From assembly GCA_030019365.1 (NCBI GenBank), contig JASEFA010000007.1, positions 62,001 to 126,000 on the forward strand: 64,000 nucleotides of DNA, read 5' to 3'. How positions within the stretch are numbered: position 1 is the stretch's first letter; each line of letters begins with the position of its first letter. Shown in pieces: positions 1-64,000 of the stretch. Made by a program: the position numbers and the translations under genes. The notes beneath the pieces were generated by a model. It saw only the letters and a program-made list of their open reading frames with translations. It made no database searches and had not been told where the DNA came from. The stretch is from Bacillota bacterium (lineage in GTDB: Bacteria; Bacillota; Sulfobacillia; JACIYH01).

Positions 1-143
1 TCATCATGGGACAGGTGGACGTGCTTTCTGCCGCCTTCATATCGTCCCAGTTCCGGGATGCCGTGGGATTCTCCATACTGATCCTGGTGTTGCTGGTGCG
101 GCCCACGGGACTTTTGGGTTCCCGCCAGCCGGAGAAGGTGTAG
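1..143 (+). CDS. livH: Branched-chain amino acid ABC transporter permease, C-terminal fragment
   Basis: The reading frame is open from the window edge to a TAG stop at 141-143. It encodes about 46 residues that resemble the C-terminus of LivH-type permeases: a hydrophobic last helix followed by the pattern LVLLVRPTGLLG. It stands 3 bp before a LivM gene and is followed by LivG and LivF, the usual order of the high-affinity branched-chain amino acid importer (HAAT family). The rest of the gene, and presumably the substrate-binding protein, lie to the left of the window. Confidence 0.85.
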   Translation, partial: IMGQVDVLSAAFISSQFRDAVGFSILILVLLVRPTGLLGSRQPEKV

Positions 144-146
144 CAG

Positions 147-1184
147 GTGGGAGGGAGAATACGTTTGCCGGGGTCAAAGCGGATACTGGAGCATCCCATG
201 GTTTTCCCTGCCGCCGCCGCTGCGTTCTATGTGGTGGTGCGCGCCCTCACCGGTGCCGGGTTGATCAACGATTACTGGCGGCTCATCCTCGATCAGTCGC
301 TCATCATCGCCGTTGCGTCTCTCGGCCTGAGCCTCATCTACGGTTTCTGCGGCCAGTTCTCCCTGGGACACGCCGCCTTCTACGGACTGGGTGCTTACAC
401 GGCCGGGCTCATTGGCAAGCTGTACGGTCACGGTAACCTGGCCTGGTTCGCCGCCTCGCTGGTGGCCGGGGCGCTGGTGGCCGGCTTCGTTGCCCTCCTG
501 GTCGGGCTTCCCATCCTGCGGCTGAGGTCCGATTACCTGGGCATCGCCACCCTGGGCTTCGGCATCATAGTGAAGGTGCTCATGGACAACTCCAACAAGC
601 TGATTCCCGCCACGGGCGGGGCCACCGGCATGACCGGCACCCCCCGGGTGGCGGACTTCACGTGGATTTTCATCACGACCGTCCTCGTGATCCTGCTGGT
701 GCGCAACTTCGTCTATTCCCGCTACGGGAGGGCCTGGGTGGCCATCAGGGAGGACGAGGTGGCGGCAGATGCCATGGGGGCAAACACCACGCTGTACAAG
801 ACCTTGGCGTTTGTGCTGGGCTGCGGGCTGGCCGGCCTGGCGGGGGGCCTGTACGCTCACCGGTACCCGTTCGTACATCCCTCGAGTTTCGATTTCCTGA
901 AGTCCATCGACTTCCTCATCGTGGTGGTACTGGGAGGTCTGGGCAGCTTCACGGGAACCGTAGCCACGGCCATCGGCTGGGTGTTCCTGCTGGAGGGACT
1001 GCGGGGGGTCCTGGGCCAGGCCTTCGTGGACTGGCGGGGAGTGGTGTACGCCCTCATCCTGGTGGTCACCATCATCCTGCGGCCCCGCGGGCTGCTCGGT
1101 GGCAGGGAGTGGAGCGCGCTGGTACCGAGGGTCCTGGCAGTGCCGGTGGGGAAGGGGGAGCGGCGTGGCGGAACTGGAAGTTGA
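147..1184 (+). CDS. livM: Branched-chain amino acid ABC transporter permease LivM
   Basis: This encodes a membrane permease of up to 345 residues with eight or more hydrophobic segments. It carries the LivM-type central motif (GQFSLGHAAFYGLGAYTAG, near residues 70-90) and the conserved GGLGSFTG region near residue 270. It should form the translocation pore with LivH in the cytoplasmic membrane. The first possible start is GTG at 147. A TTG at 165 has a better-spaced purine-rich ribosome site (149-156), so the true protein may be 6 residues shorter. The gene follows livH by 3 bp and overlaps livG, so the four genes form one transcription unit. Related LivM proteins also serve urea or aromatic-acid transport, so the substrate is an inference. 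Confidence 0.9.
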   Translation: MGGRIRLPGSKRILEHPMVFPAAAAAFYVVVRALTGAGLINDYWRLILDQSLIIAVASLGLSLIYGFCGQFSLGHAAFYGLGAYTAGLIGKLYGHGNLAWFAASLVAGALVAGFVALLVGLPILRLRSDYLGIATLGFGIIVKVLMDNSNKLIPATGGATGMTGTPRVADFTWIFITTVLVILLVRNFVYSRYGRAWVAIREDEVAADAMGANTTLYKTLAFVLGCGLAGLAGGLYAHRYPFVHPSSFDFLKSIDFLIVVVLGGLGSFTGTVATAIGWVFLLEGLRGVLGQAFVDWRGVVYALILVVTIILRPRGLLGGREWSALVPRVLAVPVGKGERRGGTGS

Positions 1185-1935
1185 CCGGTTGACCAAGTTC
1201 TTCGGCGGGCTGAGGGCCGTTTCGGAGTTCCATCTTACCCTGCAGGAGGGCGAGCTGGTCGGCCTGATCGGGCCCAACGGGGCCGGCAAGACTACCGTGT
1301 TCAACCTCATCACGGGCATGATCCCTCCCAGCGCGGGAGAGGTCCGGTTCCGCGGGGACAGCATAGTGGGCTTGCCGCCCTATCGCATATTCCAGAAGGG
1401 TATGGCCAGGACGTTCCAGAACATCCGGCTCTTCAAGGAGGCCACCGTGCTCGACAACGTGCTGGTGGGGCTGGACTCCAGGCCGAAGTACGGGTCTTTC
1501 CATGCCGCCTTCCGCACCGGGCACCTGAGTGGCGCGGAAGTGAAGTTGAAATCGGAGGCCCTCGACATCCTGGAGACGGTGGGATTGCGGGAACGGGAGG
1601 GGGAGCTGGCCAGAAACCTCCCCTATGGTGCCCAGAGGCGGCTGGAGCTGGCGCGGGCACTGGCGGGACGCCCCCGGTTGCTCCTGCTGGACGAACCGGC
1701 TGCGGGCATGAACCCGGCCGAGGTGCAGGAGATGGTGCGGTTGATCCGGGATCTCAAGGAACGGTACGGCCTGACCGTGCTACTCATCGAACACCAGATG
1801 GGCGTGGTCATGAACCTGTGCCCCCGCATCGTGGTAATGGACTTCGGAGAGATCATCGCCGAGGGTAGCCCGGTGGAGATCCAGCGTAACCCGCGGGTGC
1901 TGGAGGCGTACCTGGGGAAGGGGGCCGTGGCCTGA
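1165..1935 (+). CDS. livG: Branched-chain amino acid ABC transporter ATPase LivG
   Basis: This encodes a 256-residue ABC ATPase. The Walker A motif GPNGAGKT lies at residues 36-43. The degenerate LivG-type signature is YGAQRRLELARAL, and Walker B is LLLLDEPAAGMNP. The LivG/LivF split, with the longer helical insert typical of LivG, matches the family. The GTG at 1165 is chosen because it follows a GGGGGAG ribosome site at 1154-1160 and gives the normal N-terminus; a longer frame upstream lies inside livM. The start overlaps the end of livM by 20 bp, and the stop overlaps the livF start (TGATG), suggesting translational coupling. Confidence 0.92.
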   Translation: MAELEVDRLTKFFGGLRAVSEFHLTLQEGELVGLIGPNGAGKTTVFNLITGMIPPSAGEVRFRGDSIVGLPPYRIFQKGMARTFQNIRLFKEATVLDNVLVGLDSRPKYGSFHAAFRTGHLSGAEVKLKSEALDILETVGLREREGELARNLPYGAQRRLELARALAGRPRLLLLDEPAAGMNPAEVQEMVRLIRDLKERYGLTVLLIEHQMGVVMNLCPRIVVMDFGEIIAEGSPVEIQRNPRVLEAYLGKGAVA

Positions 1936-2657
1936 TGTTCCTCGAGGTCAAGGATCTGAATGTGTACTACGGCGCCATCCAGGCCATCCACGGTATCTCG
2001 TTTCAGGTCGACCAGGGTGAGATCGTCACCCTCATCGGTGCCAACGGGGCCGGGAAGTCGACCACCCTGCGCACCATCTCCGGACTGGTCCGGGCCCGCA
2101 GCGGGCAGGTGATTTACCGGGGCACCGACATCACCCGGGCACCCGCCCACCAGATCGTGCGCATGGGTATCAGCCAGTGTCCCGAAGGGCGCAAGATATT
2201 TGTCAACCTTACCGTACTGGAGAACCTGGAGATGGGTGCGTACACCCGTTCCGACAAGGCCGAGATTCAGGATAGCCTGGACCGGGTCTTCCACCATTTC
2301 CCCCGGCTCAAGGAGCGCATCAGGCAGGTCGCCGGAACCCTCTCCGGAGGCGAGCAACAGATGCTGGCCATGGGCAGAGCCCTGATGGCCAGGCCCCAGG
2401 CGCTGCTGCTCGACGAGCCCTCGATGGGGCTGTCACCCATCCTGGTTCAGGAGATATTTGCCATCGTCCAGGACATCAACAAGAGCGGCACCACCGTCCT
2501 GCTGGTGGAGCAAAACGCAGCCATGGCTCTTTCCATCGCCCATCGAGGCTACGTGCTGGAGACCGGTCGCATCGTCATTCAGGGGTCCGCAGAGAATCTG
2601 CGGCTCGATCCCAGGGTGAGGGCTGCCTATCTCGGGGACGTGGTGGCGGCGTCGTAG
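1935..2657 (+). CDS. livF: Branched-chain amino acid ABC transporter ATPase LivF
   Basis: This encodes a 240-residue ABC ATPase, normal length for LivF. It has Walker A GANGAGKST near residue 36, the ABC signature LSGGEQQMLAMGRAL, Walker B LLLDEPSMGLSP and the switch histidine region VEQNA typical of LivF. The ATG at 1935 overlaps the livG stop codon. It is the last gene of the liv unit, and its 3' end faces the end of the minus-strand gene at 2669 across 11 bp, so the two units converge with almost no spacer. Confidence 0.92.
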   Translation: MFLEVKDLNVYYGAIQAIHGISFQVDQGEIVTLIGANGAGKSTTLRTISGLVRARSGQVIYRGTDITRAPAHQIVRMGISQCPEGRKIFVNLTVLENLEMGAYTRSDKAEIQDSLDRVFHHFPRLKERIRQVAGTLSGGEQQMLAMGRALMARPQALLLDEPSMGLSPILVQEIFAIVQDINKSGTTVLLVEQNAAMALSIAHRGYVLETGRIVIQGSAENLRLDPRVRAAYLGDVVAAS

Positions 2658-2668
2658 GGCGGCCAGGG

Positions 2669-3931
2669 CTAGCGGCGATGAAGGTTGCGGGCGGCCACGA
2701 AGGCCAGGCCGTTCTCGGTGAGGGCCCGGGCCGTGCGGTTGACCGCCTCGTGTTTGTCCAGGTAGTTCCGTTCCAGGTAGGCCATGTCCGCCGCGGCCAG
2801 GATTTCGTCTTTGGGGCGGAAATAGTCCAGGATGTCGGACGGGTGATCGCGGGTCACCTCCACCTCGGGGTCGCCGCCCTCGTGCTTGGCGGAGATGTTG
2901 GGTACGCGGGACGCCAGGTCCACCAGCTCCTCCCGCCGGTTGTAAGGTTGGCGGACGATGCTCTTGTGGGTCTCGGTGATATGGTGCTCCAGGCGTACCC
3001 GGTCCTCCAGGCCCAGCTCCTTCCTCACGTATGAGCAGAGCTCCAGGGTGCGGTTGTTCACCGAGTTGCTCAGGTTGAGGCCGGCCAGCGGCGTGGAGCC
3101 ATCCTCGCGGGCGAAGAGGCGGGCTGCCACCAGCGTCCACAGGAAGAAATAGGGGTTGTCGTGCCCCGCATACACCGAGATCTTGAAGCTGATGTCGATG
3201 CCCAGCCGGTGCAGGATGAAGCCCAGCAGGATGGTACCGAAGTTGAAGTTCAGCACCTGGTTGATGCCATACTGGGTGTAGTAGTAGAGGTACTCGTCGA
3301 TCCACTGCAGCGGGTGCTCGTTCGGTTGACCGATGCCTCCGAAATAACCGGTGATGGTCTCGGGCCCGCCCAGGTGGACGTTGGACCCGTCCGTGCCCTT
3401 GGTATCCAGGGTCTCCACCCATGTGGCGCCTATGATCTGCATGGCCGCCGCCATCGCCACGATGTCCCCCTGATCGGCTTCCTGCTCCCGCATCCTGCGC
3501 ACCCGGATGTACCTTCCCGGCATGATCTCCTGGCGGTCGATGGCCTGCTTTGCTTCTGCGATCAACCAGGGGAAGTACTGCAGGGCGCTGATCTCCAGGG
3601 TGACGGCCCTGCCCTCGTCGAAGTACATGGTGTCCGCCTGGTCGCCCAGGATCCGGCGCCGGTAGGTGGAGATGCTCACGAAGGCCCCCCGGTCTCGCTC
3701 GGAGGCCAGCCATTCCAGGTCCTCCAGGTAGGGCGAGTGCAGGTTGCGCAACCGGGCCATGAGGTTGGGGAGCTGCCGGGCCTCGCGGGCGCGGGCGTTG
3801 ATCTCCTCGGGAGTGCCGTACCTGGTTACGATGCGGAGCGCCTCGTTCACCAGGCGGTTGTCGGGATCGAGGAGGAAACGGTTGATTTCCTCCAGGGCGG
3901 CCGTCTCCAGTCGCAGGCGATCCCTCAGCAT
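2669..3931 (-). CDS. Conserved-looking protein of unknown function, downstream of panB
   Basis: I do not recognise this 420-residue protein. It is soluble with no signal peptide or membrane helix. The N-terminal 100 residues are charged and helical. The middle (about residues 120-330) alternates strands and helices and holds Gly/Asn-rich motifs such as GGPETITGYFGGIG and ISVYAGHDNPYFF, which look like an enzyme fold, perhaps a barrel. There are no cysteine clusters or P-loops. The start ATG at 3931 follows a strong AGAAGGAG site. It lies 88 bp downstream of panB on the same strand and is probably co-transcribed with it. A role near pantothenate or branched-chain keto-acid metabolism would be guesswork from context. 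Confidence 0.8.
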   Translation of the reverse strand: MLRDRLRLETAALEEINRFLLDPDNRLVNEALRIVTRYGTPEEINARAREARQLPNLMARLRNLHSPYLEDLEWLASERDRGAFVSISTYRRRILGDQADTMYFDEGRAVTLEISALQYFPWLIAEAKQAIDRQEIMPGRYIRVRRMREQEADQGDIVAMAAAMQIIGATWVETLDTKGTDGSNVHLGGPETITGYFGGIGQPNEHPLQWIDEYLYYYTQYGINQVLNFNFGTILLGFILHRLGIDISFKISVYAGHDNPYFFLWTLVAARLFAREDGSTPLAGLNLSNSVNNRTLELCSYVRKELGLEDRVRLEHHITETHKSIVRQPYNRREELVDLASRVPNISAKHEGGDPEVEVTRDHPSDILDYFRPKDEILAAADMAYLERNYLDKHEAVNRTARALTENGLAFVAARNLHRR

Positions 3932-4019
3932 GCCTTTTCACTCCTTCTGCCGGTATGGGGTGCCGGTCCGGCGGTCCCTTCCCGCCATCGGGGCTGCTTA
4001 TCGTGGGCTGTGCCGTGCC

Positions 4020-4880
4020 CTATTTCAGGCGTTCCCGGACCAGCGCTTCCAGGCGGGCTGCCTCTCCCGCCTTCATGCCGTAACAGTGTTCGGGCGCGGG
4101 GAAGCGACCGCTCACCACATCGTCCATGTACTCGCGGAACGCCTTCAGGATGGTCTCGTTCAAGCTGGCATACTTCTTCACGAACCGGGGGGTGAAGGCC
4201 TCGAAAAAACCCAGCATGTCGTGCACGATGAGGAGCTGGCCGTGGCAGTTCGGTCCCGCCCCGATCCCGATGATGGGGATGGATGCCCTTTCCGCCACGA
4301 TCCTGCCCACCTCGGGAGGCACCGCTTCCAGCAGGATGGCAAAGGCGCCCGCCTCTTCGATGATGCGGGCGTCTTCGATGACCCGCAGGGCGGTATCCAC
4401 GTCGCGGGCCTGGGCCCGGAATCCCCCCAGCTGGGCGATGGACTGGGGGGTCAACCCCAGGTGCCCCATGACGGGGATGGTGGCCCTGGTGAGGGCTTCC
4501 ACCACGTCCGCCACGTTGCGGCCGCCTTCCAGCTTCACGGCGTCGCACCCCGCCTCGGCCATGAACCGGCCCGCGTTGCGGATGGCCTCTTCCCTGTTAA
4601 CCTGGTAGGACATGTATGGCATGTCACCTATGAGGAATGCCCCTGGTGCGCCCCGGCGGACGGCCTGGGCGTGCACCACCATGACGTCCATGGTGGCAGG
4701 CAGCGTGCTGTCGTATCCCAGGACCGTCATGGCCAGGGAATCGCCCACCAGGATGATGTCGACCCCGGCCTTCTCTTCCAGCAGGGCCGTGGGGTAATCG
4801 TAGCAGGTGAGCATGGTGATCTTCTCCCCGCGGGCCCGCTTCTGATACAGGTAGGGGATGGTGACCTTCTCCCTTGCCAC
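4020..4880 (-). CDS. panB: 3-methyl-2-oxobutanoate hydroxymethyltransferase
   Basis: This 286-residue protein is a ketopantoate hydroxymethyltransferase. It transfers a hydroxymethyl group from 5,10-methylene-tetrahydrofolate to 2-oxoisovalerate, the first step of pantothenate and CoA synthesis. The metal-binding region VGDSLAMTVLGYDSTLP, the KLEGG motif and the PVMGHLGLTPQS stretch match the family, as does the length (about 265-285 residues). The GTG at 4880 is preferred to an upstream ATG because it sits 6-7 bases after a perfect AAGGAGGT. The gene points away from the DUF2225 gene across a 116-bp divergent spacer in which I see no clear promoter. panC and panD are not in the window. Confidence 0.95.
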   Translation of the reverse strand: MAREKVTIPYLYQKRARGEKITMLTCYDYPTALLEEKAGVDIILVGDSLAMTVLGYDSTLPATMDVMVVHAQAVRRGAPGAFLIGDMPYMSYQVNREEAIRNAGRFMAEAGCDAVKLEGGRNVADVVEALTRATIPVMGHLGLTPQSIAQLGGFRAQARDVDTALRVIEDARIIEEAGAFAILLEAVPPEVGRIVAERASIPIIGIGAGPNCHGQLLIVHDMLGFFEAFTPRFVKKYASLNETILKAFREYMDDVVSGRFPAPEHCYGMKAGEAARLEALVRERLK

Positions 4881-4996
4881 GTTAGGACCTCCTTTCCTTG
4901 CTGCCAGGGTATGGTTCGCCGGCCCCCGACCTTTTCCTGCTGCCAAGGCGCTTCACTGGGAAGGCGTGGAGGTCGATATTCCTTGGGGGTGAGATC

Positions 4997-6037
4997 GTGC
5001 CCGCTATGCAGGAGTTTGCATTATGTCGCCGGTGTGGCGCACGGATCCCGGCAGGAGGCGTGGCCGGGTACTGTCCCGATTGCGCCCGAGAGCTGGTAGC
5101 CCACATCAAGAAAGTAATGCCCCCCGACTCCCAGAAGCGGGTCATCCCCGCGCCTCCGGGGCGCTCGACCGGGTCCCGGACGGCGGGCGGCTTGCTTTAC
5201 ACCACCCGGGAGCGCTGCCCTGTTTGCAGCAACACCTTTTCTGCCACCCGGGTGGCCATGAGCCGGCTGCGGGTCGAGGAGCGAGGGCCTGACTTCTACG
5301 TGCGCTACTCCCCCCTTGACCCCAACCTGTATCAGGTGTGGGTATGTCCGGTCTGCGGGTATGCGGCTCCCCAGGGTGCCTTTGCCCCCCTGTTCCCGGA
5401 CGAGCGGGAACGGGTGGCGGCCGCTGGCCTCCGCCTGCGGGAGCAGGGTGAAGTGTTGATGCGCGAGATCCTCTCCGACCTGGAGCCCGAGCCACCCGCC
5501 TGCGAGGGATCGCCAGCGGCCGGGGACGAAGCGAGTGCCCCACCCGCCGCGGGCGGGGGGACTGTCCCCGCTGGCGGCGGGGAGGCAGTTGCCCGGGCCG
5601 GCCCGGCGGAGGCTGCGGCTGTCGCCGATAGCACGGAGGGAGGCAGGCCGCCTGCCGACGTGGTGACCGAATACCGGCGTGCCCTTTACTTTGCCCGCTG
5701 CCGGCGCCTCGCTCACGGTATTGCGGCGGGGCTGTACCTCCGTCTGGGATGGATTTACCGTGCGCGGGGCGACACCGAGCGGGATGGGCAGCTCTGCGCG
5801 CGTGCTCTGGATGAGTACATGCAGGCATACGAGGGCGAGGACGGCCTGCCCGGGAATATGGACCAGTTCGCTGCTGCCTACCTCCTCGGAGTTCTGAGCA
5901 TGCGCCTGGGTCGGGTGCGGGAGGCAGCCCACTACCTGGGGCAGGTGGTCAGCCCCCGGTCGGGAGCCGAGCCGGCCATCCGCAAGATGGCCCAGGACCA
6001 GTGGTACGAGTTGCAGCGCGTATGGCAAAGCAATTGA
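4997..6037 (+). CDS. DUF2225-family zinc-ribbon protein
   Basis: This encodes about 346 residues. Two cysteine-pair sites near the N-terminus (CRRCG...CPDC) form a probable zinc ribbon that is additional to the family core. A second set (CPVC...CPVCGYAAPQ) is the hallmark of DUF2225 proteins, which occur mainly in Bacillota and are uncharacterised. An Ala/Gly/Pro-rich linker of about 70 residues (around 5490-5650) separates this from a C-terminal TPR-like helical region. Here the linker makes the protein clearly longer than the usual 220-240 residues. The GTG at 4997 follows a GGGGGTGAG site; an ATG at 5006 is possible. A promoter for the next operon overlaps its stop codon. Confidence 0.8.
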   Translation: MPAMQEFALCRRCGARIPAGGVAGYCPDCARELVAHIKKVMPPDSQKRVIPAPPGRSTGSRTAGGLLYTTRERCPVCSNTFSATRVAMSRLRVEERGPDFYVRYSPLDPNLYQVWVCPVCGYAAPQGAFAPLFPDERERVAAAGLRLREQGEVLMREILSDLEPEPPACEGSPAAGDEASAPPAAGGGTVPAGGGEAVARAGPAEAAAVADSTEGGRPPADVVTEYRRALYFARCRRLAHGIAAGLYLRLGWIYRARGDTERDGQLCARALDEYMQAYEGEDGLPGNMDQFAAAYLLGVLSMRLGRVREAAHYLGQVVSPRSGAEPAIRKMAQDQWYELQRVWQSN

Positions 6038-6063
6038 CAGGTTCCTGCCAGCTCTGGTATGTT
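6034..6063 (+). promoter_or_regulatory. Sigma-70-type promoter for the marR-murI-rph operon
   Basis: TTGACA at 6034-6039 is followed after 18 bases by TATGTT at 6058-6063. The -35 box overlaps the stop codon of the DUF2225 gene, and the MarR start lies 30-39 bp further on. This supports an independent transcription start for the following operon. The -35 is consensus and the -10 matches at four positions. Confidence 0.65.
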
Positions 6064-6092
6064 GGGGGGGAGTCAGGGGACAGGCCAGGGGG

Positions 6093-6557
6093 GTGGGGTT
6101 TTTGGAAGACCCCGGCTTTTCCCAGCGGGTGGCTGCTATCGAGGAGCTACTGCGGCTGGTGGCCAGGGCGGTGCGGCTCCACGGCCGGGAGATCCTGTCC
6201 CAGTTCGACATTACCCCTCCTCAGTTCGATGCCCTGCTGGTTCTCGACAGCAATGAAGGTATCACCATGGGTGAGTTGTGCCAGAGGATGCACCTTGCCT
6301 GCAGCACTGCCACCGATCTCATCGATCGCATGGAGAGGTCCGGTCTCCTGGAGCGGGTGCGCGACCCCCACGACCGGCGCGTGATCAGGCTGAAAGTGAG
6401 GCCGCGGGGGCAGGAGGTGCTCAACGCCGTGATGGATGCCCGGCGCAGGTACCTGGCCGGGGTCCTCCGCCGCCTGGACGATCAGGAACTGGAGGATCTG
6501 GCCAGACGTCTGCGGCAGGTGTACGGGCTGATGGCGGGGGAGATGGCGTCCGGGTGA
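6093..6557 (+). CDS. MarR-family transcriptional regulator
   Basis: This encodes 154 residues with the MarR winged helix: MGELCQRMHLACSTATDLID forms the HTH and DPHDRRVIRLKV the wing. The flanking helices would form the dimer interface. MarR proteins are usually dimeric repressors released by small phenolic or lipophilic ligands. The gene opens an operon with murI, rph and rdgB, and its stop overlaps the murI start (GTGA), so it is co-translated with a cell-wall gene, which is unusual for this family. A TTG at 6102 with a G-rich ribosome site is an alternative start. Its target is unknown and may be its own promoter just upstream. Confidence 0.88.
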   Translation: MGFLEDPGFSQRVAAIEELLRLVARAVRLHGREILSQFDITPPQFDALLVLDSNEGITMGELCQRMHLACSTATDLIDRMERSGLLERVRDPHDRRVIRLKVRPRGQEVLNAVMDARRRYLAGVLRRLDDQELEDLARRLRQVYGLMAGEMASG

Positions 6558-7381
6558 CCCTGCCCCTCGAGCATGAACGGTGTCGCCCCGTAGGGTTGAT
6601 GGATTCGGGGGCGGGCGGCCTCTCCGTGGTGCGGCTGTTGCGCAGGCGCTTTCCCGCCGAAAACGTGGTGTATGCGGCCGACACCGGTCGCATGCCATAC
6701 GGCACCCGGCCTCCTTCCCGGGTGCGAGAGTTTACCTCCCAGGTCCTGCGTTTCCTCGCCGGGCAGGGCGTGAAGGCAGCCGTGATCGCCTGCAACACCG
6801 CCACGGCTGCCTCCTGGCCCGGCATACGGGAGGAATTCCCCTTTCCCGTGCTGGGTATGATCCAGGCAGGAGCGCGCGCGGCGGCGCGGGCCACCCGGTC
6901 GGGGCGCGTGGGTATCATCGCCACTCCCGGCACGGTTGCCTCGGGCGAGTATGGCCGCGCCCTGGCGACCCTGGGGATCACCGGGGTGTGGCAGCAGGGC
7001 TGTCCGGAACTGCCCCTGCTGGTCGAGGAGGGTGTTCTCACCGGGGAACGAGCCCTGAGCGCGGTGAGGAGGTGCCTGGAGCCGCTCCTGGACCGGCGCA
7101 TCGATACGCTGGTGCTGGGATGCACTCACTTCCCCTTCCTGAGTGGAGTGATCGGCGAGGTGGTGGGCCCGGCCGTGACGCTGGTGGATCCCGCCGAGGA
7201 AGTGGTCGGGGAGTTAGGAGATGTGCTGTCCGCTCGCGGCTGGCTGTGTGACGGGACAGGCCGGGGGTGGCTCAGGCTGTTCACCAGCGGCGATCCCACC
7301 CAGGTGGGCGGGGTGGCCGGCATGTTGCTGGGTGAGCCGGTGGAGGCTGCGGCGGGTGGCTGGGTCGCGTCCCCTCCCTGA
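6554..7381 (+). CDS. murI: Glutamate racemase
   Basis: This 275-residue enzyme interconverts L- and D-glutamate to supply D-glutamate for peptidoglycan. The N-terminal [11 protein letters not shown] motif and the two catalytic cysteines, in ACNTATAAS and LGCTHFPFL, are all present in the expected order. The GTG at 6554 is taken as start because it gives a normal family N-terminus and overlaps the marR stop by the GTGA arrangement. A longer upstream frame runs through marR and is spurious. The C-terminal 25 residues are Gly/Ala-rich and extend a little beyond the usual end. Confidence 0.95.
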
Positions 7382-7437
7382 CCCGGGGCTCGATGGACGG
7401 ATCGGGTGGACTTTCCCGATCGAAAGAGGTGGATGGG

Positions 7438-8250
<813 letters not shown>

Positions 8251-8284
8251 TGTGCGCTCCGCCGGAGCGGAACCTCACCTGACG

Positions 8285-8893
8285 ATGCTCATTCTGGCGA
8301 CGCGGAACCCGCATAAGGTAGCGGAGATGCGGCTGATCCTGGCGGGGCTGCCCGTGGACATGGCCTCTCTGGCTGAACTGGGTGTGGATCTGCCTCTGCC
8401 GGAAGAACAGCCGACATTCGCCGGGAATGCCCGCTTCAAGGCCCTGGCGGTGGCCCGGCGCTGCCGGGACTGGGCTCTTGCCGACGACTCCGGCGTGGAG
8501 GTGGCGGCTCTGGGGGGCGCGCCGGGGGTGCGTTCCCACCGTTTTGCCGCACCGGACGCCACCGACGAGCAAAACAGGTCGCTGCTCCTCGAGCTCCTGG
8601 CCGGCGTCATGCCTTCCGGGAGGAGCGCGCGCTTCCGGGCCGCTGCTGCCCTGGCTTCTCCCGACGGCACGGTTTGGGTGGCGGAGGGAACCTGGGAGGG
8701 AGAGATCGCAGCATTCCCCCGGGGCCGGAGCGGCTTCGGATACGACCCGGTATTCGTTCCCAGAGTGCCGGGAGGAGGGAAAACGGTGGCCGAGCTAGAA
8801 CCAGGGACAAAGGCCACATTCAGCCACCGGGGAAAGGCAGTGCGTGCTCTCTGGCCTCTGATCGCAGAGCTGGTGGGAAGAAAATGCGGATAG
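8285..8893 (+). CDS. rdgB: XTP/dITP diphosphatase (RdgB/HAM1 family)
   Basis: This 202-residue enzyme hydrolyses dITP, XTP and ITP to monophosphates and so keeps deaminated purines out of nucleic acids. The substrate-site motifs TRNPHKVAEM, FAGNARFKA, ADDSGVEV and SGFGYDPVF are all present and correctly spaced. The ATG at 8285 gives the usual family start. No strong ribosome site precedes it, and starts at 8219 or 8252 cannot be excluded, in which case it would overlap the rph end. Its own end overlaps the next gene by 10 bp. Confidence 0.93.
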   Translation: MLILATRNPHKVAEMRLILAGLPVDMASLAELGVDLPLPEEQPTFAGNARFKALAVARRCRDWALADDSGVEVAALGGAPGVRSHRFAAPDATDEQNRSLLLELLAGVMPSGRSARFRAAAALASPDGTVWVAEGTWEGEIAAFPRGRSGFGYDPVFVPRVPGGGKTVAELEPGTKATFSHRGKAVRALWPLIAELVGRKCG

Positions 8894-9375
8894 GGGTGCT
8901 GTCGGACACCCACGGCAATCTCGCCCTGGTCCACAGGGTTGTCGAGGAAATGGGGTCCGTCGATCTGCTCCTGCATGCGGGGGACTATTACGAGGACTCC
9001 TGCCGCCTGGCCGAATGGGGGGTCCGCGTGGTGGGAGTGGTGGGCAACTGCGATTGCCGGGTGGACGGTCCCGCGGAGAGACTGGTGCAGGTGGGGGGAA
9101 AGCGGCTCTTGCTCACCCACGGCCACCGCTATCGGGTCAAGCAGGACTTCCGGACCCTCCTGTCCCGGGCCCGCGAACTCAATGCGGATGCGGTCGTGTT
9201 CGGTCATACCCACCGGGCCGAGGCTTTTTGGCTGGGCAAGGTGCTTTTTTTCAACCCGGGCAGCCTGCACGCGCCGTGCGGCGACGGGCCTTCTTACGGC
9301 GTGCTCGTCGTCGGCGAAGATGGCATCCGTCCCGAACTACACCCCCTTCGCACGCCTAGTTGTGCGCACGCCTGA
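8884..9375 (+). CDS. YfcE/MJ0936-family metallophosphodiesterase
   Basis: This 163-residue calcineurin-like phosphoesterase carries the full metal-ligand set: DTHGN near residue 8, HAGDYYE, GNCD, LTHGH and GHTH near residue 110. Such proteins hydrolyse phosphodiester model substrates with Mn or Ni, and the physiological substrate is generally not known. It overlaps the end of rdgB by 10 bp, which matches the frequent rph-rdgB-phosphodiesterase order in Bacillota. It is the last gene before the tRNA cluster. Confidence 0.9.
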   Translation: MRIGVLSDTHGNLALVHRVVEEMGSVDLLLHAGDYYEDSCRLAEWGVRVVGVVGNCDCRVDGPAERLVQVGGKRLLLTHGHRYRVKQDFRTLLSRARELNADAVVFGHTHRAEAFWLGKVLFFNPGSLHAPCGDGPSYGVLVVGEDGIRPELHPLRTPSCAHA

Positions 9376-9451
9376 CCGCCGTATCGTTTGGTCACGAAGG
9401 TGCAGGAGTCCCGGTAGGTGTGCTCCAGGCGTTGCCGCAGTCGCCGCGCGT

Positions 9452-9480
9452 TTGACTGCAACAGTTTTGCCCGATATAAT
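9452..9480 (+). promoter_or_regulatory. Near-consensus sigma-70 promoter of the tRNA cluster
   Basis: TTGACT at 9452-9457, a 17-base spacer and a perfect TATAAT at 9475-9480 predict a start near 9487, 23 bp before the tRNA-Pro gene. In such a GC-rich genome an AT-rich element of this quality is unlikely to be chance, and stable RNA operons usually have strong promoters. Confidence 0.88.
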
Positions 9481-9509
9481 CGTAATGGGCCAGCCAGGTT
9501 GCCGGGTTC

Positions 9510-9586
9510 CGGGGCGTAGCGCAGCTTGGCAGCGCGTCTGATTTGGGTTCAGAAGGTCCCGGGTTCAAATCCCGGCGCCCCGACCA
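9510..9586 (+). tRNA. tRNA-Pro (anticodon UGG)
   Basis: The acceptor strands CGGGGCG (9510-9516) and CGCCCCG (9576-9582) pair fully. The T arm contains GGTTCAAATCC and the anticodon loop reads TTTGGGT with TGG. The 3' CCA is encoded (9584-9586). It is the first of seven tightly packed tRNA genes. Confidence 0.96.
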
Positions 9587-9593
9587 GCTTCTT

Positions 9594-9667
9594 GCGGGAG
9601 TAGCTCAATGGCAGAGCCCCAGCCTTCCAAGCTGGTGGTGCGGGTTCGATTCCCGTCTCCCGCTCCA
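9594..9667 (+). tRNA. tRNA-Gly (anticodon UCC)
   Basis: The acceptor strand GCGGGAG at 9594 pairs with CTCCCGC, the anticodon loop is CTTCCAA with TCC, and the T loop is GGTTCGATTCC. The CCA end is encoded. The gap to the preceding tRNA is 7 bp. Confidence 0.96.
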
Positions 9668-9673
9668 AACTGT

Positions 9674-9750
9674 GCGCCTGTAGCTCAGTGGATCAGAGCG
9701 TCTGCCTTCTAAGCAGAGGGCCGCAGGTTCGAATCCTGCCAGGCGCGCCA
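9674..9750 (+). tRNA. tRNA-Arg (anticodon UCU)
   Basis: The acceptor GCGCCTG pairs with CAGGCGC. The anticodon loop is CTTCTAA with TCT, reading AGA/AGG codons. The T arm is GGTTCGAATCC and CCA is encoded at 9748-9750. Confidence 0.96.
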
Positions 9751-9754
9751 CGGT

Positions 9755-9832
9755 GGTGAATGTAGCTCAGCTGGTTAGAGCGCCAGACTGTGGATCTGGA
9801 GGCCGGGGGTTCGAGTCCCCTCATTCACCCCA
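9755..9832 (+). tRNA. tRNA-His (anticodon GUG), with encoded G-1
   Basis: The acceptor GTGAATG (9756-9762) pairs with CATTCAC (9822-9828). The extra G at 9755 faces the discriminator C at 9829, the identity element of histidine tRNA. The anticodon loop is CTGTGGA with GTG, and CCA is encoded. Confidence 0.95.
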
Positions 9833-9846
9833 ATCTTGAAAAACCT

Positions 9847-9921
9847 TGGGGAGTGGCCAAGCGGTAAGGCGCGAGACTTTGGATCTCGTATACGCAGGTT
9901 CGAATCCTGCCTCCCCAGCCA
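9847..9921 (+). tRNA. tRNA-Gln (anticodon UUG)
   Basis: The acceptor TGGGGAG pairs with CTCCCCA. The anticodon loop is CTTTGGA with TTG, the T arm GGTTCGAATCC is present and CCA is encoded at 9919-9921. Confidence 0.95.
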
Positions 9922-9923
9922 GA

Positions 9924-9998
9924 GGGCCATTAGCTCAGTGGTAGAGCACCCGCCTTTTAAGCGGGCTGTCGAAGGTTCGATCCCTTCATGGCCCACCA
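9924..9998 (+). tRNA. tRNA-Lys (anticodon UUU)
   Basis: The acceptor GGGCCAT pairs with ATGGCCC. The anticodon loop is CTTTTAA with TTT, the T loop is GGTTCGATCCC and CCA is encoded. It begins 2 bp after the tRNA-Gln CCA. Confidence 0.96.
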
Positions 9999-10082
9999 CA
10001 CCTTTCGTTGCCACGGGTCAGCATTTCGGCAGGGTTCAAGTCCGGCGGCCGGCGGCAGTTTGGTTCAGAATGGGTTGGTTTT

Positions 10083-10169
10083 GCGGGCGTGGCGGAGCAG
10101 GCAGACGCGCGGGACTTAGGATCCCGTGGGCGAAGGCCCGTGTGGGTTCAAATCCCACCGCCCGCACCA
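10083..10169 (+). tRNA. tRNA-Leu (anticodon UAG)
   Basis: This 87-base class II tRNA has the acceptor GCGGGCG pairing with CGCCCGC, the anticodon loop CTTAGGA with TAG, a long variable arm and the T arm GGGTTCAAATCCC. CCA is encoded at 10167-10169. It is separated from tRNA-Lys by 84 bp, whereas the other tRNA genes are 2-14 bp apart. Confidence 0.95.
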
Positions 10170-10535
10170 GTTTCCGGGTTAGGAGAGCAACTCCACCACC
10201 AGCGGTTGATCTCGGGTATGGCACCGCGCGCACCCGTGCCATGCGCGACCGCGGGCTGACGCCGCAGGGCAGGGGAGATCATATAGTGGCAGTTGGGGAA
10301 GAGACTGCGGGAGCACCACCCATGCCCGGCCGGCCGGGCGGTTGCCCGCGGTGGTGCGGCGCGTGGTTGCCTGAGAGGGACGCGTTCGCGTATAATCCCG
10401 GTTGGGTCGCCGGGGGACGGGCCCGTTGCACCAGCGGAAACGAGAGCAAGCGTGGTGCACGGTGCGCGTGGTGCACGGGGTGCATGCTGCGCGCCTCCAC
10501 TCCGCCGGAGGGCCGGGCAAAGTGAGGGATGCGAG
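10170..10535 (+). other. 366-bp non-coding spacer between tRNA-Leu and tig, with hairpins, promoter and tandem repeat
   Basis: I see no gene here. An inverted repeat ATGGCAC/GTGCCAT (10218-10242) follows the tRNA cluster but lacks a T run. A long stem GCACCACC (10313-10320) to GGTGGTGC (10350-10357) encloses a perfect 16-bp palindrome at 10324-10339. The tig promoter follows at 10367-10396. A 16-bp tandem duplication (10452-10467 and 10468-10483, two differences) lies in the expected 5' leader of the tig transcript. Confidence 0.7.
10367..10396 (+). promoter_or_regulatory. Sigma-70 promoter for the tig-clpP-clpX cluster
   Basis: TTGCCT at 10367-10372 and a perfect TATAAT at 10391-10396 are 18 bp apart. 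The predicted start near 10403 would leave a structured leader of about 130 nt before tig. Confidence 0.7.
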
Positions 10536-11885
10536 TTGAAGGTTTCCGCATCGTCCCAGGAAGACGGGCATGTGCTGCTGGAGATCGAAGTGGAGCCGGA
10601 ACGGGTGGACGCGGCCGTTCAGGCCACCTATCGGAGGCTGGTCAGGAAGGTCAGCGTGCCCGGGTTCCGTCCCGGGAAGGCACCCCTGGCCATCCTGGAT
10701 CGGCATCTGGGGAAAGGTTACATTGAGCGGCAGGCCCTGGAGGATGTGGCGTCTGCAGTTTACCGGCAGGCGGTGGCCCAGGCCGGTCTGGATCCCGTGG
10801 GGCGTCCCGAAGTCAGCCTGAAGGAGTACCGGCAGGGTCAGCCCCTGCTGGTGGAGGCGCGGGTGCTGGTGCGCCCGGAGCCGGAAATCGGGGATCTGGA
10901 CGACATCCACCTGGAGCCCATTCAGGCAGAGGTGGACGCGGCCGAAGTGGATCGGGAGATTGACCGGATAAGGTATCAGCATGCCACCCTGGTGGCGGTT
11001 GAGGATGACCGGGTTCGTCCCGGGGACCGGGTTGTGGTTGACTGGGAGCTGCGGCAGGACGACAGCGTGGTCGCCTCCGGGAACAGCCGTGAGGCGGATG
11101 TCCCCGGGGCGCCGTGGGTTGCCCCGGCTGCCAGCGGGGGGGGCGAGGGAGCCGCCCGCGAAGGCGGTCCTCCTCAGGGGCTGGCCGGGGCAAGTGGCCC
11201 TCCTCCCTCTGCGCTCGAAGGGTTGGTCGGTGCGGCCCCCGGCGAAACGAGGGGGGCGGGCGGCTACCGCATGACATTGCGCGAGATCAGGCGTCCGGAG
11301 TTTCCGGAGCTCGACGACGAGTTTGCCCGGCAGGCGGGTGGGTTTTCGTCCCTGCAGGAGATGCGGGAGCAGATCGAGAATAGCCTGCGAGGGTCCAGGC
11401 TCGCCCGCATAAGGCAGGAGCGGGAGGCCCAAATTACCGATGAACTTCTCAGGCGGTGTCGGGTCGACGTGCCGGAGCCGCTGGTAGAAGAGGAACTGGA
11501 AGGACTGCTGGGCAGGTACCGCCACGCTGCGGGAGGGAGCCTCCCCGCCGAGACGGAGGCGGACCTCAGAGTGCAGTTGCGCCCGATGGCCGAGCGTTCC
11601 GCGCGGCTGAGCGTCATCCTGGAGACCATCGCGCGGCGGGAAGGCCTGCTCCCCACCGAGCAAGAGATGGAACCCCTCTTGCGCAAGGTCGTCCGGCCAG
11701 GGGAAACCCTGGCGCAAGCGCGGGGCCGGCTCGAAGAAATGGGTGTGTGGCGGGATCTGGAGTTGAGCATGGCCAGGGGGAAAGCCCTGGCGACTCTGGT
11801 GGACAGGGCGACGAGGGGGGAGTGCCATGGGGTATCTGGTACCGATGGTGGTGGAACAGACGGGCAGGGGGGAGAGGGCCTATGA
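10536..11885 (+). CDS. tig: Trigger factor with a degenerate PPIase domain
   Basis: This encodes about 449 residues of the ribosome-associated chaperone trigger factor. The ribosome-binding signature is clear near residue 45 ([10 protein letters not shown]). The C-terminal helical chaperone arms also align with the family. The middle FKBP-type peptidyl-prolyl isomerase domain is abnormal: after [13 protein letters not shown] it is largely replaced by a Gly/Ala/Pro-rich stretch (about 11090-11260), although the later pattern [11 protein letters not shown] still echoes the family's LxGxxxGE. The TTG at 10536 is chosen because it follows GTGAGGGA by 7 bases. The stop at 11885 lies 59 bp inside clpP in another frame. 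Confidence 0.88.
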
Positions 11886-12435
11886 CATTTACTCCCGCCT
11901 GCTTAAGGATCGCATAATCTTCATCGGGGGCCCGGTGGACGACCACATGGCCAATCTGGTCATCGCCCAGCTCCTCTTCCTGGAGCTGGAAGACCCCGAC
12001 AAGGACGTCAACCTGTACATCAACAGCCCGGGCGGAGCGGTGTCGGCGGGCCTGGCCATATACGACACCATGCAGCACATCAAGCCGGATGTGTCCACCG
12101 TGTGCGTGGGCCTGGCGGCCAGCATCGCGGCCGTACTCCTGACCGGCGGCACCAGGGGTAAGAGGTTCGGCCTTCCCAACGCGCGGGTCATGATCCACCA
12201 GCCCAGCATGCAGGGCCTGAGCGGTCCGGCGGCGGACCTGGAGATCAACGTGCGGGAAGTGGTGGCCATCCGGCAGCGGCTGGAGGAAATCCTGGCCCGC
12301 CACACCGGACAACCCATGGAGCGCATAAAGAGGGATGCGGACCGGGATTTCTACATGTCGCCCGAAGAGGCGAAGGAGTACGGCCTCATCGACGAGGTCC
12401 TGGCACCAAAGAAGGCAAAGGCTGCGGCAAAGTAG
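11827..12435 (+). CDS. clpP: ATP-dependent Clp protease proteolytic subunit
   Basis: This 202-residue serine peptidase has its catalytic Ser in [11 protein letters not shown], His in MIHQPSM and Asp in DRDFYMSP, and it begins with the typical VPMVVEQT...[14 protein letters not shown] region. It would form the tetradecameric chamber fed by ClpX, encoded next door, and possibly by other Clp ATPases. The ATG at 11827 gives the standard N-terminus, so the start lies within the last 59 bp of tig; coupling between the two is likely. clpX follows after 12 bp. Confidence 0.97.
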
Positions 12436-12447
12436 GGGGTGCCATCC

Positions 12448-13713
12448 GTGCTCAAGTACCCCGACGAACGGGGCGGACAACTCAAGTGCTCTTTCTGTGG
12501 TAAGCTGCAGGACCAGGTCAAGAGGCTGGTGGCCGGCCCGGGCGTCTATATCTGCGACGAGTGTATCGAGCTGTGCAACGAGATCATCGAGGATGAGCTG
12601 AACGAAGAGGCGGAGGTGGAGCTAAAGGACATCCCCAAGCCGCCCCAGATCAAGGCCATCCTCGACCAGTACGTCATCGGGCAGGAGAGGGCCAAGAAGA
12701 TCCTCTCGGTGGCGGTGTACAACCACTACAAGCGCATCCGGGTGAGCAACAAGAAGGACGACGTGGAGCTGCAGAAGTCCAACATCGTCATGCTCGGCCC
12801 CACCGGGTGCGGCAAGACCCTGCTGGCCCAGACTCTCGCCAAGATCCTGAACGTGCCCTTCGCCATTGCCGACGCCACCTCGCTGACCGAGGCCGGCTAC
12901 GTGGGCGAGGACGTGGAGAACATCCTGCTCCGCCTCATCCAGGCCGCCGACTACGACATCGAACGGGCGGAAAAGGGCATCGTCTACATCGACGAGATCG
13001 ACAAGATCGCCCGCAAGGCCGAAAACCCGTCCATCACGCGGGACGTGTCGGGCGAGGGCGTGCAGCAGGCCCTGCTCAAGATCCTGGAGGGGACGGTGGC
13101 AAGCGTGCCCCCCCAGGGAGGTCGCAAGCATCCCCACCAGGAGTTCATCCAGATCGACACCACGGACATCCTCTTCATCTGCGGTGGGGCCTTCGAGGGG
13201 ATCGACAAGATCGTCGAGCGGCGGATTGCCCAGCGATCGATGGGATTTGCCGCCGAGGTGAGGTCCCGCAAGGAGAGGAACGTGGGCGAGGTCCTGGCCC
13301 ACATCATGCCCCAAGATCTGCTCAAGTTCGGGATGATCCCCGAGTTCGTGGGCCGGGTGCCCGTCATCGTCACCCTGGACGCTCTCACCGAGGACGACCT
13401 GGTGCGCATCCTGCTGGAGCCCAAGAACGCTCTCGTTCGCCAGTACAAGCGCATGTTCGAGCTGGATGGGGTGGAGCTGGAGTTCACCGAGGAGAGCGTG
13501 CGCGCGGTGGCCCTGGAGGCTATGAAGCGCAACACGGGTGCCCGCGGCCTGCGTGCCATCCTGGAAGAGGTCATGCTCGACATCATGTTCGACGTGCCCT
13601 CCCGCGGTGACGTGGTCAAGTGCGTGCTCACCAAGGAAGCCGTGCTCAGGCGCGAACCGCCCATCCTGGTGACCGCCGACCGTAAGATGCGCCGGCGCGA
13701 AGAGACCGCCTGA
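12448..13713 (+). CDS. clpX: ATP-dependent Clp protease ATPase subunit ClpX
   Basis: This 421-residue AAA+ unfoldase begins with the C4 zinc-binding domain (CSFCGK...CDECIELC). Next come Walker [13 protein letters not shown] near residue 120, Walker [13 protein letters not shown], the pore loop [10 protein letters not shown], an IGF-like loop region and the sensor arginine region near TGARGLR. The GTG at 12448 is preferred over GTG 12439 because it follows GGGGGT and matches the family start. Order and spacing with clpP are classical. Confidence 0.96.
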
Positions 13714-13752
13714 CCCCGCCCCGGGATGGATGCTGGGGGCAGGAGGAAGACT

Positions 13753-13772
13753 ACCGGGGGGTGACCCCCGGT
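13753..13772 (+). promoter_or_regulatory. Hairpin covering the lonB start codon
   Basis: An 8-bp perfect stem (13753-13760 with 13765-13772) closed by a GTGA loop contains the first two bases of the lonB GTG start (13771-13773) in its 3' arm. The likely ribosome site GGAGGAAGA (13742-13750) lies immediately 5' of the stem. It may limit lonB translation. This is inference from sequence only. Confidence 0.45.
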
Positions 13773-15438
13773 GGAGCTTTCTCTGCTCCTTTCCTGGGTG
13801 CAACTCTTTTTCCTGGTGGTGATCGGGCTCTACTTCCTGTCCCTGCTGCGCACGCAGCACGGCGGCCGGGTGGCCGTCAACCGGGAGTCCCGCCACGAAA
13901 TGGAGAAGCTCGAGAAGATGCGCGCGGTGGCCCTGTCGCCCCCATTGACGGAGCTGACGCGTCCGGCATCGTTCGCCGAGGTGGTGGGACAGGAGGACGG
14001 GCTGCGCGCCCTGCGCGCCGCCCTGTGCGGCCCCAACCCCCAGCACGTCATCGTCTACGGGCCGCCCGGTGTGGGGAAGACGGCGGCCGCCCGGCTGGTG
14101 CTGGAGGAGGCCAAGCGAAACCCCTCGTCCCCCTTCGGGCCGGGGGCCCGCTTCGTCGAGGTGGACGCCACCGCCTCCCGCTTCGACGAGCGGGGCATCG
14201 CCGACCCCCTGATCGGGTCGGTGCACGACCCCATCTACCAGGGGGCAGGTCCCCTGGGCATCGCCGGCATCCCGCAGCCCAAGCCGGGGGCGGTGACCCG
14301 CGCCCACGGGGGCATCCTCTTCCTGGACGAGATCGGGGAACTGCACCCCGTGCAACTCAACCGGCTACTCAAGGTGCTGGAGGATCGGCGCGTCCACTTC
14401 GAGAGCGCCTACTATTCCCCTGAAGACCCCAACATCCCCCGTCACATCCGGGACATCTTCGAAAATGGCCTTCCCGCTGACTTCCGCCTGGTGGGGGCCA
14501 CCACCAGGTCACCCGAGGAAATCTCGCCCGCCATCAGATCCCGCTGCATGGAGGTGTTCTTCCGTCCCCTTGAAGCCAAGGAGGTGTGGCGCATCGCAGC
14601 CAACGCTGCCGCCCGGGTGGGCTTCGCCCTGGACGACGACGCCCTGGAGGTGGTGGGCAGGTACGCCGGGAACGGTCGCGATGCCGTGAGCATGGTGCAG
14701 ACGGCCATCGGGGTGGCCCAGGGGGAGGGGAGGCGACGCATAACCCGCGCCGACCTGGAGTGGGTTGTCACGACGGGCCAGTACTCTCCACGGCTGGAGG
14801 TTCGCCCCGCCGCGGCGGCCCGGGTGGGGGTAGCCTATGGCCTGGGGGTGGCAGGCCCCAACGTGGGGGTGGTGATGGAGGTGGAGGCCTCCTGCCGTCA
14901 TGTGGGCGGACGAGGGGGGCAGGTGCGGGTGACGGGAGCGGTGGAGGAAGAGGAGGTGGGCGTACCCGGTCGTCGCCTGCGGCGCAAGGGTCAGGCCCTG
15001 GGCGCGGTGGAGACGGTGTTGAGCGCGCTCACCGAGATCCTGGAGACCGACCTGCGCGACTACGACCTACACGTCAGCTGGCCAGGGGGCATCCCGGTGG
15101 ACGGTCCTTCCGGGGGAGCGGCCCTGGGGGTGGCCGTCGCCTCTGCCCTGCTGGGGAAGCCGGTGCGGCCCACGGTCGCCCTCACAGGTGAGGTGTCCAT
15201 CCGGGGCGAGGTGAAATCGGTGGGGGGTATTGTGCCCAAGGTGGCGGCCGCCCGGCGGGCCGGGTTCACGGTGGTCCTGATCCCCGCTGACAACCGTCAC
15301 GAAGGCCTGGCCGGAGATGGCCTGGAGGTACGGGGGATCGAGCACCTGGCCGAGGCCCTTTCCCTGGCCCTGCTGGAAGCTGAGCAGCCAGCATCCCCAG
15401 CACCACCAGTGCTCCCCCGAGCAATCCCCGCGGGGTGA
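13771..15438 (+). CDS. lonB: Membrane-anchored LonB ATP-dependent protease
   Basis: This 555-residue protein matches the LonB protease of endospore formers. It has an N-terminal membrane helix (about residues 5-25), then the AAA+ core with Walker A YGPPGVGKTAAA near residue 99 and Walker B GGILFLDEIGELH. The very conserved stretch DERGIADPLIGSVHDP follows, and a C-terminal Lon peptidase domain carries catalytic Ser in DGPSGGAA and Lys in the GGIVPKVAAARRAG region. In Bacillus subtilis, LonB is a forespore protease, so its presence suggests a sporulating ancestry. The last 173 bp overlap the end of the opposite-strand EamA gene. Confidence 0.95.
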   Translation: MELSLLLSWVQLFFLVVIGLYFLSLLRTQHGGRVAVNRESRHEMEKLEKMRAVALSPPLTELTRPASFAEVVGQEDGLRALRAALCGPNPQHVIVYGPPGVGKTAAARLVLEEAKRNPSSPFGPGARFVEVDATASRFDERGIADPLIGSVHDPIYQGAGPLGIAGIPQPKPGAVTRAHGGILFLDEIGELHPVQLNRLLKVLEDRRVHFESAYYSPEDPNIPRHIRDIFENGLPADFRLVGATTRSPEEISPAIRSRCMEVFFRPLEAKEVWRIAANAAARVGFALDDDALEVVGRYAGNGRDAVSMVQTAIGVAQGEGRRRITRADLEWVVTTGQYSPRLEVRPAAAARVGVAYGLGVAGPNVGVVMEVEASCRHVGGRGGQVRVTGAVEEEEVGVPGRRLRRKGQALGAVETVLSALTEILETDLRDYDLHVSWPGGIPVDGPSGGAALGVAVASALLGKPVRPTVALTGEVSIRGEVKSVGGIVPKVAAARRAGFTVVLIPADNRHEGLAGDGLEVRGIEHLAEALSLALLEAEQPASPAPPVLPRAIPAG

Positions 15439-16246
15439 GGGTTTCCCCGCCCAAGAGCCAGGCGAAAACGGTAGCGAACACGGGTTCGGCGGAGAATATA
15501 AGGGCGGTGTGGGTGGGCTCGGTGAACCGCTGCACCGCATTTTGCACCAGGAAGGCCACGGCGGTGGCGAAAAGCCCGGTGAGGAGCAGGGCATCCCATA
15601 CCCGGAGCACGGAGGGCCCGAGCAGGTGCCAGGACCAGCCCGACGGACACGCCCCTGGCAGGAGCGCGGCCAGGGCGCTGGCGAGCGCCACCGTGAGCAC
15701 CTGGACGGCGGTGATGGGCACGGGGTGGGCGTCCCCCGCCCAGGCCGCCACGGAGAGGATGTGGGCGGCAAAGGCCAGGGCGCACCCCAGCACCAGCACG
15801 TCTCCCCGCCCCAGCTCACCCGCCTCCCAGCCCATGGCGGCCAGTCCCGCGGTGGCCAGCGCCACGCCCGCCACCGCCTGCCTGCCCGGCGGGCGTCGCC
15901 ACAGGGCGCCCTGACCGAGGGGTACCAGCACCACCGACAGCCCGGTGATAAAGCCGGCCCGCCCTGCGGTCGTGTACTGCAGCCCCCAGGTCTGCAGCAG
16001 GTATCCCAGAAACAGGAAGGCACCGATGCCCACGCCCCGGGCGATGAGGGGGGCACGGAACTGGCGCCAGGCGGACGGGAAGGCCAGGGCCAGCACCGCT
16101 CCCGCCAGTGCGAAGCGCACGGCCAGGAAGGGCAGGACGGGCAGGGTGAGGGTGGCCCGCTTCACGGTGACGAAGGTGGCACCCCACACCGCCGCTACCC
16201 CCAGCAGGGCCAGGTCTGCCTGCCACGGCCGCACTCTGGGTACCAT
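15266..16246 (-). CDS. EamA/DMT-family transporter
   Basis: This encodes 326 residues with ten hydrophobic helices in two EamA repeats (GVAAVWGATFVTVKRA near the N-terminus; FLVQNAVQRFTEPTHTALIFSAEPVFATVFAWLLGGE in positions typical of the second repeat, about residues 230-270). Such drug/metabolite exporters move amino acids, sugars or other small molecules, and the substrate cannot be read from the sequence. The final 45 or so residues are Gly/Pro-rich and non-helical; they are read antisense to the end of lonB, so the functional protein probably ends near the tenth helix. It lies 5 bp downstream of the CapA-type gene on the same strand. Confidence 0.85.
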   Translation of the reverse strand: MVPRVRPWQADLALLGVAAVWGATFVTVKRATLTLPVLPFLAVRFALAGAVLALAFPSAWRQFRAPLIARGVGIGAFLFLGYLLQTWGLQYTTAGRAGFITGLSVVLVPLGQGALWRRPPGRQAVAGVALATAGLAAMGWEAGELGRGDVLVLGCALAFAAHILSVAAWAGDAHPVPITAVQVLTVALASALAALLPGACPSGWSWHLLGPSVLRVWDALLLTGLFATAVAFLVQNAVQRFTEPTHTALIFSAEPVFATVFAWLLGGETLTPRGLLGGALVVLGMLAAQLPAGPGKGPRPGARSPVPPGHLRPGLRDGCQRGSGPP

Positions 16247-16251
16247 CCCGC

Positions 16252-18054
16252 TCAGGGCGGGCCCCCCTGCCCGGACCCGCCAGTGGCGGTGCCCTGCCCC
16301 GGCCCGGCGCCTGCGGTGCCCTGCGGCTGCTCCAGGCGCCGCAGCAGGCGGAGGAGGATGCAGGCTGTTTGCCCGCGGGTGAGCGAGTCGGCGGGTCCGA
16401 ACCGGCCATCCGGGTACCCCTGCATGAGGCCCGCGGCAGTCACGCGCGCGATGGCGTCCAGGGCCGGGCGGGGGGTCGAGCCCAGGTCGGGGTACCCGGG
16501 GAGCGAATCGACGGGAGGCAGCGGTCGCCCGCCTGCTGCCATGGCTGCAGCCAGCATGTGTGCCGTCTTCCAGCGCGGTACGGGGGCGTTGACCGCAGGC
16601 GGGACCGTCTCTCCTTGTGAGATGAGGCCGGCCGCCAGCGCCGCCCGCAGGTGGGGGGCCGCCCAGTGGTCCTTCAGGTCGGCGGGCAACGCGACCGCGG
16701 GTGCGTCGGGCAGCCCGAGGGTGCGCACGAGCAGGGTGGTCAGCCCCGCCAGCGTGGTGGGGTCTTCGGGCCGGTACCGGCCGGTGTCATCGCCTGTGAT
16801 GATACCCCGGGCGGCCAGCGCGCCGATGTCTTCCCTCGCCCAGTGGTCGCGCACGTCCGCGAAGGCGGCCCGCTCCACGCGGCCGTCCGCCGTCATGTAA
16901 GTGTCAAAGGGGGCCGATACCCGGTCGATGCGGTTCAGGATGCGGGCGGCGAGTTCGCCCTGTGCCAGGACGGTCTCCCCGGCCCGCGGGATGTGGCAGG
17001 GGATGACCCGCACCTCCCGGATGCGATCGCGCGTGAGGGTCACCAGCAGGATGCCGGTCTGCTGCTGCTGGGGGAACTCGGGACGGATGGTAAAGATGAA
17101 GTTGCCCAGGCTGTAGGCGATGAGGGACCGGTCGCGCCGATCGATGCCCTGCCAGACGTGGGGGTGGTGGCCGATGACGAGGTCGGCGCCCGCCTCCAGC
17201 ATGCGCTGGGCGAGGGTCTGGTGCCACTTCTCCGGGTGGTCGGCCCGCTCGTTGCCCCAGTGGACGAACACGACGGTCCAATCGACCCGGGAGCCGAGAT
17301 CACGGATTGCTTTGTAGAGCCGGTTCGTGTCAAACCCCGAGAACAGACCCGATACCTTCTCGGTTGCGCCCCAGCCTTTGGGCAGGTGCAGGCAGACCCC
17401 GAGGATGCCCACCTTGATGCCCTTCAGGTCGGCTATGTAGGGCCGAGCGGCTTCTTCCAGATTGCGTCCGCCGCCCACGTAGGCCACCTTGACCCGCTTC
17501 AGGTTGTCCAGCGTCTCCAGGAAGCACTCCCGACCGTAGTCGAGGGCATGGTTGTTTCCCAGCCCGACGACGTCGATCCCGGCCCGGGCCAGCCCATCGG
17601 CGGCCAGGGGAGGCGCCCGGAAGGTATACTCCTTGCCCTTCTCGGGTTGCCCGGTGGTGCCCACCGCGCACTCCAGGTTGCCCACGGCCAGGTCGGCTTT
17701 CTGCAGCACCGGGGCCACGTGCTGCCAGGGGTAGTCCGTACCCTTTTGCCCGATGAGCCCTGCCACCCGCAGGGCCAGCATGATGTCCCCCACGAAAGCC
17801 AGCTGGACCTCCGCGGGCGCGCCCCCCGTCGTCGTGCCCTCCGCCGTCGTGCCCCCTGCCGTCGTGCCCCCTGCCGTCGTGCCCCCTGCCGTCGTGCCCC
17901 CTGCTGTCGTGCCGGAGGTGGCCGGGCCCTGAGCGCCTGCGGCGGGGGCCGCCAGGGCCAGGCTTACTGCCACCACCACCAGCGCCGCCGCCATCCGGGC
18001 CAGGTTCGTCACTGTCTGCCGCGTGCCGCCGCGCCGCTTGAAGTGGTGCTGCAC
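16252..18054 (-). CDS. Secreted CapA/PgsA-type metallophosphatase-fold protein with SLH domains
   Basis: This 600-residue exported protein begins with a signal sequence (charged start, hydrophobic helix, then APAAGA). A repeat linker of TAGGT units follows, then a CapA domain (FVGDIMLALRV, GNLECAV, GNNHALDYG, HWGNERADHP, GHHPHVWQG, YSLGNFIF). Three S-layer homology repeats (for example YPDGRFGPADSLTRGQTACI) close the protein. CapA proteins take part in poly-gamma-glutamate or capsule synthesis, and SLH repeats bind cell-wall polymers, so the protein is probably held on the cell surface. GTG 18054 has a GGGGAG site and puts the signal at the N-terminus. An ATG at 18231 would leave about 60 extra residues before it. 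Confidence 0.85.
   Translation of the reverse strand: MQHHFKRRGGTRQTVTNLARMAAALVVVAVSLALAAPAAGAQGPATSGTTAGGTTAGGTTAGGTTAGGTTAEGTTTGGAPAEVQLAFVGDIMLALRVAGLIGQKGTDYPWQHVAPVLQKADLAVGNLECAVGTTGQPEKGKEYTFRAPPLAADGLARAGIDVVGLGNNHALDYGRECFLETLDNLKRVKVAYVGGGRNLEEAARPYIADLKGIKVGILGVCLHLPKGWGATEKVSGLFSGFDTNRLYKAIRDLGSRVDWTVVFVHWGNERADHPEKWHQTLAQRMLEAGADLVIGHHPHVWQGIDRRDRSLIAYSLGNFIFTIRPEFPQQQQTGILLVTLTRDRIREVRVIPCHIPRAGETVLAQGELAARILNRIDRVSAPFDTYMTADGRVERAAFADVRDHWAREDIGALAARGIITGDDTGRYRPEDPTTLAGLTTLLVRTLGLPDAPAVALPADLKDHWAAPHLRAALAAGLISQGETVPPAVNAPVPRWKTAHMLAAAMAAGGRPLPPVDSLPGYPDLGSTPRPALDAIARVTAAGLMQGYPDGRFGPADSLTRGQTACILLRLLRRLEQPQGTAGAGPGQGTATGGSGQGGPP
17825..17913 (-). repeat. 15-bp tandem repeat in the CapA-SLH gene
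   Basis: About six near-identical 15-bp units (core GCCGTCGTGCCCCCT on the plus strand) encode the TAGGT linker between the signal peptide and the CapA domain. Unit length is a multiple of three, so copy changes keep the frame. Confidence 0.9.
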
Positions 18055-18240
18055 CAGCCGTCTCCCCTCTCGCGCACCGCCGCCCCTGGGTCTTCGACGG
18101 GCTGCGCCCGCATTCCTCCGGTGGCGCATTCCCGGTCCCGGGGTGGGAATCCCCGGCGCAAATGGCCGGGAGAGCTGTTCGCCCGGCCTCTCAACAGCGA
18201 GCAGGTAACTGCGAGTATTGTTGAGTTTCATGGAATCCTC

Positions 18241-18269
18241 TTGACTGGTGCGTGTTGGCGTGCTAGTCT
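18241..18269 (+). promoter_or_regulatory. Promoter of the tetR-ubiD operon
   Basis: TTGACT (18241-18246), a 17-base spacer and TAGTCT (18264-18269) form a good sigma-70 promoter. Transcription would begin near 18276, at the first base of the operator below, and leave a leader of about 170 nt before tetR. Confidence 0.7.
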
Positions 18270-18275
18270 GGGGAG

Positions 18276-18293
18276 TGAATGAACGGTCATTCA
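18276..18293 (+). promoter_or_regulatory. TetR-type operator, FadR-like palindrome
   Basis: TGAATGAACGGTCATTCA is a perfect 7-bp inverted repeat with a 4-base centre. The half-sites equal those of the Bacillus fatty-acid repressor FadR (TGAATGA-N4-TCATTCA), known from the literature. It begins at the predicted transcription start and lies 153 bp before a tetR gene, so repression by steric block is likely. Confidence 0.75.
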
Positions 18294-18445
18294 GTGTGCT
18301 GGCCGCGTGGGTGCCTGCGCAGCCGCCGAGTGGCGATTCGTCTATGTGCCCCGCGGGGAACGGCGGGCACCCGAGGGGCGCTGCGACGAGCGACAGGGAT
18401 CCACGGCGTTCGCGGAGCGGTAGCGGGCCGTGCGGAGGGCAGTGG

Positions 18446-19060
18446 ATGGAAGCGGAGAAGCGGCTGGAGAAGGAAACGATGATCCTGGACGCGGCGGAGC
18501 GCGTCTTTGCCGCCCGGGGCTATGCCGCCACGACGGTCAAAGACGTGGCCCAGGAGGCCGGGGTCGCCACCGGGACGGTATACCTGTATTTCCCCAGCAA
18601 GGAGGAGCTTTTCCTCGCCCTCATCGATCGCGGGACCAGAGCGGTGCTGGAGGGCATCGTGCGGGCCCGGCAGGGGAAGCCGGACGTGGTGGCCAAGCTG
18701 GCCGCATCTCTGGAAGGGGCGGTGCGGGCCTTTTCCGCCCACCGGGACCTGGCGCGGGTGGCGCTCCTGCAGGCGCCCGGTGCCCTGCCCTCCTGCGAGG
18801 AGAAGCTGGCCCAGCTCCACCGGCTGTTCGCCGCTTACGTGGCCCAGGATCTCGAGGAAGCCTGCGCTGGCGGGCTGGTTCCGCCCCTGGACGCGTGGGT
18901 GGCGGCCTGGGGCTGGGTGGGGTCTTTTGCCGAAATACTGCTGGCCTGGGTGCGGGGGGATGTGGCCGATCTGGAAGAGGTGCTGCCCGGCCTGGTCGCC
19001 TACAACCTGCGGGGCATCGGGGCGGGACCCGGCGCGCGGAAGAGGAGCGAGGTGACGTAG
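18446..19060 (+). CDS. TetR-family transcriptional regulator, FadR-like
   Basis: This encodes 204 residues with a TetR N-terminal HTH (RVFAARGYAATTVKDVAQEAGVATGTVYLYFPSKEELF, about residues 14-52) and an all-helical ligand domain. The recognition helix GVATGTVYLYFPSKEELF is like that of YsiA/FadR repressors, which sense long-chain acyl-CoA, and the operator upstream fits that group. ATG 18446 follows GGAGGG by 8 bases; the longer frame from 18248 begins upstream of the predicted transcription start. The gene leads the operon with ubiD and ubiA (4-bp gap to ubiD). The effector is an inference. Confidence 0.9.
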   Translation: MEAEKRLEKETMILDAAERVFAARGYAATTVKDVAQEAGVATGTVYLYFPSKEELFLALIDRGTRAVLEGIVRARQGKPDVVAKLAASLEGAVRAFSAHRDLARVALLQAPGALPSCEEKLAQLHRLFAAYVAQDLEEACAGGLVPPLDAWVAAWGWVGSFAEILLAWVRGDVADLEEVLPGLVAYNLRGIGAGPGARKRSEVT

Positions 19061-19063
19061 GCG

Positions 19064-20506
19064 GTGGCGTACCGGAACCTGGGAGAGTATCTGGCGGACC
19101 TGGAGAAGAGGGGCGAGCTCCACCGGGTGAAGGTGGAGGTCGATCCGGTACTGGAGATGGCAGAGGTGGCCGTCCGCCTGGTGCGCGGCCGGGGTCCGGC
19201 CGTCCTGTTCGAGCGGGCGAAAGGGTCGCCTTATCCGGTGGCGATGAACCTCTTCGGCACGCCCGCGCGGGTGAAGCTGGCCCTGGGTGACGACCCGGAT
19301 GCCATCGGGCAGCGGGTGGCTTCCTGGCTGGACCTGCCCCGACTGGAGGGCTGGGGAGACAGGATGCGGGCTCTTCCCCGGCTGGCGCAGGTGGCGTCAT
19401 TCTTCCCGCGGCGGGTGAGCCGGGCTCCCTGCCAGGAGATGGTGGAGGAGTGCCCTTCCCTGGCCGGGCTGCCCGTGTTGCAGTGCTGGCCCGGCGATGC
19501 CGGCCGGTTCCTCACCCTGCCCCTGGTTATCACCCGCGACCCGTTGAGCGGCAGGACCAACGTGGGCATGTACCGCATGCAGGTGTACGACGAGCGCACC
19601 TGCGGCATGCACTGGCACGTGCACAAGGACGGGGCCCGTCACGCCCGCGCCCTCGTGCGGGGAGAGAGGCTCCCCGTGGCGGTGGCTGTGGGCGGCGACC
19701 CCGCCACCATCTACGCCGCCACCGCGCCGCTGCCGGCAGGGCTGGACGAGTACCTGTTCGCGGGATTCCTGCGCCAGGCTCCGGTCGAGCTGGTCAAAGG
19801 GGTGAGCGTGGACCTGGAGGTGCCGGCGGAGGCGGAGTTCGTGTTGGAGGGATACGTGGAGGTGGGGGAAGAGAGGGTGGAGGGGCCCTTCGGCGACCAT
19901 ACCGGGTACTACTCGCCCCCGGAGCCTTACCCGGTGTTTCACCTCACGGCCCTCACGCGCCGTCGCCACCCGGTATACCCGGCCACCGTGGTGGGTCCGC
20001 CCCCCATGGAAGACGCCTGGCTGGGCAAGGCCACCGAGCGCATCTTCCTGCCCCTGCTGCGCCTCCTGATCCCCGACCTGGTGGACCTGGACCTGCCGGT
20101 GGAGGGCGTGTTCCACAATTTCGCCATTGTCTCCATCAGGAAGCGGTACCCGGGGCACGCCCGTCAGGTGATGTCGGCCCTGTGGGGGCTGGGGTTGCTG
20201 GCCCTCACCAAGGTGCTGGTGGTGGTGGACGATGACGTGGACGTACACGATTACCGCCAGGTGACCTGGGTGGTAGGTACCAGCGTGGACCCGGGGCGGG
20301 ACGCGACCGTGCTGTCTGGGCCCCTTGACGCCCTCGATCATGCGGCGCCCTATCCCGGTTACGGCACCAAGATGGGTGTCGACGCCACCCGCAAGTGGCC
20401 GGGCGAGGGGCCAGTGCGCACCTGGCCGGAGCGGGCCGAGATGAGCCCGCAGGTCTGTGCCCTGGTTGACCGGCGCTGGGAGGAATACGGATTTGGGTTG
20501 CGGTGA
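19064..20506 (+). CDS. ubiD: UbiD-family decarboxylase
   Basis: This 480-residue protein is a prenylated-FMN dependent decarboxylase of the UbiD family. The family patterns MQVYDERTCGMHWHVHKDGARH, EGPFGDHTGYYSPPEPYP with the catalytic Glu-rich region, and TVVGPPPMEDAWLGKATERIF are evident. With the following UbiA prenyltransferase and a UbiE/MenG methyltransferase 4 kb downstream, the likely role is decarboxylation in quinone synthesis. That would be the MqnL step of the futalosine menaquinone route or a UbiD-like step. No UbiX/MqnM homologue, which makes the cofactor, is in the window. Confidence 0.92.
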   Translation: MAYRNLGEYLADLEKRGELHRVKVEVDPVLEMAEVAVRLVRGRGPAVLFERAKGSPYPVAMNLFGTPARVKLALGDDPDAIGQRVASWLDLPRLEGWGDRMRALPRLAQVASFFPRRVSRAPCQEMVEECPSLAGLPVLQCWPGDAGRFLTLPLVITRDPLSGRTNVGMYRMQVYDERTCGMHWHVHKDGARHARALVRGERLPVAVAVGGDPATIYAATAPLPAGLDEYLFAGFLRQAPVELVKGVSVDLEVPAEAEFVLEGYVEVGEERVEGPFGDHTGYYSPPEPYPVFHLTALTRRRHPVYPATVVGPPPMEDAWLGKATERIFLPLLRLLIPDLVDLDLPVEGVFHNFAIVSIRKRYPGHARQVMSALWGLGLLALTKVLVVVDDDVDVHDYRQVTWVVGTSVDPGRDATVLSGPLDALDHAAPYPGYGTKMGVDATRKWPGEGPVRTWPERAEMSPQVCALVDRRWEEYGFGLR

Positions 20507-20581
20507 TCGGTGCTGCATGAGCCCCCGGCCGGAGGCGGGGGGCGACTAGCTGGGAACGTGGCCCGCGGGGAGGGATCAGCG

Positions 20582-21457
20582 GTGATTGCCGCAGGCAGGC
20601 GGGTCTTGGGCAAGCTGGTCCGGCTGGCCGAGCTGGTGCGCTGGGAACACACCGTGTTCGCCCTCCCCTTTGCGTATGCTGCCACCTTCCTGGCGGCGGA
20701 GGGATGGCCCAGCCTCCACGACTTCTTCTGGGTGACGGTGGCCATGGTGGGTGCCCGCACCGCCGCCATGGGCCTGAACAGGCTGCTGGATCGTGCCCTG
20801 GATGCCCTCAACCCGCGCACGTCCCACTGGCACCTGCCTCGCGGGATGGTGAAGCCGGGGGAAGTGGTGGCCCTGGTATTGGCGTCCCTGGCTGTGCTGG
20901 CCCTGGCGGCGGCGATGCTGAACCCCCTTTGCCTGAAGCTCTTCCCCATCGCCCTGGTGGTGCTGGTGGTGTACCCTTACACCAAGCGCTTCACCTGGGG
21001 TTGCCACTTCGTGCTGGGCCTGGCCGAGTTTGCAGCGCCCTTCGGGGGATGGATCGCGGTCACGGGACGGGCTCACCCTGCTGCGTTTCTGCTGGGGGCC
21101 GGGGCCGGGTTATGGGTGGCCGGCTTCGACATCCTTTACGCGCTGGCGGACGTGGATTTCGACCGCGCCCACGTCGTGCGCTCCATACCGGTGCGCTTTG
21201 GCATCAGGGCGGCGCTGGGGTGGTCTCTCGCTGTGCACGCGGTGGCCTGGGTATGCCTGCTTGTGGTGATGCGGTCACTGGGGGCGGGAATGTGGTACGG
21301 GGTGGGTCTCGGTGCCATGGCAGGGCTGCTGGTGTACGAGCACAGCATCCTATCCACCACCGACCTGTCGCGCCTCAACCGGGCGTTTTTCGACCTGAAC
21401 GGCATCATCAGCGTGGTCTTCTTCATCGCCACGGCCCTGTCCGCCGTGGTGGGGTGA
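20582..21457 (+). CDS. ubiA: UbiA-family prenyltransferase (MqnP/UbiA-like)
   Basis: This 291-residue integral membrane protein has about eight or nine helices. The first aspartate motif is NRLLDRALDALNPRT near residue 70 and the second is DILYALADVDFDRAH near residue 190; both bind Mg-diphosphate of the isoprenoid donor. It would attach a polyprenyl chain to an aromatic acid. The GTG at 20582 is selected because GGGGAGGG precedes it by 8 bases and removes a non-family extension. The YALADVDFD form and association with ubiD suggest the 1,4-dihydroxy-6-naphthoate (futalosine) group, which I infer. Confidence 0.92.
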   Translation: MIAAGRRVLGKLVRLAELVRWEHTVFALPFAYAATFLAAEGWPSLHDFFWVTVAMVGARTAAMGLNRLLDRALDALNPRTSHWHLPRGMVKPGEVVALVLASLAVLALAAAMLNPLCLKLFPIALVVLVVYPYTKRFTWGCHFVLGLAEFAAPFGGWIAVTGRAHPAAFLLGAGAGLWVAGFDILYALADVDFDRAHVVRSIPVRFGIRAALGWSLAVHAVAWVCLLVVMRSLGAGMWYGVGLGAMAGLLVYEHSILSTTDLSRLNRAFFDLNGIISVVFFIATALSAVVG

Positions 21458-21553
21458 GGCTAGCCGCGCCGCGATCCTCTGCCGCGGCGGAAGGCTGGAA
21501 GCCAGCGGCCGCGACCCGAGCACCGGGATCGCGAAGGTAAGGAGGTTCCAGAA
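21458..21553 (+). promoter_or_regulatory. Structured leader before the ABC-transporter lipoprotein gene
   Basis: This 96-bp gap holds three successive potential hairpins. One is a GCCGCG/CGCGGC stem at its start. The second is GGCT-GGA-AGCC at 21493-21503. The third is CGCGACCCG (21510-21518) pairing with CGGG-A-TCGCG (21524-21533). The ribosome site AAGGAGG (21539-21545) follows at once. It could be a cis-regulatory RNA, but it matches no riboswitch class that I can recognise. Confidence 0.35.
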
Positions 21554-22564
21554 GTGAGGAAAGCGACCAGGGTTGTGGTGACCAGGGCCTGCCTGGTGAC
21601 GCTGGTGGCCATATGGGGCCTGGTGGCAACGGGGCTGGTGGTGGGAGGGTTGAGCGCATCCCTGGCCGGATGCGCCCGGAAGTCATCTGCTGCGGCCCTT
21701 ACCATGGGGCTCATTCCCATCGAGGACACCCTTCCCTTCTGGGTGGCCGAACGCCAGGGTTACTTCCAGGAGGAGGGCGTGGCCGTAAACCTGAAGACCT
21801 TCGCCAGTGCCGCCGAGCGCGACGCCGCCCTCACCGCGGGGGAGATCGACGGAGCGGTGGCCGACCTGGTGGCGGTGGCTCTGCTCCATGCCGGGGGAAC
21901 GCGGGTGGGGGTGGTCAGTCTCACCCTGGGGGCCAGCGGATCTGAGGGGCGCATCGCCATCCTCAGCCCGCCCGGTACCGCCCTCACCGTGGACGACCTG
22001 CGGGGTAAGGAGATCGCCCTATCCCCCAACTCCCTGATCGAGTTCACCGTCAGCAGGCTCCTGGAGAAGCGGGGATTCCGGACCGACGAAATCAAGACCG
22101 TGGCGGTGGCCAAGATTCCCGTGCGCTTCGAGCTGCTCATGGCCGGCAAGGTGGCGGCTGCTGCTCTGCCCGATCCCTTTGCCGCCCTTGCCCAGAAGCG
22201 GGGGGCTCACCTCGTGCTCGATGACACTGCCGACAACATCTCGCAGGCAGTGGTTCTTTTCCGCAGCGCTGTGCTGGAGCAGAAGTCTGAGCAGGTGCAG
22301 AAGGTGATGCGGGCCTACGCCCGAGCAGTGGCCGATATCAACGCGAGCCCCATGGCGTTCAGCGATTTGCTCACTGAGAAGGCGGGCGTGCCCAAAGAGG
22401 TGCTGGACTGGTACCGCAGCCTGCACTTCCCGGGCCTGATACGGCCCAGCCAGGCCCAGGTGGAGGACGCCCTCAACTGGCTGGGGGAGAAGGGCCTGCT
22501 TCAGCAGCCCCTGCGGTATGAGGACCTGGTCGACCCGCGCTTCGCCTCCGAGGTGGTCAGGTGA
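21554..22564 (+). CDS. SsuA/ThiY-like ABC transporter substrate-binding lipoprotein
   Basis: This 336-residue lipoprotein has a long hydrophobic signal and a lipobox SLAGC (cysteine near residue 40). The body is a type-2 periplasmic-binding fold of the NMT1/SsuA group: MGLIPIEDTLPFWVAERQGYFQEEGV is typical of proteins that bind sulfonates, thiamine precursors, riboflavin or aromatic acids. The GTG start follows GGAGG by 8 bases. It forms a complete ABC importer with the next two genes and is embedded between ubiA and the UbiE-like methyltransferase. That hints at uptake of a quinone or cofactor precursor; the ligand is unknown. Confidence 0.87.
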   Translation: MRKATRVVVTRACLVTLVAIWGLVATGLVVGGLSASLAGCARKSSAAALTMGLIPIEDTLPFWVAERQGYFQEEGVAVNLKTFASAAERDAALTAGEIDGAVADLVAVALLHAGGTRVGVVSLTLGASGSEGRIAILSPPGTALTVDDLRGKEIALSPNSLIEFTVSRLLEKRGFRTDEIKTVAVAKIPVRFELLMAGKVAAAALPDPFAALAQKRGAHLVLDDTADNISQAVVLFRSAVLEQKSEQVQKVMRAYARAVADINASPMAFSDLLTEKAGVPKEVLDWYRSLHFPGLIRPSQAQVEDALNWLGEKGLLQQPLRYEDLVDPRFASEVVR

Positions 22565-23310
22565 TCGAAGTCCGTGAGCTGTGCGTCGAATACCCGGGGC
22601 GGCCCCCGGTGAGGGCCTTGAGCGGGGTTTCCTTTACCGTGCCCCGGGGCAGGACCTGCGCCATCATCGGACCGTCCGGATGCGGTAAGACCACGCTGCT
22701 GCACGTGCTGGCGGGCCTCCTGCCTCCCCGCTCCGGCGAAGTGCGGGTGGACGGCCAGCCCGTGCGCGGCCCCCGTGAGCACACCGCCCTCATCCTGCAG
22801 GACTACGGTCTCTTCCCCTGGAAGACGGTTCGGGCCAATGCGGCTCTGGGGCTGGAGATCCGTGGGCGGCTGCCGGCGGGCCGCCACCGGGTGGAAGGAT
22901 TGCTGCGCGATCTGGGCCTGTGGGAGCTGAGGGACCGCTTCCCTGCTCAGCTGAGCGGGGGGCAGCGCCAGCGGGTGGCCATCGCCCGTGCCCTGGCCCT
23001 GGAGCCCGATCTCCTGCTCATGGACGAGCCCTTCTCTTCGCTGGATGCCCTGACGCGGGAGAGCATGCAGGAACTGGTGGCGGAGCTGTTCCGGGCAGGA
23101 GGAATCACCGCCGTGCTGGTCACGCACGATATCTCGGAAGCCGCGTTTGTGGGGCAGGAGGTGCTGGTGATGGCGCCCGGGCGGATCACCCACCAGGTGG
23201 GCAACCCCGGAGCGCTCGGGGCGGGGTACCGGGCATCGCCTCAGTTCCTCTCCCTGTGCACCAGGCTGCGCGAGATGTGCCGGCCGGGGGTGGTGGCCCA
23301 GAGTGCCTGA
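22561..23310 (+). CDS. ABC transporter ATPase, SsuB/TauB/ThiZ type
   Basis: This 249-residue ATPase has Walker A GPSGCGKTTLL near residue 40, signature LSGGQRQRVAIARAL, Walker B LLLMDEPFSSLDALTR and the D-loop and H-loop (VTHDISEAAFVG) of the nitrate/sulfonate/taurine group. It overlaps the lipoprotein gene by 4 bp (GTGA) and the permease gene by 8 bp. It would power import of the ligand captured by the lipoprotein. Confidence 0.92.
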   Translation: MIEVRELCVEYPGRPPVRALSGVSFTVPRGRTCAIIGPSGCGKTTLLHVLAGLLPPRSGEVRVDGQPVRGPREHTALILQDYGLFPWKTVRANAALGLEIRGRLPAGRHRVEGLLRDLGLWELRDRFPAQLSGGQRQRVAIARALALEPDLLLMDEPFSSLDALTRESMQELVAELFRAGGITAVLVTHDISEAAFVGQEVLVMAPGRITHQVGNPGALGAGYRASPQFLSLCTRLREMCRPGVVAQSA

Positions 23311-24124
23311 GCCAGGTGAAGGCGTGCGGCTGCGATTGCGAGCGCGGCTCCCTGCGCAGGTGCCGCCGGGTGTGCCGGCGCGGGTGCGGGCGACCGCGCT
23401 GACATATCTGGTCGTGCTGGTCTTCCTGCTGGGCGGCTGGTGGGTCTTCAGCGCCGGGCTGGCCCTGCCGGCCCTGCCAGGGCCCATGGCGGCACTGCAT
23501 GCTCTGGCCCGCACCTGGGGCGAGGGCCTGTCGTACCACACGGCTGTATCCGCCGGGCGGGTGGTGGCGAGCCTTGTGCTGGCCGCCGCCACGGCGGTAC
23601 CCCTGGGGCTGGCGCTCGGCCAGGTCCGCGCGGCCGACCGCGTGGCGGGACCTGCCATCTACCTGACGTATCCGGTCCCCAAGAGCGTCTTCCTGCCGGT
23701 GGTAATGGCCGTCTTGGGCCTGGGGGACGCCGCCCGGATCTTCATGGTCTGGCTGGTGGTCTTCTTTCAGGTGCTGGTGGGGACCCGGGATGCCTCCCGG
23801 TCCATTTCCCCCCAGTTCCTGCACTCCATGCGGTCCCTGGGGGCATCACCGCTGGCCGTGTACCGGCACGTGGTGTGGCCGGCGGTGCTGCCCGCCGTCT
23901 TCACCTCCCTGCGGGTGGGTCTGGGTACCGCCATCGCCGTGCTTTTCCTGGCGGAAACCTGGGCTTCCCAGAGCGGGATCGGTTACTTCATCATGCTGGC
24001 CTGGACCAGGCTGGGGTGGGAGGACGTGTTTGCAGGTGTGCTGGCCATGGCGGCCCTGGGGATGGGCCTGTATCTCATTCTGGACCTGCTGGAGCGGGTG
24101 ACCTGCCCGTGGCGCTTCGCATGA
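23303..24124 (+). CDS. ABC transporter permease, SsuC/ThiX type
   Basis: This 273-residue permease has six predicted membrane helices after a basic N-terminus of about 30 residues. The cytoplasmic coupling motif (SMRSLGASPLAVYRHVVWPAVLP, about residues 173-195) matches the EAA loop of SsuC/TauC permeases. It completes the importer and overlaps the next gene (ATGA), so the methyltransferase is translationally coupled to the transporter. Confidence 0.92.
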   Translation: MPEPGEGVRLRLRARLPAQVPPGVPARVRATALTYLVVLVFLLGGWWVFSAGLALPALPGPMAALHALARTWGEGLSYHTAVSAGRVVASLVLAAATAVPLGLALGQVRAADRVAGPAIYLTYPVPKSVFLPVVMAVLGLGDAARIFMVWLVVFFQVLVGTRDASRSISPQFLHSMRSLGASPLAVYRHVVWPAVLPAVFTSLRVGLGTAIAVLFLAETWASQSGIGYFIMLAWTRLGWEDVFAGVLAMAALGMGLYLILDLLERVTCPWRFA

Positions 24125-24915
24125 CCAAGGAGAGACTCGGCCTGCCCCGGCCGGGCGGGGAGAAGGAAGCCCTCGTGCGCAGCCTCTTTGACACCATTGC
24201 CCCCCGGTACGACCTCATGAACCGGGTGATGACGGCGGGATTCTTCGGGCGCTGGCAGCGGTCGTTAGCAGAGGTCACCGGCCTGAGCCCAGGGCGGAAG
24301 GCGCTGGACGTCTGCTGCGGCACCGGCGACCTGGCCCTCATCATGGCGGGGCAGGTGGCGCCGGGGGGTGAGGTGACCGGCCTGGACTTCTCACCCCGCA
24401 TGCTGGATATCGCCCGCCGCAAGGCATCTCGCTGGCAGGCGGCGTGGGAGACGCGCATCGATTTCGTGACCGGGGATGCGCTGCAGATTCCCTTTCCCGA
24501 CAGGTCATTTGATTGTGCGGCCATCGGGTTCGCCCTGCGTAACGTGAGCGATATCGGCCGTTGCCTGGGGGAGATGGCCCGGGTGGTGCATCCCGGAGGA
24601 CGGGTGGTGGCCCTGGAGGTATGCCGGCCCTCCTCGCTACTGGTGAGGGCCTGGTTCTACCCGTATTTCTACACCGTGGTGCCGTTGCTGGGCATCCTGG
24701 CCGGGTTCGGCCAGCGACTGGACAGAAGTCCCCTGCGACCTTACACCTACCTGCCACGATCTCTCGCCTACCTTCCCGGCCTGGAGGAACTCGCCACCGC
24801 ATTCCGCGGCGCCGGTTTGAGCGACGTGCACTACCGCGTGCTGCCACCGGGGGTGGCGGCACTCCACTGGGGCACCGTGCCTGCAGTCAGACAGGGAAGG
24901 GGCCGGTGTGCGTAG
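24121..24915 (+). CDS. menG: UbiE/MenG-type quinone C-methyltransferase
   Basis: This 264-residue SAM-dependent methyltransferase shows the UbiE signature near residue 20 (RSLFDTIAPRYDLMNRVMTAG), SAM motif I DVCCGTGDLAL, and the second signature ALRNVSDIGRCLGEMARVVHPGG with LPRSLAYLPG near the end. It would methylate demethylmenaquinone, the last step of menaquinone synthesis. The ATG at 24121 overlaps the permease stop. Its place behind ubiD, ubiA and a transporter supports a single quinone operon from the TetR promoter. Confidence 0.93.
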   Translation: MTKERLGLPRPGGEKEALVRSLFDTIAPRYDLMNRVMTAGFFGRWQRSLAEVTGLSPGRKALDVCCGTGDLALIMAGQVAPGGEVTGLDFSPRMLDIARRKASRWQAAWETRIDFVTGDALQIPFPDRSFDCAAIGFALRNVSDIGRCLGEMARVVHPGGRVVALEVCRPSSLLVRAWFYPYFYTVVPLLGILAGFGQRLDRSPLRPYTYLPRSLAYLPGLEELATAFRGAGLSDVHYRVLPPGVAALHWGTVPAVRQGRGRCA

Positions 24916-24962
24916 AATAGTCTGGACGGAGGGCCGAATCCGGCCGGGGAGGGGGGCTGCCG

Positions 24963-25598
24963 GTGCGGAGAAGGCGGGTCCCCGATGTGGTGGTGCGCAG
25001 GCTGGCCATGTACTTGCGGGTGCTGGAGGAACTCGGGCCCGGCGATCCCGACCGCTTCATTTCGTCGCAGGAACTGGGGGACCGGGCGGGGGTTTCTGCG
25101 GCCCAGGTGCGCAAGGATCTGGCTCTTTTCGGCGAGTTTGGCAAGCAGGGAGTGGGTTACCAGGCCCGCTTCCTGCGCGAAGAGCTGCGGCGCATCCTGA
25201 ACATCAGCCGTCCCCTGAACGTAGGCATCGTGGGGGTGGGTGAGCTGGGCACGGCCCTGGCCCGTTACACCCTCAGGCGCCTGGCGGCCGACCAGAGCTA
25301 TCCCTTTCGTCTGGTGGCTCTCTTCGACAGCGATCCCGCCAAGGTCGGTGGTCGCGTCGAGAGCGTGGAGATTTCGCCGTCCTCGGCCATTCCCACCCTT
25401 GCCCGGGAGTTGAAGCTGAAGATCATGATGGTGGCCGTGCCCGCCTCCGCCGCTCAGGCGGTGGCCGACCTCTGCGTGGCAGGCGGAGTGCGGGCCATCC
25501 TCAACTTCGCTCCGTGCAAGCTGCAGGTCCCGCCCCAGGTGCACCTGCAGCAATCCGACGTGAGCCTGGAGCTGGAGCAACTGGCATTCTACCTGTAG
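24963..25598 (+). CDS. rex: Redox-sensing transcriptional repressor Rex
   Basis: This 211-residue protein has the N-terminal Rex winged helix ([36 protein letters not shown]) and a Rossmann NAD(H) domain ([14 protein letters not shown]). The C-terminal domain-swapped helix is also conserved. Rex senses the NADH/NAD+ ratio and represses fermentation and respiratory genes in Gram-positive bacteria. GTG 24963 follows GGGAGGGGGG. No Rex operator (TTGTGA-N6-TCACAA type) is visible nearby. Confidence 0.95.
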
Positions 25599-25612
25599 CA
25601 CCCATACGGGAA

Positions 25613-27253
25613 ATGCCCATGCAGGGCAACGTCACGGGGGGAGTAACGTTGCACGAGGTTACAGAGCGAAAGGGTGCGTTCACGACCGTCTCCGGTCAGA
25701 CCATCAAGGCCGTCTACCGCCCGGATGACATTGCCGGCCTGGACTATGAGCGGGACCTGGGCGATCCCGGCCAGTACCCTTTCGTGCGCGGCGTCTATCC
25801 CAGCATGTACCGGGGGCGCCTCTGGACCATGCGCCAGTTTTCCGGTTTTGGCGCCGCCGAGGACACCAACGCCCGCTTCAAGTACCTCCTGGAGCACGGG
25901 GAGACCGGCCTTTCCACGGCCTTCGACTTCCCCACCCTGCTCGGGTACGACTCCGACCATCCCCGCGCAGCCGGCGAGGTGGGTAAGCTGGGGGTCGCCA
26001 TCGACACCCTGGACGACATGGAGAGGCTCTTTGCCGGCATCCGTCTGGATCGGGTGTCCACCTCCATGACCATCAACGCCCCCGCCGCCATCCTGTGGGC
26101 CATGTACCTGGTGGTGGCGGAGAAGCAGGGCGTCACCTGGGATCAGGTGTCGGGGACGATTCAGAACGACATCCTCAAGGAATATATCGCCCAGAAGACC
26201 TTCGTCTTCCCGCCCCGGCCCTCCATGCGCCTCATAGTGGACACCTTCGAGTTCGGTGCCCGCCACGTCCCGCGCTGGAATACCATCTCCATCTCCGGTT
26301 ACCACATCAGGGAAGCGGGCGCCACGGCCGCGCAGGAACTGGCCTTCACGCTGGCGGACGGCATGGCATACGTGCAGGCCGGCAGGGAGCGGAGTCTGGA
26401 CGTGGACGAGTTCGCCCCCCGGCTCTCGTTTTTCTTCAATGCCCACAACGACCTCTTTGAAGAGGTGGCCAAGTACCGGGCCGCCCGCCGCATCTGGGCC
26501 CGGCACATGCGGGAACGGTTCGGTGCCCGCAATCCCCGCTCGTGGCTGATGCGTTTCCACACCCAGACGGCGGGTTGCTCCCTCACCGCCCAACAACCCG
26601 AGTGCAACATCATCCGTACTGCCGTGCAGGCCCTGGCGGCCGTGCTGGGTGGGACCCAGTCCCTGCACACCAACTCCATGGACGAGGCCCTGGCCCTTCC
26701 CAGCGAGAAGGCGGTCCGCATCGCCCTGCGCACCCAGCAGATCCTGGCAGAAGAGTCGGGCGTGGCCAACACCATCGACCCCCTGGCGGGGTCGTACTTC
26801 GTGGAGGCCCTCACCGACCAGATGGAGGAGCAGGCGGAGGAGTACTTCCGCAAGATCGAGGACCTGGGCGGCATGATCAGGGCCATTGAGCTGGGGTTCC
26901 CCCAGCGGGAAATAGCCGACAGCGCCTACCGTTACCAGAAGGCGCTGGAGTCGGGAGAGCAGGTGGTGGTGGGGGTCAACAGGTACGTGCTGGACGAGAA
27001 GGTAGGCATCCCCATCCTGCGGGTGGATCCCGAAGTGGAGCGGCGCCAGGTCGGCCGGTTGCAGCGCGTCAGGGCAGAGCGGGATCAGGGGGCGGTGCGC
27101 CAGTGCCTGGGGCGCCTGGAAGACGGAGCGCGCGGAAGCGGCAACCTGATGTACCCCATTCTGGAGTGCGTGCGGGCGTACTGTACTCTGGGCGAAATCA
27201 TGGATACCCTGCGCCGGGTTTTCGGTACCTACCGGGAGCCGGCCATGTACTGA
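25613..27253 (+). CDS. mcmA1: Methylmalonyl-CoA mutase, large (substrate) subunit
   Basis: This encodes up to 546 residues that form the TIM barrel of a B12-dependent acyl-CoA mutase without the cobalamin domain, as in split archaeal and clostridial enzymes. Typical stretches are [31 protein letters not shown] and [17 protein letters not shown] Tyr in GVYPSMYRG and an Arg in PPRPSMRL occupy positions that, from memory of the P. shermanii enzyme, read the methylmalonyl carboxylate. This argues against an isobutyryl-CoA mutase. ATG 25613 lacks a good ribosome site; TTG 25649 follows GGGGGGAG and is a credible alternative start. The B12 subunit and MeaB follow. Confidence 0.9.
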
Positions 27254-27367
27254 GGCGACAGCGACCCGGCGGGGGCCGGCGGGCCGGCACGGGTAAGGGG
27301 CGGCGGGGGCCGACGGGTCGTTGTGCCGTGAGGGGGACCGGCGGGCAATGGGAGCGGAGGTGAGAAG

Positions 27368-27775
27368 GTGAGGAGGCCGGTGCGCGTTCTCATCGCCAAA
27401 CCCGGGCTGGACAGCCACGACCGGGGGGCGAAGGTGGTGGCGCGCGCTCTGCGCGATGCCGGTATGGAGGTGATCTACACCGGTCTGCACCAGACTCCGG
27501 AGCAGATCGCCGAGAGCGCGGTCCAGGAGGACGTAGACGTGGTGGGCCTGAGCATCCTTTCGGGCGCCCACAATACCCTGGTCCCCCGGGTGGTAGAGCT
27601 CCTGCGGGGGAAGGGCCGGGAGGACGTCCTGGTGCTGGTGGGTGGTATAATCCCGGAGGAGGACGTCCCCTTCCTGCAGGAGCAGGGGGTGGCGGCCGTG
27701 TTCGGGCCGGGGACTCCCACGGAGGGGATCGCCCGGTTCGTTGCCGAGAGGCTGCGGGGGCAGGAATGTCGCTGA
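27368..27775 (+). CDS. mcmA2: Methylmalonyl-CoA mutase, cobalamin-binding small subunit
   Basis: This 135-residue Rossmann-like B12-binding protein carries the base-off/His-on signature [12 protein letters not shown] near residue 13, with the lower-ligand His, then LSILSGAH and VGGIIPEED that cradle the nucleotide tail. It partners with the large subunit 114 bp upstream. The GTG at 27368 follows a GGAGGTGAGAAG site. It overlaps meaB by 10 bp. The spacer between the mutase genes (27254-27367) is rich in CGGCGGGGGCC repeats and has no gene. Confidence 0.93.
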
Positions 27776-28701
27776 TAGACGAGATCAGGCGCGGTAACCG
27801 CCGGGTGCTGGCGCGGGCCATTTCGATGGTCGAGGACGGAGGGGGAGAAGGTAGGCAACTGATCAAAGAGGCGTTCCCGCACACCGGGAAAGCCTTTGTC
27901 GTGGGCGTTACCGGCGCTCCGGGGGCGGGAAAGAGCACCCTGGTGGGGGTGCTCACCGGCCACTGCCGCCACCACGGGCTCACCGTGGGAGTGGTGGCGG
28001 TCGACCCCACCAGCCCCTTCACCGGCGGCGCCCTGCTGGGGGACCGGCTGCGCATGCAGGAACACGCCCTGGATGAGGGGGTGTTCATCCGCAGCCTGGC
28101 CACCCGGGGTTCCCTGGGCGGCCTGTCGCGGGCTACGGGAGACGTGGTTTGCCTCCTGGACGCGGCCGGGTTCGACGTGATCTTCGTAGAGACGGTGGGA
28201 GCCGGGCAGGCCGAGGTGGACATCATGCGTTACGCCCACACCACCCTGGTGCTGGTAACGCCCGGGATGGGGGACGAGGTGCAGGTGTTCAAGGCCGGCA
28301 TCATGGAGATCGGCGACGCCTTCGCGGTGAACAAGGCTGATCAGGAGGGGGCCGACCGTCTGGCCCGGGAGCTGGAAGTGATGCTTGACCTGGCCGGTGC
28401 CCGGGCATGGCGTCCACCGGTGGTGCTGACGGTGGCCCACGAAGGGAGAGGGGTGGCGGACCTGTGGCAGGCTCTGGTCAGTCACCGCGACTTCGCGCGG
28501 CAGAGCGGGCTCTGGCAGGAGAAGCTCAGGACCAGGGCGGAAGCCGAGGTGAGGGGTATTCTCACCGCCCGCCTGCTGGACGAGGCCTGGCGGCGCGGTG
28601 TCGAGCGGGGGCTGCTGCCCGGACTGTGGGAGGACGTGGCGGGCCGGCGGATTGACCCTTACACCGCCGCCGCCATGCTGGCCGATGGCCTGTCCCGCTG
28701 A
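27766..28701 (+). CDS. meaB: MeaB/ArgK-type G-protein chaperone of methylmalonyl-CoA mutase
   Basis: This 311-residue GTPase loads and protects the cobalamin of the mutase. Its P-loop [10 protein letters not shown] is near residue 50. [16 protein letters not shown] forms the switch I region, [13 protein letters not shown] switch II, and VNKAD the guanine site. The gene overlaps mcmA2, which fixes its partner. The C-terminal helices form the dimer interface in this family. Confidence 0.95.
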
Positions 28702-28735
28702 CGGGACCGGGTGTCTTGCGGAAGGAGGCCTGATC

Positions 28736-29863
28736 ATGGAGAGCCCGCATGAGGAGTTACGCCGCCGGGCGGCCGACCTGGCTACCCGGGAGCTGGAGCC
28801 GCGGGCAGCGGCGTACGACAGGGAGGGTGCCTTCCCTCGGGAAAGCATAGAGCGCATGGCGGAAGAGGGTTTCTTCGGCCTCATGCTGCCGCCTGAATAC
28901 GGGGGGATGGGGCAGGGACTGCTCGCCTACGCCGTCGCAATGGAGGAGATTGCCCGGGCCTGTGCCTCCTCGGCCCTGATCTGGGGGGTACACAGCGCCC
29001 TGGTGGCCGGCTCCATCGTGGCGTGGGGCACGCAAGAGCAGAAGCGCCGCTTGCTGCCCGCCCTGGGCAGGGCCGAAATGCTGGGGGCGTTCTGCCTTAC
29101 CGAGCCCGGCGCCGGTTCCGACGCGGGGGCGGTGAGGACGACAGCGCGGCGGGAGGGCCTTCACTACATACTGGACGGGGAGAAGATGTTCATCACCAGT
29201 GGCGGCGTGGCCGGCCTGTACCTGCTGATTGCCTCCACCGACCCCGCCCAGGGATCGCGGGGCCTTACCGCCTTCCTGGTGGAAAAGGAGCGCCCCGGTA
29301 TCTCCTTCGGGCCGCCCCTTGAGAAGATGGGGCTGCGCTCCTCGGTCACCACTGCCGTCTACCTGGAGGACTGCCGAATCCCGGAGGGGAACCGCCTGGG
29401 CCGGGAGGGAGAGGGGTTCAAGATCGCCCTGTCGGCCCTGGACCGGGGCCGGGTGGGCATCGCCGCCCAGGCCATCGGCATCGCGCGTGCCGCGTACGAG
29501 CATGCGAGCGATTACGCGCGGCGGCGGGAACAGTTCGGGCAGCCCATTGCGAGCTTCCAGGGCATCCAGTGGAGGCTGGTGGACATGGCCACGGACATCG
29601 ATGCCGCCCGCCTGCTGTGTCACCGGGCGGCGGCCCTGGCCGACCGCGGGGAGCGCTTCACCCGGGAAGCAGCCCAGGCCAAGCTGTTTGCCACCCGCAT
29701 GGCCATGCGTTGCTGCGAGGATGCGGTGCAGATCCACGGGGGATACGGATACCTGTGCGACTACACGGTGGAGCGCCTCATGCGGGACGTAAAGGTGACC
29801 GAGATTTACGAGGGCACCTCCGAAATCATGCGGGTGGTCATCGCCGCTCATCTCCTCCGCTAG
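28736..29863 (+). CDS. Acyl-CoA dehydrogenase
   Basis: This 375-residue flavoprotein has the acyl-CoA dehydrogenase layout: an N-terminal helical domain, FAD-site motifs FCLTEPGAGSDAG and MFITSGG, then RREQFGQPIASFQGIQWRLVDM and VQIHGGYGYLCDY. The last motif EIYEGTSEIMR contains the probable catalytic Glu. Family members oxidise short-chain or branched acyl-CoA and pass electrons to ETF. ATG 28736 follows GAAGGAGG. Placement after mcmA and meaB suggests one pathway for branched-chain or odd-chain acyl-CoA breakdown. No ETF genes are in the window. Confidence 0.92.
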   Translation: MESPHEELRRRAADLATRELEPRAAAYDREGAFPRESIERMAEEGFFGLMLPPEYGGMGQGLLAYAVAMEEIARACASSALIWGVHSALVAGSIVAWGTQEQKRRLLPALGRAEMLGAFCLTEPGAGSDAGAVRTTARREGLHYILDGEKMFITSGGVAGLYLLIASTDPAQGSRGLTAFLVEKERPGISFGPPLEKMGLRSSVTTAVYLEDCRIPEGNRLGREGEGFKIALSALDRGRVGIAAQAIGIARAAYEHASDYARRREQFGQPIASFQGIQWRLVDMATDIDAARLLCHRAAALADRGERFTREAAQAKLFATRMAMRCCEDAVQIHGGYGYLCDYTVERLMRDVKVTEIYEGTSEIMRVVIAAHLLR

Positions 29864-29912
29864 CAGCGGAGGGCAGGCGACGAGGGGAGGTCTCAGCCGT
29901 CCACCGGGGGGA

Positions 29913-30926
29913 ATGAGCGTGAAGGTGCTGGGTCTGGTGGGGTCGGCCCGCCGCCTGGGCAACACGGAGATTCTGGTCAAGGAGGCGCTGGCCGGAGCGC
30001 GGGGGGCGGGGGCCGATGTGGCCATGGTGCGCCTCCCCGACCTGCGTATCCTTCCCTGCGACGGGTGCATGTCCTGCGTGTTCAGCCGGCGGCCCTGCCG
30101 CCTCGATGACGATGTACCCTGGCTGTTCGAGCGGATGCTGGATGCGGATGGGCTGGTGGTGGGAGCCCCCACCTACGTGCTGGGGCCGGCCGGCGTGATC
30201 AAGTTGGTCCTCGATCGGTACCTCATGGTCGGGCACCAGGTTGAGGAGTTGGGCCGGCGGGGGCGCCGGGGGGCGGCCATCAGCGTGGCCGGCCTGCGGG
30301 GTTGGAACCCCTTTGGCGCCGGTCCTCTCAGCCTGCTCCTGCTGGCCATGCAGGCTCCTCCGGTAGGGTGGCTGCACGCCTACGCCCCCGGTCCGGGTGA
30401 GGTGCTGCTCGAAGAAGGTATGGCGGAGCGGGCCCACCTCCTCGGCCGCCTGGTGGCGACCGGCCCCGAACCGCCACCGATGGGTTCCCGCAGGACACCG
30501 GGGGGTGCCCCGGCTGCAAGTGGTTACCCTGGGGGGTCGGCGGGGGCCGCCCGGGCCGGGAGCGCTTGCAGCGAGGGGTGGGCCGGCTGTAGAGGGCCGC
30601 GTCCGCCCCTTACCGAGGAAGGGGTGTTCGCCTGCCCGTTTTGCGGCAGCCTGGTCCTGCGCGTGGGGCGGGGCGAGGTGGAGTGCCCCGTCTGTTCGTC
30701 ACGGGCACAACTGGACGCGGCAGGAGTAGGCGAGTTCCGTGCCCCGGGGCCCCAGGGGCATCGCTGGGACCCGGTGCCCGCTCGCGAGCACATCGAGGGC
30801 TGGGTTATGAGCACGCGGGACCGCTACCTTGCCCGCCGCGACGCCATCCGGCCCCTGCGCGAGCGCTACCGGCAGATGGAAGATTGGTGGATTTCCCCGC
30901 CTGCGCCACCTTCCGGCAGGGCTTGA
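29913..30926 (+). CDS. Iron-sulfur flavoprotein with C-terminal zinc ribbon
   Basis: This 337-residue protein begins with an NADPH-dependent FMN reductase/flavodoxin-like domain (GSARRLGNTEILV; GAPTYVLGPAGVIKLVLDR). The compact cysteine set C-x2-C-x2-C-x6-C near residues 50-65 is the [4Fe-4S] site of Isf-type iron-sulfur flavoproteins. After a Gly/Ala-rich linker (about 30480-30600) comes an extra treble/zinc ribbon CPFC...CPVC and a charged tail. The family transfers electrons from ferredoxin to unknown acceptors. The zinc-ribbon fusion is unusual as far as I know. The promoter of the next gene overlaps its stop codon. Confidence 0.85.
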   Translation: MSVKVLGLVGSARRLGNTEILVKEALAGARGAGADVAMVRLPDLRILPCDGCMSCVFSRRPCRLDDDVPWLFERMLDADGLVVGAPTYVLGPAGVIKLVLDRYLMVGHQVEELGRRGRRGAAISVAGLRGWNPFGAGPLSLLLLAMQAPPVGWLHAYAPGPGEVLLEEGMAERAHLLGRLVATGPEPPPMGSRRTPGGAPAASGYPGGSAGAARAGSACSEGWAGCRGPRPPLTEEGVFACPFCGSLVLRVGRGEVECPVCSSRAQLDAAGVGEFRAPGPQGHRWDPVPAREHIEGWVMSTRDRYLARRDAIRPLRERYRQMEDWWISPPAPPSGRA

Positions 30927-30952
30927 CAGCAATCGACCTGTCGGGATACAAT
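30923..30952 (+). promoter_or_regulatory. Consensus sigma-70 promoter before the coiled-coil gene
   Basis: A perfect TTGACA (30923-30928) and TACAAT (30947-30952) are 18 bp apart. Transcription would start near 30959, about 50-65 bp before the start of the coiled-coil membrane gene. A second isolated TATAAT at 31002 has no -35 partner. Confidence 0.75.
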
Positions 30953-31005
30953 GGAAGAGGTGGTATTTGCTTCCGTGGAGATTCCGGCCGCAGAGCGGTG
31001 GTATA

Positions 31006-31512
31006 ATGGGGGCGGTGGATGCCATGCCGGTCAACAGTGGGAACAATTCGCCTGATTCGCGCGGATATGCGCGGAAGGTCCGCTCCCAGGAGTTTCTGTA
31101 CATATTGCACCGCATCGATGGGCTGGATCGAACCCTCAGCGGTCGCATTGACTCCCTCGACCAAAAGCTGAGCGCGCGTATTGACGCGGTTGACGGGAAG
31201 CTCAGTGCGCGCATTGATACGCTCGAGCAGAGGCTGAGTGACTGGATTGCGGCGGTCGATGCGCGGCTGGACGGCCTCCGGCAGGAGTTCGGCAGCCGCC
31301 TGGGGGCGGTCGATGCGCGGCTGGACGGCCTCCGGCAGGAGTTCGGCAGCCGCCTGGGGGCGGTCGATGCGCGGCTGGACGGCCTCCGGCAGGAGCTGGG
31401 GAGCCGCCTGGAGACAGCGGAGCGGAGCCTGAGGTACTGGATCATCGGTACCATCGTTACCATGGTACTTGGTTTTGCCGGCCTGGTCACCACCGTCATC
31501 CTGACCAGGTGA
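31006..31512 (+). CDS. Coiled-coil protein with C-terminal membrane anchor and internal repeats
   Basis: I do not recognise a named family, although the pattern resembles bacterial DUF1640-like tail-anchored coiled coils. The 168-residue product starts with a short polar segment, then a continuous heptad coiled coil (repeats of the form IDxxDxKLSARID and AVDARLDGLRQEFGSRLG). It ends in a single hydrophobic helix (WIIGTIVTMVLGFAGLVTTV) and a short positive tail. ATG 31006 and ATG 31024 are both possible; 31024 has a better GGGGG ribosome site. It stands alone behind its own strong promoter. Confidence 0.8.
   Translation: MGAVDAMPVNSGNNSPDSRGYARKVRSQEFLYILHRIDGLDRTLSGRIDSLDQKLSARIDAVDGKLSARIDTLEQRLSDWIAAVDARLDGLRQEFGSRLGAVDARLDGLRQEFGSRLGAVDARLDGLRQELGSRLETAERSLRYWIIGTIVTMVLGFAGLVTTVILTR
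31252..31413 (+). repeat. 54-bp tandem repeat, three copies, in the coiled-coil gene
   Basis: Units begin at 31252, 31306 and 31360. The first two are identical by eye, and the third diverges near its end. Each encodes 18 residues (AVDARLDGLRQEFGSRLG). The high DNA identity marks a recent duplication or homogenisation rather than ancient protein repeats. Confidence 0.92.
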
Positions 31513-31771
31513 GTCTGGTCAGGCTACGGCGGTCGGAAAGCGGCCTTTGCCTCCATTCTTCAGGTGCCTGTACTTCCGGGCATGGGGAGCAGCTGGTCGG
31601 CCGGGGACAGCCCCGGGGCCGGCTCAGCCCTTATTAGGGCGGCTGGGGGGTATTCCGGGGGGTAGCAACCGCCGCGCACCGTGCTGGTCCGGGCCAGGGG
31701 GCCGTCATGCCGGCGAGAGGATTTCTGCGGGCGGGCGAGAAGTTACGGTATGCGAAAGGAAGGGCTGCGGC
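31513..31771 (+). other. Non-coding spacer before the M28 peptidase gene
   Basis: I see no convincing gene in this 259-bp stretch. A small perfect hairpin GCCCT-TATT-AGGGC lies at 31627-31640 and GC-rich palindromic sequence precedes it. No clear promoter is visible, although the frame of the next gene stays open back to 31547. Confidence 0.5.
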
Positions 31772-33187
31772 ATGAGGGAACAAAGAACTGATAGTGGCAA
31801 TGCTGGGCGGCCGGACGACGGGCGGCTGCGGGACGCAGACCGTTCGCTGGCCGGTGAACTTTTCGTCTCCGACGAGGCGTACCAGAACCTCCTCGTCCTC
31901 TGCGACGAGTGCGGATCCCGGTTCGGCGGGACCGAGGGAGAGCGGAAGGCGTGCGACTTCATCCTGGAGAAGATGCGGGCTTACGGCCTGGAGGACGTCC
32001 ACGCTGAGGCATTCCCTTATGCGGGATGGGTGCGGGGTAGGGCCAGCCTGCAGGCCCTCACCCCGGTGGAGAAGGAGTTCCCCTGCGTTTCTCTTCCCTA
32101 CACGAAGGCCGCCACCGTGGAGGGGGATCTGGTCAACCTGGGAGAGGGTGCGCCATCCGATTACGAGCGCCTGGCCGACCAGATCCGGGGGAACTTGGTG
32201 CTGGTCAGCACACGGGCGCCCCGCTTCTTCCGGCGTCCTATGCACCGGGGCGAGAAGTACGGCCGGGCGGTGGCGGCGGGGGCAGCCGGCTTCATCTGGA
32301 TGAAGGACGACCCCGGCCTGCTGGAGGAGACCGGCTCCATTCGCTTCAACCGCGAGGCCGAGATCCCGGGAGTGGGGGTGAGCAAGGAAACCGGTGAGGC
32401 CCTGTTGCGGCTGGCACGACGGGGCCCGGTGCGGGTGCGCCTGGAGACCACCGATCAGGTGCATCCCATGACCTCGTGGAACCTGGTGGGCCAGCTCACG
32501 GGTACCCGGTGGCCCGAGCGGGTACTGGTGGTGGGAGCCCACTTCGATGGCCACGACATCGCCCAGGGGGCCATGGACGACGCCTCGGGAGCGGTGGTGG
32601 TGCTGGAGGGGGCGCGCGGCCTGGCCCGCTGCCGGGACCTCCTGGGCGCCACCGTCCGCTTCATCCTCTTCCCCCTGGAAGAGATGGGGCTGATAGGTGC
32701 CCACGCTTACGTCGACGCCCATCGGGGCGAGGTGGGGAGATTCGCCTTCATGCTCAACCTGGACGGCGCTGGCCGGGAGGGGGATAAGTTCTTCGCCCTG
32801 CAGGGGTGTCCTGAACTAAAAGAGCCTATGGAGGCGGCCCTCCGGGACATGAAGCAGCCGCTGCCCGTCGGCAACAGACCCGGCCTGTACTCGGACTTCT
32901 ATCCCTTCATGCTGGCCGGGGTCCCCAGTGCTACCATCTCCGGGTTCACCTCCGGTCCGGGGGCGGGACGGGGATTCGGCCACACCGCGGCCGACACCGT
33001 GGACAAGGTGAGCGCGCGCGGCCTGCAGATGGATGCCATCCTGGTCGGCCGCCTCATGCTCAGGCTGGCGGCCGTGGATCCCTGGCCGGGCCGCCACCGC
33101 GCCTGGCCGGAGATCAAAGAGACGCTGGCGGCGGAAGATCTGCTGGAGCCCCTGCGGTACGAGGGGCGCTACCCCTTCCCCGAGTAA
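31772..33187 (+). CDS. M28-family metallopeptidase with PA domain
   Basis: This 471-residue zinc aminopeptidase-like protein has all five M28 metal ligands: His and Asp in GAHFDGHD...GAMDDASG, Glu-Glu in LEEMGLIGAHAY, Asp in LNLDGAG and His in GFGHTAADT. An inserted protease-associated-like segment (about residues 110-220) precedes the catalytic core. No signal peptide is seen, so it is probably cytoplasmic. ATG 31772 follows GGAAGGG; the frame is open further upstream to 31547 but without family sequence. The neighbouring M42 gene suggests a peptide-utilisation pair. Confidence 0.87.
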   Translation: MREQRTDSGNAGRPDDGRLRDADRSLAGELFVSDEAYQNLLVLCDECGSRFGGTEGERKACDFILEKMRAYGLEDVHAEAFPYAGWVRGRASLQALTPVEKEFPCVSLPYTKAATVEGDLVNLGEGAPSDYERLADQIRGNLVLVSTRAPRFFRRPMHRGEKYGRAVAAGAAGFIWMKDDPGLLEETGSIRFNREAEIPGVGVSKETGEALLRLARRGPVRVRLETTDQVHPMTSWNLVGQLTGTRWPERVLVVGAHFDGHDIAQGAMDDASGAVVVLEGARGLARCRDLLGATVRFILFPLEEMGLIGAHAYVDAHRGEVGRFAFMLNLDGAGREGDKFFALQGCPELKEPMEAALRDMKQPLPVGNRPGLYSDFYPFMLAGVPSATISGFTSGPGAGRGFGHTAADTVDKVSARGLQMDAILVGRLMLRLAAVDPWPGRHRAWPEIKETLAAEDLLEPLRYEGRYPFPE

Positions 33188-33269
33188 CCGGGTCAGGGAG
33201 CCGGCCACAGGCAGCCGGCCACAGGCCGGGTGCAAGGACGGGCGGGCCGGTCGCAAGGAGTGACTGAAC

Positions 33270-34343
33270 GTGGAAAACCACGATCGGATGCTGGATACGC
33301 TGGAGGCGCTGACAGCCATCGACGGCGTCTCCGGGTTCGAGGAACCGGTAGCCACCTGGCTCAGGCGGGAACTGGAGCCCCTGGTGGACCGGGTGGAGAC
33401 CGACGGCATGGGCAACCTCTACCTGGTGCGAGAAGGGCGCCCCGGGGGACCGCGGGTCATGGTGGCCGCCCACACCGATGAGATCGGGGGTATGGTCTCG
33501 CAGGTGGAAGGGAGCGGCTTTCTCCGTTTCGAGAAGCTGGGCGGGTGGCAGGACCCGCTGTTGCCGGGGCGCTTCGTGCGCATACGCGGCCACCTGGGCA
33601 TCATCGGATGCAAGCCCGGGCACTTCCTGGGCGAGGAAGAGCGCCGCCGGGTGAGGGAGCACCGCGAGCTGTACATTGACGTGGGGGCGAAGAGCGCCCA
33701 GGAAGTGGCCGCTCTGGGCATAAGGCCGGGGGACCCGGTTGCCTTCCACAGCCCTCTGGTGCGCATGGCGGGGGGCATCGCGGCGGGCAAGGCCCTGGAT
33801 GACCGCCTGGGGTGCGCGGTGGTGGCGGAGTTGCTCCGCCGCACCCACGAGGAAGGGCGCCGGCCCGTGGCCACCGTGGTGGCGGCCTTCACCGTGCAGG
33901 AGGAAGTGGGCTTGCGGGGCGCCACCGTGGCCGCCTACCGGGTGAACCCGGACCTGGCCCTGGTGGTGGACACCATCCCCTCCGGCGACACGCCCGACAT
34001 GGCCTCGCCCCGACCCTTCTTCCCGGTGACCCTGGGTAAGGGTCCGGTCATCCAGCTCATGAGTGGCTCGGGACAGCGGGGCCACATCCTGTCACCGCGA
34101 GTGCGGGATTTGCTGGAAGAGGCGGCCTGCCGCGCGGGCGTCTCCTACCAGACGGCCGCTTTCACGGGAGGCACCACAGACGGCAGCGCCATCCACCTGG
34201 CCAGGCAGGGTGTGCCCACGGGCGTGATCACCATCCCGCGGCGGTACTCCCATTCCCCGGTGGAGATGGCCCACGTCTCCGACGTGATCTACACCCTGCG
34301 GCTGCTCGACGCCGCCCTGCAGCGCGTCCCCGCATTGACCTGA
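33270..34343 (+). CDS. M42-family (glutamyl/TET-type) aminopeptidase
   Basis: This 357-residue protein matches TET-forming M42 peptidases. Metal and catalytic residues are visible in AAHTDEIGGMV, GKALDDRLG, TVQEEVGLRG with the general-base Glu, VVDTIPSGDTPD and the late HSPVEMAHVSD. Such enzymes form dodecameric tetrahedral shells that trim peptides in the cytoplasm; some members have endoglucanase annotations that are wrong. GTG 33270 follows AAGGAG. It converges with the sugar ABC ATPase gene. Confidence 0.9.
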   Translation: MENHDRMLDTLEALTAIDGVSGFEEPVATWLRRELEPLVDRVETDGMGNLYLVREGRPGGPRVMVAAHTDEIGGMVSQVEGSGFLRFEKLGGWQDPLLPGRFVRIRGHLGIIGCKPGHFLGEEERRRVREHRELYIDVGAKSAQEVAALGIRPGDPVAFHSPLVRMAGGIAAGKALDDRLGCAVVAELLRRTHEEGRRPVATVVAAFTVQEEVGLRGATVAAYRVNPDLALVVDTIPSGDTPDMASPRPFFPVTLGKGPVIQLMSGSGQRGHILSPRVRDLLEEAACRAGVSYQTAAFTGGTTDGSAIHLARQGVPTGVITIPRRYSHSPVEMAHVSDVIYTLRLLDAALQRVPALT

Positions 34344-34499
34344 TGAGCTCGCTGGTGGGTGGTGACCCGGGATGAAAGGGATGGGCGCGGGCAAGATTAT
34401 CGTGAAGCAGGGTGGCGCATCGCGCTCGATGGCAGCCCCAGACCCTGTTCGCCCACGGACCCGCACAGCATTCCTTCCCGGTAACGGCGACGGTAACGT

Positions 34500-35618
34500 T
34501 CAAGCGGAGGTGGTGACGCGGCTCAGTGCCTGCTCGGTTGTGGGGTCGAAGAGGTGAATGCGCTCGGAGTCTGCGGCCACGGTGAGCCGGTCGCCCACGC
34601 GCACCTCGACGCGCCCGGGCACCCGGGCGGTGAGCCGGTCCTGCCCAGCCAGGAGGTGCACGTAGGCATCGGCACCGAGGGGTTCCACCACCTCCACCAC
34701 GGCGTCGATGCGGGCATCCGTCACGCCCCGGACCCGCTCCGGCTCCACCAGGATGTCGTCGGGCCGGAGGCCCAGCACGATGGGTTGCCCGGCGAGACCC
34801 GCCGTGGCGCCGGCCAGGGCCGGGGGCACGCGGATGCTGATCCCGGCGGTGACGAACCAGAGCCCGCTGTCGCGGGGCGCCAGGGTCCCCGGCACAAAAT
34901 TCATGGGCGGTGAGCCAATAAACCCGGCCACGAACAGGTTGGCCGGCCGCTCGTAGAGTTCCAGCGGCGAGGCCACCTGCTGGATGCGACCCTCCTTCAT
35001 GACCACGATGCGGCTGCCCATGGTCATGGCTTCGGTCTGGTCGTGGGTCACGTAGATGGTGGTGACCCGCAGGCGCTGGTGCAGGCGGGCCAGTTCGGTG
35101 CGCATCTCCACCCGCAGCTTGGCGTCCAGGTTAGAGAGAGGTTCGTCCATGAGAAAGGCCTTGGGCTCCCGCACGATGGCCCGGCCCAGGGCCACCCGCT
35201 GGCGCTGTCCCCCCGAAAGCTGGGACGGCCGCCGCCTGAGCAGGTCGGACAGGCCCAGGATCTCGGCAGCCTGGCGCACGCGGCGGTCGATCTCGTCGCG
35301 GGGGGCGTGCCGCATGCGCAGGCCGAAGGCCAGGTTGTCATACACGTGCATGTGCGGGTAGAGGGCGTAGTTCTGGAACACCATGGCCACGTCGCGGTCC
35401 TTGGGGGCCACGTGGTTGACCAGGCGACCGTCAATGTAAATCTCCCCTGAGGTGATCTCTTCCAGTCCGGCGACCGCCCGCAACAGGGTGGATTTGCCGC
35501 ACCCGGACGGTCCCACCAGCACCACGAATTCGCCGTCGTCGATTTCCAGGGTGAAGTCGCGCACGGCGGTGACGTAACCGAACTGCTTGGTCACGCGGTG
35601 AAGCTGCACTGTGGCCAT
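34500..35618 (-). CDS. ugpC: Carbohydrate ABC transporter ATPase (MalK/UgpC/MsmK type)
   Basis: This 372-residue ATPase has Walker A GPSGCGKSTLLRAVAG near residue 37, signature LSGGQRQRVALGRAI, Walker B AFLMDEPLSNLDAKLR and a C-terminal MOP-like regulatory domain of about 130 residues. These are the marks of the CUT1 sugar-importer ATPase. It is the last gene of the operon, 122 bp after the second permease. The spacing could allow separate control, and related MsmK proteins serve several importers. It ends 156 bp from the M42 gene in a convergent gap with no clear terminator. Confidence 0.93.
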   Translation of the reverse strand: MATVQLHRVTKQFGYVTAVRDFTLEIDDGEFVVLVGPSGCGKSTLLRAVAGLEEITSGEIYIDGRLVNHVAPKDRDVAMVFQNYALYPHMHVYDNLAFGLRMRHAPRDEIDRRVRQAAEILGLSDLLRRRPSQLSGGQRQRVALGRAIVREPKAFLMDEPLSNLDAKLRVEMRTELARLHQRLRVTTIYVTHDQTEAMTMGSRIVVMKEGRIQQVASPLELYERPANLFVAGFIGSPPMNFVPGTLAPRDSGLWFVTAGISIRVPPALAGATAGLAGQPIVLGLRPDDILVEPERVRGVTDARIDAVVEVVEPLGADAYVHLLAGQDRLTARVPGRVEVRVGDRLTVAADSERIHLFDPTTEQALSRVTTSA

Positions 35619-35740
35619 TCACTGTCTCCTCCGATTCCGGCGGACCACGCCCCCGGCGGGTAGGCGGTCGGCACCTGCGACTGTGCGCACTGACCGGTGA
35701 TGGGCCCGTGTGGCCGGCGGCGGGCCCGCACAGACCTGTG

Positions 35741-36700
35741 CTACTTGAGAGTCCAGCCGATCAGGCCCCTCACGTAGTAACGCTGCAGCAGGGCGAAGAC
35801 GAGGATGGGGACGGCTATGGTGAGCACCGAGGCCGCCGTCAGGATGCCCCAGTCCACGTGGTACTGGCCGCGCAAGAGCGGGATGCGCTGCGTGGCCACC
35901 AGCCGGCTGGGTTCGTAAAGCAGGATGAGGGCCATGAAGAAGTCGTTCCAGGCCCAGGTCAGCTGCAGGGCCGCGGCCGAAGCCAGCCCGGGAAGGCTGA
36001 GGGGCAGGATGACGTGCCAGAAGATCTGCAGGCGGCCGGCCCCGTCCATGAGGGCGGCCTCCTCCACCTCCCGGGGGAGAGTGGCGAAGTAGTTGCGCAG
36101 GAACATGATCATCCAGGGCAGCGCCCAGGCCGTGTGGGTTACCACCAGCCCGGCATAGGAGTTGATGAAACCGAAGTCTCGCAGTATGCGGAACAGGGGG
36201 ATGGCCACCATCTGTTGGGGCACCGCCAGCAGGAGGATGATGAGGGCGAAAAGCGGGGTGCGCGCGCGCGCCCGGGACCGGAGAAAGCCGTACGCGGCCA
36301 GGGAGGCGATGAGGAGCGGCAGCACCGTGGAAGGGATGGCCACCGCCAGAGAGTTGCGGATACCTTCCCCCATGGGGGCGGTGGGGTGATTCCAGGCACG
36401 CACGAAGTTCTCCGCAGAGAGAGTCGCCTGCCTGAATTGCCACCAGCCGTGGATCAGTTCCGGCTGGGGCCGCAGCGCGCTCATGAGGATGCCCAGGAAG
36501 GGCACGAGCCAGAGTAGGCCGACGAGCCAGGCCAGGGCATCGCGCAGGATGACGGCGGGTCGGAGGCGAGGCTTGCGCACGGGACGGCCGGCCGGGAAGG
36601 ACCCGGGAGTGCACACGGGGGCAGGTTGCCGCTCGGGCGCAGGTTGCCGCTCGGGCGCAGGTTGTTGCCGCTCGGGCGCAGGTTGCCAAACTACACCCAT
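35741..36700 (-). CDS. Carbohydrate ABC transporter permease, MalG/LacG type
   Basis: This 319-residue permease has six membrane helices and the EAA coupling loop EAALMDGAGRLQIFWHVILPLSLPG (about residues 215-239) of MalG-type CUT1 permeases. It has an odd N-terminal tail of about 40 residues made of PAPERQ repeats before the first helix. It starts 6 bp after the MalF-type permease gene. With the TreT-like enzyme in the operon, trehalose or a related disaccharide is a probable substrate. Confidence 0.92.
   Translation of the reverse strand: MGVVWQPAPERQQPAPERQPAPERQPAPVCTPGSFPAGRPVRKPRLRPAVILRDALAWLVGLLWLVPFLGILMSALRPQPELIHGWWQFRQATLSAENFVRAWNHPTAPMGEGIRNSLAVAIPSTVLPLLIASLAAYGFLRSRARARTPLFALIILLLAVPQQMVAIPLFRILRDFGFINSYAGLVVTHTAWALPWMIMFLRNYFATLPREVEEAALMDGAGRLQIFWHVILPLSLPGLASAAALQLTWAWNDFFMALILLYEPSRLVATQRIPLLRGQYHVDWGILTAASVLTIAVPILVFALLQRYYVRGLIGWTLK
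36621..36687 (-). repeat. 18-bp tandem repeat in the permease gene
   Basis: Two identical 18-bp copies (36621-36638, 36639-36656), a third with a 3-bp insertion and a partial fourth encode the PAPERQ tail at the permease N-terminus. The frame is kept in all copies. Confidence 0.9.
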
Positions 36701-36706
36701 CGGCGC

Positions 36707-37609
36707 TCACTCCTCTCGACGGCCGCTGCGGATGAACCAGATGCCCACCACCAGGGTGAACAGGGACAGTAGGGTGGCAACGGCGGCGGCGGTGTTGAAC
36801 CGCAGGGCCCGGAAACCGTAGAAGTACATCTGAAGGGCGAGCACCATGGAGGATCCGCCCGGACCGCCCAGGGTGGCGGTGTAGACCAGGTCGAAGATCT
36901 TGAGCCCCCAGAGGATGGTCATGGCCACCACCACGGTGGTCACCGGCCGCAGGGAAGGGACCGTGATGTGCCAGAACTGCTGCCACGGGCTGGCCCCGTC
37001 CACGCAGGCGGCCTCGTAATAATCTCGCGGGATGGTGGAAAGGCCGGCGCTATACAGCACCATGGCGAACCCCGACCACAGCCACACCGAACCCAGGATG
37101 AGCGACAGCAGCGCCGTGTCGGGGTATGCCGTCCAGCTCCGGGCCAGGGCCTCCAGCCCCACCAGGCGCAGGAAGGCGTTGATGATGCCGGCGTGTTCGT
37201 CGAACAGGAAGCGGATGATTACCCCGCCCACGATCATGGGTGTGACCATGCCCAGGAAGATGACGGACCTCAGAATGGCGGAACCCTTCACGTCTCGTAG
37301 CAGGATGGCCAGGCCGAGTCCGATGGCGACGGTGAGGGGCAGGTGCAGCAAAATCCAGATGGCGTTGTGCACCAGCGAGCCCCACGGAGGCGTGCGGGCC
37401 GGGAACCGCGCCAGGTTCATGGTCTCCGGGTCGGAGAGCACATCGGCGAAGTTCTTGAGCCCGACGAAGGCGCCATCTTTGGACAGGAAGGAGAGCGCCA
37501 CCGTCTGCAGGGCGGGATACACGATGAGGGCGAGGATCAAGAAAAGGGCCGGGGCGGCCAGCAGCAGTGGGTCAGCCCAGGGCCGGGCGCGGGCCCCTCG
37601 GGGATCCAT
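36707..37609 (-). CDS. Carbohydrate ABC transporter permease, MalF/LacF type
   Basis: This 300-residue permease has six helices and the EAA loop EAACVDGASPWQQFWHITVPSLRP (about residues 200-223). It matches the MalF-like CUT1 permeases that lack the long extra N-terminal region of E. coli MalF. The ATG at 37609 follows AGGTGAGGTAGGGG. It lies between the binding-protein gene (32-bp gap) and the MalG-type gene. Confidence 0.92.
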   Translation of the reverse strand: MDPRGARARPWADPLLLAAPALFLILALIVYPALQTVALSFLSKDGAFVGLKNFADVLSDPETMNLARFPARTPPWGSLVHNAIWILLHLPLTVAIGLGLAILLRDVKGSAILRSVIFLGMVTPMIVGGVIIRFLFDEHAGIINAFLRLVGLEALARSWTAYPDTALLSLILGSVWLWSGFAMVLYSAGLSTIPRDYYEAACVDGASPWQQFWHITVPSLRPVTTVVVAMTILWGLKIFDLVYTATLGGPGGSSMVLALQMYFYGFRALRFNTAAAVATLLSLFTLVVGIWFIRSGRREE

Positions 37610-37641
37610 CCCCTACCTCACCTGCCCGAGAGCTGCCCGGC

Positions 37642-38844
37642 TCACTTGGATTGGCGCTTGCTTTCCAGGGTGGTGAGCACGTCGTCCAGGGCTTTTGGCT
37701 TCACCCACAACAGCTTCAACTGATCCCAGAAGGTGCGCTGCCAGTCGCCCCCGATGGAGTCGTCCAGGTCGGGCAGGGTGACTTCCACCTGGGCCAGCGC
37801 CTCGGCCAGAGCCTTGTCGGCGGGCGGGTAGACATCGGCGGGCACATCCTTGCGACCGGCCAGCTTGCCGCCCTGTTTGGCTCGCGTCTCCATACCCTCG
37901 CGGCTGATGAGGTAGGCGACCAGCTTCTTGGCGGCGTCCACGTTCTCCGAGTACTTGGGGATGAAGGCGTAGTCGGTACCGGCCACCACGCCTTTGGCCC
38001 CGGGCAGGGTGAAGACGCCCAGGTCATCGGGTTGCTTGACCATGCCGGTGAGCCAGTTGCCCATGAAGTAGAGGACATACTCCCCGTTCCACCAGAGGTC
38101 GATGGCCTGGGTCCACTCCACCGGATCGCTGAAGTAGGGGAGCAACGGGACCAGCCGGTCTGCGAAAACGCTGCGTACCTGGGGGTCGGTCCACTTCACC
38201 TTGCCTGCGATGAGGTCGAGCTGCAGCTGGGGCCCGCCGCAGGTGATGAGGAAGTGCTCGGTGATGTCGCTGATGGGCCAGCCCACGCCGTCCCCGGTCA
38301 CGATGGGCTTCTCCACGCCCGGCACCTTGGCCGCCTGATCCAGCAGCGCCTTCAGTTCCTCCCAGGTGTTGGGGGGCTTGAGATTGTGTTGCTGGAAGAA
38401 GGACTTGCGGTACCAGAAGCCGGGCTTCACCGTCATGGCGTAGGGGACCGCGCACACCTTGCCCCCGGCCTCGGCCGCCGTGAGGATGAACTGCCCTGCC
38501 TCGCTCTGCCAGACGTCGGTCAGGGCCACGGCGTGCTGGGTGTTCTTCTTAACCCACCAGTCCCACATGAAGATCACGTCGCCCGGGGCCTGACCCGCCT
38601 CAAACTGGGCCGGCAGGATGGCGGACAGGTCCTCCGCCCGGTAGATGCGATAGTTGATCTTGGCGCCCAGCTTTCCCTCTGCCGCTTTGAGGACGGGGAC
38701 GAACGCGTCCATCTCGGGGCCTGACCAGGGACCGATGACGGTAAGCACCGGCTTGGGTGCGGGCTCGACCGCGGGGGCGGGAGCCCCGGTGCAACCCGAC
38801 AGTGCCAGCAAGCCGACCACCAACAGAAGCAACCACCGTTTCAC
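37642..38844 (-). CDS. Carbohydrate ABC transporter substrate-binding lipoprotein
   Basis: This 400-residue lipoprotein has a short signal and lipobox LALSGC at about residue 18, then a type-1 extracellular solute-binding fold of the MalE/UgpB group (SBP_bac_1). The motifs VIFMWDWWVKKN, NTWEELKALLDQAAKV and YFMGNWLTGMVKQ are typical of the family. GTG 38844 has a perfect AAGGAGGGGG site and places the signal at the N-terminus. It captures the sugar for the two permeases and ATPase encoded after it. A 170-bp gap separates it from treT upstream. Confidence 0.92.
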   Translation of the reverse strand: MKRWLLLLVVGLLALSGCTGAPAPAVEPAPKPVLTVIGPWSGPEMDAFVPVLKAAEGKLGAKINYRIYRAEDLSAILPAQFEAGQAPGDVIFMWDWWVKKNTQHAVALTDVWQSEAGQFILTAAEAGGKVCAVPYAMTVKPGFWYRKSFFQQHNLKPPNTWEELKALLDQAAKVPGVEKPIVTGDGVGWPISDITEHFLITCGGPQLQLDLIAGKVKWTDPQVRSVFADRLVPLLPYFSDPVEWTQAIDLWWNGEYVLYFMGNWLTGMVKQPDDLGVFTLPGAKGVVAGTDYAFIPKYSENVDAAKKLVAYLISREGMETRAKQGGKLAGRKDVPADVYPPADKALAEALAQVEVTLPDLDDSIGGDWQRTFWDQLKLLWVKPKALDDVLTTLESKRQSK

Positions 38845-39014
38845 GAAACCCCCTCCTTTTCTGCGCGGGACTACTCGATCATCCTGGCATGTGTCCCGGC
38901 GAAATGAATGCGGCGGGTCCCGCCTGCGTTGGTTGCTTTCTATTATTCGCGGTCGGGTTGCCATTCCCCTCCCTGTTCTGGATCTTCCTTGCCAGATCTG
39001 GGTGCGAAGTGGCA

Positions 39015-40256
39015 CTACGGGGCGCGCAGCTCGGTGACGTCGGCGTCGGGATGGCGCACTGCGAGGAGGAGGAGCAGGTAGTCCTTGAGGTGGCGGGTGA
39101 TCAGGTAATTGTTACGCACGTGCTCGCGTCCATTGTCGCCCATGGCCCGCCGCAGGGCGGGATCGTGCAGCAGCTGGCGGAGGCGGTAGGCCAGCCCTTC
39201 CACCGACCTGACCAGGAAGCCGGTGAACCCGTGGATCACCTGGCGGCGGATACCACCTACGGCCCCTGCCACCACCGGCTTGCCTTTCCACAGGGCCTCG
39301 GTCACCGTGAGCCCGAACCCCTCCCGTAGGGACTTCTGTACGATGATGGTGGACGCCCGCTGCAGGGCGTTGATCTCGACATCGCTTTCGGGAGGAAGCT
39401 CCAGGACGTGGATGTCCGGTTGTTGGCTGGCCTCTTCTCTCACCTGGGCCAGGACCTGCTGCCCTTCGGGGTCGTCGGTGGCGCCTCCTCCCGCCAGCAC
39501 CAGCTGACAGTCTTCGCGCCGTCGCACCTCCCGGAAAGCCCTCATCACCCCCAGGGGATCCTTCATGGCGTCAAAGCGGGACACCTGGGTTATGATGGGC
39601 CTTCCCGGGTCGATACCATACCGCTCGAGGACGTCCTGCACCGTGCGGACGTCCAGGTCCCGGTTCTTGTCGTTCAGGGGGTCTATGGAGGGTTCGATCA
39701 TGAACTGGTTGTGGGGCAGCTCCTGGGCGAAGGCGGGTATAGAGAAGATGCTGGCGTCGTACTGCTCCACGTACGGGCGCAGGAAGCGCCAGGCCACCGG
39801 GTCGGGGGCGGACAGGTCGATGTGGCACCGCCACACCCAGCGCGACCGGCCCCGGGCGCGATGGCGGATGAGGCCGGCCGGCTGCGGGTCGTGGATGATC
39901 ACGCAGTCGGCGTCCAGGTCCAACCGGGAGGCGTTGATCTCCTGGCACCTGACGTAGGTGTCCACCTGCTCCTCTCGCAGGAGGAAGGGTGCCCCCTGGA
40001 GGCCGTTGTGCAGGGCCTTGGTGAAGGGGAAGAATCCGGGCAGTGGTTCGATGACTTCCCAGCGCGCCGTGACCCCCACGCTGTTGAGAAGGGGGATCAT
40101 GGCTTCCAGGATCTCGGCCACGCCCCCGCCCATCCTGGTGGAGTTAACGTGCACCATGGTGGTGCCCTCCACGTGGCGTACCACCGACCATATCTCGCGC
40201 AGCTCCTCGGGGTTCACCACTTCGGCATAGTCTTCCAGTCGGCGTGCCCTGCTCAT
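39015..40256 (-). CDS. treT: TreT-like trehalose synthase (GT4 glycosyltransferase)
   Basis: This 413-residue GT-B enzyme resembles trehalose glycosyltransferring synthase, which makes trehalose reversibly from NDP-glucose and glucose. The family N-terminus ...VHVNSTRMGGGVAEILEAMIPLL, DCVIIHDPQPAGLI and VSRFDAMKDPLGVMRAF, and the C-terminal nucleotide-sugar site SLREGFGLTVTEALWKGKPVV with its E-x7-E motif, are all present. It sits in one operon with a DUF5752-like protein (upstream) and a CUT1 sugar importer (downstream), as in Thermococcus trehalose/maltose loci. A retaining trehalose phosphorylase is an alternative assignment. Confidence 0.9.
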   Translation of the reverse strand: MSRARRLEDYAEVVNPEELREIWSVVRHVEGTTMVHVNSTRMGGGVAEILEAMIPLLNSVGVTARWEVIEPLPGFFPFTKALHNGLQGAPFLLREEQVDTYVRCQEINASRLDLDADCVIIHDPQPAGLIRHRARGRSRWVWRCHIDLSAPDPVAWRFLRPYVEQYDASIFSIPAFAQELPHNQFMIEPSIDPLNDKNRDLDVRTVQDVLERYGIDPGRPIITQVSRFDAMKDPLGVMRAFREVRRREDCQLVLAGGGATDDPEGQQVLAQVREEASQQPDIHVLELPPESDVEINALQRASTIIVQKSLREGFGLTVTEALWKGKPVVAGAVGGIRRQVIHGFTGFLVRSVEGLAYRLRQLLHDPALRRAMGDNGREHVRNNYLITRHLKDYLLLLLAVRHPDADVTELRAP

Positions 40257-40257
40257 T

Positions 40258-40974
40258 TCAGCGCCCCCCGGTGTCGATGTAGCGCGCCAGCACGTTCACC
40301 AGATCCGACCGCAGATCCTCGAGGGGTCGGGGGTAGGGGTCAAGCCGCCGTATCTGCCCGGCCAGGTCGTCCAGTCCCAGTTGTTCTTCTATCCACACGG
40401 CGAAGTCCCGGTCGCGGCAGTCGGGATTGAGCCGGGCCACGAAGACGTGATAGAAGAGCGAGTGGACGCTGATGCGGCTCACATGCCAGGCGAACTCCTC
40501 CAGGCTGCGGGCCACTCTCCCGGCGGGGAACACGAAGCTCCTGGAGCTGGCAAAGTGGAAAGCGTCCAGCGGGTCGGCCTGGCGGCGCTGCCGGTTTGGG
40601 TGAGCTGCCAGGTGATCCTCCATTACGGCGATGAGCGTCTGCCGCAGGTCCCGGATCGACTCGCAGTCCAGGATGTTGATGCTGCCCAGTCTTTCTGCGA
40701 GTTCTCCTTCCCCCAGGGCAGTGGCGGTCCAGGTGGCAAAGTCGTTGCCGTTGTACAGCGGTGCGGCAAACTGCCGTTGCAGGAAGCTGTGGTGGGTGTG
40801 GTAGAAGATGCTCGCCCCGCCCACCGTCCGCAGCGCGGCCAGGAATTCGTCCAGGTTGTGGGCCTTGACACCGGTCAGTTGCACCAGGCGCCGCTCGGTG
40901 TAAAAGGTGAAACCGGATTTCCCCCCGGTGAGCCGCAACGGGCGTGCCCCCGGGGGCCCGGCCATGTCCCCCAC
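40258..40974 (-). CDS. DUF5752-like protein associated with trehalose synthase
   Basis: This 238-residue soluble protein starts FTFYTERRLVQLTGVKAHNLDEFLAALRTVGGASIFYHTHHS, a pattern I associate with DUF5752 proteins found beside treT; the family name is from memory. A second region near residue 160 (ARSLEEFAWHVSRISVHSLFYHVFVARL) echoes the first, so the fold is an internal duplication with repeated SLEEF/HSLFYH elements. The function is unknown. It ends one base before the treT start, so the two are co-translated. GTG 40974 follows GGGGGGAT. Confidence 0.75.
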   Translation of the reverse strand: MGDMAGPPGARPLRLTGGKSGFTFYTERRLVQLTGVKAHNLDEFLAALRTVGGASIFYHTHHSFLQRQFAAPLYNGNDFATWTATALGEGELAERLGSINILDCESIRDLRQTLIAVMEDHLAAHPNRQRRQADPLDAFHFASSRSFVFPAGRVARSLEEFAWHVSRISVHSLFYHVFVARLNPDCRDRDFAVWIEEQLGLDDLAGQIRRLDPYPRPLEDLRSDLVNVLARYIDTGGR

Positions 40975-41222
40975 GGCGATCCCCCCGTTTCGTCTGTGTC
41001 TGACCTCCCCTCACATTCTTCGCGCGGTTGCCTTTCCCTCCTCCAGCGCGGCCGGCAACCCCTCCGGTCACGGTGCCGGCGGCCGGGGAGCACGGCATGG
41101 GAGGAGTGGACGCCCGCCGCTGTCGAAGGCAAACACCAGTCACCATGAGAATGAACCGAAGCGCCGGTCGCCGAGAGAACGAAGGCGAACACCGGGCACC
41201 ATGAGAGTGGGGGAAGTCACCG
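40975..41222. promoter_or_regulatory. Divergent control region between the treT operon and galT
   Basis: This 248-bp gap separates two outward-facing genes. It holds two copies of a 29-bp direct repeat (41125-41153 and 41181-41209, four mismatches, 56 bp apart), each starting GAAGGC and ending in CACCATGAGARTG. They may be operators for a sugar-responsive regulator. I see no clear -35/-10 pair on either strand. Confidence 0.5.
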
Positions 41223-42206
41223 GTGGAAGCGGAACTGAGGCACGATCCCTTTTCTGGCACCTGGGCGGGCGTGGCTGCCGGTAGGGCCAGGCGGCCGGTG
41301 GAAGCCAAGGGCGGGGGGGAGTGCCCCTTCTGCCCGGGAAACGAGGATCTGACGCCCCCCGAACTGGCCTCGTGGCGTGACGAGACCGGTGAGCACTGGC
41401 TGGTCAGAGTGGTTGACAACCTGTTCCCCGCTCTGCTCCCGGGAGCCAGGGGTCCCTCGGCCGGCCCGCAGAAGGAAGAACTGTACCACGCGGTGCCAGC
41501 GGTGGGGGCACACGAGGTTATCGTGGAGCACCCCGACCACCATGCCACCTGGGCCTCCATGGCGGGGCGGCACCTGACTCTGGTCCTGCAGGCATGGCAG
41601 GCCAGGTACCGGCACCATGCCCGCGACCCTTCGGTACGGTATGTCCAACTGTTCAGGAACTCGGGTCCTGCATCGGGGGCTTCGCTGAGCCATCCCCACT
41701 CCCAGCTGGTAGCGCTCCCCCTCGTCCCCCTTTCACCGGAAGCGGAACTGAGCCGGGCGGCGGCGTACTCATCTGCCACCGGCAGGTGTCCCTACTGCGA
41801 TGTGGTCGCCCGGGAAGCAGGGGGACCCCGGCTGGTGCTGGCCAACGGCGATTTCGTCGCCTTCTGCCCCTTTGCCTCCCGAGTTCCCTACGAAACCTGG
41901 GTGGTGCCCCGGCGGCACGAGCCGGATTTCGGCAATCTCACGCCGCCTGAACTGGCCTTGCTGGCCAGGGTGCTGCAGGCACTGGCTGCCTGCCACTTCG
42001 GGACCCCCGGCGGCACCAGTTTTAACCTGATCCTGCATTCTGCTCCCTGTGACGGAGGCTCCTACCCTCACTATCACTGCCACCTGGAATGGATACCGAG
42101 GACGGGCACCGCCGGAGGTTTCGAGTGGGGCACGGGATGGTTCATCAATCCGGTGCCGCCCGAGGCGGCAGCCCGGCACCTGCGGTCGAACCTCGGCGCA
42201 CGCTGA
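41223..42206 (+). CDS. galT: Galactose-1-phosphate uridylyltransferase family protein
   Basis: This 327-residue GalT-like protein of the HIT superfamily carries the zinc cysteine pair CPFC near residue 36 and the active-site motif LSHPHSQLVALP, whose His forms the nucleotidyl intermediate. A second CPYC pair and the late YPHYHCHLEWIP motif complete the two-HIT-domain structure. The family exchanges UMP (or AMP) between NDP-glucose and hexose-1-phosphate. No galK or galE is nearby, so it may be a nucleotide-sugar phosphorylase-like enzyme serving the TreT locus it diverges from. It converges with the sigma-54 activator gene. Confidence 0.88.
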   Translation: MEAELRHDPFSGTWAGVAAGRARRPVEAKGGGECPFCPGNEDLTPPELASWRDETGEHWLVRVVDNLFPALLPGARGPSAGPQKEELYHAVPAVGAHEVIVEHPDHHATWASMAGRHLTLVLQAWQARYRHHARDPSVRYVQLFRNSGPASGASLSHPHSQLVALPLVPLSPEAELSRAAAYSSATGRCPYCDVVAREAGGPRLVLANGDFVAFCPFASRVPYETWVVPRRHEPDFGNLTPPELALLARVLQALAACHFGTPGGTSFNLILHSAPCDGGSYPHYHCHLEWIPRTGTAGGFEWGTGWFINPVPPEAAARHLRSNLGAR

Positions 42207-42269
42207 ACCGGCCGATGTTCCTCGTCGTCACCGCGCCTTGCCCGCTCTGGGAGGGCGATCTCTGGTCGG

Positions 42270-44303
42270 CTAAGAGCGACGGGCGCGCAGGCGCCGCCAG
42301 AGGGTGGTGCGGCCTATGCCGAGCAAGGCAGCCGCCTGGGTCTTGTTACCCCCCGTCTGAATCAGGGCCTGACGGATGGTCTCGTCTTCCAGCTCGCCCA
42401 GGACACCTTTGCCCCTGCCGTCCTCCTTCGCGGCGGCCTTAGCGGTAGCCATGCTGGCACCGGTCGCCGCGGCGGTGGTGGGGACGCCTGATCGCGGTGC
42501 AGCGTGGGGGGAGGTGGCGGTGGGGGCCGGCGGGGCCGGGCGGGGGGCGCCAGCTGCGAGCGCGGTGGTAGAGGCAGGGGGCGAGGCAAGGGCAGGCCAG
42601 TCCAGGACGGCGGCGATGGCATCCCGCTCCAGGGTGGGCCCGTCCGTGAGGATGGCCAGGCGCTCCACCAGGTTGCGCAGCTCCCGCACGTTGCCGGGCC
42701 AATCCCATGCCCCCAGGAGGGCGAGCGCCTCCGGGGGGATGTCCTGCGGGCCGCGGCCGTAACGGTCGTGGAGTTCCCGGAGGATGGCGCGGGCCAGGAT
42801 GGGTACGTCCTCCTTGCGCTCGCGCAGGGGGGGAATGCTCAAGCGCAGTACATTCAGCCGATAGTAGAGATCGTCGCGGAAGCGACCCTGCCTCACCAGG
42901 TCGGCCAGGTTGCGATTGGTGGCCGCGATCACCCGCACGTCCACGGGGATGACCCTGTCGTCACCCAGGCGGGCCACCTCGTGCTGCTCCAGCACGCGCA
43001 GTACCTTGGCCTGCAGGCGCTCGGACATTTCCGCGATCTCGTCCAGGAAGATGGTGCCCCCGTGGGCCAGCTCGAACAGGCCGGGCTTACCGCCCCGGCG
43101 GGCGCCCGTGAAGGCGCCCTCCGCATACCCGAATAGCTCGCTTTCCAGCAGCTCGTCCGCCAGGGCGGCGCAGTTGACCGCCACAAAGGGCCCGTCGTGC
43201 CGGGGGCTGTCCAGGTGGATGGCCTGGGCGAACATCTCCTTGCCCGTGCCTGTCTCCGCCGTGATGAGCACGGTGGAATCCACCTGGGCGAAGCGGTGGG
43301 CCTGCCGGATGGCGTGCTTCATGGACGGGCTCTCGCCCTGGATGTCGGCGAAGGTCCAGCGGGCCACGTGCCCGCGGGCGGCCAGCTTGCGCCGGATGTT
43401 CTGCTCCAGACGCTGGATGCTCCCCACTTCCTGAAAGGTGGCCACCACCCCGGCGATGCGGCCGTTGACCAGGATGGGTACCCGGTTGGTTACGATGCGC
43501 GTTTTCCCAAGGTCCTGGATCTCCCCCAGTTCCGGCTTGCCGCTCCCCAGCACCTGGGGGAGGCGGGTGTTGGGGATCACCTCCGCGGCGGGACGACCGA
43601 TGACATCGCGGGCCCGCACCTGCATGATGCGTTCGGCCACCGGGTTGAAAACGGTGACTCTCCCGCTGGCGTCCACGGCCACGATGCCCTCGTAGGCGAA
43701 GTCGAGGATGGCCTTGATCTGCTCCGCCCGCTGCCGCTCCACCTTGCGCACCTGCAGCACGCGGGAGGCGTCCTCCAGGGCTACCGCCACCGCTTCCCGC
43801 CCGGAGTTGATGGTCACCCCGCGCATGCCGTAGCGCTCGGCCAGGCTGGCCATAACGATTTTCCCGATCACCACCCGGGCGCCGGCCGCCTTGAGGGCGG
43901 CGATGCCCCGTTCGATCTGGTCGTAGTCGGGCAGGGGGAACTTGATGAACGTCTGGCCCACGATTTCCTCCAGGCTTTCCGCCCCGCGCAGCACCTCGGG
44001 CAGGTCGGTGATGCCGATGGGGTGTCCCAGCTCGCGGGCACGGTAGTACGCATCCAGGAGGTCGTAGCCCGTGATGGGGATGTCCACCACAGGCAGGGAG
44101 ACAGCCGCGTTGTGGATCCACCAGGTGGTGGCTCCCCGGCTGATCAGAACTTCGGCGCCCTCCGCCTGGCAGGTGAGGGCCATCTCCACTCCCGTCTCCA
44201 TGCGGCCCACCATCACATCGACCTGTATCGCCAGTTCTGCCGCCACCCGCTCCACCATGTGGGCCAGTTCGCGATAGGGGGCAATGCAGACGATCTCCCG
44301 CAC
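42270..44303 (-). CDS. PrpR-type sigma-54-dependent transcriptional activator
   Basis: This encodes 677 residues. A PrpR N-terminal sensor domain (about residues 1-175; starts VREIVCIAPYRELAHMVERV) is followed by a PAS domain with GIVAVDASGRVTVFNPVAERIM. The AAA+ core has Walker A AETGTGKEM, the sigma-54 contact loop GAFTGA and Walker B GGTIFLDEIAEM. A Fis-type HTH (NKTQAAALLGIGRTTLWRRL) ends it. GTG 44303 follows GGGGGAGG; the longer frame from 44477 adds non-family sequence. PrpR domains sense carboxylates such as 2-methylcitrate. It diverges from a sigma-54 promoter across 194 bp and very probably activates it. Confidence 0.93.
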   Translation of the reverse strand: MREIVCIAPYRELAHMVERVAAELAIQVDVMVGRMETGVEMALTCQAEGAEVLISRGATTWWIHNAAVSLPVVDIPITGYDLLDAYYRARELGHPIGITDLPEVLRGAESLEEIVGQTFIKFPLPDYDQIERGIAALKAAGARVVIGKIVMASLAERYGMRGVTINSGREAVAVALEDASRVLQVRKVERQRAEQIKAILDFAYEGIVAVDASGRVTVFNPVAERIMQVRARDVIGRPAAEVIPNTRLPQVLGSGKPELGEIQDLGKTRIVTNRVPILVNGRIAGVVATFQEVGSIQRLEQNIRRKLAARGHVARWTFADIQGESPSMKHAIRQAHRFAQVDSTVLITAETGTGKEMFAQAIHLDSPRHDGPFVAVNCAALADELLESELFGYAEGAFTGARRGGKPGLFELAHGGTIFLDEIAEMSERLQAKVLRVLEQHEVARLGDDRVIPVDVRVIAATNRNLADLVRQGRFRDDLYYRLNVLRLSIPPLRERKEDVPILARAILRELHDRYGRGPQDIPPEALALLGAWDWPGNVRELRNLVERLAILTDGPTLERDAIAAVLDWPALASPPASTTALAAGAPRPAPPAPTATSPHAAPRSGVPTTAAATGASMATAKAAAKEDGRGKGVLGELEDETIRQALIQTGGNKTQAAALLGIGRTTLWRRLRARRS

Positions 44304-44355
44304 GCTTTTCCTCCCCCGACCACCTTCGCTGTTCCGGCCCATGTTTCCTTGTGGA

Positions 44356-44422
44356 ACGCCCGGGCTGGCACGCCCGGGCTGGAACGCCGGGGCGGAATGA
44401 AACAGTTCTGGTGCCGGGCACC
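44356..44422 (+). promoter_or_regulatory. Probable upstream activator sites for the PrpR-type regulator
   Basis: ACGCCCGGGCTGG occurs at 44356-44368 and again at 44370-44382 (14-bp period), with a partial third copy after it. Each contains the palindrome GCCCGGGC. A further perfect palindrome GGTGCC-G-GGCACC lies at 44410-44422. They lie about 75-100 bp (repeats) and 35-45 bp (palindrome) before the -24 element, where activator-binding sites usually stand. Confidence 0.6.
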
Positions 44423-44455
44423 TGACGCGGTGCGGCTTTCCCGGGAGCGGTGCCC

Positions 44456-44471
44456 TGGCACGCGCCTTGCT
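44456..44471 (+). promoter_or_regulatory. Sigma-54 (-24/-12) promoter of the oxidoreductase operon
   Basis: TGGCAC (44456-44461), five bases, then TTGCT (44467-44471) matches the sigma-54 consensus TGGCAC-N5-TTGCW exactly, with GG and GC dinucleotides correctly spaced. The start site would be near 44481, just ahead of an AGGAGGGGG ribosome site for the first gene. A sigma-54 activator gene lies immediately upstream on the other strand. Confidence 0.92.
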
Positions 44472-44497
44472 ACCCATGGGAGGAGGGGGTGAGACGG

Positions 44498-44758
44498 GTG
44501 CTGCATCCCGCTCCCGGCTCCGACCGGCCGGGAAGCGCCGCCCTGGCGGCCAGGGGGCCGGTGCGATTTCCCGCTCCCCGGCTGCGGGGAGAGCGGTGTG
44601 ACGGCTGTCTCCTGTGCTATTACTTCTGCCCTGACGGGGCCGTCGACCCGGGACCTCCGGTCCGGGTGGTGGCGGAATGGTGCAAGGGATGCGGCATCTG
44701 TGTGCGCGAGTGCCCTCGCCAGGCTCTGGAAGGGGGGGAGGGCTTCTGTTCGTGCTGA
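44498..44758 (+). CDS. 2-oxoacid:ferredoxin oxidoreductase delta subunit (2x[4Fe-4S])
   Basis: This 86-residue ferredoxin subunit has two [4Fe-4S] motifs: CDGCLLCYYFCP and CKGCGICVRECP. It resembles PorD/KorD, which passes electrons from the catalytic subunits to external ferredoxin. The GTG at 44498 lies downstream of the predicted transcription start and follows AGGAGGGGG by about 8 bases; an upstream GTG at 44450 would overlap the promoter and is rejected. The short Pro/Ala-rich lead before the clusters is usual. It overlaps the alpha-subunit start. Confidence 0.88.
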   Translation: MLHPAPGSDRPGSAALAARGPVRFPAPRLRGERCDGCLLCYYFCPDGAVDPGPPVRVVAEWCKGCGICVRECPRQALEGGEGFCSC

Positions 44759-45912
44759 TAGATGGAAACCGGGCCGCGGCCGAGGCGGCCTGCCTGTGCG
44801 GGGTCGAGGTGATCCCGGTCTACCCCATCACTCCCGCCTCTCCCGTCATGGAGCACCTGGCGGCCATGATCGACGGGGAGCGCCTGAAAGCGTGTCTCCT
44901 GGTGGTGGAGTCCGACCACAGCGCCCTGGCCGCTGCCGTGGGTGCCAGCCTGACGGGGGCGCGGGTGTTCACCGCCACCAACTCTCAGGGTCTGGCTTAC
45001 ATGAGCGAGTTGCTCTACCACGCCTCGGGCCTGCGCCTTCCCATCGTGATGGCGGTGGTCAACCGGGCCATGTCGGCACCCCATTCCCGGTTCGCGGACC
45101 AGGGAGACGCCCTGGGGCAGGAGGCGGCGGGATGGATCCAGTTCCACTGCGAGAGCGCCCAGGAGGTGCTGGATACCGTCATCCAGGCCTTCCGGGTCGC
45201 CGAGGATCCCCGCGTGCAGCTGCCGACCATGGTCAACTACGAGGCGTACGTGATCAGCCACACGGCGGAACCGGTGGGGGTACCGGAGCCCGCCGCCGTG
45301 CGCGATTTCCTGTGCCACCGTCCCCGCCAGGTCCTGGATCCCGGGCATCCCCGGGCGGTGAACACGGTGGCTTCCCACGCCTGGTACCAGCGCTTCCGGC
45401 AGGCCCAGCACGGCGCCATGGCGGGGGCGGAGGGCGTTATCACGCAGGTGGCGGCAGAGTTCGCCGAGGCTTTCGGGCGCACGTGGAACGGCCTGCTGGA
45501 GGAGTACCGTACCGACGATGCTTCCACCCTGCTGGTGGTGATTGGTGCCCCCGCCAGCACGGCCCGCATCGCGGTGGATTCCCTGCGAGAGAGCGGGCTG
45601 GCGGTGGGGATGATCAAGATCCGCTGCCCGGTACCCTTTCCCCGGGCGGCGTTCCGCCGGGCCGCGGCCACGGCACGGGAGCTGGTGGTCGTGGACCGCA
45701 ATCTCATCCCCGGCCAGGGGGGATTCCTGGCCCGCCAGGTGAGGGCGGCGGTGGCGGAGATGCCTTCCGCGGTCCAGCCGCGGGTGGTGGGGGTGGTGGC
45801 CGGGCTGGGAGGCGGCGACATCGAGGTGGAGGACCTGGTGCGCGTGACCGTGTCGGCGTCGGACCTGGCGGCGGATGCGGCGGGAGGGAACTGGTTTGTC
45901 GCGGCGGGCTGA
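44752..45912 (+). CDS. 2-oxoacid:ferredoxin oxidoreductase alpha subunit
   Basis: This 386-residue subunit of a pyruvate/2-ketoisovalerate-type ferredoxin oxidoreductase binds the pyrimidine side of thiamine diphosphate. It shows GNRAAAEAACLCGVEVIPVYPITPASPVMEHLA at the N-terminus, FTATNSQGLAYMSELLYHASGLRLPIVMAVVNRAMSAP, and a C-terminal transketolase-like domain (LVVVDRNLIPGQGGFLARQV). The domain order is that of PorA/VorB. GTG 44752 overlaps the delta stop codon. The four subunit genes run delta-alpha-beta-gamma. The substrate (pyruvate, branched 2-oxoacid or other) cannot be fixed by eye. Confidence 0.92.
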   Translation: MLIDGNRAAAEAACLCGVEVIPVYPITPASPVMEHLAAMIDGERLKACLLVVESDHSALAAAVGASLTGARVFTATNSQGLAYMSELLYHASGLRLPIVMAVVNRAMSAPHSRFADQGDALGQEAAGWIQFHCESAQEVLDTVIQAFRVAEDPRVQLPTMVNYEAYVISHTAEPVGVPEPAAVRDFLCHRPRQVLDPGHPRAVNTVASHAWYQRFRQAQHGAMAGAEGVITQVAAEFAEAFGRTWNGLLEEYRTDDASTLLVVIGAPASTARIAVDSLRESGLAVGMIKIRCPVPFPRAAFRRAAATARELVVVDRNLIPGQGGFLARQVRAAVAEMPSAVQPRVVGVVAGLGGGDIEVEDLVRVTVSASDLAADAAGGNWFVAAG

Positions 45913-45913
45913 C

Positions 45914-46798
45914 GTGGGGGTACGGCTGCGGGAGCTGATGCCTCCGGCGGCGGATGAGGGCTTTTCACCGGGCCACCGGGCCTGCCCGGGCTGCGGCGCC
46001 ACCATTGCCCTGCGCCAGGCGCTGCTGGCGCTGGGGCCGCGGGTGATCGTGGTGGTGCCCGCCTCGTGTGTGGCCAGCATCGGGGGCTGGGACGACGTCA
46101 CCGCCTGGCGGGTGCCCTTCTACCACACTCTGTTTCCCTGCGCGGCGGCGGCGGCGGCCGGGATTGCCGCTGGCCTGGCGGCCCGGGGAAGGCGCGGGGT
46201 GACCGTGGTCTCGTGGGCGGGGGATGCCGGTAGCGGTGACATCGGCCTGCAGGCCCTCTCGGGGGCGGCCGGACGTGGCGACGACGTGCTCCACGTGTGC
46301 TACGACAACGAGGCCTGCATGAACACGGGGGGCCAGGCCAGCGGCCTGACCCGACCGGGCGCGTCCACCAGCACCACCCCGGCCGGGAAGGCAACGGCCA
46401 AGAAGGATCTTCCCCGCATCATGCTGGCGCACGGGGTGCCGTACGTCGCCACCGCCAGCATCGCCTATCCCGACGACTTCGCCGGCAAGCTGCGCCGGGC
46501 GGCGTCCCGGAGCGGCTTCCGCTATGTGCAGGTGCTGGCGCCCTGCCCCCTGGGCTCGGGATACGAGCCGTACCGCACGGTGGAGATGGCGCGCCGGGCG
46601 GTGGAAGAGGGGGTCTGGCCCCTCTGGGAAGCCGAGGAGGGCCGGGTGCGGCCCACACGGCGCGGCCGGGCAACGCAGGGCAAACCGGCCGGGCGGCGCG
46701 GACCGCTGAGCGCGCCGGGCGGGGGGCGCGGGAGCGGAGTGGCCCGCGAGCAGGGGGTGCACCCTGGCGATGGGGGGCGTGATGGTGCCGGGACATGA
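45914..46798 (+). CDS. 2-oxoacid:ferredoxin oxidoreductase beta subunit
   Basis: This 294-residue catalytic subunit binds thiamine diphosphate diphosphate/Mg and a proximal [4Fe-4S] cluster. The cluster Cys pair RACPGCGATIALRQ is near residue 25, the ThDP motif WAGDAGSGDIG...DNEACMNTGGQ follows, and a late APCPLG Cys completes the set. The last 45 residues are a Gly/Arg-rich tail beyond the family's end, which overlaps the gamma gene by 29 bp. GTG 45914 directly follows the alpha stop; ATG 45938 with a weak GGAG is an alternative. Confidence 0.9.
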   Translation: MGVRLRELMPPAADEGFSPGHRACPGCGATIALRQALLALGPRVIVVVPASCVASIGGWDDVTAWRVPFYHTLFPCAAAAAAGIAAGLAARGRRGVTVVSWAGDAGSGDIGLQALSGAAGRGDDVLHVCYDNEACMNTGGQASGLTRPGASTSTTPAGKATAKKDLPRIMLAHGVPYVATASIAYPDDFAGKLRRAASRSGFRYVQVLAPCPLGSGYEPYRTVEMARRAVEEGVWPLWEAEEGRVRPTRRGRATQGKPAGRRGPLSAPGGGRGSGVAREQGVHPGDGGRDGAGT

Positions 46799-47276
46799 TC
46801 GCGGTGCCACCGAGATCCTGCTGTGCGGGTGGGGGGAGCAACCCCTGCTCCAGCTGGGGCTGGCCCTGGGGCGGACGTTCCTCGACCGGGGCATGATGGT
46901 GCAGGTGCAGCCCTCCTTCGGCAACGTGCGGCCGGGTGCACCCGGCTGGGTGGCGGTGCGTGTGGGGCGGTGCTATGTGCGGGAGCGGGGGCGGCAGCGT
47001 CCCCGGCCCCAGCGCGTTCTTTGCCTGGACCCTGCCCTGACGGGGTGGGCCTCCCGCCTGGCCAGGGGGGGTTCCGCCGACACGGCCCCCATCGGCATCG
47101 TCCCCATCGACGTGATCCCCACCGACGTCGCCCCCACAGGCGCCGTCCCTGGGGACGCTGCCCCCGCCGGCGTGGTCGGCGGCGGGGCGGCCGGGCCCGA
47201 TTGGCTCCAGCGGCTCATACCGGAGATGCTGAGCCTGGTGGAAGGGGGAGATAGCCGGGATGCTGGTGAGAGATGA
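46770..47276 (+). CDS. Divergent 2-oxoacid:ferredoxin oxidoreductase gamma subunit
   Basis: The 168-residue product occupies the gamma-subunit position. Its first 75 residues keep the gamma pattern in altered form: EILLCGWGEQPLLQLGLALGRTF in place of the usual GxGGQGV..AG segment, and VQPSFGNVRPGAPGWVAVRVG in place of PSYGPExRGG. The second half, normally the rest of the domain, is a low-complexity run of Pro-Ile/Thr/Ala-Asp/Gly units (about 47082-47180) and a short amphipathic end. It may be a degenerate or specialised gamma subunit. ATG 46782 is an alternative start. It overlaps both neighbours. Confidence 0.75.
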   Translation: MGGVMVPGHDRGATEILLCGWGEQPLLQLGLALGRTFLDRGMMVQVQPSFGNVRPGAPGWVAVRVGRCYVRERGRQRPRPQRVLCLDPALTGWASRLARGGSADTAPIGIVPIDVIPTDVAPTGAVPGDAAPAGVVGGGAAGPDWLQRLIPEMLSLVEGGDSRDAGER

Positions 47277-48030
47277 CCTCTGTACCGGTTGCGGGCTGTG
47301 CGAGCCTTACTGTCCGGTGGGTGCCATAGCCATCGAAGATGTGGCGGTGATCGATCAGGATCGCTGCGTCGAATGTGCTATCTGCTATCGCTCGGGGGTC
47401 TGCCCCCTGGATGCCCTGGAGTTGCCTGCGCTCACCTGGCCCCGGCTGGTGCGGGCCTTGTTTTCCGACCCGCTGCTGGCCCATCCCGGTACCGGAGTGC
47501 TGGGTCGCGGCACCGAAGAGATGAAGACCAACGACGTCACCGGTCGTTTTCAGCCCGGTCAGGTGGGGGTGGGGATCGAGCTGGGCCGCCCCGGGATGGG
47601 TACGTCTTTCCGGGACGTGGAGGTGATGGCCACCAGGCTGGCTGCCCTGGGCATCGGGTTTGAGCCCGAGAACCCGGTCACCCAGCTCATGGTGGACGGC
47701 ACGGGGCGCCTGCGCCCGGACGTGCTGGACGAGCGCGCCCTCTCCGCCATCATCGAGCTCACCATCCCCCAGGACCGGTTGCTACCGGTGCTGGCCGCGG
47801 TGCGGGAGGCGGGTGCGCTTATCGAGACCGTGTTCAGCCTGGACGTGATCGTGCCCGACCCTGGGCAGCGGGCGGAAGAGGTGGCCCGCCTCTGCCGGGA
47901 GGCCGGCTTCGCGACGCGGCCCAACGGCAAGACCAACGTGGGCCTCGGCCACGGCCGCGCTGGGCCGGCTGGGGGCGCAGGCGGAGGGGCGGCGGGATGC
48001 GCGGGCGCTGGGGAGGGGGTGCCGCGGTGA
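47260..48030 (+). CDS. Ferredoxin-fusion protein of unknown family (copy 1 of pair)
   Basis: This 256-residue protein has an N-terminal two-cluster ferredoxin domain. The first cluster is CTGCGLCEPYCP. The second, CVECAICYRSGVCP, has five residues before its last Cys instead of three. The remaining 190 residues are a domain I do not recognise, with the motif GRGTEEMKTNDVTGR near residue 90, VGIELGRPGMGTS, GIGFEPENPVTQLM and a late ETVFSLDV. A collinear paralogue is encoded at 53873-54628. ATG 47260 follows a GGGGGAG site. It overlaps the gamma gene and the next gene (GTGA), so it is translationally coupled to the oxidoreductase. Confidence 0.82.
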   Translation: MLVRDDLCTGCGLCEPYCPVGAIAIEDVAVIDQDRCVECAICYRSGVCPLDALELPALTWPRLVRALFSDPLLAHPGTGVLGRGTEEMKTNDVTGRFQPGQVGVGIELGRPGMGTSFRDVEVMATRLAALGIGFEPENPVTQLMVDGTGRLRPDVLDERALSAIIELTIPQDRLLPVLAAVREAGALIETVFSLDVIVPDPGQRAEEVARLCREAGFATRPNGKTNVGLGHGRAGPAGGAGGGAAGCAGAGEGVPR

Positions 48031-48686
48031 CGCACACGCTGCACAGGCAGGGGTCGGGTGACCTCGTCGGTGACTACGTGGTGCTGGTGATGGGCGCCAA
48101 AGGATTCACGCGGGAGGGGGCGGCACCCGCCCTGCGCCGCTGCCTGGAGGTGATCCTGCGGCACGATCCGGTGAACTGGGGCGACGGTCGCACGGGCAAC
48201 GCTTTCTCCCGCAGCCGGGAAGAGATCCTGGCCGGCATGGGCGACAACTCCGTCATCCACGGGGTGTTCACCGACCCGGAGACGGTGGCGCGGGTGCTGG
48301 ATGAACTCCGGGAGCTGGACACGGGCATGTCGGTGGTGGTTTCGGGTCTCTTCAACCGCGTGCACCCATGTGTGCGGGGGGCGGGGCTGGAACCGCACAC
48401 CATCGAGTTTTCCCTGGGCGTGCACGGACGGGTGGAGGGCCTGCCCTCCGACCGGCTGGTGATGGGCATCCAGACCATGTGCGGCCACGGCATGGTTTCC
48501 TACCACCTGATTTCCCACCTGGCCGGGGAAGTGGCGGCGGGACGCCTGGGCGCGGACCGGGCGGCGGCCACCATGGCCGCCAACTGCCACTGCGGCGTGT
48601 TCAATCCCCGCCGGGCGGCGCAGCTCATATCCGAACTGGCCCGCCGGGGCGCGGCGTCGTCGAGGGGGGTGGGAGCGTCGGGCTAG
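48027..48686 (+). CDS. Unknown Cys/His-motif protein (copy 1, partner of the ferredoxin-fusion protein)
   Basis: I do not recognise this 219-residue soluble protein. It starts VTHTLHRQGS and has DPVNWGDGRTGNAF near residue 50, EFSLGVHGR near 135, TMCGHGMVSYHL near 155 and NCHCGVFNPRRA near 190. The last two, a CGH and a CxCG, recur in its paralogue at 54625-55275 and could bind a metal or Fe-S cluster. GTG 48027 overlaps the stop of the ferredoxin-fusion gene and follows GGGAGGGGG by 8 bases. The fixed pairing of both paralogues suggests a heteromeric complex. Confidence 0.8.
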   Translation: MTHTLHRQGSGDLVGDYVVLVMGAKGFTREGAAPALRRCLEVILRHDPVNWGDGRTGNAFSRSREEILAGMGDNSVIHGVFTDPETVARVLDELRELDTGMSVVVSGLFNRVHPCVRGAGLEPHTIEFSLGVHGRVEGLPSDRLVMGIQTMCGHGMVSYHLISHLAGEVAAGRLGADRAAATMAANCHCGVFNPRRAAQLISELARRGAASSRGVGASG

Positions 48687-48759
48687 CGGGGAACTGACAC
48701 GATGGCGGCCGGTTACGGGAAGAGGAACCGTGCGAGGCAGAGAAAGGGGGAATCCGCAG

Positions 48760-49743
48760 GTGCAACGGTCAAAGGCCCTGGCTCTGGGCCTGGCGGTCCT
48801 GATGCTGCTGGCTGTGGCAGCAACGGGTTGTGCCGGCCAGAAGAAGGCCGCATACCCCGAGAAGCCCATCGAACTCGTGGTACCGTATGCGCCCGGCGGC
48901 GGCAGTGACGTGCTGGGCCGCCACATCGCTGACATCGTGCAGAAAGAGAAGATCCTGCCCCAGCCCTTCAACGTGGTGAACAAGCCGGGGGCTGGTGGCC
49001 AGGTGGGCATGAGCTACGTGAACACCAAGAAAGGTGATCCCTACGTCATACTCACGTTCATAACCGGGCAGGTTTCCGGCCCCAAGACGGTACCAGGAGC
49101 GGTGCCCGCGTCGGTGTTCACGCCCGTTGCCAGGCTGGCGCTGGACGAAGAGTGCATCGTGGTGAAGATCGACTCCAGGTACCAGACCATCGAGCAGCTG
49201 ATGGAGGCGGCCAAGCAGGGAGAGAAGGCAGTTTCTATGGGCGGTACGGCGGTGGGTCAGGAAGACCAGATGGTTACCGTGATGCTGGAGCAGGCTTCGG
49301 GCGTGAAGTTCAACTACATCCCCTTCGACTCCGGTGGAGAGGTCATGAAGGCCCTGCTGGGCGGGCACATAGATGCCGCCTGGGCCAACCCCAATGAGTG
49401 TGTCTCCCAGGTGGACGGCAGCCTGGCCAAGGTGATCGCGGTGGCCGCTCCGCAGCGCCTGAAGAAGTGGCCCGATGCGCCCACCCTGAAGGAGAAGGGG
49501 TACGACGTGGTGTTCGAGCAGTTCCGCGGCATCGTGGGCCCGCCCGAGATGCCCCAGGATGCGGTGAAGGTCCTGGCGGAGGCCTTCAAGAAGCTGTCGG
49601 AGTCGCAGGACTGGCAGAGCCGGTACATCGAAAGGAACGCCCTTACGTCCGCCTACCAGGGACCGGACGAATTCGCGGCCTACATGAAGGAAGTCGACCA
49701 GCTGACCACCGAGCTGCTCAAGGCCCTGGGACTCGTCAAGTGA
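48760..49743 (+). CDS. tctC: Tripartite tricarboxylate transporter substrate-binding protein
   Basis: This 327-residue lipoprotein has a signal with lipobox AATGC near residue 24 and a Bug/TctC fold: YPEKPIELVVPYAPGGGSDVLGRHIA, VVNKPGAGGQVGMSYV and FNYIPFDSGGEVMKALLGGHIDAAW. TctC-type receptors bind citrate, other carboxylates or aromatic acids. GTG 48760 follows AAAGGGGG by 9 bases; GTG 48730 would extend a polar lead before the signal. It heads a complete TctCBA set within the sigma-54 array, 73 bp after the unknown pair. Confidence 0.92.
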   Translation: MQRSKALALGLAVLMLLAVAATGCAGQKKAAYPEKPIELVVPYAPGGGSDVLGRHIADIVQKEKILPQPFNVVNKPGAGGQVGMSYVNTKKGDPYVILTFITGQVSGPKTVPGAVPASVFTPVARLALDEECIVVKIDSRYQTIEQLMEAAKQGEKAVSMGGTAVGQEDQMVTVMLEQASGVKFNYIPFDSGGEVMKALLGGHIDAAWANPNECVSQVDGSLAKVIAVAAPQRLKKWPDAPTLKEKGYDVVFEQFRGIVGPPEMPQDAVKVLAEAFKKLSESQDWQSRYIERNALTSAYQGPDEFAAYMKEVDQLTTELLKALGLVK

Positions 49744-49815
49744 GCGATGGCGCGCCCGGCGCGGGACGCACGGTCCTGCGCCGGGCCCTCCTCCCCCTTA
49801 TGGAGGCAGAATGCC

Positions 49816-50259
49816 ATGAGCGTTGATTCTGTGTTGGGTCTGGTGGCTTCGGTGGGAGGGTTGCTGCTCATCTGGCAGGGCTGGGTGCTGGGGTACTGGG
49901 TGCACCTGAGCGGTCCCGGTCCCGGGTTCTTCCCGGTGGTGCTGGGGTTGCTGCTGCAGCCGGTGGCCGCCCTGCTGGTGGTGGGGGGCAGGTCGGTCAA
50001 GGAGGGGTCTGAATGGGACCGGGGTCGCCTGGGGGCGATAGGGGCGGGGGCGCTGGCGTTCGCCGTCACCATCTGGCTGGTCAGCTGGCTGGGGATGCTC
50101 GTCGCCGTCGGCCTGTATACCCTGGGGTGGCTGCGGCTGGTGGGGAGGTACCCCTGGCCCCGGGTGGTGGCCATTGCGGCGGGCACCGTGGTGGCGGTGT
50201 ACCTGATCTTCGTGCTCTGGCTGAGGGTGCCGTTTCCCACCGGCATCCTGCCGCTCTGA
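49816..50259 (+). CDS. tctB: Tripartite tricarboxylate transporter small membrane subunit
   Basis: This 147-residue protein has four hydrophobic helices and the TctB pattern GPGPGFFPVVLGLLLQPVAALL after the first helix. TctB proteins are poorly conserved small subunits that work with TctA. ATG 49816 follows GGAGG by 9 bases, and the frame upstream to 49747 has no family sequence. It sits between tctC and tctA in the canonical order. Confidence 0.88.
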   Translation: MSVDSVLGLVASVGGLLLIWQGWVLGYWVHLSGPGPGFFPVVLGLLLQPVAALLVVGGRSVKEGSEWDRGRLGAIGAGALAFAVTIWLVSWLGMLVAVGLYTLGWLRLVGRYPWPRVVAIAAGTVVAVYLIFVLWLRVPFPTGILPL

Positions 50260-50271
50260 GGGGGCGAGCCC

Positions 50272-51795
50272 ATGGATATCTGGTCTTACCTGGGGCAGGG
50301 TTTCCTGTCCGTGTTTCAGCCCCAGCACCTCCTGTTCTGCATCATCGGCGTGGTGGCGGGGCAGGTGATCGGCGCCCTGCCCGGGATCGGTTCCGTGTCG
50401 GGGGTGGCGCTGCTCCTCCCCCTCACCTTCGGCATGGATCCCGAGTCGGCCATCATCATGCTCACCGGCATCTACTACGGCTGCATGTACGGCGGTACGG
50501 TGAGCGCCGTGCTCATCGACATCCCCGGAGACTCGGCGGCCATCATGACCGGGCTGGACGGATACCAGCTGGCCATGCGGGGGCGGGGCGGGCAGGCCCT
50601 GTTCATGGCGGCGGTCGGTTCCTTCATCGCCGGCACCTTCGGCATCCTGATGCTCACCCTCTTTGCCCCCCCGCTGGCCCGCTTCGGCCTGCGTTTCGGT
50701 CCCCCGGAGACGACTGCCCTCATGCTCCTGGCCCTCACCAGCCTGGGCTGGCTCACCGGTGAGTCCGCCGCCAAGGGGCTTCTCTCCGCCCTCCTGGGGT
50801 TGTTCCTGGCTGTGATCGGGGTGGACAGCGTCTCCGGGCGCCCCCGCTTCACCATGGGGGTCATCGACCTCATGGACGGGATTCCCTTTCTGCCCATCGT
50901 CATCGGGATATTCGGGATTACCCAGGTACTGCTCTGGCTGGAGAGCCGGGCGCACTGGAAGGTGATGAAGACCAACCTGGGGTTGCGCGCCATCCTGCCT
51001 TCCGTGCAGGAGTGGGCGGTATCGAAGTGGGCCATCGTGCGGGGAACCATCATCGGATTCTTCGTGGGGCTGATGCCGGGCGCGGGTGCCACCACCGCCT
51101 CCTTCCTGTCCTACACCATAGAGCGGCAGTCGTCCCGGCACCCCCACCTGTTCGGGAAGGGGGCCATCGAGGGCGTGGCTGCTCCCGAATCGGCCAACAA
51201 CGCCGCCGCCATCGCCGCCTACGTGCCCCTGCTATCCCTGGGCATCCCCGGCTCCGCCACCACGGCGGTGCTCATGGGCGGGCTCATGCTGTGGGGGTTG
51301 CGGCCGGGGCCCCTCCTGTTCCGGGACGCCCCCGAGTTCGTGTGGGGCCTCATCGCCAGCATGTACGTGGCCAACTTCCTGCTCCTGGCCGTGAACACCC
51401 TGGCCATCCCCCCCATGATCCGCATCCTGAGCATCCCGGCCCCGGTGCTGATGGCCATCGTGTCCGTGATCAGCATCGTGGGCGCCTACTGCGTGGACAA
51501 CAGCGTCTTCGACATCTGGCTGGCCCTGGGGGCGGGGGTACTGGGGTACTTCATGAACAAGCTGAAACTGCCCGTGCCCCCGGTGGTCCTGGGCCTGGTG
51601 CTGGGGCCGGACCTGGAGACGGCCATGAGGCAATCATTCATGCTTTCCAAAGGGTCGGTGGCCATTTTCTTCACCCGGCCCATTGCCCTGGGTCTGCTCA
51701 TCGCCACGGCGCTTTTCCTCAGCGCCCCGGCCATCGGTGGGCTGATCCGCAGGCGCCGGGCGGCGGTCCCCCGGGAGGTGCCCGCGAGCAGGTAG
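50272..51795 (+). CDS. tctA: Tripartite tricarboxylate transporter large membrane subunit
   Basis: This 507-residue protein has about twelve helices. Family motifs include GQVIGALPGIGSVSGVALLLPLTFGM near residue 25, YYGCMYGGTVSAVLIDIPGDSAA, FFVGLMPGAGATTASFLSY and GVAAPESANNAAAIAAYVPLLSLGIPGS. It is the cation-coupled transport unit of the TTT system. The ATG follows GAGGGGGCGAG and starts 12 bp after tctB. Together with a PrpR-type sensor this argues that the array is induced by, and imports, a carboxylate. Confidence 0.94.
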   Translation: MDIWSYLGQGFLSVFQPQHLLFCIIGVVAGQVIGALPGIGSVSGVALLLPLTFGMDPESAIIMLTGIYYGCMYGGTVSAVLIDIPGDSAAIMTGLDGYQLAMRGRGGQALFMAAVGSFIAGTFGILMLTLFAPPLARFGLRFGPPETTALMLLALTSLGWLTGESAAKGLLSALLGLFLAVIGVDSVSGRPRFTMGVIDLMDGIPFLPIVIGIFGITQVLLWLESRAHWKVMKTNLGLRAILPSVQEWAVSKWAIVRGTIIGFFVGLMPGAGATTASFLSYTIERQSSRHPHLFGKGAIEGVAAPESANNAAAIAAYVPLLSLGIPGSATTAVLMGGLMLWGLRPGPLLFRDAPEFVWGLIASMYVANFLLLAVNTLAIPPMIRILSIPAPVLMAIVSVISIVGAYCVDNSVFDIWLALGAGVLGYFMNKLKLPVPPVVLGLVLGPDLETAMRQSFMLSKGSVAIFFTRPIALGLLIATALFLSAPAIGGLIRRRRAAVPREVPASR

Positions 51796-51837
51796 CAGGG
51801 GGTGATGTGACGATGGACGACGAGGAGGTGGGCGAGG

Positions 51838-52428
51838 TTGGAGATCGTGGTTGATCCGGGCCGCTGCATGGCCTGCCGTTCCTGTCAGGTGGCCTGTGCC
51901 CTGGCCCGCGATTCGGCCTCCCGCACCCTGGTAGGGGGGCTGGGGGAAGACCCTCAGCCCCTGCCCCGGGTGTCGGTGCGGGAGAGCCCGCTGCCGCTGG
52001 CGATCCCAGAGGCGCGGGGAGATAGCCCGGGCCAGCCGGCGGCGGCAGGTTTGCCCGTGCAGTGTCGCCACTGCCTGGATGCTCCCTGCCTGGACGCCTG
52101 CCCGACGGGAGCCATGCACAGGCCGGAGGCGGAAGGTGCGGTACTTTATGACGAGGCCAAATGCATGGGTTGCCTGATGTGCGTGGCCGTCTGCCCCTTC
52201 GGGGCGGTCAGGCCGGGGCACGGAGGCCGGGTGTCCAAGTGCGACCGCTGCACGCAAATGGAGTACCCCTTCTGCGTGGACGCCTGCCCCACCGGAGCTC
52301 TCCAGTACCGGGAGCGCGCGGCCTGGCAGGAAGTGGCGGCTACGCGGCAGGGAGCTCTCATGAAAGCGCTGGCCCTGGTATGGGAAGGAGGCACCGCAGG
52401 TGAGGACACTGCGCAAGAGAACGGCTGA
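51838..52428 (+). CDS. CooF-like polyferredoxin (four [4Fe-4S])
   Basis: This 196-residue electron-transfer protein has four Cys motifs: CMACRSCQVAC, CRHCLDAPCLDACP, CMGCLMCVAVCP and CDRCTQMEYPFCVDACP. This is the layout of CooF/DMSO-reductase-B type subunits. A Pro/Arg-rich insert of about 50 residues follows the first motif. It precedes and overlaps by 29 bp a CooS-like gene, as CooF does in CO dehydrogenase loci. The start is TTG 51838, 8 bases after AGGAGGTG; a 14-codon frame (51813-51854) overlaps this start. Confidence 0.9.
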   Translation: MEIVVDPGRCMACRSCQVACALARDSASRTLVGGLGEDPQPLPRVSVRESPLPLAIPEARGDSPGQPAAAGLPVQCRHCLDAPCLDACPTGAMHRPEAEGAVLYDEAKCMGCLMCVAVCPFGAVRPGHGGRVSKCDRCTQMEYPFCVDACPTGALQYRERAAWQEVAATRQGALMKALALVWEGGTAGEDTAQENG

Positions 52429-53869
52429 CCCTCTTACCGAGCAACTGATGGCTGATTCGAGGGGAGGATCGTGGCCATCGCTTTGGGACAGGTTTGAGAA
52501 GCAGGTGCCCAACTGCGCCTTCGGCCAGATGGGGCTGTGCTGCCAGGCGTGCAGCCAGGGGCCGTGCCGGGTAGATCCCTTCGGGCAGGTGGAGGCCACC
52601 AGCTGCGGGCGCACCCGGACGGGGCTGGTGGCCAGCGAGTTCTGCCGCCAGGTGGCCCAGGGGGCCGCCGCGCAGCTGACCCATGCCCTGCGGTCGGGCG
52701 GGGAGGGCGGCAGGGGGGATCCGGCCCCGGTCCTGGAGGCAATGGAAGTGGCACGCGAGGGGGACCGCTCCCCGGAAGATACCCTCATGGCGGCGGTACG
52801 GGCCGCCCTGGCGGGGACGTCCGCCCTCGCCATGGTGCCTGCGGATGGGGCCACCGCCCGGGGAAAGGCTGGCCTGGCCGCCCTGCGCCGGGACGAACCC
52901 AACGTACTTCTGGTGGGCCGGTTCAGTGCTGCCCCGGCGGCGCTCGCGGCTGGCCGCGACGCCGGGGTGAACGTAGGCGCAGCCTGCGGTGCCGAAGGTG
53001 AGGGGCGGTTCCGCGTGGCCGGGGATTACGGATCGCAGGAGGTGCTGGTGACCTCGGGAGTGGTCGATGCCGTGGTGGCGGGCGAAGCCTGCGTGGCCCC
53101 CGGCCTGGAGAAGGCAGCCCAGGCCGCGGGTGTTCCCTTCTTCCGTGGCGGCCCGGTGGACGTGGCCGGGGTGGTGCGCGCCGCAGAGGGGCACTTCCGG
53201 CGGGCGGCGGGGCGGTCGTCGCGACCCTGGCCCGACGGGCCCGAAGCAGTGGTAGGCCTGGGCAGGGTCGCCCGCGAGGTGCTGGCGGGAGCTGCGGCCG
53301 TATCCGGGCTGCGGGGCGTGGCCTGGCTGGGTGGTTGCAGCAACGCCAGGGTCACGCACCGGGGAGCCATCCTGGACCAGGCCCGCGCCCTGCTGTCTGC
53401 CGACGTGCTGGTGCTGGCTTCCGGCTGCGCGGGTGCGGCCCTGGCCGCGGCCGGCCTGCTCGATCCCGATCGCCGCGAGCACTCCGTGGGCCGGGGGCTG
53501 GCTGAGGTCCTGGGCCGCGCGCAGAAGGCTACCGGCCTGGGATTGCCGCCCGCATGGCACCTGGGTACCTGCTGGTCCGACGGCCACACGCTGACCCTGC
53601 TCGCCGACCTGATCCGGGCGGGTGTGCCGGTGCTGGCTTCCTTCCCGGAGGCATCGCGGCCGGCGGCCTGGGCCACGGCGGTGGCGGCGGCAGCACGGGG
53701 CATCCCCACTTATCTGGGTCCTGTGCTGCCCCTGGACGGCACCAGGGAAGCCCGCGACATGTTGGGGCGGGTGCTGCAGGAGATGGGCGGTAAGACCCTG
53801 GTGGGACCGGGACAGGTGCGCAAACCCGAGCAGGTGGCGGCGGTGCTGTGGGATGGGGAGGGGGCGTAG
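52400..53869 (+). CDS. Shortened CooS-like (Ni-Fe CO dehydrogenase family) protein
   Basis: This 489-residue protein belongs to the CooS/Hcp superfamily but is about 150 residues shorter than CooS. The D and B cluster cysteines sit at 39, 47, 48, 51, 56 and 69, almost the numbering of Carboxydothermus CODH-II (39, 47, 48, 51, 56, 70). Five C-cluster cysteines also appear conserved (196, 231, 313, 343, 391). The C-cluster His (His261 in CODH-II) falls on Arg174 (VGRFS), and the catalytic Lys563 region has no Lys. About 100 residues between B and C clusters and about 30 later ones are missing. GTG 52400 follows GGAAGGAGG. Function is unlikely to be ordinary CO oxidation. Confidence 0.85.
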   Translation: MRTLRKRTADPLTEQLMADSRGGSWPSLWDRFEKQVPNCAFGQMGLCCQACSQGPCRVDPFGQVEATSCGRTRTGLVASEFCRQVAQGAAAQLTHALRSGGEGGRGDPAPVLEAMEVAREGDRSPEDTLMAAVRAALAGTSALAMVPADGATARGKAGLAALRRDEPNVLLVGRFSAAPAALAAGRDAGVNVGAACGAEGEGRFRVAGDYGSQEVLVTSGVVDAVVAGEACVAPGLEKAAQAAGVPFFRGGPVDVAGVVRAAEGHFRRAAGRSSRPWPDGPEAVVGLGRVAREVLAGAAAVSGLRGVAWLGGCSNARVTHRGAILDQARALLSADVLVLASGCAGAALAAAGLLDPDRREHSVGRGLAEVLGRAQKATGLGLPPAWHLGTCWSDGHTLTLLADLIRAGVPVLASFPEASRPAAWATAVAAAARGIPTYLGPVLPLDGTREARDMLGRVLQEMGGKTLVGPGQVRKPEQVAAVLWDGEGA

Positions 53870-53872
53870 GCG

Positions 53873-54628
53873 GTGCAGGTTGATGCGGAGAAGTGCGTGG
53901 GCTGTGGCCAGTGCATCCCCTTCTGTCCGGTGGATGCCCGTAGCCTGGGCAGGTTACCCGGGCACGGCCGGGTGACCCTGATCATCGACTCCGACCGTTG
54001 CGCGGAGTGTGGCGTGTGCCTGCGCTCGGGCATCTGCCCCACCGACGCCATGTACCAGGAAGCCCTGGAGATGCCCCGTCTGATCCGGGCCATCCTGTCC
54101 GATCCCCTCATCGAGTTCAAGGCCACCGGAGTGCCGGGACGGGGTACCGAGGAGATCAAGACCAATGAGATCACGGGACGCATCCGGTTCGGTTACGCCG
54201 GTGTGGGTATCGAGATGGGCCGTCCCGGGGTGAGCACCTCCTGGGAGGACGTGCAAGAGGTGACACGGGCTATGGCCAAACTGGGGGTCGGCTTCTGCGA
54301 AGGCAACCCGGTTACCCATTTCATGGCGGACCGGAACACCGGGGATCTCGAGCCCGACGTGGTGAAGGAAAAGTCGCTTTCGGCCATCATTGAGTTCGAC
54401 GTGTCCCTGGAGAAGCTCCCCGAGGTGTTGCGGGTGTTGCAGGAGATCACCCCCCAGCTCGAAACCGTCTACACGCTGGAGGTCTCCTGCAAGGTGCATC
54501 CCGACGGCACCCTGCCCGTGCTGCCCATCATTGAGCAGGCGGGGTATACCGTGTTGCCCAACAGCAAGAACAACCTGGGGATGGGCCGGCCGCGGTTCCG
54601 CGAGCCGGGAGAGGAGGGTGTGGCATGA
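53873..54628 (+). CDS. Ferredoxin-fusion protein of unknown family (copy 2 of pair)
   Basis: This 251-residue protein is a collinear paralogue of the one at 47260. It has the same two-cluster ferredoxin domain (CVGCGQCIPFCP; CAECGVCLRSGICP with five residues before the last Cys), then GRGTEEIKTNEITGR, VGIEMGRPGVSTS, GVGFCEGNPVTHFM and ETVYTLEV. Unlike copy 1 it has no Gly/Ala tail. It starts 3 bp after the CooS-like gene and overlaps the next gene (ATGA). The unknown domain probably works with a ferredoxin-dependent enzyme in both contexts. Confidence 0.82.
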   Translation: MQVDAEKCVGCGQCIPFCPVDARSLGRLPGHGRVTLIIDSDRCAECGVCLRSGICPTDAMYQEALEMPRLIRAILSDPLIEFKATGVPGRGTEEIKTNEITGRIRFGYAGVGIEMGRPGVSTSWEDVQEVTRAMAKLGVGFCEGNPVTHFMADRNTGDLEPDVVKEKSLSAIIEFDVSLEKLPEVLRVLQEITPQLETVYTLEVSCKVHPDGTLPVLPIIEQAGYTVLPNSKNNLGMGRPRFREPGEEGVA

Positions 54629-55275
54629 CCCACAGCCTGCACCGCCGCGGTTCCCGGGAGAGCCTGGAGAAGGACTTCGTGGTGCTGTCGTGCTCGGCGA
54701 AGGGGTTCAACGACAACGTCTTCGGCCAAAAGGGCAAGGAGTTCCTGCGCATCTGCCTGCGCCATCATCCCGTGAACTTCGGCGACATGAAGACGGGGAA
54801 CTTCCTGAGCGTCGATCCGGAGGAGGTCATCGCCCGCGTCTCCAACACCACCATCCTGGAAGTCACGTACGACAGCAAGCAGGACGTGGTGGAGCTTATG
54901 CGCGACCTGAAGGAGGCGGACCTGGGAGTTTCGGTAATCATCTCCGGATTGCACGACGTGGTGGAGGACATCGTGCGCCAGGTGGGCCTGAAGCGCATCC
55001 ACACTCGGGAGTACTCTCTGGGCACCCATGGTCGGCTGGAACTATTGCCGGAGTACGAGGTCCTGGAGTTCACCACCATGTGCGGCCATGCCATGGTGGC
55101 GTCCGGACTGGTCAAGCACATGATCGCCCAGTGCAAGCTGGGACGCCGTTCCCTGCGCGATGCGGCGGTCACCATGGGGAAGTGCTGTTCCTGCGGCAAC
55201 TTCAACGTCAACCGCGCCCAGGACCTGCTGGCCCGCAACCTGGGGCTCTGGGTCGCCGACTGGCCAATCTACTGA
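54625..55275 (+). CDS. Unknown Cys/His-motif protein (copy 2 of partner)
   Basis: This 216-residue protein is the paralogue of 48027-48686. Shared elements are MTHSLHRRGS at the start, HHPVNFGDMKTGNFL near residue 50, YSLGTHGRLE, TMCGHAMVASGL and KCCSCGNFNVNRA near the end. The CGH and CxCG motifs are thus conserved between copies while surrounding residues differ, which supports functional Cys/His ligands. The start ATG overlaps the stop of the ferredoxin-fusion gene, as in the first pair. No known family comes to mind. Confidence 0.8.
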   Translation: MTHSLHRRGSRESLEKDFVVLSCSAKGFNDNVFGQKGKEFLRICLRHHPVNFGDMKTGNFLSVDPEEVIARVSNTTILEVTYDSKQDVVELMRDLKEADLGVSVIISGLHDVVEDIVRQVGLKRIHTREYSLGTHGRLELLPEYEVLEFTTMCGHAMVASGLVKHMIAQCKLGRRSLRDAAVTMGKCCSCGNFNVNRAQDLLARNLGLWVADWPIY

Positions 55276-55299
55276 GCGCCCGCAGGGAGGTTTCTCCTG

Positions 55300-56634
55300 A
55301 TGAAGCACGTTATCGTGGGCAACGGGCCGGCCGGGATGACGGCCGCCCTTACCATCCGCTCTGCCCGCCCTCGGGACGAGGTTACTGTGGTGACGGCCGA
55401 CGAGGGGGCGTACTACTCCAAGGTGAGGGAGCCGGACCTGCTGGCGGGGGAGGCGGAACCCGCGCTGCTCGAGCTCGCGGCGGAAAGCGCGATCCGGAGC
55501 GCCGGGATCGAGCTGGTGACGGGTATCGCCGTCCGCTCCCTCGACCGCGGGGCGCGACGGGTCTTCCTGGAAGATGGTCGGGAGCTGTCGTACGACTGCC
55601 TGCTGCTCTCCACCGGTGCCAGTCCCATTGTCCCCGCGGTCCCCGGCATGCACGCCGGCACCGACCCCGGCCGCCCTTTGCCGACGGGGGTGTTTGCCCT
55701 GCGCACCCTGCGGGATGCCCGCCGGCTGGCCGCAGCGGCGGGGAGGGCACGAAATGCGGTGGTGGTGGGGGGTGGATTCATTGGGGTCCACGTGGCCTGG
55801 GCGCTGGCCGCCCGCGGCCTGGACGTTACGCTGGTGGAAAAGATGCCCACCCTGCTGCCCGGGGGCTGCGACGACACGGCTTCGTCCCTGGTGGCCGCCC
55901 ACCTGGAGTCCCGGGGCGTGAGGGTCATGCTGGGTTGTGCCCTGGAGTCGGTCGCCTGCTCCGGTGGCGGGGAGGCCGGGCCGTGCTCCGGTGGCGGGGC
56001 GGGGGCCAGCCTCCAGGTGGAGGTGGGCGGTACCACCATCCCGTGCGACCTGGCGGTGCTGGCGGTGGGCGTCAGGCCCAACACGGCGTTGGCCCGCCAG
56101 GCCCGGGTCGAGGTGGCGGAGGGGGTGGTCACCGACGCCACCATGGCCACCACCGTATCGGGGGTCTGGGCGGCCGGAGACGTGGCCCAGACGCTCGACC
56201 TGGCCACGGGAAGACAGGGGATGCTTCCCCTCTGGCCCCTGGCGGTAGCCCAGGGCCGCATCGCCGGGCGCAACATGGCCGGCCTGCGCGCCTCCTACCG
56301 GGGAGGCCTCCGCATCAACCCCGTGCACCTGGGGCCGCTGCAGGTGGTCTCCCTGGGAGAGATCTTTCCGGCCGGCCCCTGGGCCCGGGTGCTCACCGGC
56401 CCGGCCCCGGGGCGCGCACCATTCCACGGGGGGGACCATGGGCGCGGCCTGCCGGCCTACTTCCGGATCGCCTTCCAGGATGATCGCCTGGTGGGGGTGC
56501 TCCTGGTGGGCGCGGTGGAGGCCGCCGGTATCCTCGGTTCTCTGATTGCGCGCGCCATCCGCCTCCGCGCGCAGGACGAAGCCTTGCGTCTGGTGGGTGC
56601 AGCGCTGCGGACCGCCCTTCCCGCCCGCCTCTGA
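55300..56634 (+). CDS. FAD/NAD(P)-dependent oxidoreductase of the CooS-CooF type cluster
   Basis: This 444-residue pyridine-nucleotide disulfide-type oxidoreductase has the N-terminal FAD motif VGNGPAGMTAA, LLLSTGASP, a second nucleotide fold VVVGGGFIGVHVAW near residue 155, and VWAAGDVAQ near residue 290. There is no CxxxxC redox disulfide. CooS, CooF and such a flavoprotein are known as a CO-linked NAD(P)H-forming set in acetogens, so it probably links ferredoxin to NAD(P). ATG 55300 follows AGGGAGG. A 27-bp in-frame duplication (55957 and 55984) lies in a surface loop. It is the last gene of the sigma-54 array. Confidence 0.9.
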   Translation: MKHVIVGNGPAGMTAALTIRSARPRDEVTVVTADEGAYYSKVREPDLLAGEAEPALLELAAESAIRSAGIELVTGIAVRSLDRGARRVFLEDGRELSYDCLLLSTGASPIVPAVPGMHAGTDPGRPLPTGVFALRTLRDARRLAAAAGRARNAVVVGGGFIGVHVAWALAARGLDVTLVEKMPTLLPGGCDDTASSLVAAHLESRGVRVMLGCALESVACSGGGEAGPCSGGGAGASLQVEVGGTTIPCDLAVLAVGVRPNTALARQARVEVAEGVVTDATMATTVSGVWAAGDVAQTLDLATGRQGMLPLWPLAVAQGRIAGRNMAGLRASYRGGLRINPVHLGPLQVVSLGEIFPAGPWARVLTGPAPGRAPFHGGDHGRGLPAYFRIAFQDDRLVGVLLVGAVEAAGILGSLIARAIRLRAQDEALRLVGAALRTALPARL

Positions 56635-56689
56635 ACACTACACCGGGGGCGGTAGCCAGATCCGACAAACCACAGGGCACACACTCGCC

Positions 56690-56734
56690 GGGAGTGGCGG
56701 GTGCCGCGCGAAAGTGCGCGGTATCGCCACTCCC
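56690..56734 (+). terminator. Large stem-loop at the end of the sigma-54 array
   Basis: A 10-bp outer stem (56690-56699 with 56725-56734) and an inner 6-bp stem CCGCGC/GCGCGG with a GAAAGT loop form a strong hairpin 56 bp after the last stop codon. No real T run follows, only TGCTTTG. It could stop or stabilise the transcript. Confidence 0.45.
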
Positions 56735-56830
56735 TGCTTTGCCGCCCGGCATGCGATGGCCCAGCAAGGGCACGCCGCCGGCAGGGCAATGAGGGAAGCT
56801 CCTGACGTGGCGGTGAGGCTGAGGGTCACG

Positions 56831-56880
56831 GTTCGTTGACAGATGCGTTCGTTGACGGATGCCGATAAGAAGGTTATAAT
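56831..56880 (+). promoter_or_regulatory. Heat-shock operon promoter with duplicated -35 region
   Basis: TTGACG (56852-56857), a 17-base spacer and TATAAT (56875-56880) form a strong promoter. A 16-bp direct repeat (56831-56846 and 56847-56862, one mismatch, GTTCGTTGACRGATGC) places a second TTGACA at 56836. The repeat may be the operator of the autorepressor HspR encoded downstream. No CIRCE element is present. Confidence 0.82.
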
Positions 56881-56885
56881 GACCG

Positions 56886-57377
56886 GTGCAACATCCTTGT
56901 GAGGAGGGATCAGCCCTGCCTCTGCACGGACCGGATGAACCGGTATACACGATCAGCGTGGCTGCCCGCCTCCTGGGGGTTAACCCGCAAACCCTGCGGG
57001 TGCTCGAGCGGTACGGGTTGGTGTGCCCCTCCCGTACCGAGAACAACATCCGCCTGTACTCGGAGAACGATCTGGTCCTCCTGCAGCGGATATGCCACCT
57101 GATCCGGGTCGAACGCATAAACATGGCCGGGGTCAGGGTCATCCTGCGCATGGAAGGCCGGCTGTCCGGCCCGGACCTGCCGGGCGACGAGGCGGCCGAG
57201 GACGATGCTGGCGAGCACGGGCGGACGGGGAGACCGGGGCGGCCGGGTTTCCGGCGCATCCCGGTTGAGGTGCCCGAGGAAGGGGACGCCCGAGAGGACG
57301 GGCGGGGAGCAGCGAGTGGGGACAAGGAGGTGCGCGTGTATGGCGAAGGTCGTGGGCATCGATCTGGGGACCACTAA
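56886..57377 (+). CDS. hspR: HspR-type MerR-family heat-shock repressor
   Basis: This encodes up to 163 residues with a MerR HTH ([49 protein letters not shown], about residues 21-70), as in HspR of Streptomyces, and a hydrophilic Gly/Asp-rich tail. HspR represses dnaK operons with DnaK as co-repressor. Start choice is open. GTG 56886 coincides with the predicted transcription start, so it would be leaderless. CTG 56916 follows AGGAGGG by 7 bases. The 3' end overlaps dnaK by 38 bp. In actinobacteria hspR is normally last in the operon; here it is first. Confidence 0.85.
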
Positions 57378-59337
57378 CTCAGTGATCGCGGTAATGGAGG
57401 CAGGCAAACCGCAGGTGATCATCAATGCGGAGGGAAGCCGCCTGACCCCTTCCGTGGTGGGCTTCACCAAGGCGGGAGAGCGCCTGGTGGGGCAGCTGGC
57501 ACGCCGGCAGGCGGTGCTGAACCCGGAGAACACGGTGTTTTCTATCAAGCGGTTCATGGGGCGGCGCTACGATGAAGTTTCCCTGGAGCGGGAACGGGTT
57601 CCCTATCAGGTGAAGCGGGGAGCCAGCGATACGGTGCGCATCAACATGCCCGCGGCGGGGAAGGAGTTCTCTCCGGAAGAAATCTCGGCCATGATCCTGC
57701 AGAAGCTGAAGATGGACGCCGAGAAGTACCTGGGCGAGCCCGTGACCAAGGCCGTCATCACGGTACCGGCATACTTCAACGACGCCCAGCGCACCGCCAC
57801 CCGTGATGCCGGGCGCATCGCCGGGCTGGAGGTGCTGCGCATCATCAACGAGCCCACGGCCGCCTCCCTGGCCTATGGCGTGGACAAGAAGACCAACGAG
57901 ACCATCCTGGTGTGGGACCTGGGCGGCGGCACCTTCGATGTCTCCATCCTCGAAGTGGGGGACGGCGTCTTCGAGGTGAAGGCCACCTCCGGGGACACCC
58001 ACCTGGGCGGCGACGACTACGACATGCGCCTGGTGAACTGCGTGGCCGACCGCTTCCAGCGGGACACGGGCATCGATCTCCGCAAGGACCGGCAGGCTCT
58101 GCAGCGCCTGCTGGAGGCGTGCGAGAAGGCCAAGTGCGAGCTTTCCTCCGTGCCGGAGACGACCATCTCCCTGCCCTTTATCACCGCCGATGCTTCGGGC
58201 CCCAAGCACCTGGAAGAGCGCATCAGCCGGGCGAAGTTCGAGGAGATTACCCGCGACCTCACCGAGCGGTGCATCGGACCCTTCCGCCAGGCGCTTTCTG
58301 ACGCCAGGCTGACGGAGCGGGACATCGCCGAGGTCATCCTGGTGGGGGGCGCCACCCGCATGCCCGCCATTCAGGAGCTGGTGCGCAAGCTCACCGGCAA
58401 GGAGCCCAACCGGGGAGTGAACCCGGACGAGGTGGTGGCGGTGGGGGCGGCCATCCAGGCCGGAGTGCTGGCCGGTGAGGTGAAGGACATCGTCCTGCTG
58501 GACGTCACCCCGCTCTCCCTGGGCATCGAGACCCTGGGCGGCGTCATGACCAGGCTTATCGAGCGTAACACCACCATCCCCACCCGCAAGAGCGAGGTGT
58601 TCACCACCGCCGCCGACGGGCAGACCACGGTGGAGGTCCACGTGCTGCAGGGCGAGCGGGAGTTCGCCCGCGACAACCGCACCCTGGGCCGCTTCCTGCT
58701 GGACGGCATCCCGCCGGCGCCTCGCGGCATCCCGCAGATCGAGGTCACCTTCGACATCGACGCCAACGGCATCCTGAACGTAACGGCGAAAGACCGCGCC
58801 ACCGGCCGCGAGCAGCACATCACCATCACCGGCTCGACCCAGCTCTCCAGGGGCGACATCGACCGCATGGTGAAGGAAGCCGAGAGTTACGGCCAGGAAG
58901 ACAAGAAGCGGCGCGAGCTGGTGGACGCCCGCAACCAGGCCGACTCCCTCATCTACCAGGTCGAGAAGACCATGAAGGACACGGGGGCCCGGCTCTCCGG
59001 GGACGAGAGGTCCCGCATCGAGCGGGCCATCTCGTCGCTGCGGGAGGCCGCCAAGGGCGAGGACGTATCCCGCATCCGTTCCGCCATGGAGGAACTGCAG
59101 CAGGCGTCGTACAAGATGGCAGAGCAGCTCTACCGCCAGGCGGCCGGTGCCGGCGCGTCAGCAGGTCCGGGCGACGCCTCTGGCGGGCCGGCAGGTCCGG
59201 GGGGTGGTGGGCCGGGTGGCCCTGGCGGCACCTCCGGCGGGCCGGGCGGCACGGCCGACGGTACCGGCGAATCCTCGCGCCGGGGCGGAGACGACGTCAT
59301 CGATGCCGAGTACCGTCCCAGCGACGGAGACCGGTAG
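57340..59337 (+). CDS. dnaK: Chaperone protein DnaK (Hsp70)
   Basis: This 665-residue Hsp70 has the ATPase start [18 protein letters not shown], the phosphate loop [34 protein letters not shown] and the substrate domain with [16 protein letters not shown]. The C-terminal tail of about 60 residues is rich in Gly/Pro/Ser and ends in [12 protein letters not shown], close to the usual D/E-rich end. ATG 57340 follows ACAAGGAGGTG, a strong site that overrides the 38-bp overlap with hspR. It folds proteins with GrpE and DnaJ encoded next. Confidence 0.97.
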
Positions 59338-59353
59338 CGCGGAGGTGTGAGCG

Positions 59354-59959
59354 ATGCCCGAGAGCGGCGCACAGCACGGGCCGCCGGGGGACGACCTCCG
59401 CGCGGAACTGGGCCTGCTCAGAGCGAAACTAGAAGCGGCGCGGGTGGAAGTGGAACAGGTGCGGGGCGAACTGGAAGCGGTCCGGACAGAGCTGGAGGCG
59501 AGGCGCGCGGAAGCGGAACGTAACTGGGACCAGTTCCTGCGCGCGCGGGCCGATCTGGACAACTACCGGCGCCGCATGGAGCGGGAGGTGGAGCGCCTGG
59601 TGGATCGGGGTCGCCAGGAACTGCTCCTCCGGTTCCTCGAGGTGGCCGATAATTTCCAGCGTGCCCTCATGCCCCAGGTCATGGCTGCGGCCGACCCCGA
59701 CGGCCTTCGCCGGGGACTGGAACTCATCTCCCGGCAACTGGATAACCTCCTGGGGCAGGAGGGCGTGCAGCCCATCGAGGCGGTGGGGGCGCCTTTCGAC
59801 CCCCGCCTGCACGAGGCCGTGGCGGCGTGGGAATGCGATGACGTGGACCGGGAAACCGTCACCGACGAGATCCAGAAGGGGTACCTTTACCGCGGTGAGG
59901 TGCTGCGGCCGGCCCGCGTGCGCGTCGCCCGTCCGCCGGAGCCCGGCGACGGTGCCTGA
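59354..59959 (+). CDS. grpE: Nucleotide exchange factor GrpE
   Basis: This 201-residue protein has a long N-terminal coiled coil (repeats of ELEAxRxELEARRAEAERN, residues about 15-60), DNYRRRMEREVERLVDRGRQELLLRFLEVADNFQRAL, and the C-terminal beta-wing GVQPIEAVGAPFDPRLHEAV. These are the GrpE hallmarks. It releases ADP from DnaK. It lies 16 bp after dnaK. A 144-bp GC-rich gap with no gene separates it from dnaJ. Confidence 0.95.
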   Translation: MPESGAQHGPPGDDLRAELGLLRAKLEAARVEVEQVRGELEAVRTELEARRAEAERNWDQFLRARADLDNYRRRMEREVERLVDRGRQELLLRFLEVADNFQRALMPQVMAAADPDGLRRGLELISRQLDNLLGQEGVQPIEAVGAPFDPRLHEAVAAWECDDVDRETVTDEIQKGYLYRGEVLRPARVRVARPPEPGDGA

Positions 59960-60103
59960 GCCGGCGCCCCCGCTGCCGCGGCCGGTTGCGCGGCGTCTCG
60001 CGCGTGGCCGCGGCGGGTTGGGGCGGACCGGCGCCTGCCCGGCGGTGGCGTCCCGGCACAGCGGACGGGTGACCGGTGCAGAGTGATGGGGCGGTGAGCC
60101 CTG

Positions 60104-61141
60104 GTGGAGTTCAAGGACTACTACAAGATACTGGGCGTCTCCCATGACGCCAGCGACGAGGAAATAAAGAAGGCATACCGGCGGCTGGCCCGCAAGTACC
60201 ACCCCGACGTCAACCCCGGAGACAGGGCGGCCGAGGAGAAGTTCAAGGAGATCAACGAGGCCTACGCCGTGCTGTCCGACCGGGAACGGCGGCACCGCTA
60301 CGACCAGTTAGGGGCGGACTGGCCCCGCTGGTCCCAGTGGGAGCGTGCCCAGCGCCAGCCGGGCGGGTTCGGCCCCACCTTCACGGGGACGGCGGGCGGC
60401 GACTTCTCCGAGTTCTTCCGCATCTTCTTCTCCGACCTGGGGCTGGACCTGGAAGACCTGCTGGCCCGGGCCGCGGGTGGCGCGAGGGGAGGGAAGGGCG
60501 CCGCCGGTGGACGTTCCGGAGCCGGTCGGAGTGGTTCAGGTCCCGGTACCCGCACTTTCTGGTGGACCTGGTCCCCCGGCGCCGGCGACACGGTCAGCCC
60601 CAACGGCGGGGGTGCCCCCGGGGAGGTGGGTGCCCGCCGGGAAGCGGGCACCGTGGAGGTGACCCTGGAAGAAGTGGCGGAGGGCACCCGGCGCCAGGTC
60701 GAGCTGCTGCTGCCGGGCGGTTTGCGACGCCTGGAAGTGAGGGTGCCCCCCGGAGTGCGCGACGGACAGCTGCTCCGGCTGCCGGGCGGCGCTGACGGCC
60801 AGGACGTCTACCTGCGGGTGCACGTCCGGCCCCACCCAGTGTTCGACCGCCACGGGGCTGACCTGGTGCGGGAGCTGCCGGTTTCTCTCGCTGAGGCCCT
60901 CCTGGGGGCGGACGTGGAAGCCTCCACCCTCGACAAAGGTCGCGTGAAGGTGAGGGTGCCGCCCGAGACCCAGAACGGGGCTGTGCTTCGCCTGCGTGGG
61001 TTGGGGCTCCCCCGGCGGGAGGGCGGCCGGGGCGACCTGCACCTGCGGGTCAGGGTGGTGCTGCCCACCCGCCTGGGTAAGCGGGAGAAGGAGCTCATCC
61101 AGGAACTGGCCCGCCTCCGCCCCGAAACCCCACCCCGCTGA
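60104..61141 (+). CDS. dnaJ: DnaJ/CbpA-type co-chaperone without zinc finger
   Basis: This 345-residue J-protein starts with a J domain ([35 protein letters not shown], with the HPD motif), followed by a Gly/Ser-rich linker and two beta-barrel substrate domains ([45 protein letters not shown]). The four CxxCxGxG zinc repeats of type I DnaJ are absent, so it is a type II (CbpA-like) protein. It is the only J-protein in this operon and presumably the partner of DnaK. GTG 60104 follows GGGGCGGTGAG. Confidence 0.92.
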
Positions 61142-61285
61142 TGGGGGGCGGTCCGGCGCGCGGGGCGCGCGACCCCGCGCCGTCCACGGGATGCCGCCCG
61201 GCGCGCGACGCCGCGCCGTCAATGTGATGCCTGCCACCGCCGCGCTGGCGGGACCCGGCCGGGCGGGCTCGGAGAGGAGAAACTT
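61142..61285 (+). other. Spacer between dnaJ and clpB with a 36-bp direct repeat
   Basis: This 144-bp GC-rich gap has no gene. GCGCGCGACSCCGCGCCGTC occurs at 61165 and again at 61201 (36-bp period), and the copies include GC-rich inverted repeats. No promoter is visible, so clpB may be read through from dnaK. Confidence 0.6.
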
Positions 61286-63874
61286 GTGGTGCAACCGGAG
61301 CGATTCACGGTGGAATCCCAGGAGGCCCTGGCTTCCGCTCAGGCCCTGGCCCGGTCGGGCCAGCGCAGCCAGGTGGAGCCGGAGGACCTCCTTTTGGCAT
61401 TGTTGCGCCAGGAGGAAGGGCTGGTCCCCACTCTGGTGGCCCGCTGCGGGGCCGACCCGGCCGCCCTGGCGACCGAGATGGAGAGGGAGCTGGAACGTTC
61501 CCCCCGGGCCTACGGTGCCGCGGCCGGTGCCTATGTATCCCCGCGGCTTACCCAGGCGCTGGACCGGGCTGAGGCCGCGGCGAGGCGTTTGCAGGACGAG
61601 TACGTTTCTACCGAGCACCTGCTACTCGGCTTGCTGGACGGCAGCGGAGCCGCCGGTCGTGCCCTGCGGGCGGCCGGGCTGAAGGAAGAGATGGTGATGA
61701 GGGCCCTGGCCGGGGTGCGCGGTACCCAGCGGGTGACCGACCCCGAGCCCGAGGGCAAGTACCGGGTGCTGGAGCGGTACTGCCGGGACCTCACCGGCCT
61801 GGTCCGGCGGGGGAAGCTGGACCCCGTCATCGGCCGGGACGAGGAGATCCGGCGGGTGATCCAGGTCCTGTCCCGGCGGACGAAGAACAATCCCGTGCTC
61901 ATCGGGGAGCCCGGCGTGGGCAAGACGGCGATTGCCGAGGGGCTGGCCCAGCGGGTGGCCAACGGGGACGTCCCCGAGAGCCTGAAGGACAGGCGGGTGT
62001 TGGCCCTGGACCTGGGCGCCCTGGTGGCGGGCACCAAGTACCGGGGCGAGTTCGAGGACCGCATGAAGGCTCTCCTGAAGGAGATCGAGGCGGCCGAAGG
62101 CCGCATCATCCTCTTCATCGACGAACTGCACACCCTGGTGGGGGCTGGCGCTGCCGAGGGGGCGGTGGATGCTTCCAACCTGCTCAAGCCGGCGCTCGCC
62201 CGGGGTGAACTGCGCTGCGTGGGCGCCACCACCCTGGACGAGTACCGCAAGCACATCGAGAAGGATGCCGCCCTCGAGCGCCGTTTCCAGCCCATCTACG
62301 TGGGCGAACCCTCGGTGGAGGACACCATCGGCATCCTGCGCGGGCTGAAGGAAAAGTACGAGGTCCACCACGGGGTGCGCATCCGCGACTCCGCCCTGGT
62401 GGCGGCGGCCACCATGTCCGCCCGCTACATCTCCGACCGCTTCCTGCCCGACAAGGCCATCGACCTGGTGGACGAGGCGGCCGCCCGTCTGCGCACCGAG
62501 ATGGACAGCCTGCCCGCCGCCATCGATTCCCCCGAGCGACGCGCCCGCCAGCTGGAGATCGAGGCCCAGGCCCTTTCCCGGGAAGAGGAGCCGGCCGCGG
62601 GGGAAAGGCTGCACCAGGTGCAGAGCGAGCTGGAGTCGCTACGGGCCCGCATGGCCGAGGCCCGCACCCGCTGGGAGCGGGAGAAACAGCTCATCGGCCG
62701 GGTGCGGGAACTGAAGGAGAAGATCGAGCAGACCCGCACCGAGGAGGAGCAGGCCGAGCGCCGGGGCGACCTGGGCCGGGCGGCCGAGTTGCGCTACGGC
62801 GTGCGCCTCTCCCTGCAGAAGGAGCTGGAGCAGGCCAACCGGGAACTGGAGGCCATCCCGGTCGGCCAGCGCCTGCTCAAGGAAGAGGTGGACGAGGAGG
62901 ATATCGCCCAGGTGGTGGCCAGGTGGACGGGCATCCCCGTCGCCCGCCTGCTGGAGGGCGAAATGCAGAAGCTCGTGCGCATGGAGGAGCGCCTGCGGCA
63001 GCGGGTGGTGGGTCAGGACGAGGCGGTGGGCGCCGTCTCCGACGTAATCCGCCGGGCCCGGGCGGGACTGGCCGACCCCAACCGTCCCCTGGGCTCGTTT
63101 CTCTTCCTGGGGCCCACCGGGGTGGGCAAGACCGAACTGGCCCGCGCCCTGGCCGAGTTCCTCTTCGACGACGAGCGGGCCCTCACCCGCATCGACATGT
63201 CCGAGTACCAGGAGCGCCACACCGTCTCCCGGTTGATCGGGGCCCCACCAGGGTACGTGGGCTATGAAGAGGGTGGCCAGCTCACGGAGGCGGTGCGCCG
63301 CCGCCCGTACTCCATCGTGCTGTTCGACGAGGCGGAGAAGGCGCACCCCGAGGTGTTCAACCTGCTCTTGCAGCTCCTGGACGATGGCCGCCTCACCGAC
63401 GGCCACGGCCGCACGGTGGACTTCCGGAATGTGGTGGTCATCATGACCTCCAACCTGGGCTCCACCTGGATCCAGGAGCTGGGGGGCCGCGATGACGCCG
63501 AGATGCGCCGGCGGGTGATGGAGGCGGTGCGGGGCCACTTCCGGCCCGAGTTCCTCAACCGGCTGGACGAGATCGTCATCTTCAACAGCCTGGGGCCCGC
63601 CCAGATCCGGCGCATCGTGGACCTGCAACTCGACCGCCTGGCTGCCCGCCTCAAGGAGCAGGACCTGCACCTGGAGGTGAGCGAGGGTGCTCGCGACCTC
63701 CTGGCGGAAGAGGGCTTCGACCCCGTCTTCGGCGCCCGCCCCCTGCGCCGCACCATCGAGCGCGAGGTGGCCAACCGGGTGGCCAGCGCCATCCTGCAGG
63801 GCCGGTTCCGCCCCGGCGACACCGTCCTGGTCGACCGGCAGGGATACGATCTGGTGCTGACGAAGAAGCAGTAG
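61286..63874 (+). CDS. clpB: ATP-dependent disaggregase ClpB
   Basis: This 862-residue Hsp100 has the double Clp N-domain, first AAA+ domain with Walker [14 protein letters not shown] near residue 207, the coiled-coil middle domain (residues about 410-530), and second AAA+ domain with Walker [15 protein letters not shown] near residue 612 and [21 protein letters not shown]. Length and order are normal for ClpB; the ClpC tyrosine/F-loop for ClpP (an (I/L)GF/LGF tripeptide) is not seen in the second module. It resolubilises aggregates with DnaK, GrpE and DnaJ. GTG 61286 or 61289 follows GGAGAGGAGA. Confidence 0.95.
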
Positions 63875-63910
63875 CAAATCCGCGCGGCGGGTTGAAGGGG
63901 GGCGGGGCGG

Positions 63911-64000
63911 ATGTTCGTGCGGGACCGCATGAGCCGTAATCCCCAGGTGGTGCGGGCGGAGGAAACCCTCCGGCGGGCACGGGAGTTGATGGGGGAGCGG
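63911..64000 (+). CDS. CBS-domain protein, N-terminal fragment
   Basis: The frame is open from ATG 63911 to the window edge and encodes 30 residues starting MFVRDRMSRNPQVVRAEETL. This is the standard beginning of a CBS-domain protein (FVRDxMSRNPxxV), for example an AcuB-like one. It starts 36 bp after clpB behind a GGGGCGGGGCGG site. The rest lies outside the window. Confidence 0.7.
   Translation, partial: MFVRDRMSRNPQVVRAEETLRRARELMGER

Follow-up and report, generated by a model that had tools for sequence, protein, structure and literature searches.

A sigma-54 promoter beside a PrpR-like activator gene, with GTTTCA/TGAAAC-type candidate sites, ahead of a predicted organic-acid operon in a Bacillota bacterium

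The closest described system is PrpR-prpBCDE of Salmonella and E. coli, in which an activator with a PrpR_N domain is encoded divergently from a sigma-54-dependent operon. The Salmonella PrpR enhancer is given as CGTTTCATGAAACG (Table 1 of the review PMC4987338, citing Palacios and Escalante-Semerena 2004), and in the E. coli prpR-prpB intergenic region we count five GTTTCA/TGAAAC half-sites ahead of TGGCACACCCCTTGCT, against 0.12 expected from composition shuffles. One-component enhancer-binding proteins (EBPs) with PAS and PrpR_N domains have also been described in the Clostridiales (Nie et al. 2019, PMC6615313). These proteins combine PrpR_N with a Fis-type HTH, adjoin the operon that is their expected target and have sites upstream of a -24/-12 promoter; the portions of the study considered here identify no group with the operon described below.

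We analysed a window of 64,000 nucleotides from contig JASEFA010000007.1 of a Bacillota bacterium (assembly GCA_030019365.1). Its arrangement follows that of PrpR-prpBCDE: a PrpR_N activator is divergent from an operon with an exact TGGCAC-N5-TTGCT promoter, candidate GTTTCA/TGAAAC-type sites lie upstream, and the recognition helix of the activator reads LGIGRTTLWRRL, compared with LGISRTTFWRRL in E. coli PrpR. Several features set it apart. The activator has an added PAS domain, the operon consists of oxidoreductase and TctCBA genes and holds no prpBCDE, the candidate sites are degenerate, and a GC-rich tandem array is present; furthermore, the published Salmonella site has no spacer, whereas the dyads found here and in relatives are spaced by 3–4 bp.

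The activator gene (42270–44303, minus strand) encodes a PrpR-like sigma-54 EBP made up of PrpR_N, PAS, AAA+ and Fis-type HTH_8 domains. Its start was taken as the GTG at 44303–44301, since homology starts there and the gene of the sister species has its start at the equivalent position. Three Pfam families score over their cut-offs, namely PF06506 (PrpR_N, 142 bits against a cut-off of 29), PF00158 (Sigma54_activat) and PF02954 (HTH_8). An earlier note on this DNA had described the divergent gene as encoding an activator with a GAFTGA motif, and this is borne out: the motif lies at residue 397, within a protein that has both PF00158 and HTH_8. Against the NCBIfam PrpR equivalog TIGR02329 the protein scores 387.3 bits, below the cut-off of 499.2, and its neighbours are not prp genes; the family assignment is therefore to a PrpR-like protein and not to PrpR itself. 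An ortholog 91% identical was found in one sister genome only (G002), so that the conservation footprinting rests on two sequences. The DNA-binding helix of that ortholog, GGNKTQAAALLGIGRTTLWRRLRA, is nearly identical to the one in the window.

The exact -24/-12 consensus that the earlier note had reported is present as TGGCACGCGCCTTGCT (TGGCAC-N5-TTGCT, 44456–44471, plus strand). It is the sole match in the window at up to one mismatch, but shuffled windows yield a mean of 1.89 such matches, so a promoter is not provable from one window. The whole genome holds ten exact occurrences of TGGCAC-N5-TTGCW, compared with one for the reversed control pattern, and about five of the ten are noncoding and lie no more than roughly 1 kb from an EBP gene. 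About 12 strong EBP genes were found in the genome, as was rpoN (PF04552, E=8.8e-56), with an intact RpoN box, SRRTVAKYR; the earlier note had made its promoter reading depend on the presence of this gene. The sister species retains the promoter element, as TGGCACGCCGCTTGCG, in the same intergenic gap and with a different last base. The element is 81% identical there with all core bases intact, while two stretches upstream are 32% and 41% identical. A consensus search found no sigma-70-like site in the region and none for the activator gene. Taken together, sequence comparison confirms the predicted sigma-54 promoter as real. Transcription would be expected to start near 44482, about 12 nt past the -12 element, a position overlapping the ribosome-binding site (AGGAGG at 44481); translation from GTG 44498 would then give a leader about 16 nt in length.

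The first gene behind the promoter (44489–44758, plus strand) encodes a PorD-like two-cluster 4Fe-4S ferredoxin with Fer4 domains, and its coding sequence is conserved with the sister species. Translation begins at GTG 44489 or, more likely, at GTG 44498, which follows the AGGAGG. Next on the same strand come PorA-like alpha (44752–45912; PF01855, PF17147) and PorB-like beta (45875–46798; PF02775) subunits of a 2-oxoacid:ferredoxin oxidoreductase, which score below the cut-offs of the corresponding NCBIfam models (376 bits against 550 for PorA_Arch and 300 against 405 for PRK11864). A tripartite tricarboxylate-type transporter is encoded further downstream (48730–51795, plus strand) by tctC (48730–49743), tctB (49747–50259) and tctA (50272–51795), with PF03401, PF07331 and PF01970 over their cut-offs. 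We infer an operon running from the ferredoxin through the PorA/PorB-like pair and two unnamed genes to TctCBA. In genome G030, too, a ferredoxin and a PorA-like gene come after the activator (L032), as judged by eye. Behind other relatives lie aconitase-like, CoA-transferase-like, malate-dehydrogenase-like or lyase-like genes, also recognised by eye, and these neighbours suggest organic-acid catabolism for the activator group as a whole.

The two unnamed genes form a conserved pair that occurs twice in the window (47260–48030 with 47997–48686, and 53873–54628 with 54625–55275). Beyond an N-terminal ferredoxin in protein A, neither product received a Pfam or NCBIfam name. Protein A joins that 4Fe-4S ferredoxin to about 180 aa of unknown fold; protein B has invariant MTH..HR, MCGH and C.C motifs. 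Of the 154 genomes of the class, 22 encode B, many of them in several copies, and at each of the 30 loci examined A adjoins B. When solved structures were searched by profile with the pair, only the ferredoxin part gave matches. The same gene run includes a 489-aa protein (52400–53869) that matches the CO dehydrogenase/prismane family over the C-terminal part of the latter only; it scores 163 bits against a CODH cut-off of 478 and may be a non-CODH relative.

To place the activator's likely binding sites we turned to its relatives, collected from the class (154 genomes) and from named genomes. The GTTTCA/TGAAAC motif was derived from sequence before it was compared with the site in PMC4987338. 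Upstream of -24/-12 elements, members with RTTLWR or TTTLWR helices have half-sites that are repeated or paired as GTTTCA-N3/4-TGAAAC-type dyads: GTTTCATACGCGAGATTGAAAC and GTTTCGTAGCGAAAC lie between activator and promoter in L140 and L061, respectively, GTTTCAAAACGAAAC and TTTTCAAATTGAAAC lie upstream of the promoter in two members from Spirochaetes (L064 and L065), and GTTTCATTACTGAAATGTTTCAG does so for a paralog in the source genome itself (L154). A Desulfosporosinus member (L062) has four copies of GTTTCA and one of TGAAAC before its promoter. In dinucleotide shuffles, the sites of many RTTLWR-type members reached p<=0.02, while those of members with other helices mostly did not, and the GTTTCA site was absent from the regulatory regions examined in L146, L148, L151 and L152. 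Unbiased 6-mer enrichment over 26 relatives ranked GAAACA/TGTTTC third and GTTTCA/TGAAAC only eighth; the clear signal is thus limited to members with RTTLWR-type helices. Two members with variant helices, L033 and L063, have GTTGCA-N3/4-TGnAAC-like dyads (GTTGCATTCTGCAAA and GTTGCATAATGTAAC), hinting that changes in the helix may shift the half-site. The L062 region (7908–8210, Desulfosporosinus sp. FKB), with its five half-sites upstream of an exact sigma-54 promoter and beside a PrpR_N activator gene, is better preserved than the window as a model of the family's enhancer.

Candidate sites of this type can also be recognised in the window. A dyad, GTTTCCTTGTGGAAC (44343–44357), matches GTTTCA-N3-TGAAAC at 10 of 12 positions about 113 bp upstream of the -24 element (p=0.016 in dinucleotide shuffles). 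A single TGAAAC (44398–44403, plus strand), the half-site shared with relatives and with E. coli, lies 58 bp upstream of the -24 element (p=0.099 alone). As a control across the genome, TGAAAC occurs within 200 bp upstream of only two of the ten exact promoters, both beside PrpR_N activator genes. Degenerate and modestly significant as they are, these two elements are the best candidates for the activator's sites, ahead of the GC-rich repeats nearby, and the earlier note was probably wrong in its choice.

That choice had fallen on two exact 13-bp copies of ACGCCCGGGCTGG (44356–44368 and 44370–44382), at a 14-bp period, and on the GGTGCCGGGCACC palindrome nearer the promoter. All of these sequences are present. 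The copies belong to a tandem array (44352–44397, plus strand) that Tandem Repeats Finder describes as 3.4 copies of TGGAACGCCCGGGC with period 14. We consider it unlikely that the copies, perhaps together with GGTGCCGGGCACC, are the enhancer. The array does lie upstream at a plausible distance and is more regular than Markov chance would produce, and every unit begins with a hexamer, TGGAAC or TGGCAC, that differs from TGAAAC at one or two positions. However, its period of 14 bp is not helical, and its sequence is unlike the GTTTCA/TGAAAC sites of relatives, of E. coli and of the published Salmonella consensus. Scanning the genome for further copies, as had been proposed, found this one place only, and a search allowing 3 mismatches over 27 positions did not find the array in two congeners. 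One of these is the sister species with the same activator and promoter, where the region corresponding to 44358–44397 is 32% identical. Since that species keeps a near-identical helix as well as the promoter, a required binding site should persist there, and the array does not; on these grounds, and on that of the family's site type, the GC-rich repeats were rejected as the enhancer. The palindrome (GGTGCC-G-GGCACC, 44410–44422) was rejected as an activator site on its frequency: the window holds 31 perfect palindromes with 6-bp arms and a 1-bp loop, and this one, not found in the corresponding region of the sister species, is probably there by chance. Thus, of the arrangement read as enhancer-binding activation, the promoter with its exact consensus, the divergent EBP gene, rpoN and an expected start near 44482 stand, and ACGCCCGGGCTGG and GGTGCCGGGCACC as enhancer sites are not supported.

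What, then, is the array? It begins at the TGGAAC arm of the 44343–44357 dyad, and TGGAAC recurs at 44380. Direct repeats of at least 13 bp with periods up to 40 number ten in the window, compared with 0–1 per 64 kb of second-order Markov sequence, and most of the ten are unrelated to promoters; slippage products therefore appear to be common here and mostly unconnected with promoters. Other tandem arrays in the window lie at 17808–17913 (15-bp units), 31251–31411 (54-bp) and 36616–36687 (18/21-bp). Most likely, the array is a lineage-specific slippage expansion from the candidate dyad's TGGAAC arm, and it is probably not the conserved recognition sequence of the PrpR-like family. We hold it doubtful that, by multiplying this weakened arm, tandem duplication has rebuilt an enhancer out of degenerate half-sites to replace the perfect dyad of the sister species, TGAAACAGATTGTTTCA, which is unique in that genome.

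The degeneracy of the candidate sites could instead mean that the activator's sites have decayed or moved, with activation from solution or from elsewhere and the intergenic motifs as remnants. The window has one exact half-site to the sister species' three, and no TGAAAC-N5-GTTTCA dyad with up to one mismatch occurs anywhere in the source genome. Decay is nevertheless improbable in our judgement, as the two species share 80% identity over the first dyad, against 32–41% over the adjacent spacer. Least credible is a chance -24/-12 match, with the operon driven by another promoter: about two matches per window are expected at one mismatch and the predicted start is close to the ribosome-binding site, but the match is exact, adjoins an EBP gene and is retained by the sister species, exact sites are in tenfold excess over the control in the genome, and the region has no sigma-70-like site.

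We therefore return to activation of the promoter by the product of the neighbouring PrpR-like gene, which we infer with good support. A putative organic-acid ligand would bind the PrpR_N domain of this one-component activator, which would next assemble into oligomers on GTTTCA/TGAAAC-type sites in the intergenic gap, with 44343–44357 and 44398–44403 as candidates. DNA looping would bring the GAFTGA loop to RNA polymerase-sigma-54, and ATP hydrolysis by the activator would open the promoter at 44456–44471, leading to transcription of the operon. As a whole, the model of a sigma-54 promoter served by a PrpR-like activator on sites of this type, with the array as a product of slippage, seems to us probable.

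Altogether, the analysis assigns a specific activator, a promoter and a likely type of binding site to an anaerobic organic-acid operon that had been uncharacterised. It is likewise a caution: a repeat, however striking, may stand beside a promoter without being the site of its regulator. Finally, the results indicate that the recognition sequence of enterobacterial PrpR is common to PrpR-like activators of uncultured Bacillota and others.

Follow-up and report, generated by a model that had tools for sequence, protein, structure and literature searches.

The mini-CooS operon and its neighbours

The window, by which we mean the whole 64,000-nucleotide stretch of DNA analysed here, carries on its forward strand an operon of five genes that includes a CooS (Ni-CODH) homologue of the mini-CooS group. 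The mini-CooS reading frame (52400..53869) has a GTG start and codes for a protein of 489 residues with a CO dehydrogenase (CODH) fold. It is preceded by the gene for a CooF-like ferredoxin (51838..52428; 196 residues with four 4Fe-4S motifs), which overlaps the mini-CooS start by 29 bases, and it is followed by two genes that we refer to as FeSC and Comp. FeSC (53873..54628) has two N-terminal [4Fe-4S] ferredoxin motifs and a domain of about 170 residues without a known family, and Comp (54625..55275) is 216 residues long. The fifth gene (55300..56634) encodes a 444-residue FAD/NAD(P) pyridine nucleotide-disulphide oxidoreductase (FNOR). Directly 3' of the operon is a gene for a MerR-type regulator (56886-57377), which overlaps the start of a long open reading frame for a DnaK-like protein (57205-59337).

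Upstream, also on the forward strand, are the TctC, TctB and TctA genes of a tripartite tricarboxylate transporter (48730..51795), a recurrent neighbour of mini-CooS operons, and the genes for 2-oxoacid:ferredoxin oxidoreductase subunits (44677..47276), of which alpha and beta are clear and the gamma-like reading frame is weak. Beside both lies a second FeSC-Comp pair (47260-48686) without a mini-CooS, its FeSC (47260..48030, forward strand) being 46% identical to the first and its Comp (47997..48686, forward strand) 39-40% identical. A third pair, again without a mini-CooS, is found elsewhere in the same genome (pairs of this kind are represented by loci L239 and L240), and there are many such pairs in Dehalococcoidia, Bathyarchaeota, Sulfolobales and Hungatella. 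The genome also has a canonical CooS adjoining acetyl-CoA synthase (L001, 1471-3429 and 3446-4866), and Wood-Ljungdahl chemistry is therefore served by another gene.

The mini-CooS reading frame matches TIGR01702 (E=1e-47, 162.7 bits), the Prismane family PF03063 (E=1.6e-30) and CODH sequences in the PDB (down to 1.5e-39), and these matches, together with the fold described below, confirm the CooS-like assignment made by eye in an earlier note on this DNA. The TIGR01702 score is nevertheless far under the equivalog cut-off of 478 bits, and the protein is not placed among the Ni-CODHs by this model. Comparison with a congener gives a dN/dS of 0.21, indicative of purifying selection, and a chance reading frame or a pseudogene is ruled out by this ratio, by the E-values and by the intact orthologue in the congener. 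In length the protein falls 147 residues short of the CODH-II-type reference, close to the 150 or so that the earlier note took to be missing.

Metal-site residues and predicted fold

Residues are numbered here by the CODH-II orthologue L010, on an alignment with canonical CooS in which the canonical rows, including L001 of the same genome, contain all of the cluster ligands as well as His93, His96 and Lys563. In CODH structures, Cys526 binds Ni and Cys333, Cys446 and Cys476 bind the other Fe, and His261 is, beside Cys295, the other protein ligand of Fe1. Cys295 is a ligand of the exo Fe1 in CODH-II, and its C295A/E variants are Ni-deficient and without CO oxidation (PMC9311411).

The alignment agrees closely with the earlier reading by eye. 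The six cysteines of the D- and B-clusters (Cys39, 47, 48, 51, 56 and 70) are all present in the window mini-CooS, as C39, C47, C48, C51, C56 and C69, and Cys333, Cys446, Cys476 and Cys526 correspond to C231, C313, C343 and C391, with a 446-476-526 spacing of 30/50 compared to 30/48 in CODH-II. The span from residue 70 to 294 is 127 in the window protein versus 224 in CODH-II, and the deletion of about 100 residues proposed to lie between the B- and C-clusters is thus one of 97. His261 falls exactly on Arg174, as had been noted, and the position of Lys563, at which no lysine had been found, is occupied by Ala. The proton-channel histidines were described as mostly gone, and His93 is indeed Gln and His99 is Arg, with His96 retained as H95. 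The remaining claim, that Cys295 is kept, is ambiguous: there is one cysteine in the region (Cys196) where CODH has the pair Cys294-Cys295, but it aligns with Cys294 and faces a gap at 295. Of the C-cluster ligands, Cys333, 446, 476 and 526 are thus present but His261 is replaced and Cys295 has no aligned counterpart, and both acid-base residues, His93 and Lys563, have been substituted.

His261, Lys563 and His93 are absent from the window protein and from that of its congener alike. Across the six members of the window's subgroup the four cubane cysteines are invariant, whereas Cys294, His261 and Lys563 are not. The earlier note allowed that a His and a Lys from elsewhere in the chain might occupy the site, and we looked for such substitutes by conservation across these six members rather than by distance. 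The one lysine conserved in the subgroup is K6 near the N-terminus, a position that can also be Arg; the one conserved new His is H265, which is present in five of the six and is Thr in CODH-II.

An AlphaFold2 model of the window mini-CooS, built from a 24-sequence alignment, has a pLDDT of 85 and a pTM of 0.91. Superposition on CODH-II, which the earlier note had proposed together with a comparison to the hybrid-cluster protein (HCP), covers 482 of the 489 residues at 2.2 A (Z 36.9), and the corresponding Z scores are 33 for CooS-V and 25 for class III HCP. As modelled, the protein has the complete CODH fold, with some segments trimmed, and is nearer to CODH than to HCP.

These observations bear directly on whether the protein is still a CO dehydrogenase, albeit with an unusual active site, which we regard as very improbable. 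The fold, the six D/B cysteines and the retention of four or five C-site cysteines are as expected for such an enzyme, and the sister Sporomusaceae proteins have the whole C-cluster motif, but His261, Lys563 and His93 have all gone from the window protein and its congener, the TIGR01702 match of 162.7 bits falls well short of the required 478, and a canonical CooS is encoded separately in the genome, beside acetyl-CoA synthase. The view of the earlier note that the protein is not a CO oxidiser is, at the level of sequence, well supported by the loss of the outer-Fe His ligand and of the acid-base residues. Its suggestion of a different cluster composition is plausible for the window protein because exactly the four cubane-vertex cysteines are left.

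Site decay and operon conservation across the family

A phylogeny, also proposed in the earlier note, was built without the ligand columns from 66 rows (50 mini-CooS and 16 canonical CooS). The 50 mini-CooS proteins, that of the window among them, form a single clade (support 100/100) separate from the 16 canonical proteins, and the window's subgroup is sister to the Sporomusaceae mini-CooS (99/82). The main groups are unchanged in an earlier tree that included the ligand columns and had fewer rows.

The four B-cluster cysteines are intact in all 66 rows, all 50 mini-CooS included, but the C-site is in very different states. Only 18 of the 50 mini-CooS retain the four cubane cysteines, and ten of these also have both His261 and Lys563 (seven Sporomusaceae proteins, L045 and two relatives); the other eight, among them the window protein, have the four cysteines but lack His261, Lys563 or both. 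The complete metal-cluster motif, which is found in the Thermosinus carboxydivorans member but does not define the group, is accordingly absent from the window protein. In the remaining 32 of 50 the four cysteines are not retained, while their B-cluster cysteines and operon partners are conserved; the Desulfosporosinus form is one that has the B-cluster only. Mini-CooS without the C-site can still be recognised clearly as CODH relatives by sequence, L061 for example matching CODH-II with E=1.4e-32. Parsimony requires two changes for the cysteine set, and five for His261 and six for Lys563, the latter two counts including chance matches in diverged rows; the cubane cysteine set has been lost at least twice among the mini-CooS. 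In L232, L233 and L234, which are closely related to L045 with its complete motif, Cys39, the B-cluster and the cysteine at 294 remain. Cys333, 446, 476 and 526 are gone from all three, which is an independent loss of the site. We also note a Halanaerobium mini-CooS on a very long branch (L237, 7244-8515) in which the cubane cysteines, all four, and Lys563 are retained and His261 is replaced by Lys.

The operon is much more stable than the site. Most of our combined set of loci was found through Comp, which as a query against 84,980 species genomes gave 79 loci, and 39 loci of the set carry a mini-CooS, with a CooF-like ferredoxin and an FNOR beside nearly all of them. Because of this dependence on Comp a second sample was searched with the mini-CooS profile alone, and the 17 further mini-CooS so obtained have an adjacent CooF in 17, FNOR in 16 and Comp in 15 cases, the two loci without Comp both being at contig ends. 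The module recurs in L006, L009 and seven Sporomusaceae loci, and its content of CooF-like ferredoxin, mini-CooS, FAD/NAD oxidoreductase and FeSC-Comp pair persists through all stages of decay. The order CooF-CooS-FNOR is also seen in seven of 12 canonical CooS loci (CooF-linked or other Bacillota, in other genomes), without FeSC-Comp. Neighbours across the mini-CooS loci include TctCBA, DctM, lactate racemase, FAD-linked oxidase and PdxA, as well as aldehyde ferredoxin oxidoreductase and 2-oxoacid oxidoreductase, which suggests a link to small-carboxylate metabolism.

Since the operon persists in every stage of decay, its common function should not need the C-site. This is a difficulty for a model in which the pocket cysteines 231, 313, 343 and 391, with Cys196, ligate a modified cluster that, as in CooS-V, would turn over a different substrate; the four are not kept in 32 of the 50 members, which have the same kind of operon. 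The window protein also lacks the C-cluster or hybrid-cluster His, has no Glu in place of Cys295, and its subgroup offers no conserved new Lys and just one candidate His (H265). That the four cysteines are invariant in the window's subgroup, on long branches, could nonetheless reflect a working altered site rather than ongoing decay, and a CODH scaffold can bear a different cluster, as shown by the Fe/S/O hybrid cluster with slow hydroxylamine turnover of CooS-V from Carboxydothermus hydrogenoformans (PMC9311411). We consider this model unlikely, and a non-CO substrate at the old site, which the earlier note had raised as one of two likely options, is not the best reading. Loss of the four cysteines in 32 of 50 with conservation of the B-cluster and partners points instead to a protein that transfers electrons or has a structural function, and FeSC-Comp is the more likely place for catalysis. 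The seven Sporomusaceae and three L045-type proteins keep His261, Lys563 and the cysteines within the same operon, and some members may therefore still be catalytic at the C-site.

The operon context also bears on a regulatory role, in which mini-CooS would be a redox or gas sensor or a regulatory subunit whose clusters gate FNOR or FeSC-Comp without passing electrons. Sensor functions are possible for Fe-S proteins that lack catalytic residues, and a MerR-type gene is situated just downstream (56886-57377), although it was not found as a recurrent neighbour in the other loci compared, and mini-CooS sits among electron carriers in a gene order typical of electron-transfer operons. We think such a role improbable.

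Proposed role and relation to known systems

The reading that we prefer, with a probability of roughly 0.6, is that mini-CooS descends from a CO-oxidising CODH and has become a subunit that links NAD(P)H to FeSC-Comp as an Fe-S relay or scaffold. The ancestor would have been a CODH in a CooF-CooS-FNOR operon that passed electrons from CO to NAD(P)+. The outer Fe and Ni chemistry would have been lost from the window protein with His261, the Cys294-Cys295 pair, Lys563 and His93, and mini-CooS would no longer oxidise CO. Cys231, 313, 343 and 391, the four cubane-vertex ligands, may still bind a cubane of the ordinary [4Fe-4S] or Ni-free kind, which would be an additional relay; in other lineages this cubane would be lost too, leaving the B-cluster as the part that all members need. 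Gene order leads us to infer a complex of mini-CooS with FeSC-Comp, and electrons would move, in either direction, along the series NAD(P)H, FNOR (FAD), CooF (four [4Fe-4S]), mini-CooS dimer, FeSC (two [4Fe-4S]) and Comp. A relay or scaffold between FNOR/CooF and FeSC-Comp would be the simplest explanation for the conserved module.

In this scheme the chemistry would take place at Comp, with a small carboxylate brought in by TctCBA as the substrate. Of the five genes, FeSC and Comp evolve under the strongest constraint, with dN/dS values of 0.08 and 0.09 compared with 0.21 for mini-CooS. FeSC has eight invariant ferredoxin cysteines and a conserved GRGTEExKTN motif in its second domain, and the invariant residues of Comp are H6, R7, D17, T151-M-C-G-H155, C188 and C190. 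No Pfam or NCBIfam family matches Comp above cut-off, and there is no match to it among annotated plasmids. Its model has a pLDDT of 92, and comparison with solved structures gave a best Z of 5.0, to PII-like proteins, within a range of common arrangements; we assign no fold, and the missing structural match does not show that the fold is new. A relationship of Comp to proline racemases, with which it has the MCGH string in common, finds no sequence or fold support, and homology of the FeSC C-terminal domain to Comp was likewise rejected (hhalign probability 5%).

A broader proposal, which we put forward tentatively and consider somewhat less probable than its alternatives taken together, is that FeSC-Comp represents a novel type of Fe-S enzyme with small carboxylates as its substrates, for which a site-decayed CODH has been re-used as an electron conduit to NAD(P)H, with several steps of that decay surviving in extant lineages. 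If so, a metalloenzyme has been turned into a wire. CO dehydrogenase is counted among the most ancient enzymes, and the mini-CooS family offers a stepwise loss of its active site while the fold, B-cluster and operon stay, which opens to direct test the question of what part of a CODH is enough when only electrons have to be transferred. The FeSC-Comp pair, as yet uncharacterised, is widespread in both bacteria and archaea, and the mini-CooS family is a caution that annotation as CO dehydrogenase need not mean CO oxidation.

The mini-CooS group is already named, though little described. The accessible part of one survey (PMC8776680, citing Techtmann 2012) describes the mini-CooS of T. carboxydivorans (published sequence WP_007288589.1) as a protein of small size in which the motif is complete, places mini-CooS in Ni-CODH clade G and excludes sequences with mutated or deleted site residues; that part contains no mention of the FeSC-Comp operon. 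The Sporomusaceae proteins analysed here (470-505 residues, complete metal motif) conform to this partial description, whereas the window protein differs from it in lacking His261 and Lys563. Our literature search found no account of decayed mini-CooS or of the operon, although most subscription papers were outside its reach and absence is not proven.

CooS-V, for which no CO activity is reported (PMC9311411), resembles the window protein as a CODH scaffold with an altered C-site. It alters just one of the six C-cluster residues, Cys295 to Glu, and keeps His261, whereas the window protein has lost His261 and has no Glu at 295. HCP and the window protein belong to one superfamily (Pfam Prismane), but the window protein has the CODH-type N-terminal B/D cysteine motif and its similarity to HCP is less than that to CODH. 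The hybrid-cluster His of HCP, which we take to be the equivalent of CODH His261, is represented by Arg174, as judged from a sequence alignment of CODH-type rows without HCP. The closest parallel is with canonical CooS in CooF-CooS-FNOR operons, with which the window mini-CooS shares its fold, its B- and D-cluster cysteines and the order of CooF and FNOR. It departs from them in the absence of the C-cluster His, the acid-base His and Lys and the Cys294-Cys295 pair, in being 147 residues shorter, and in the addition of FeSC-Comp to the operon.
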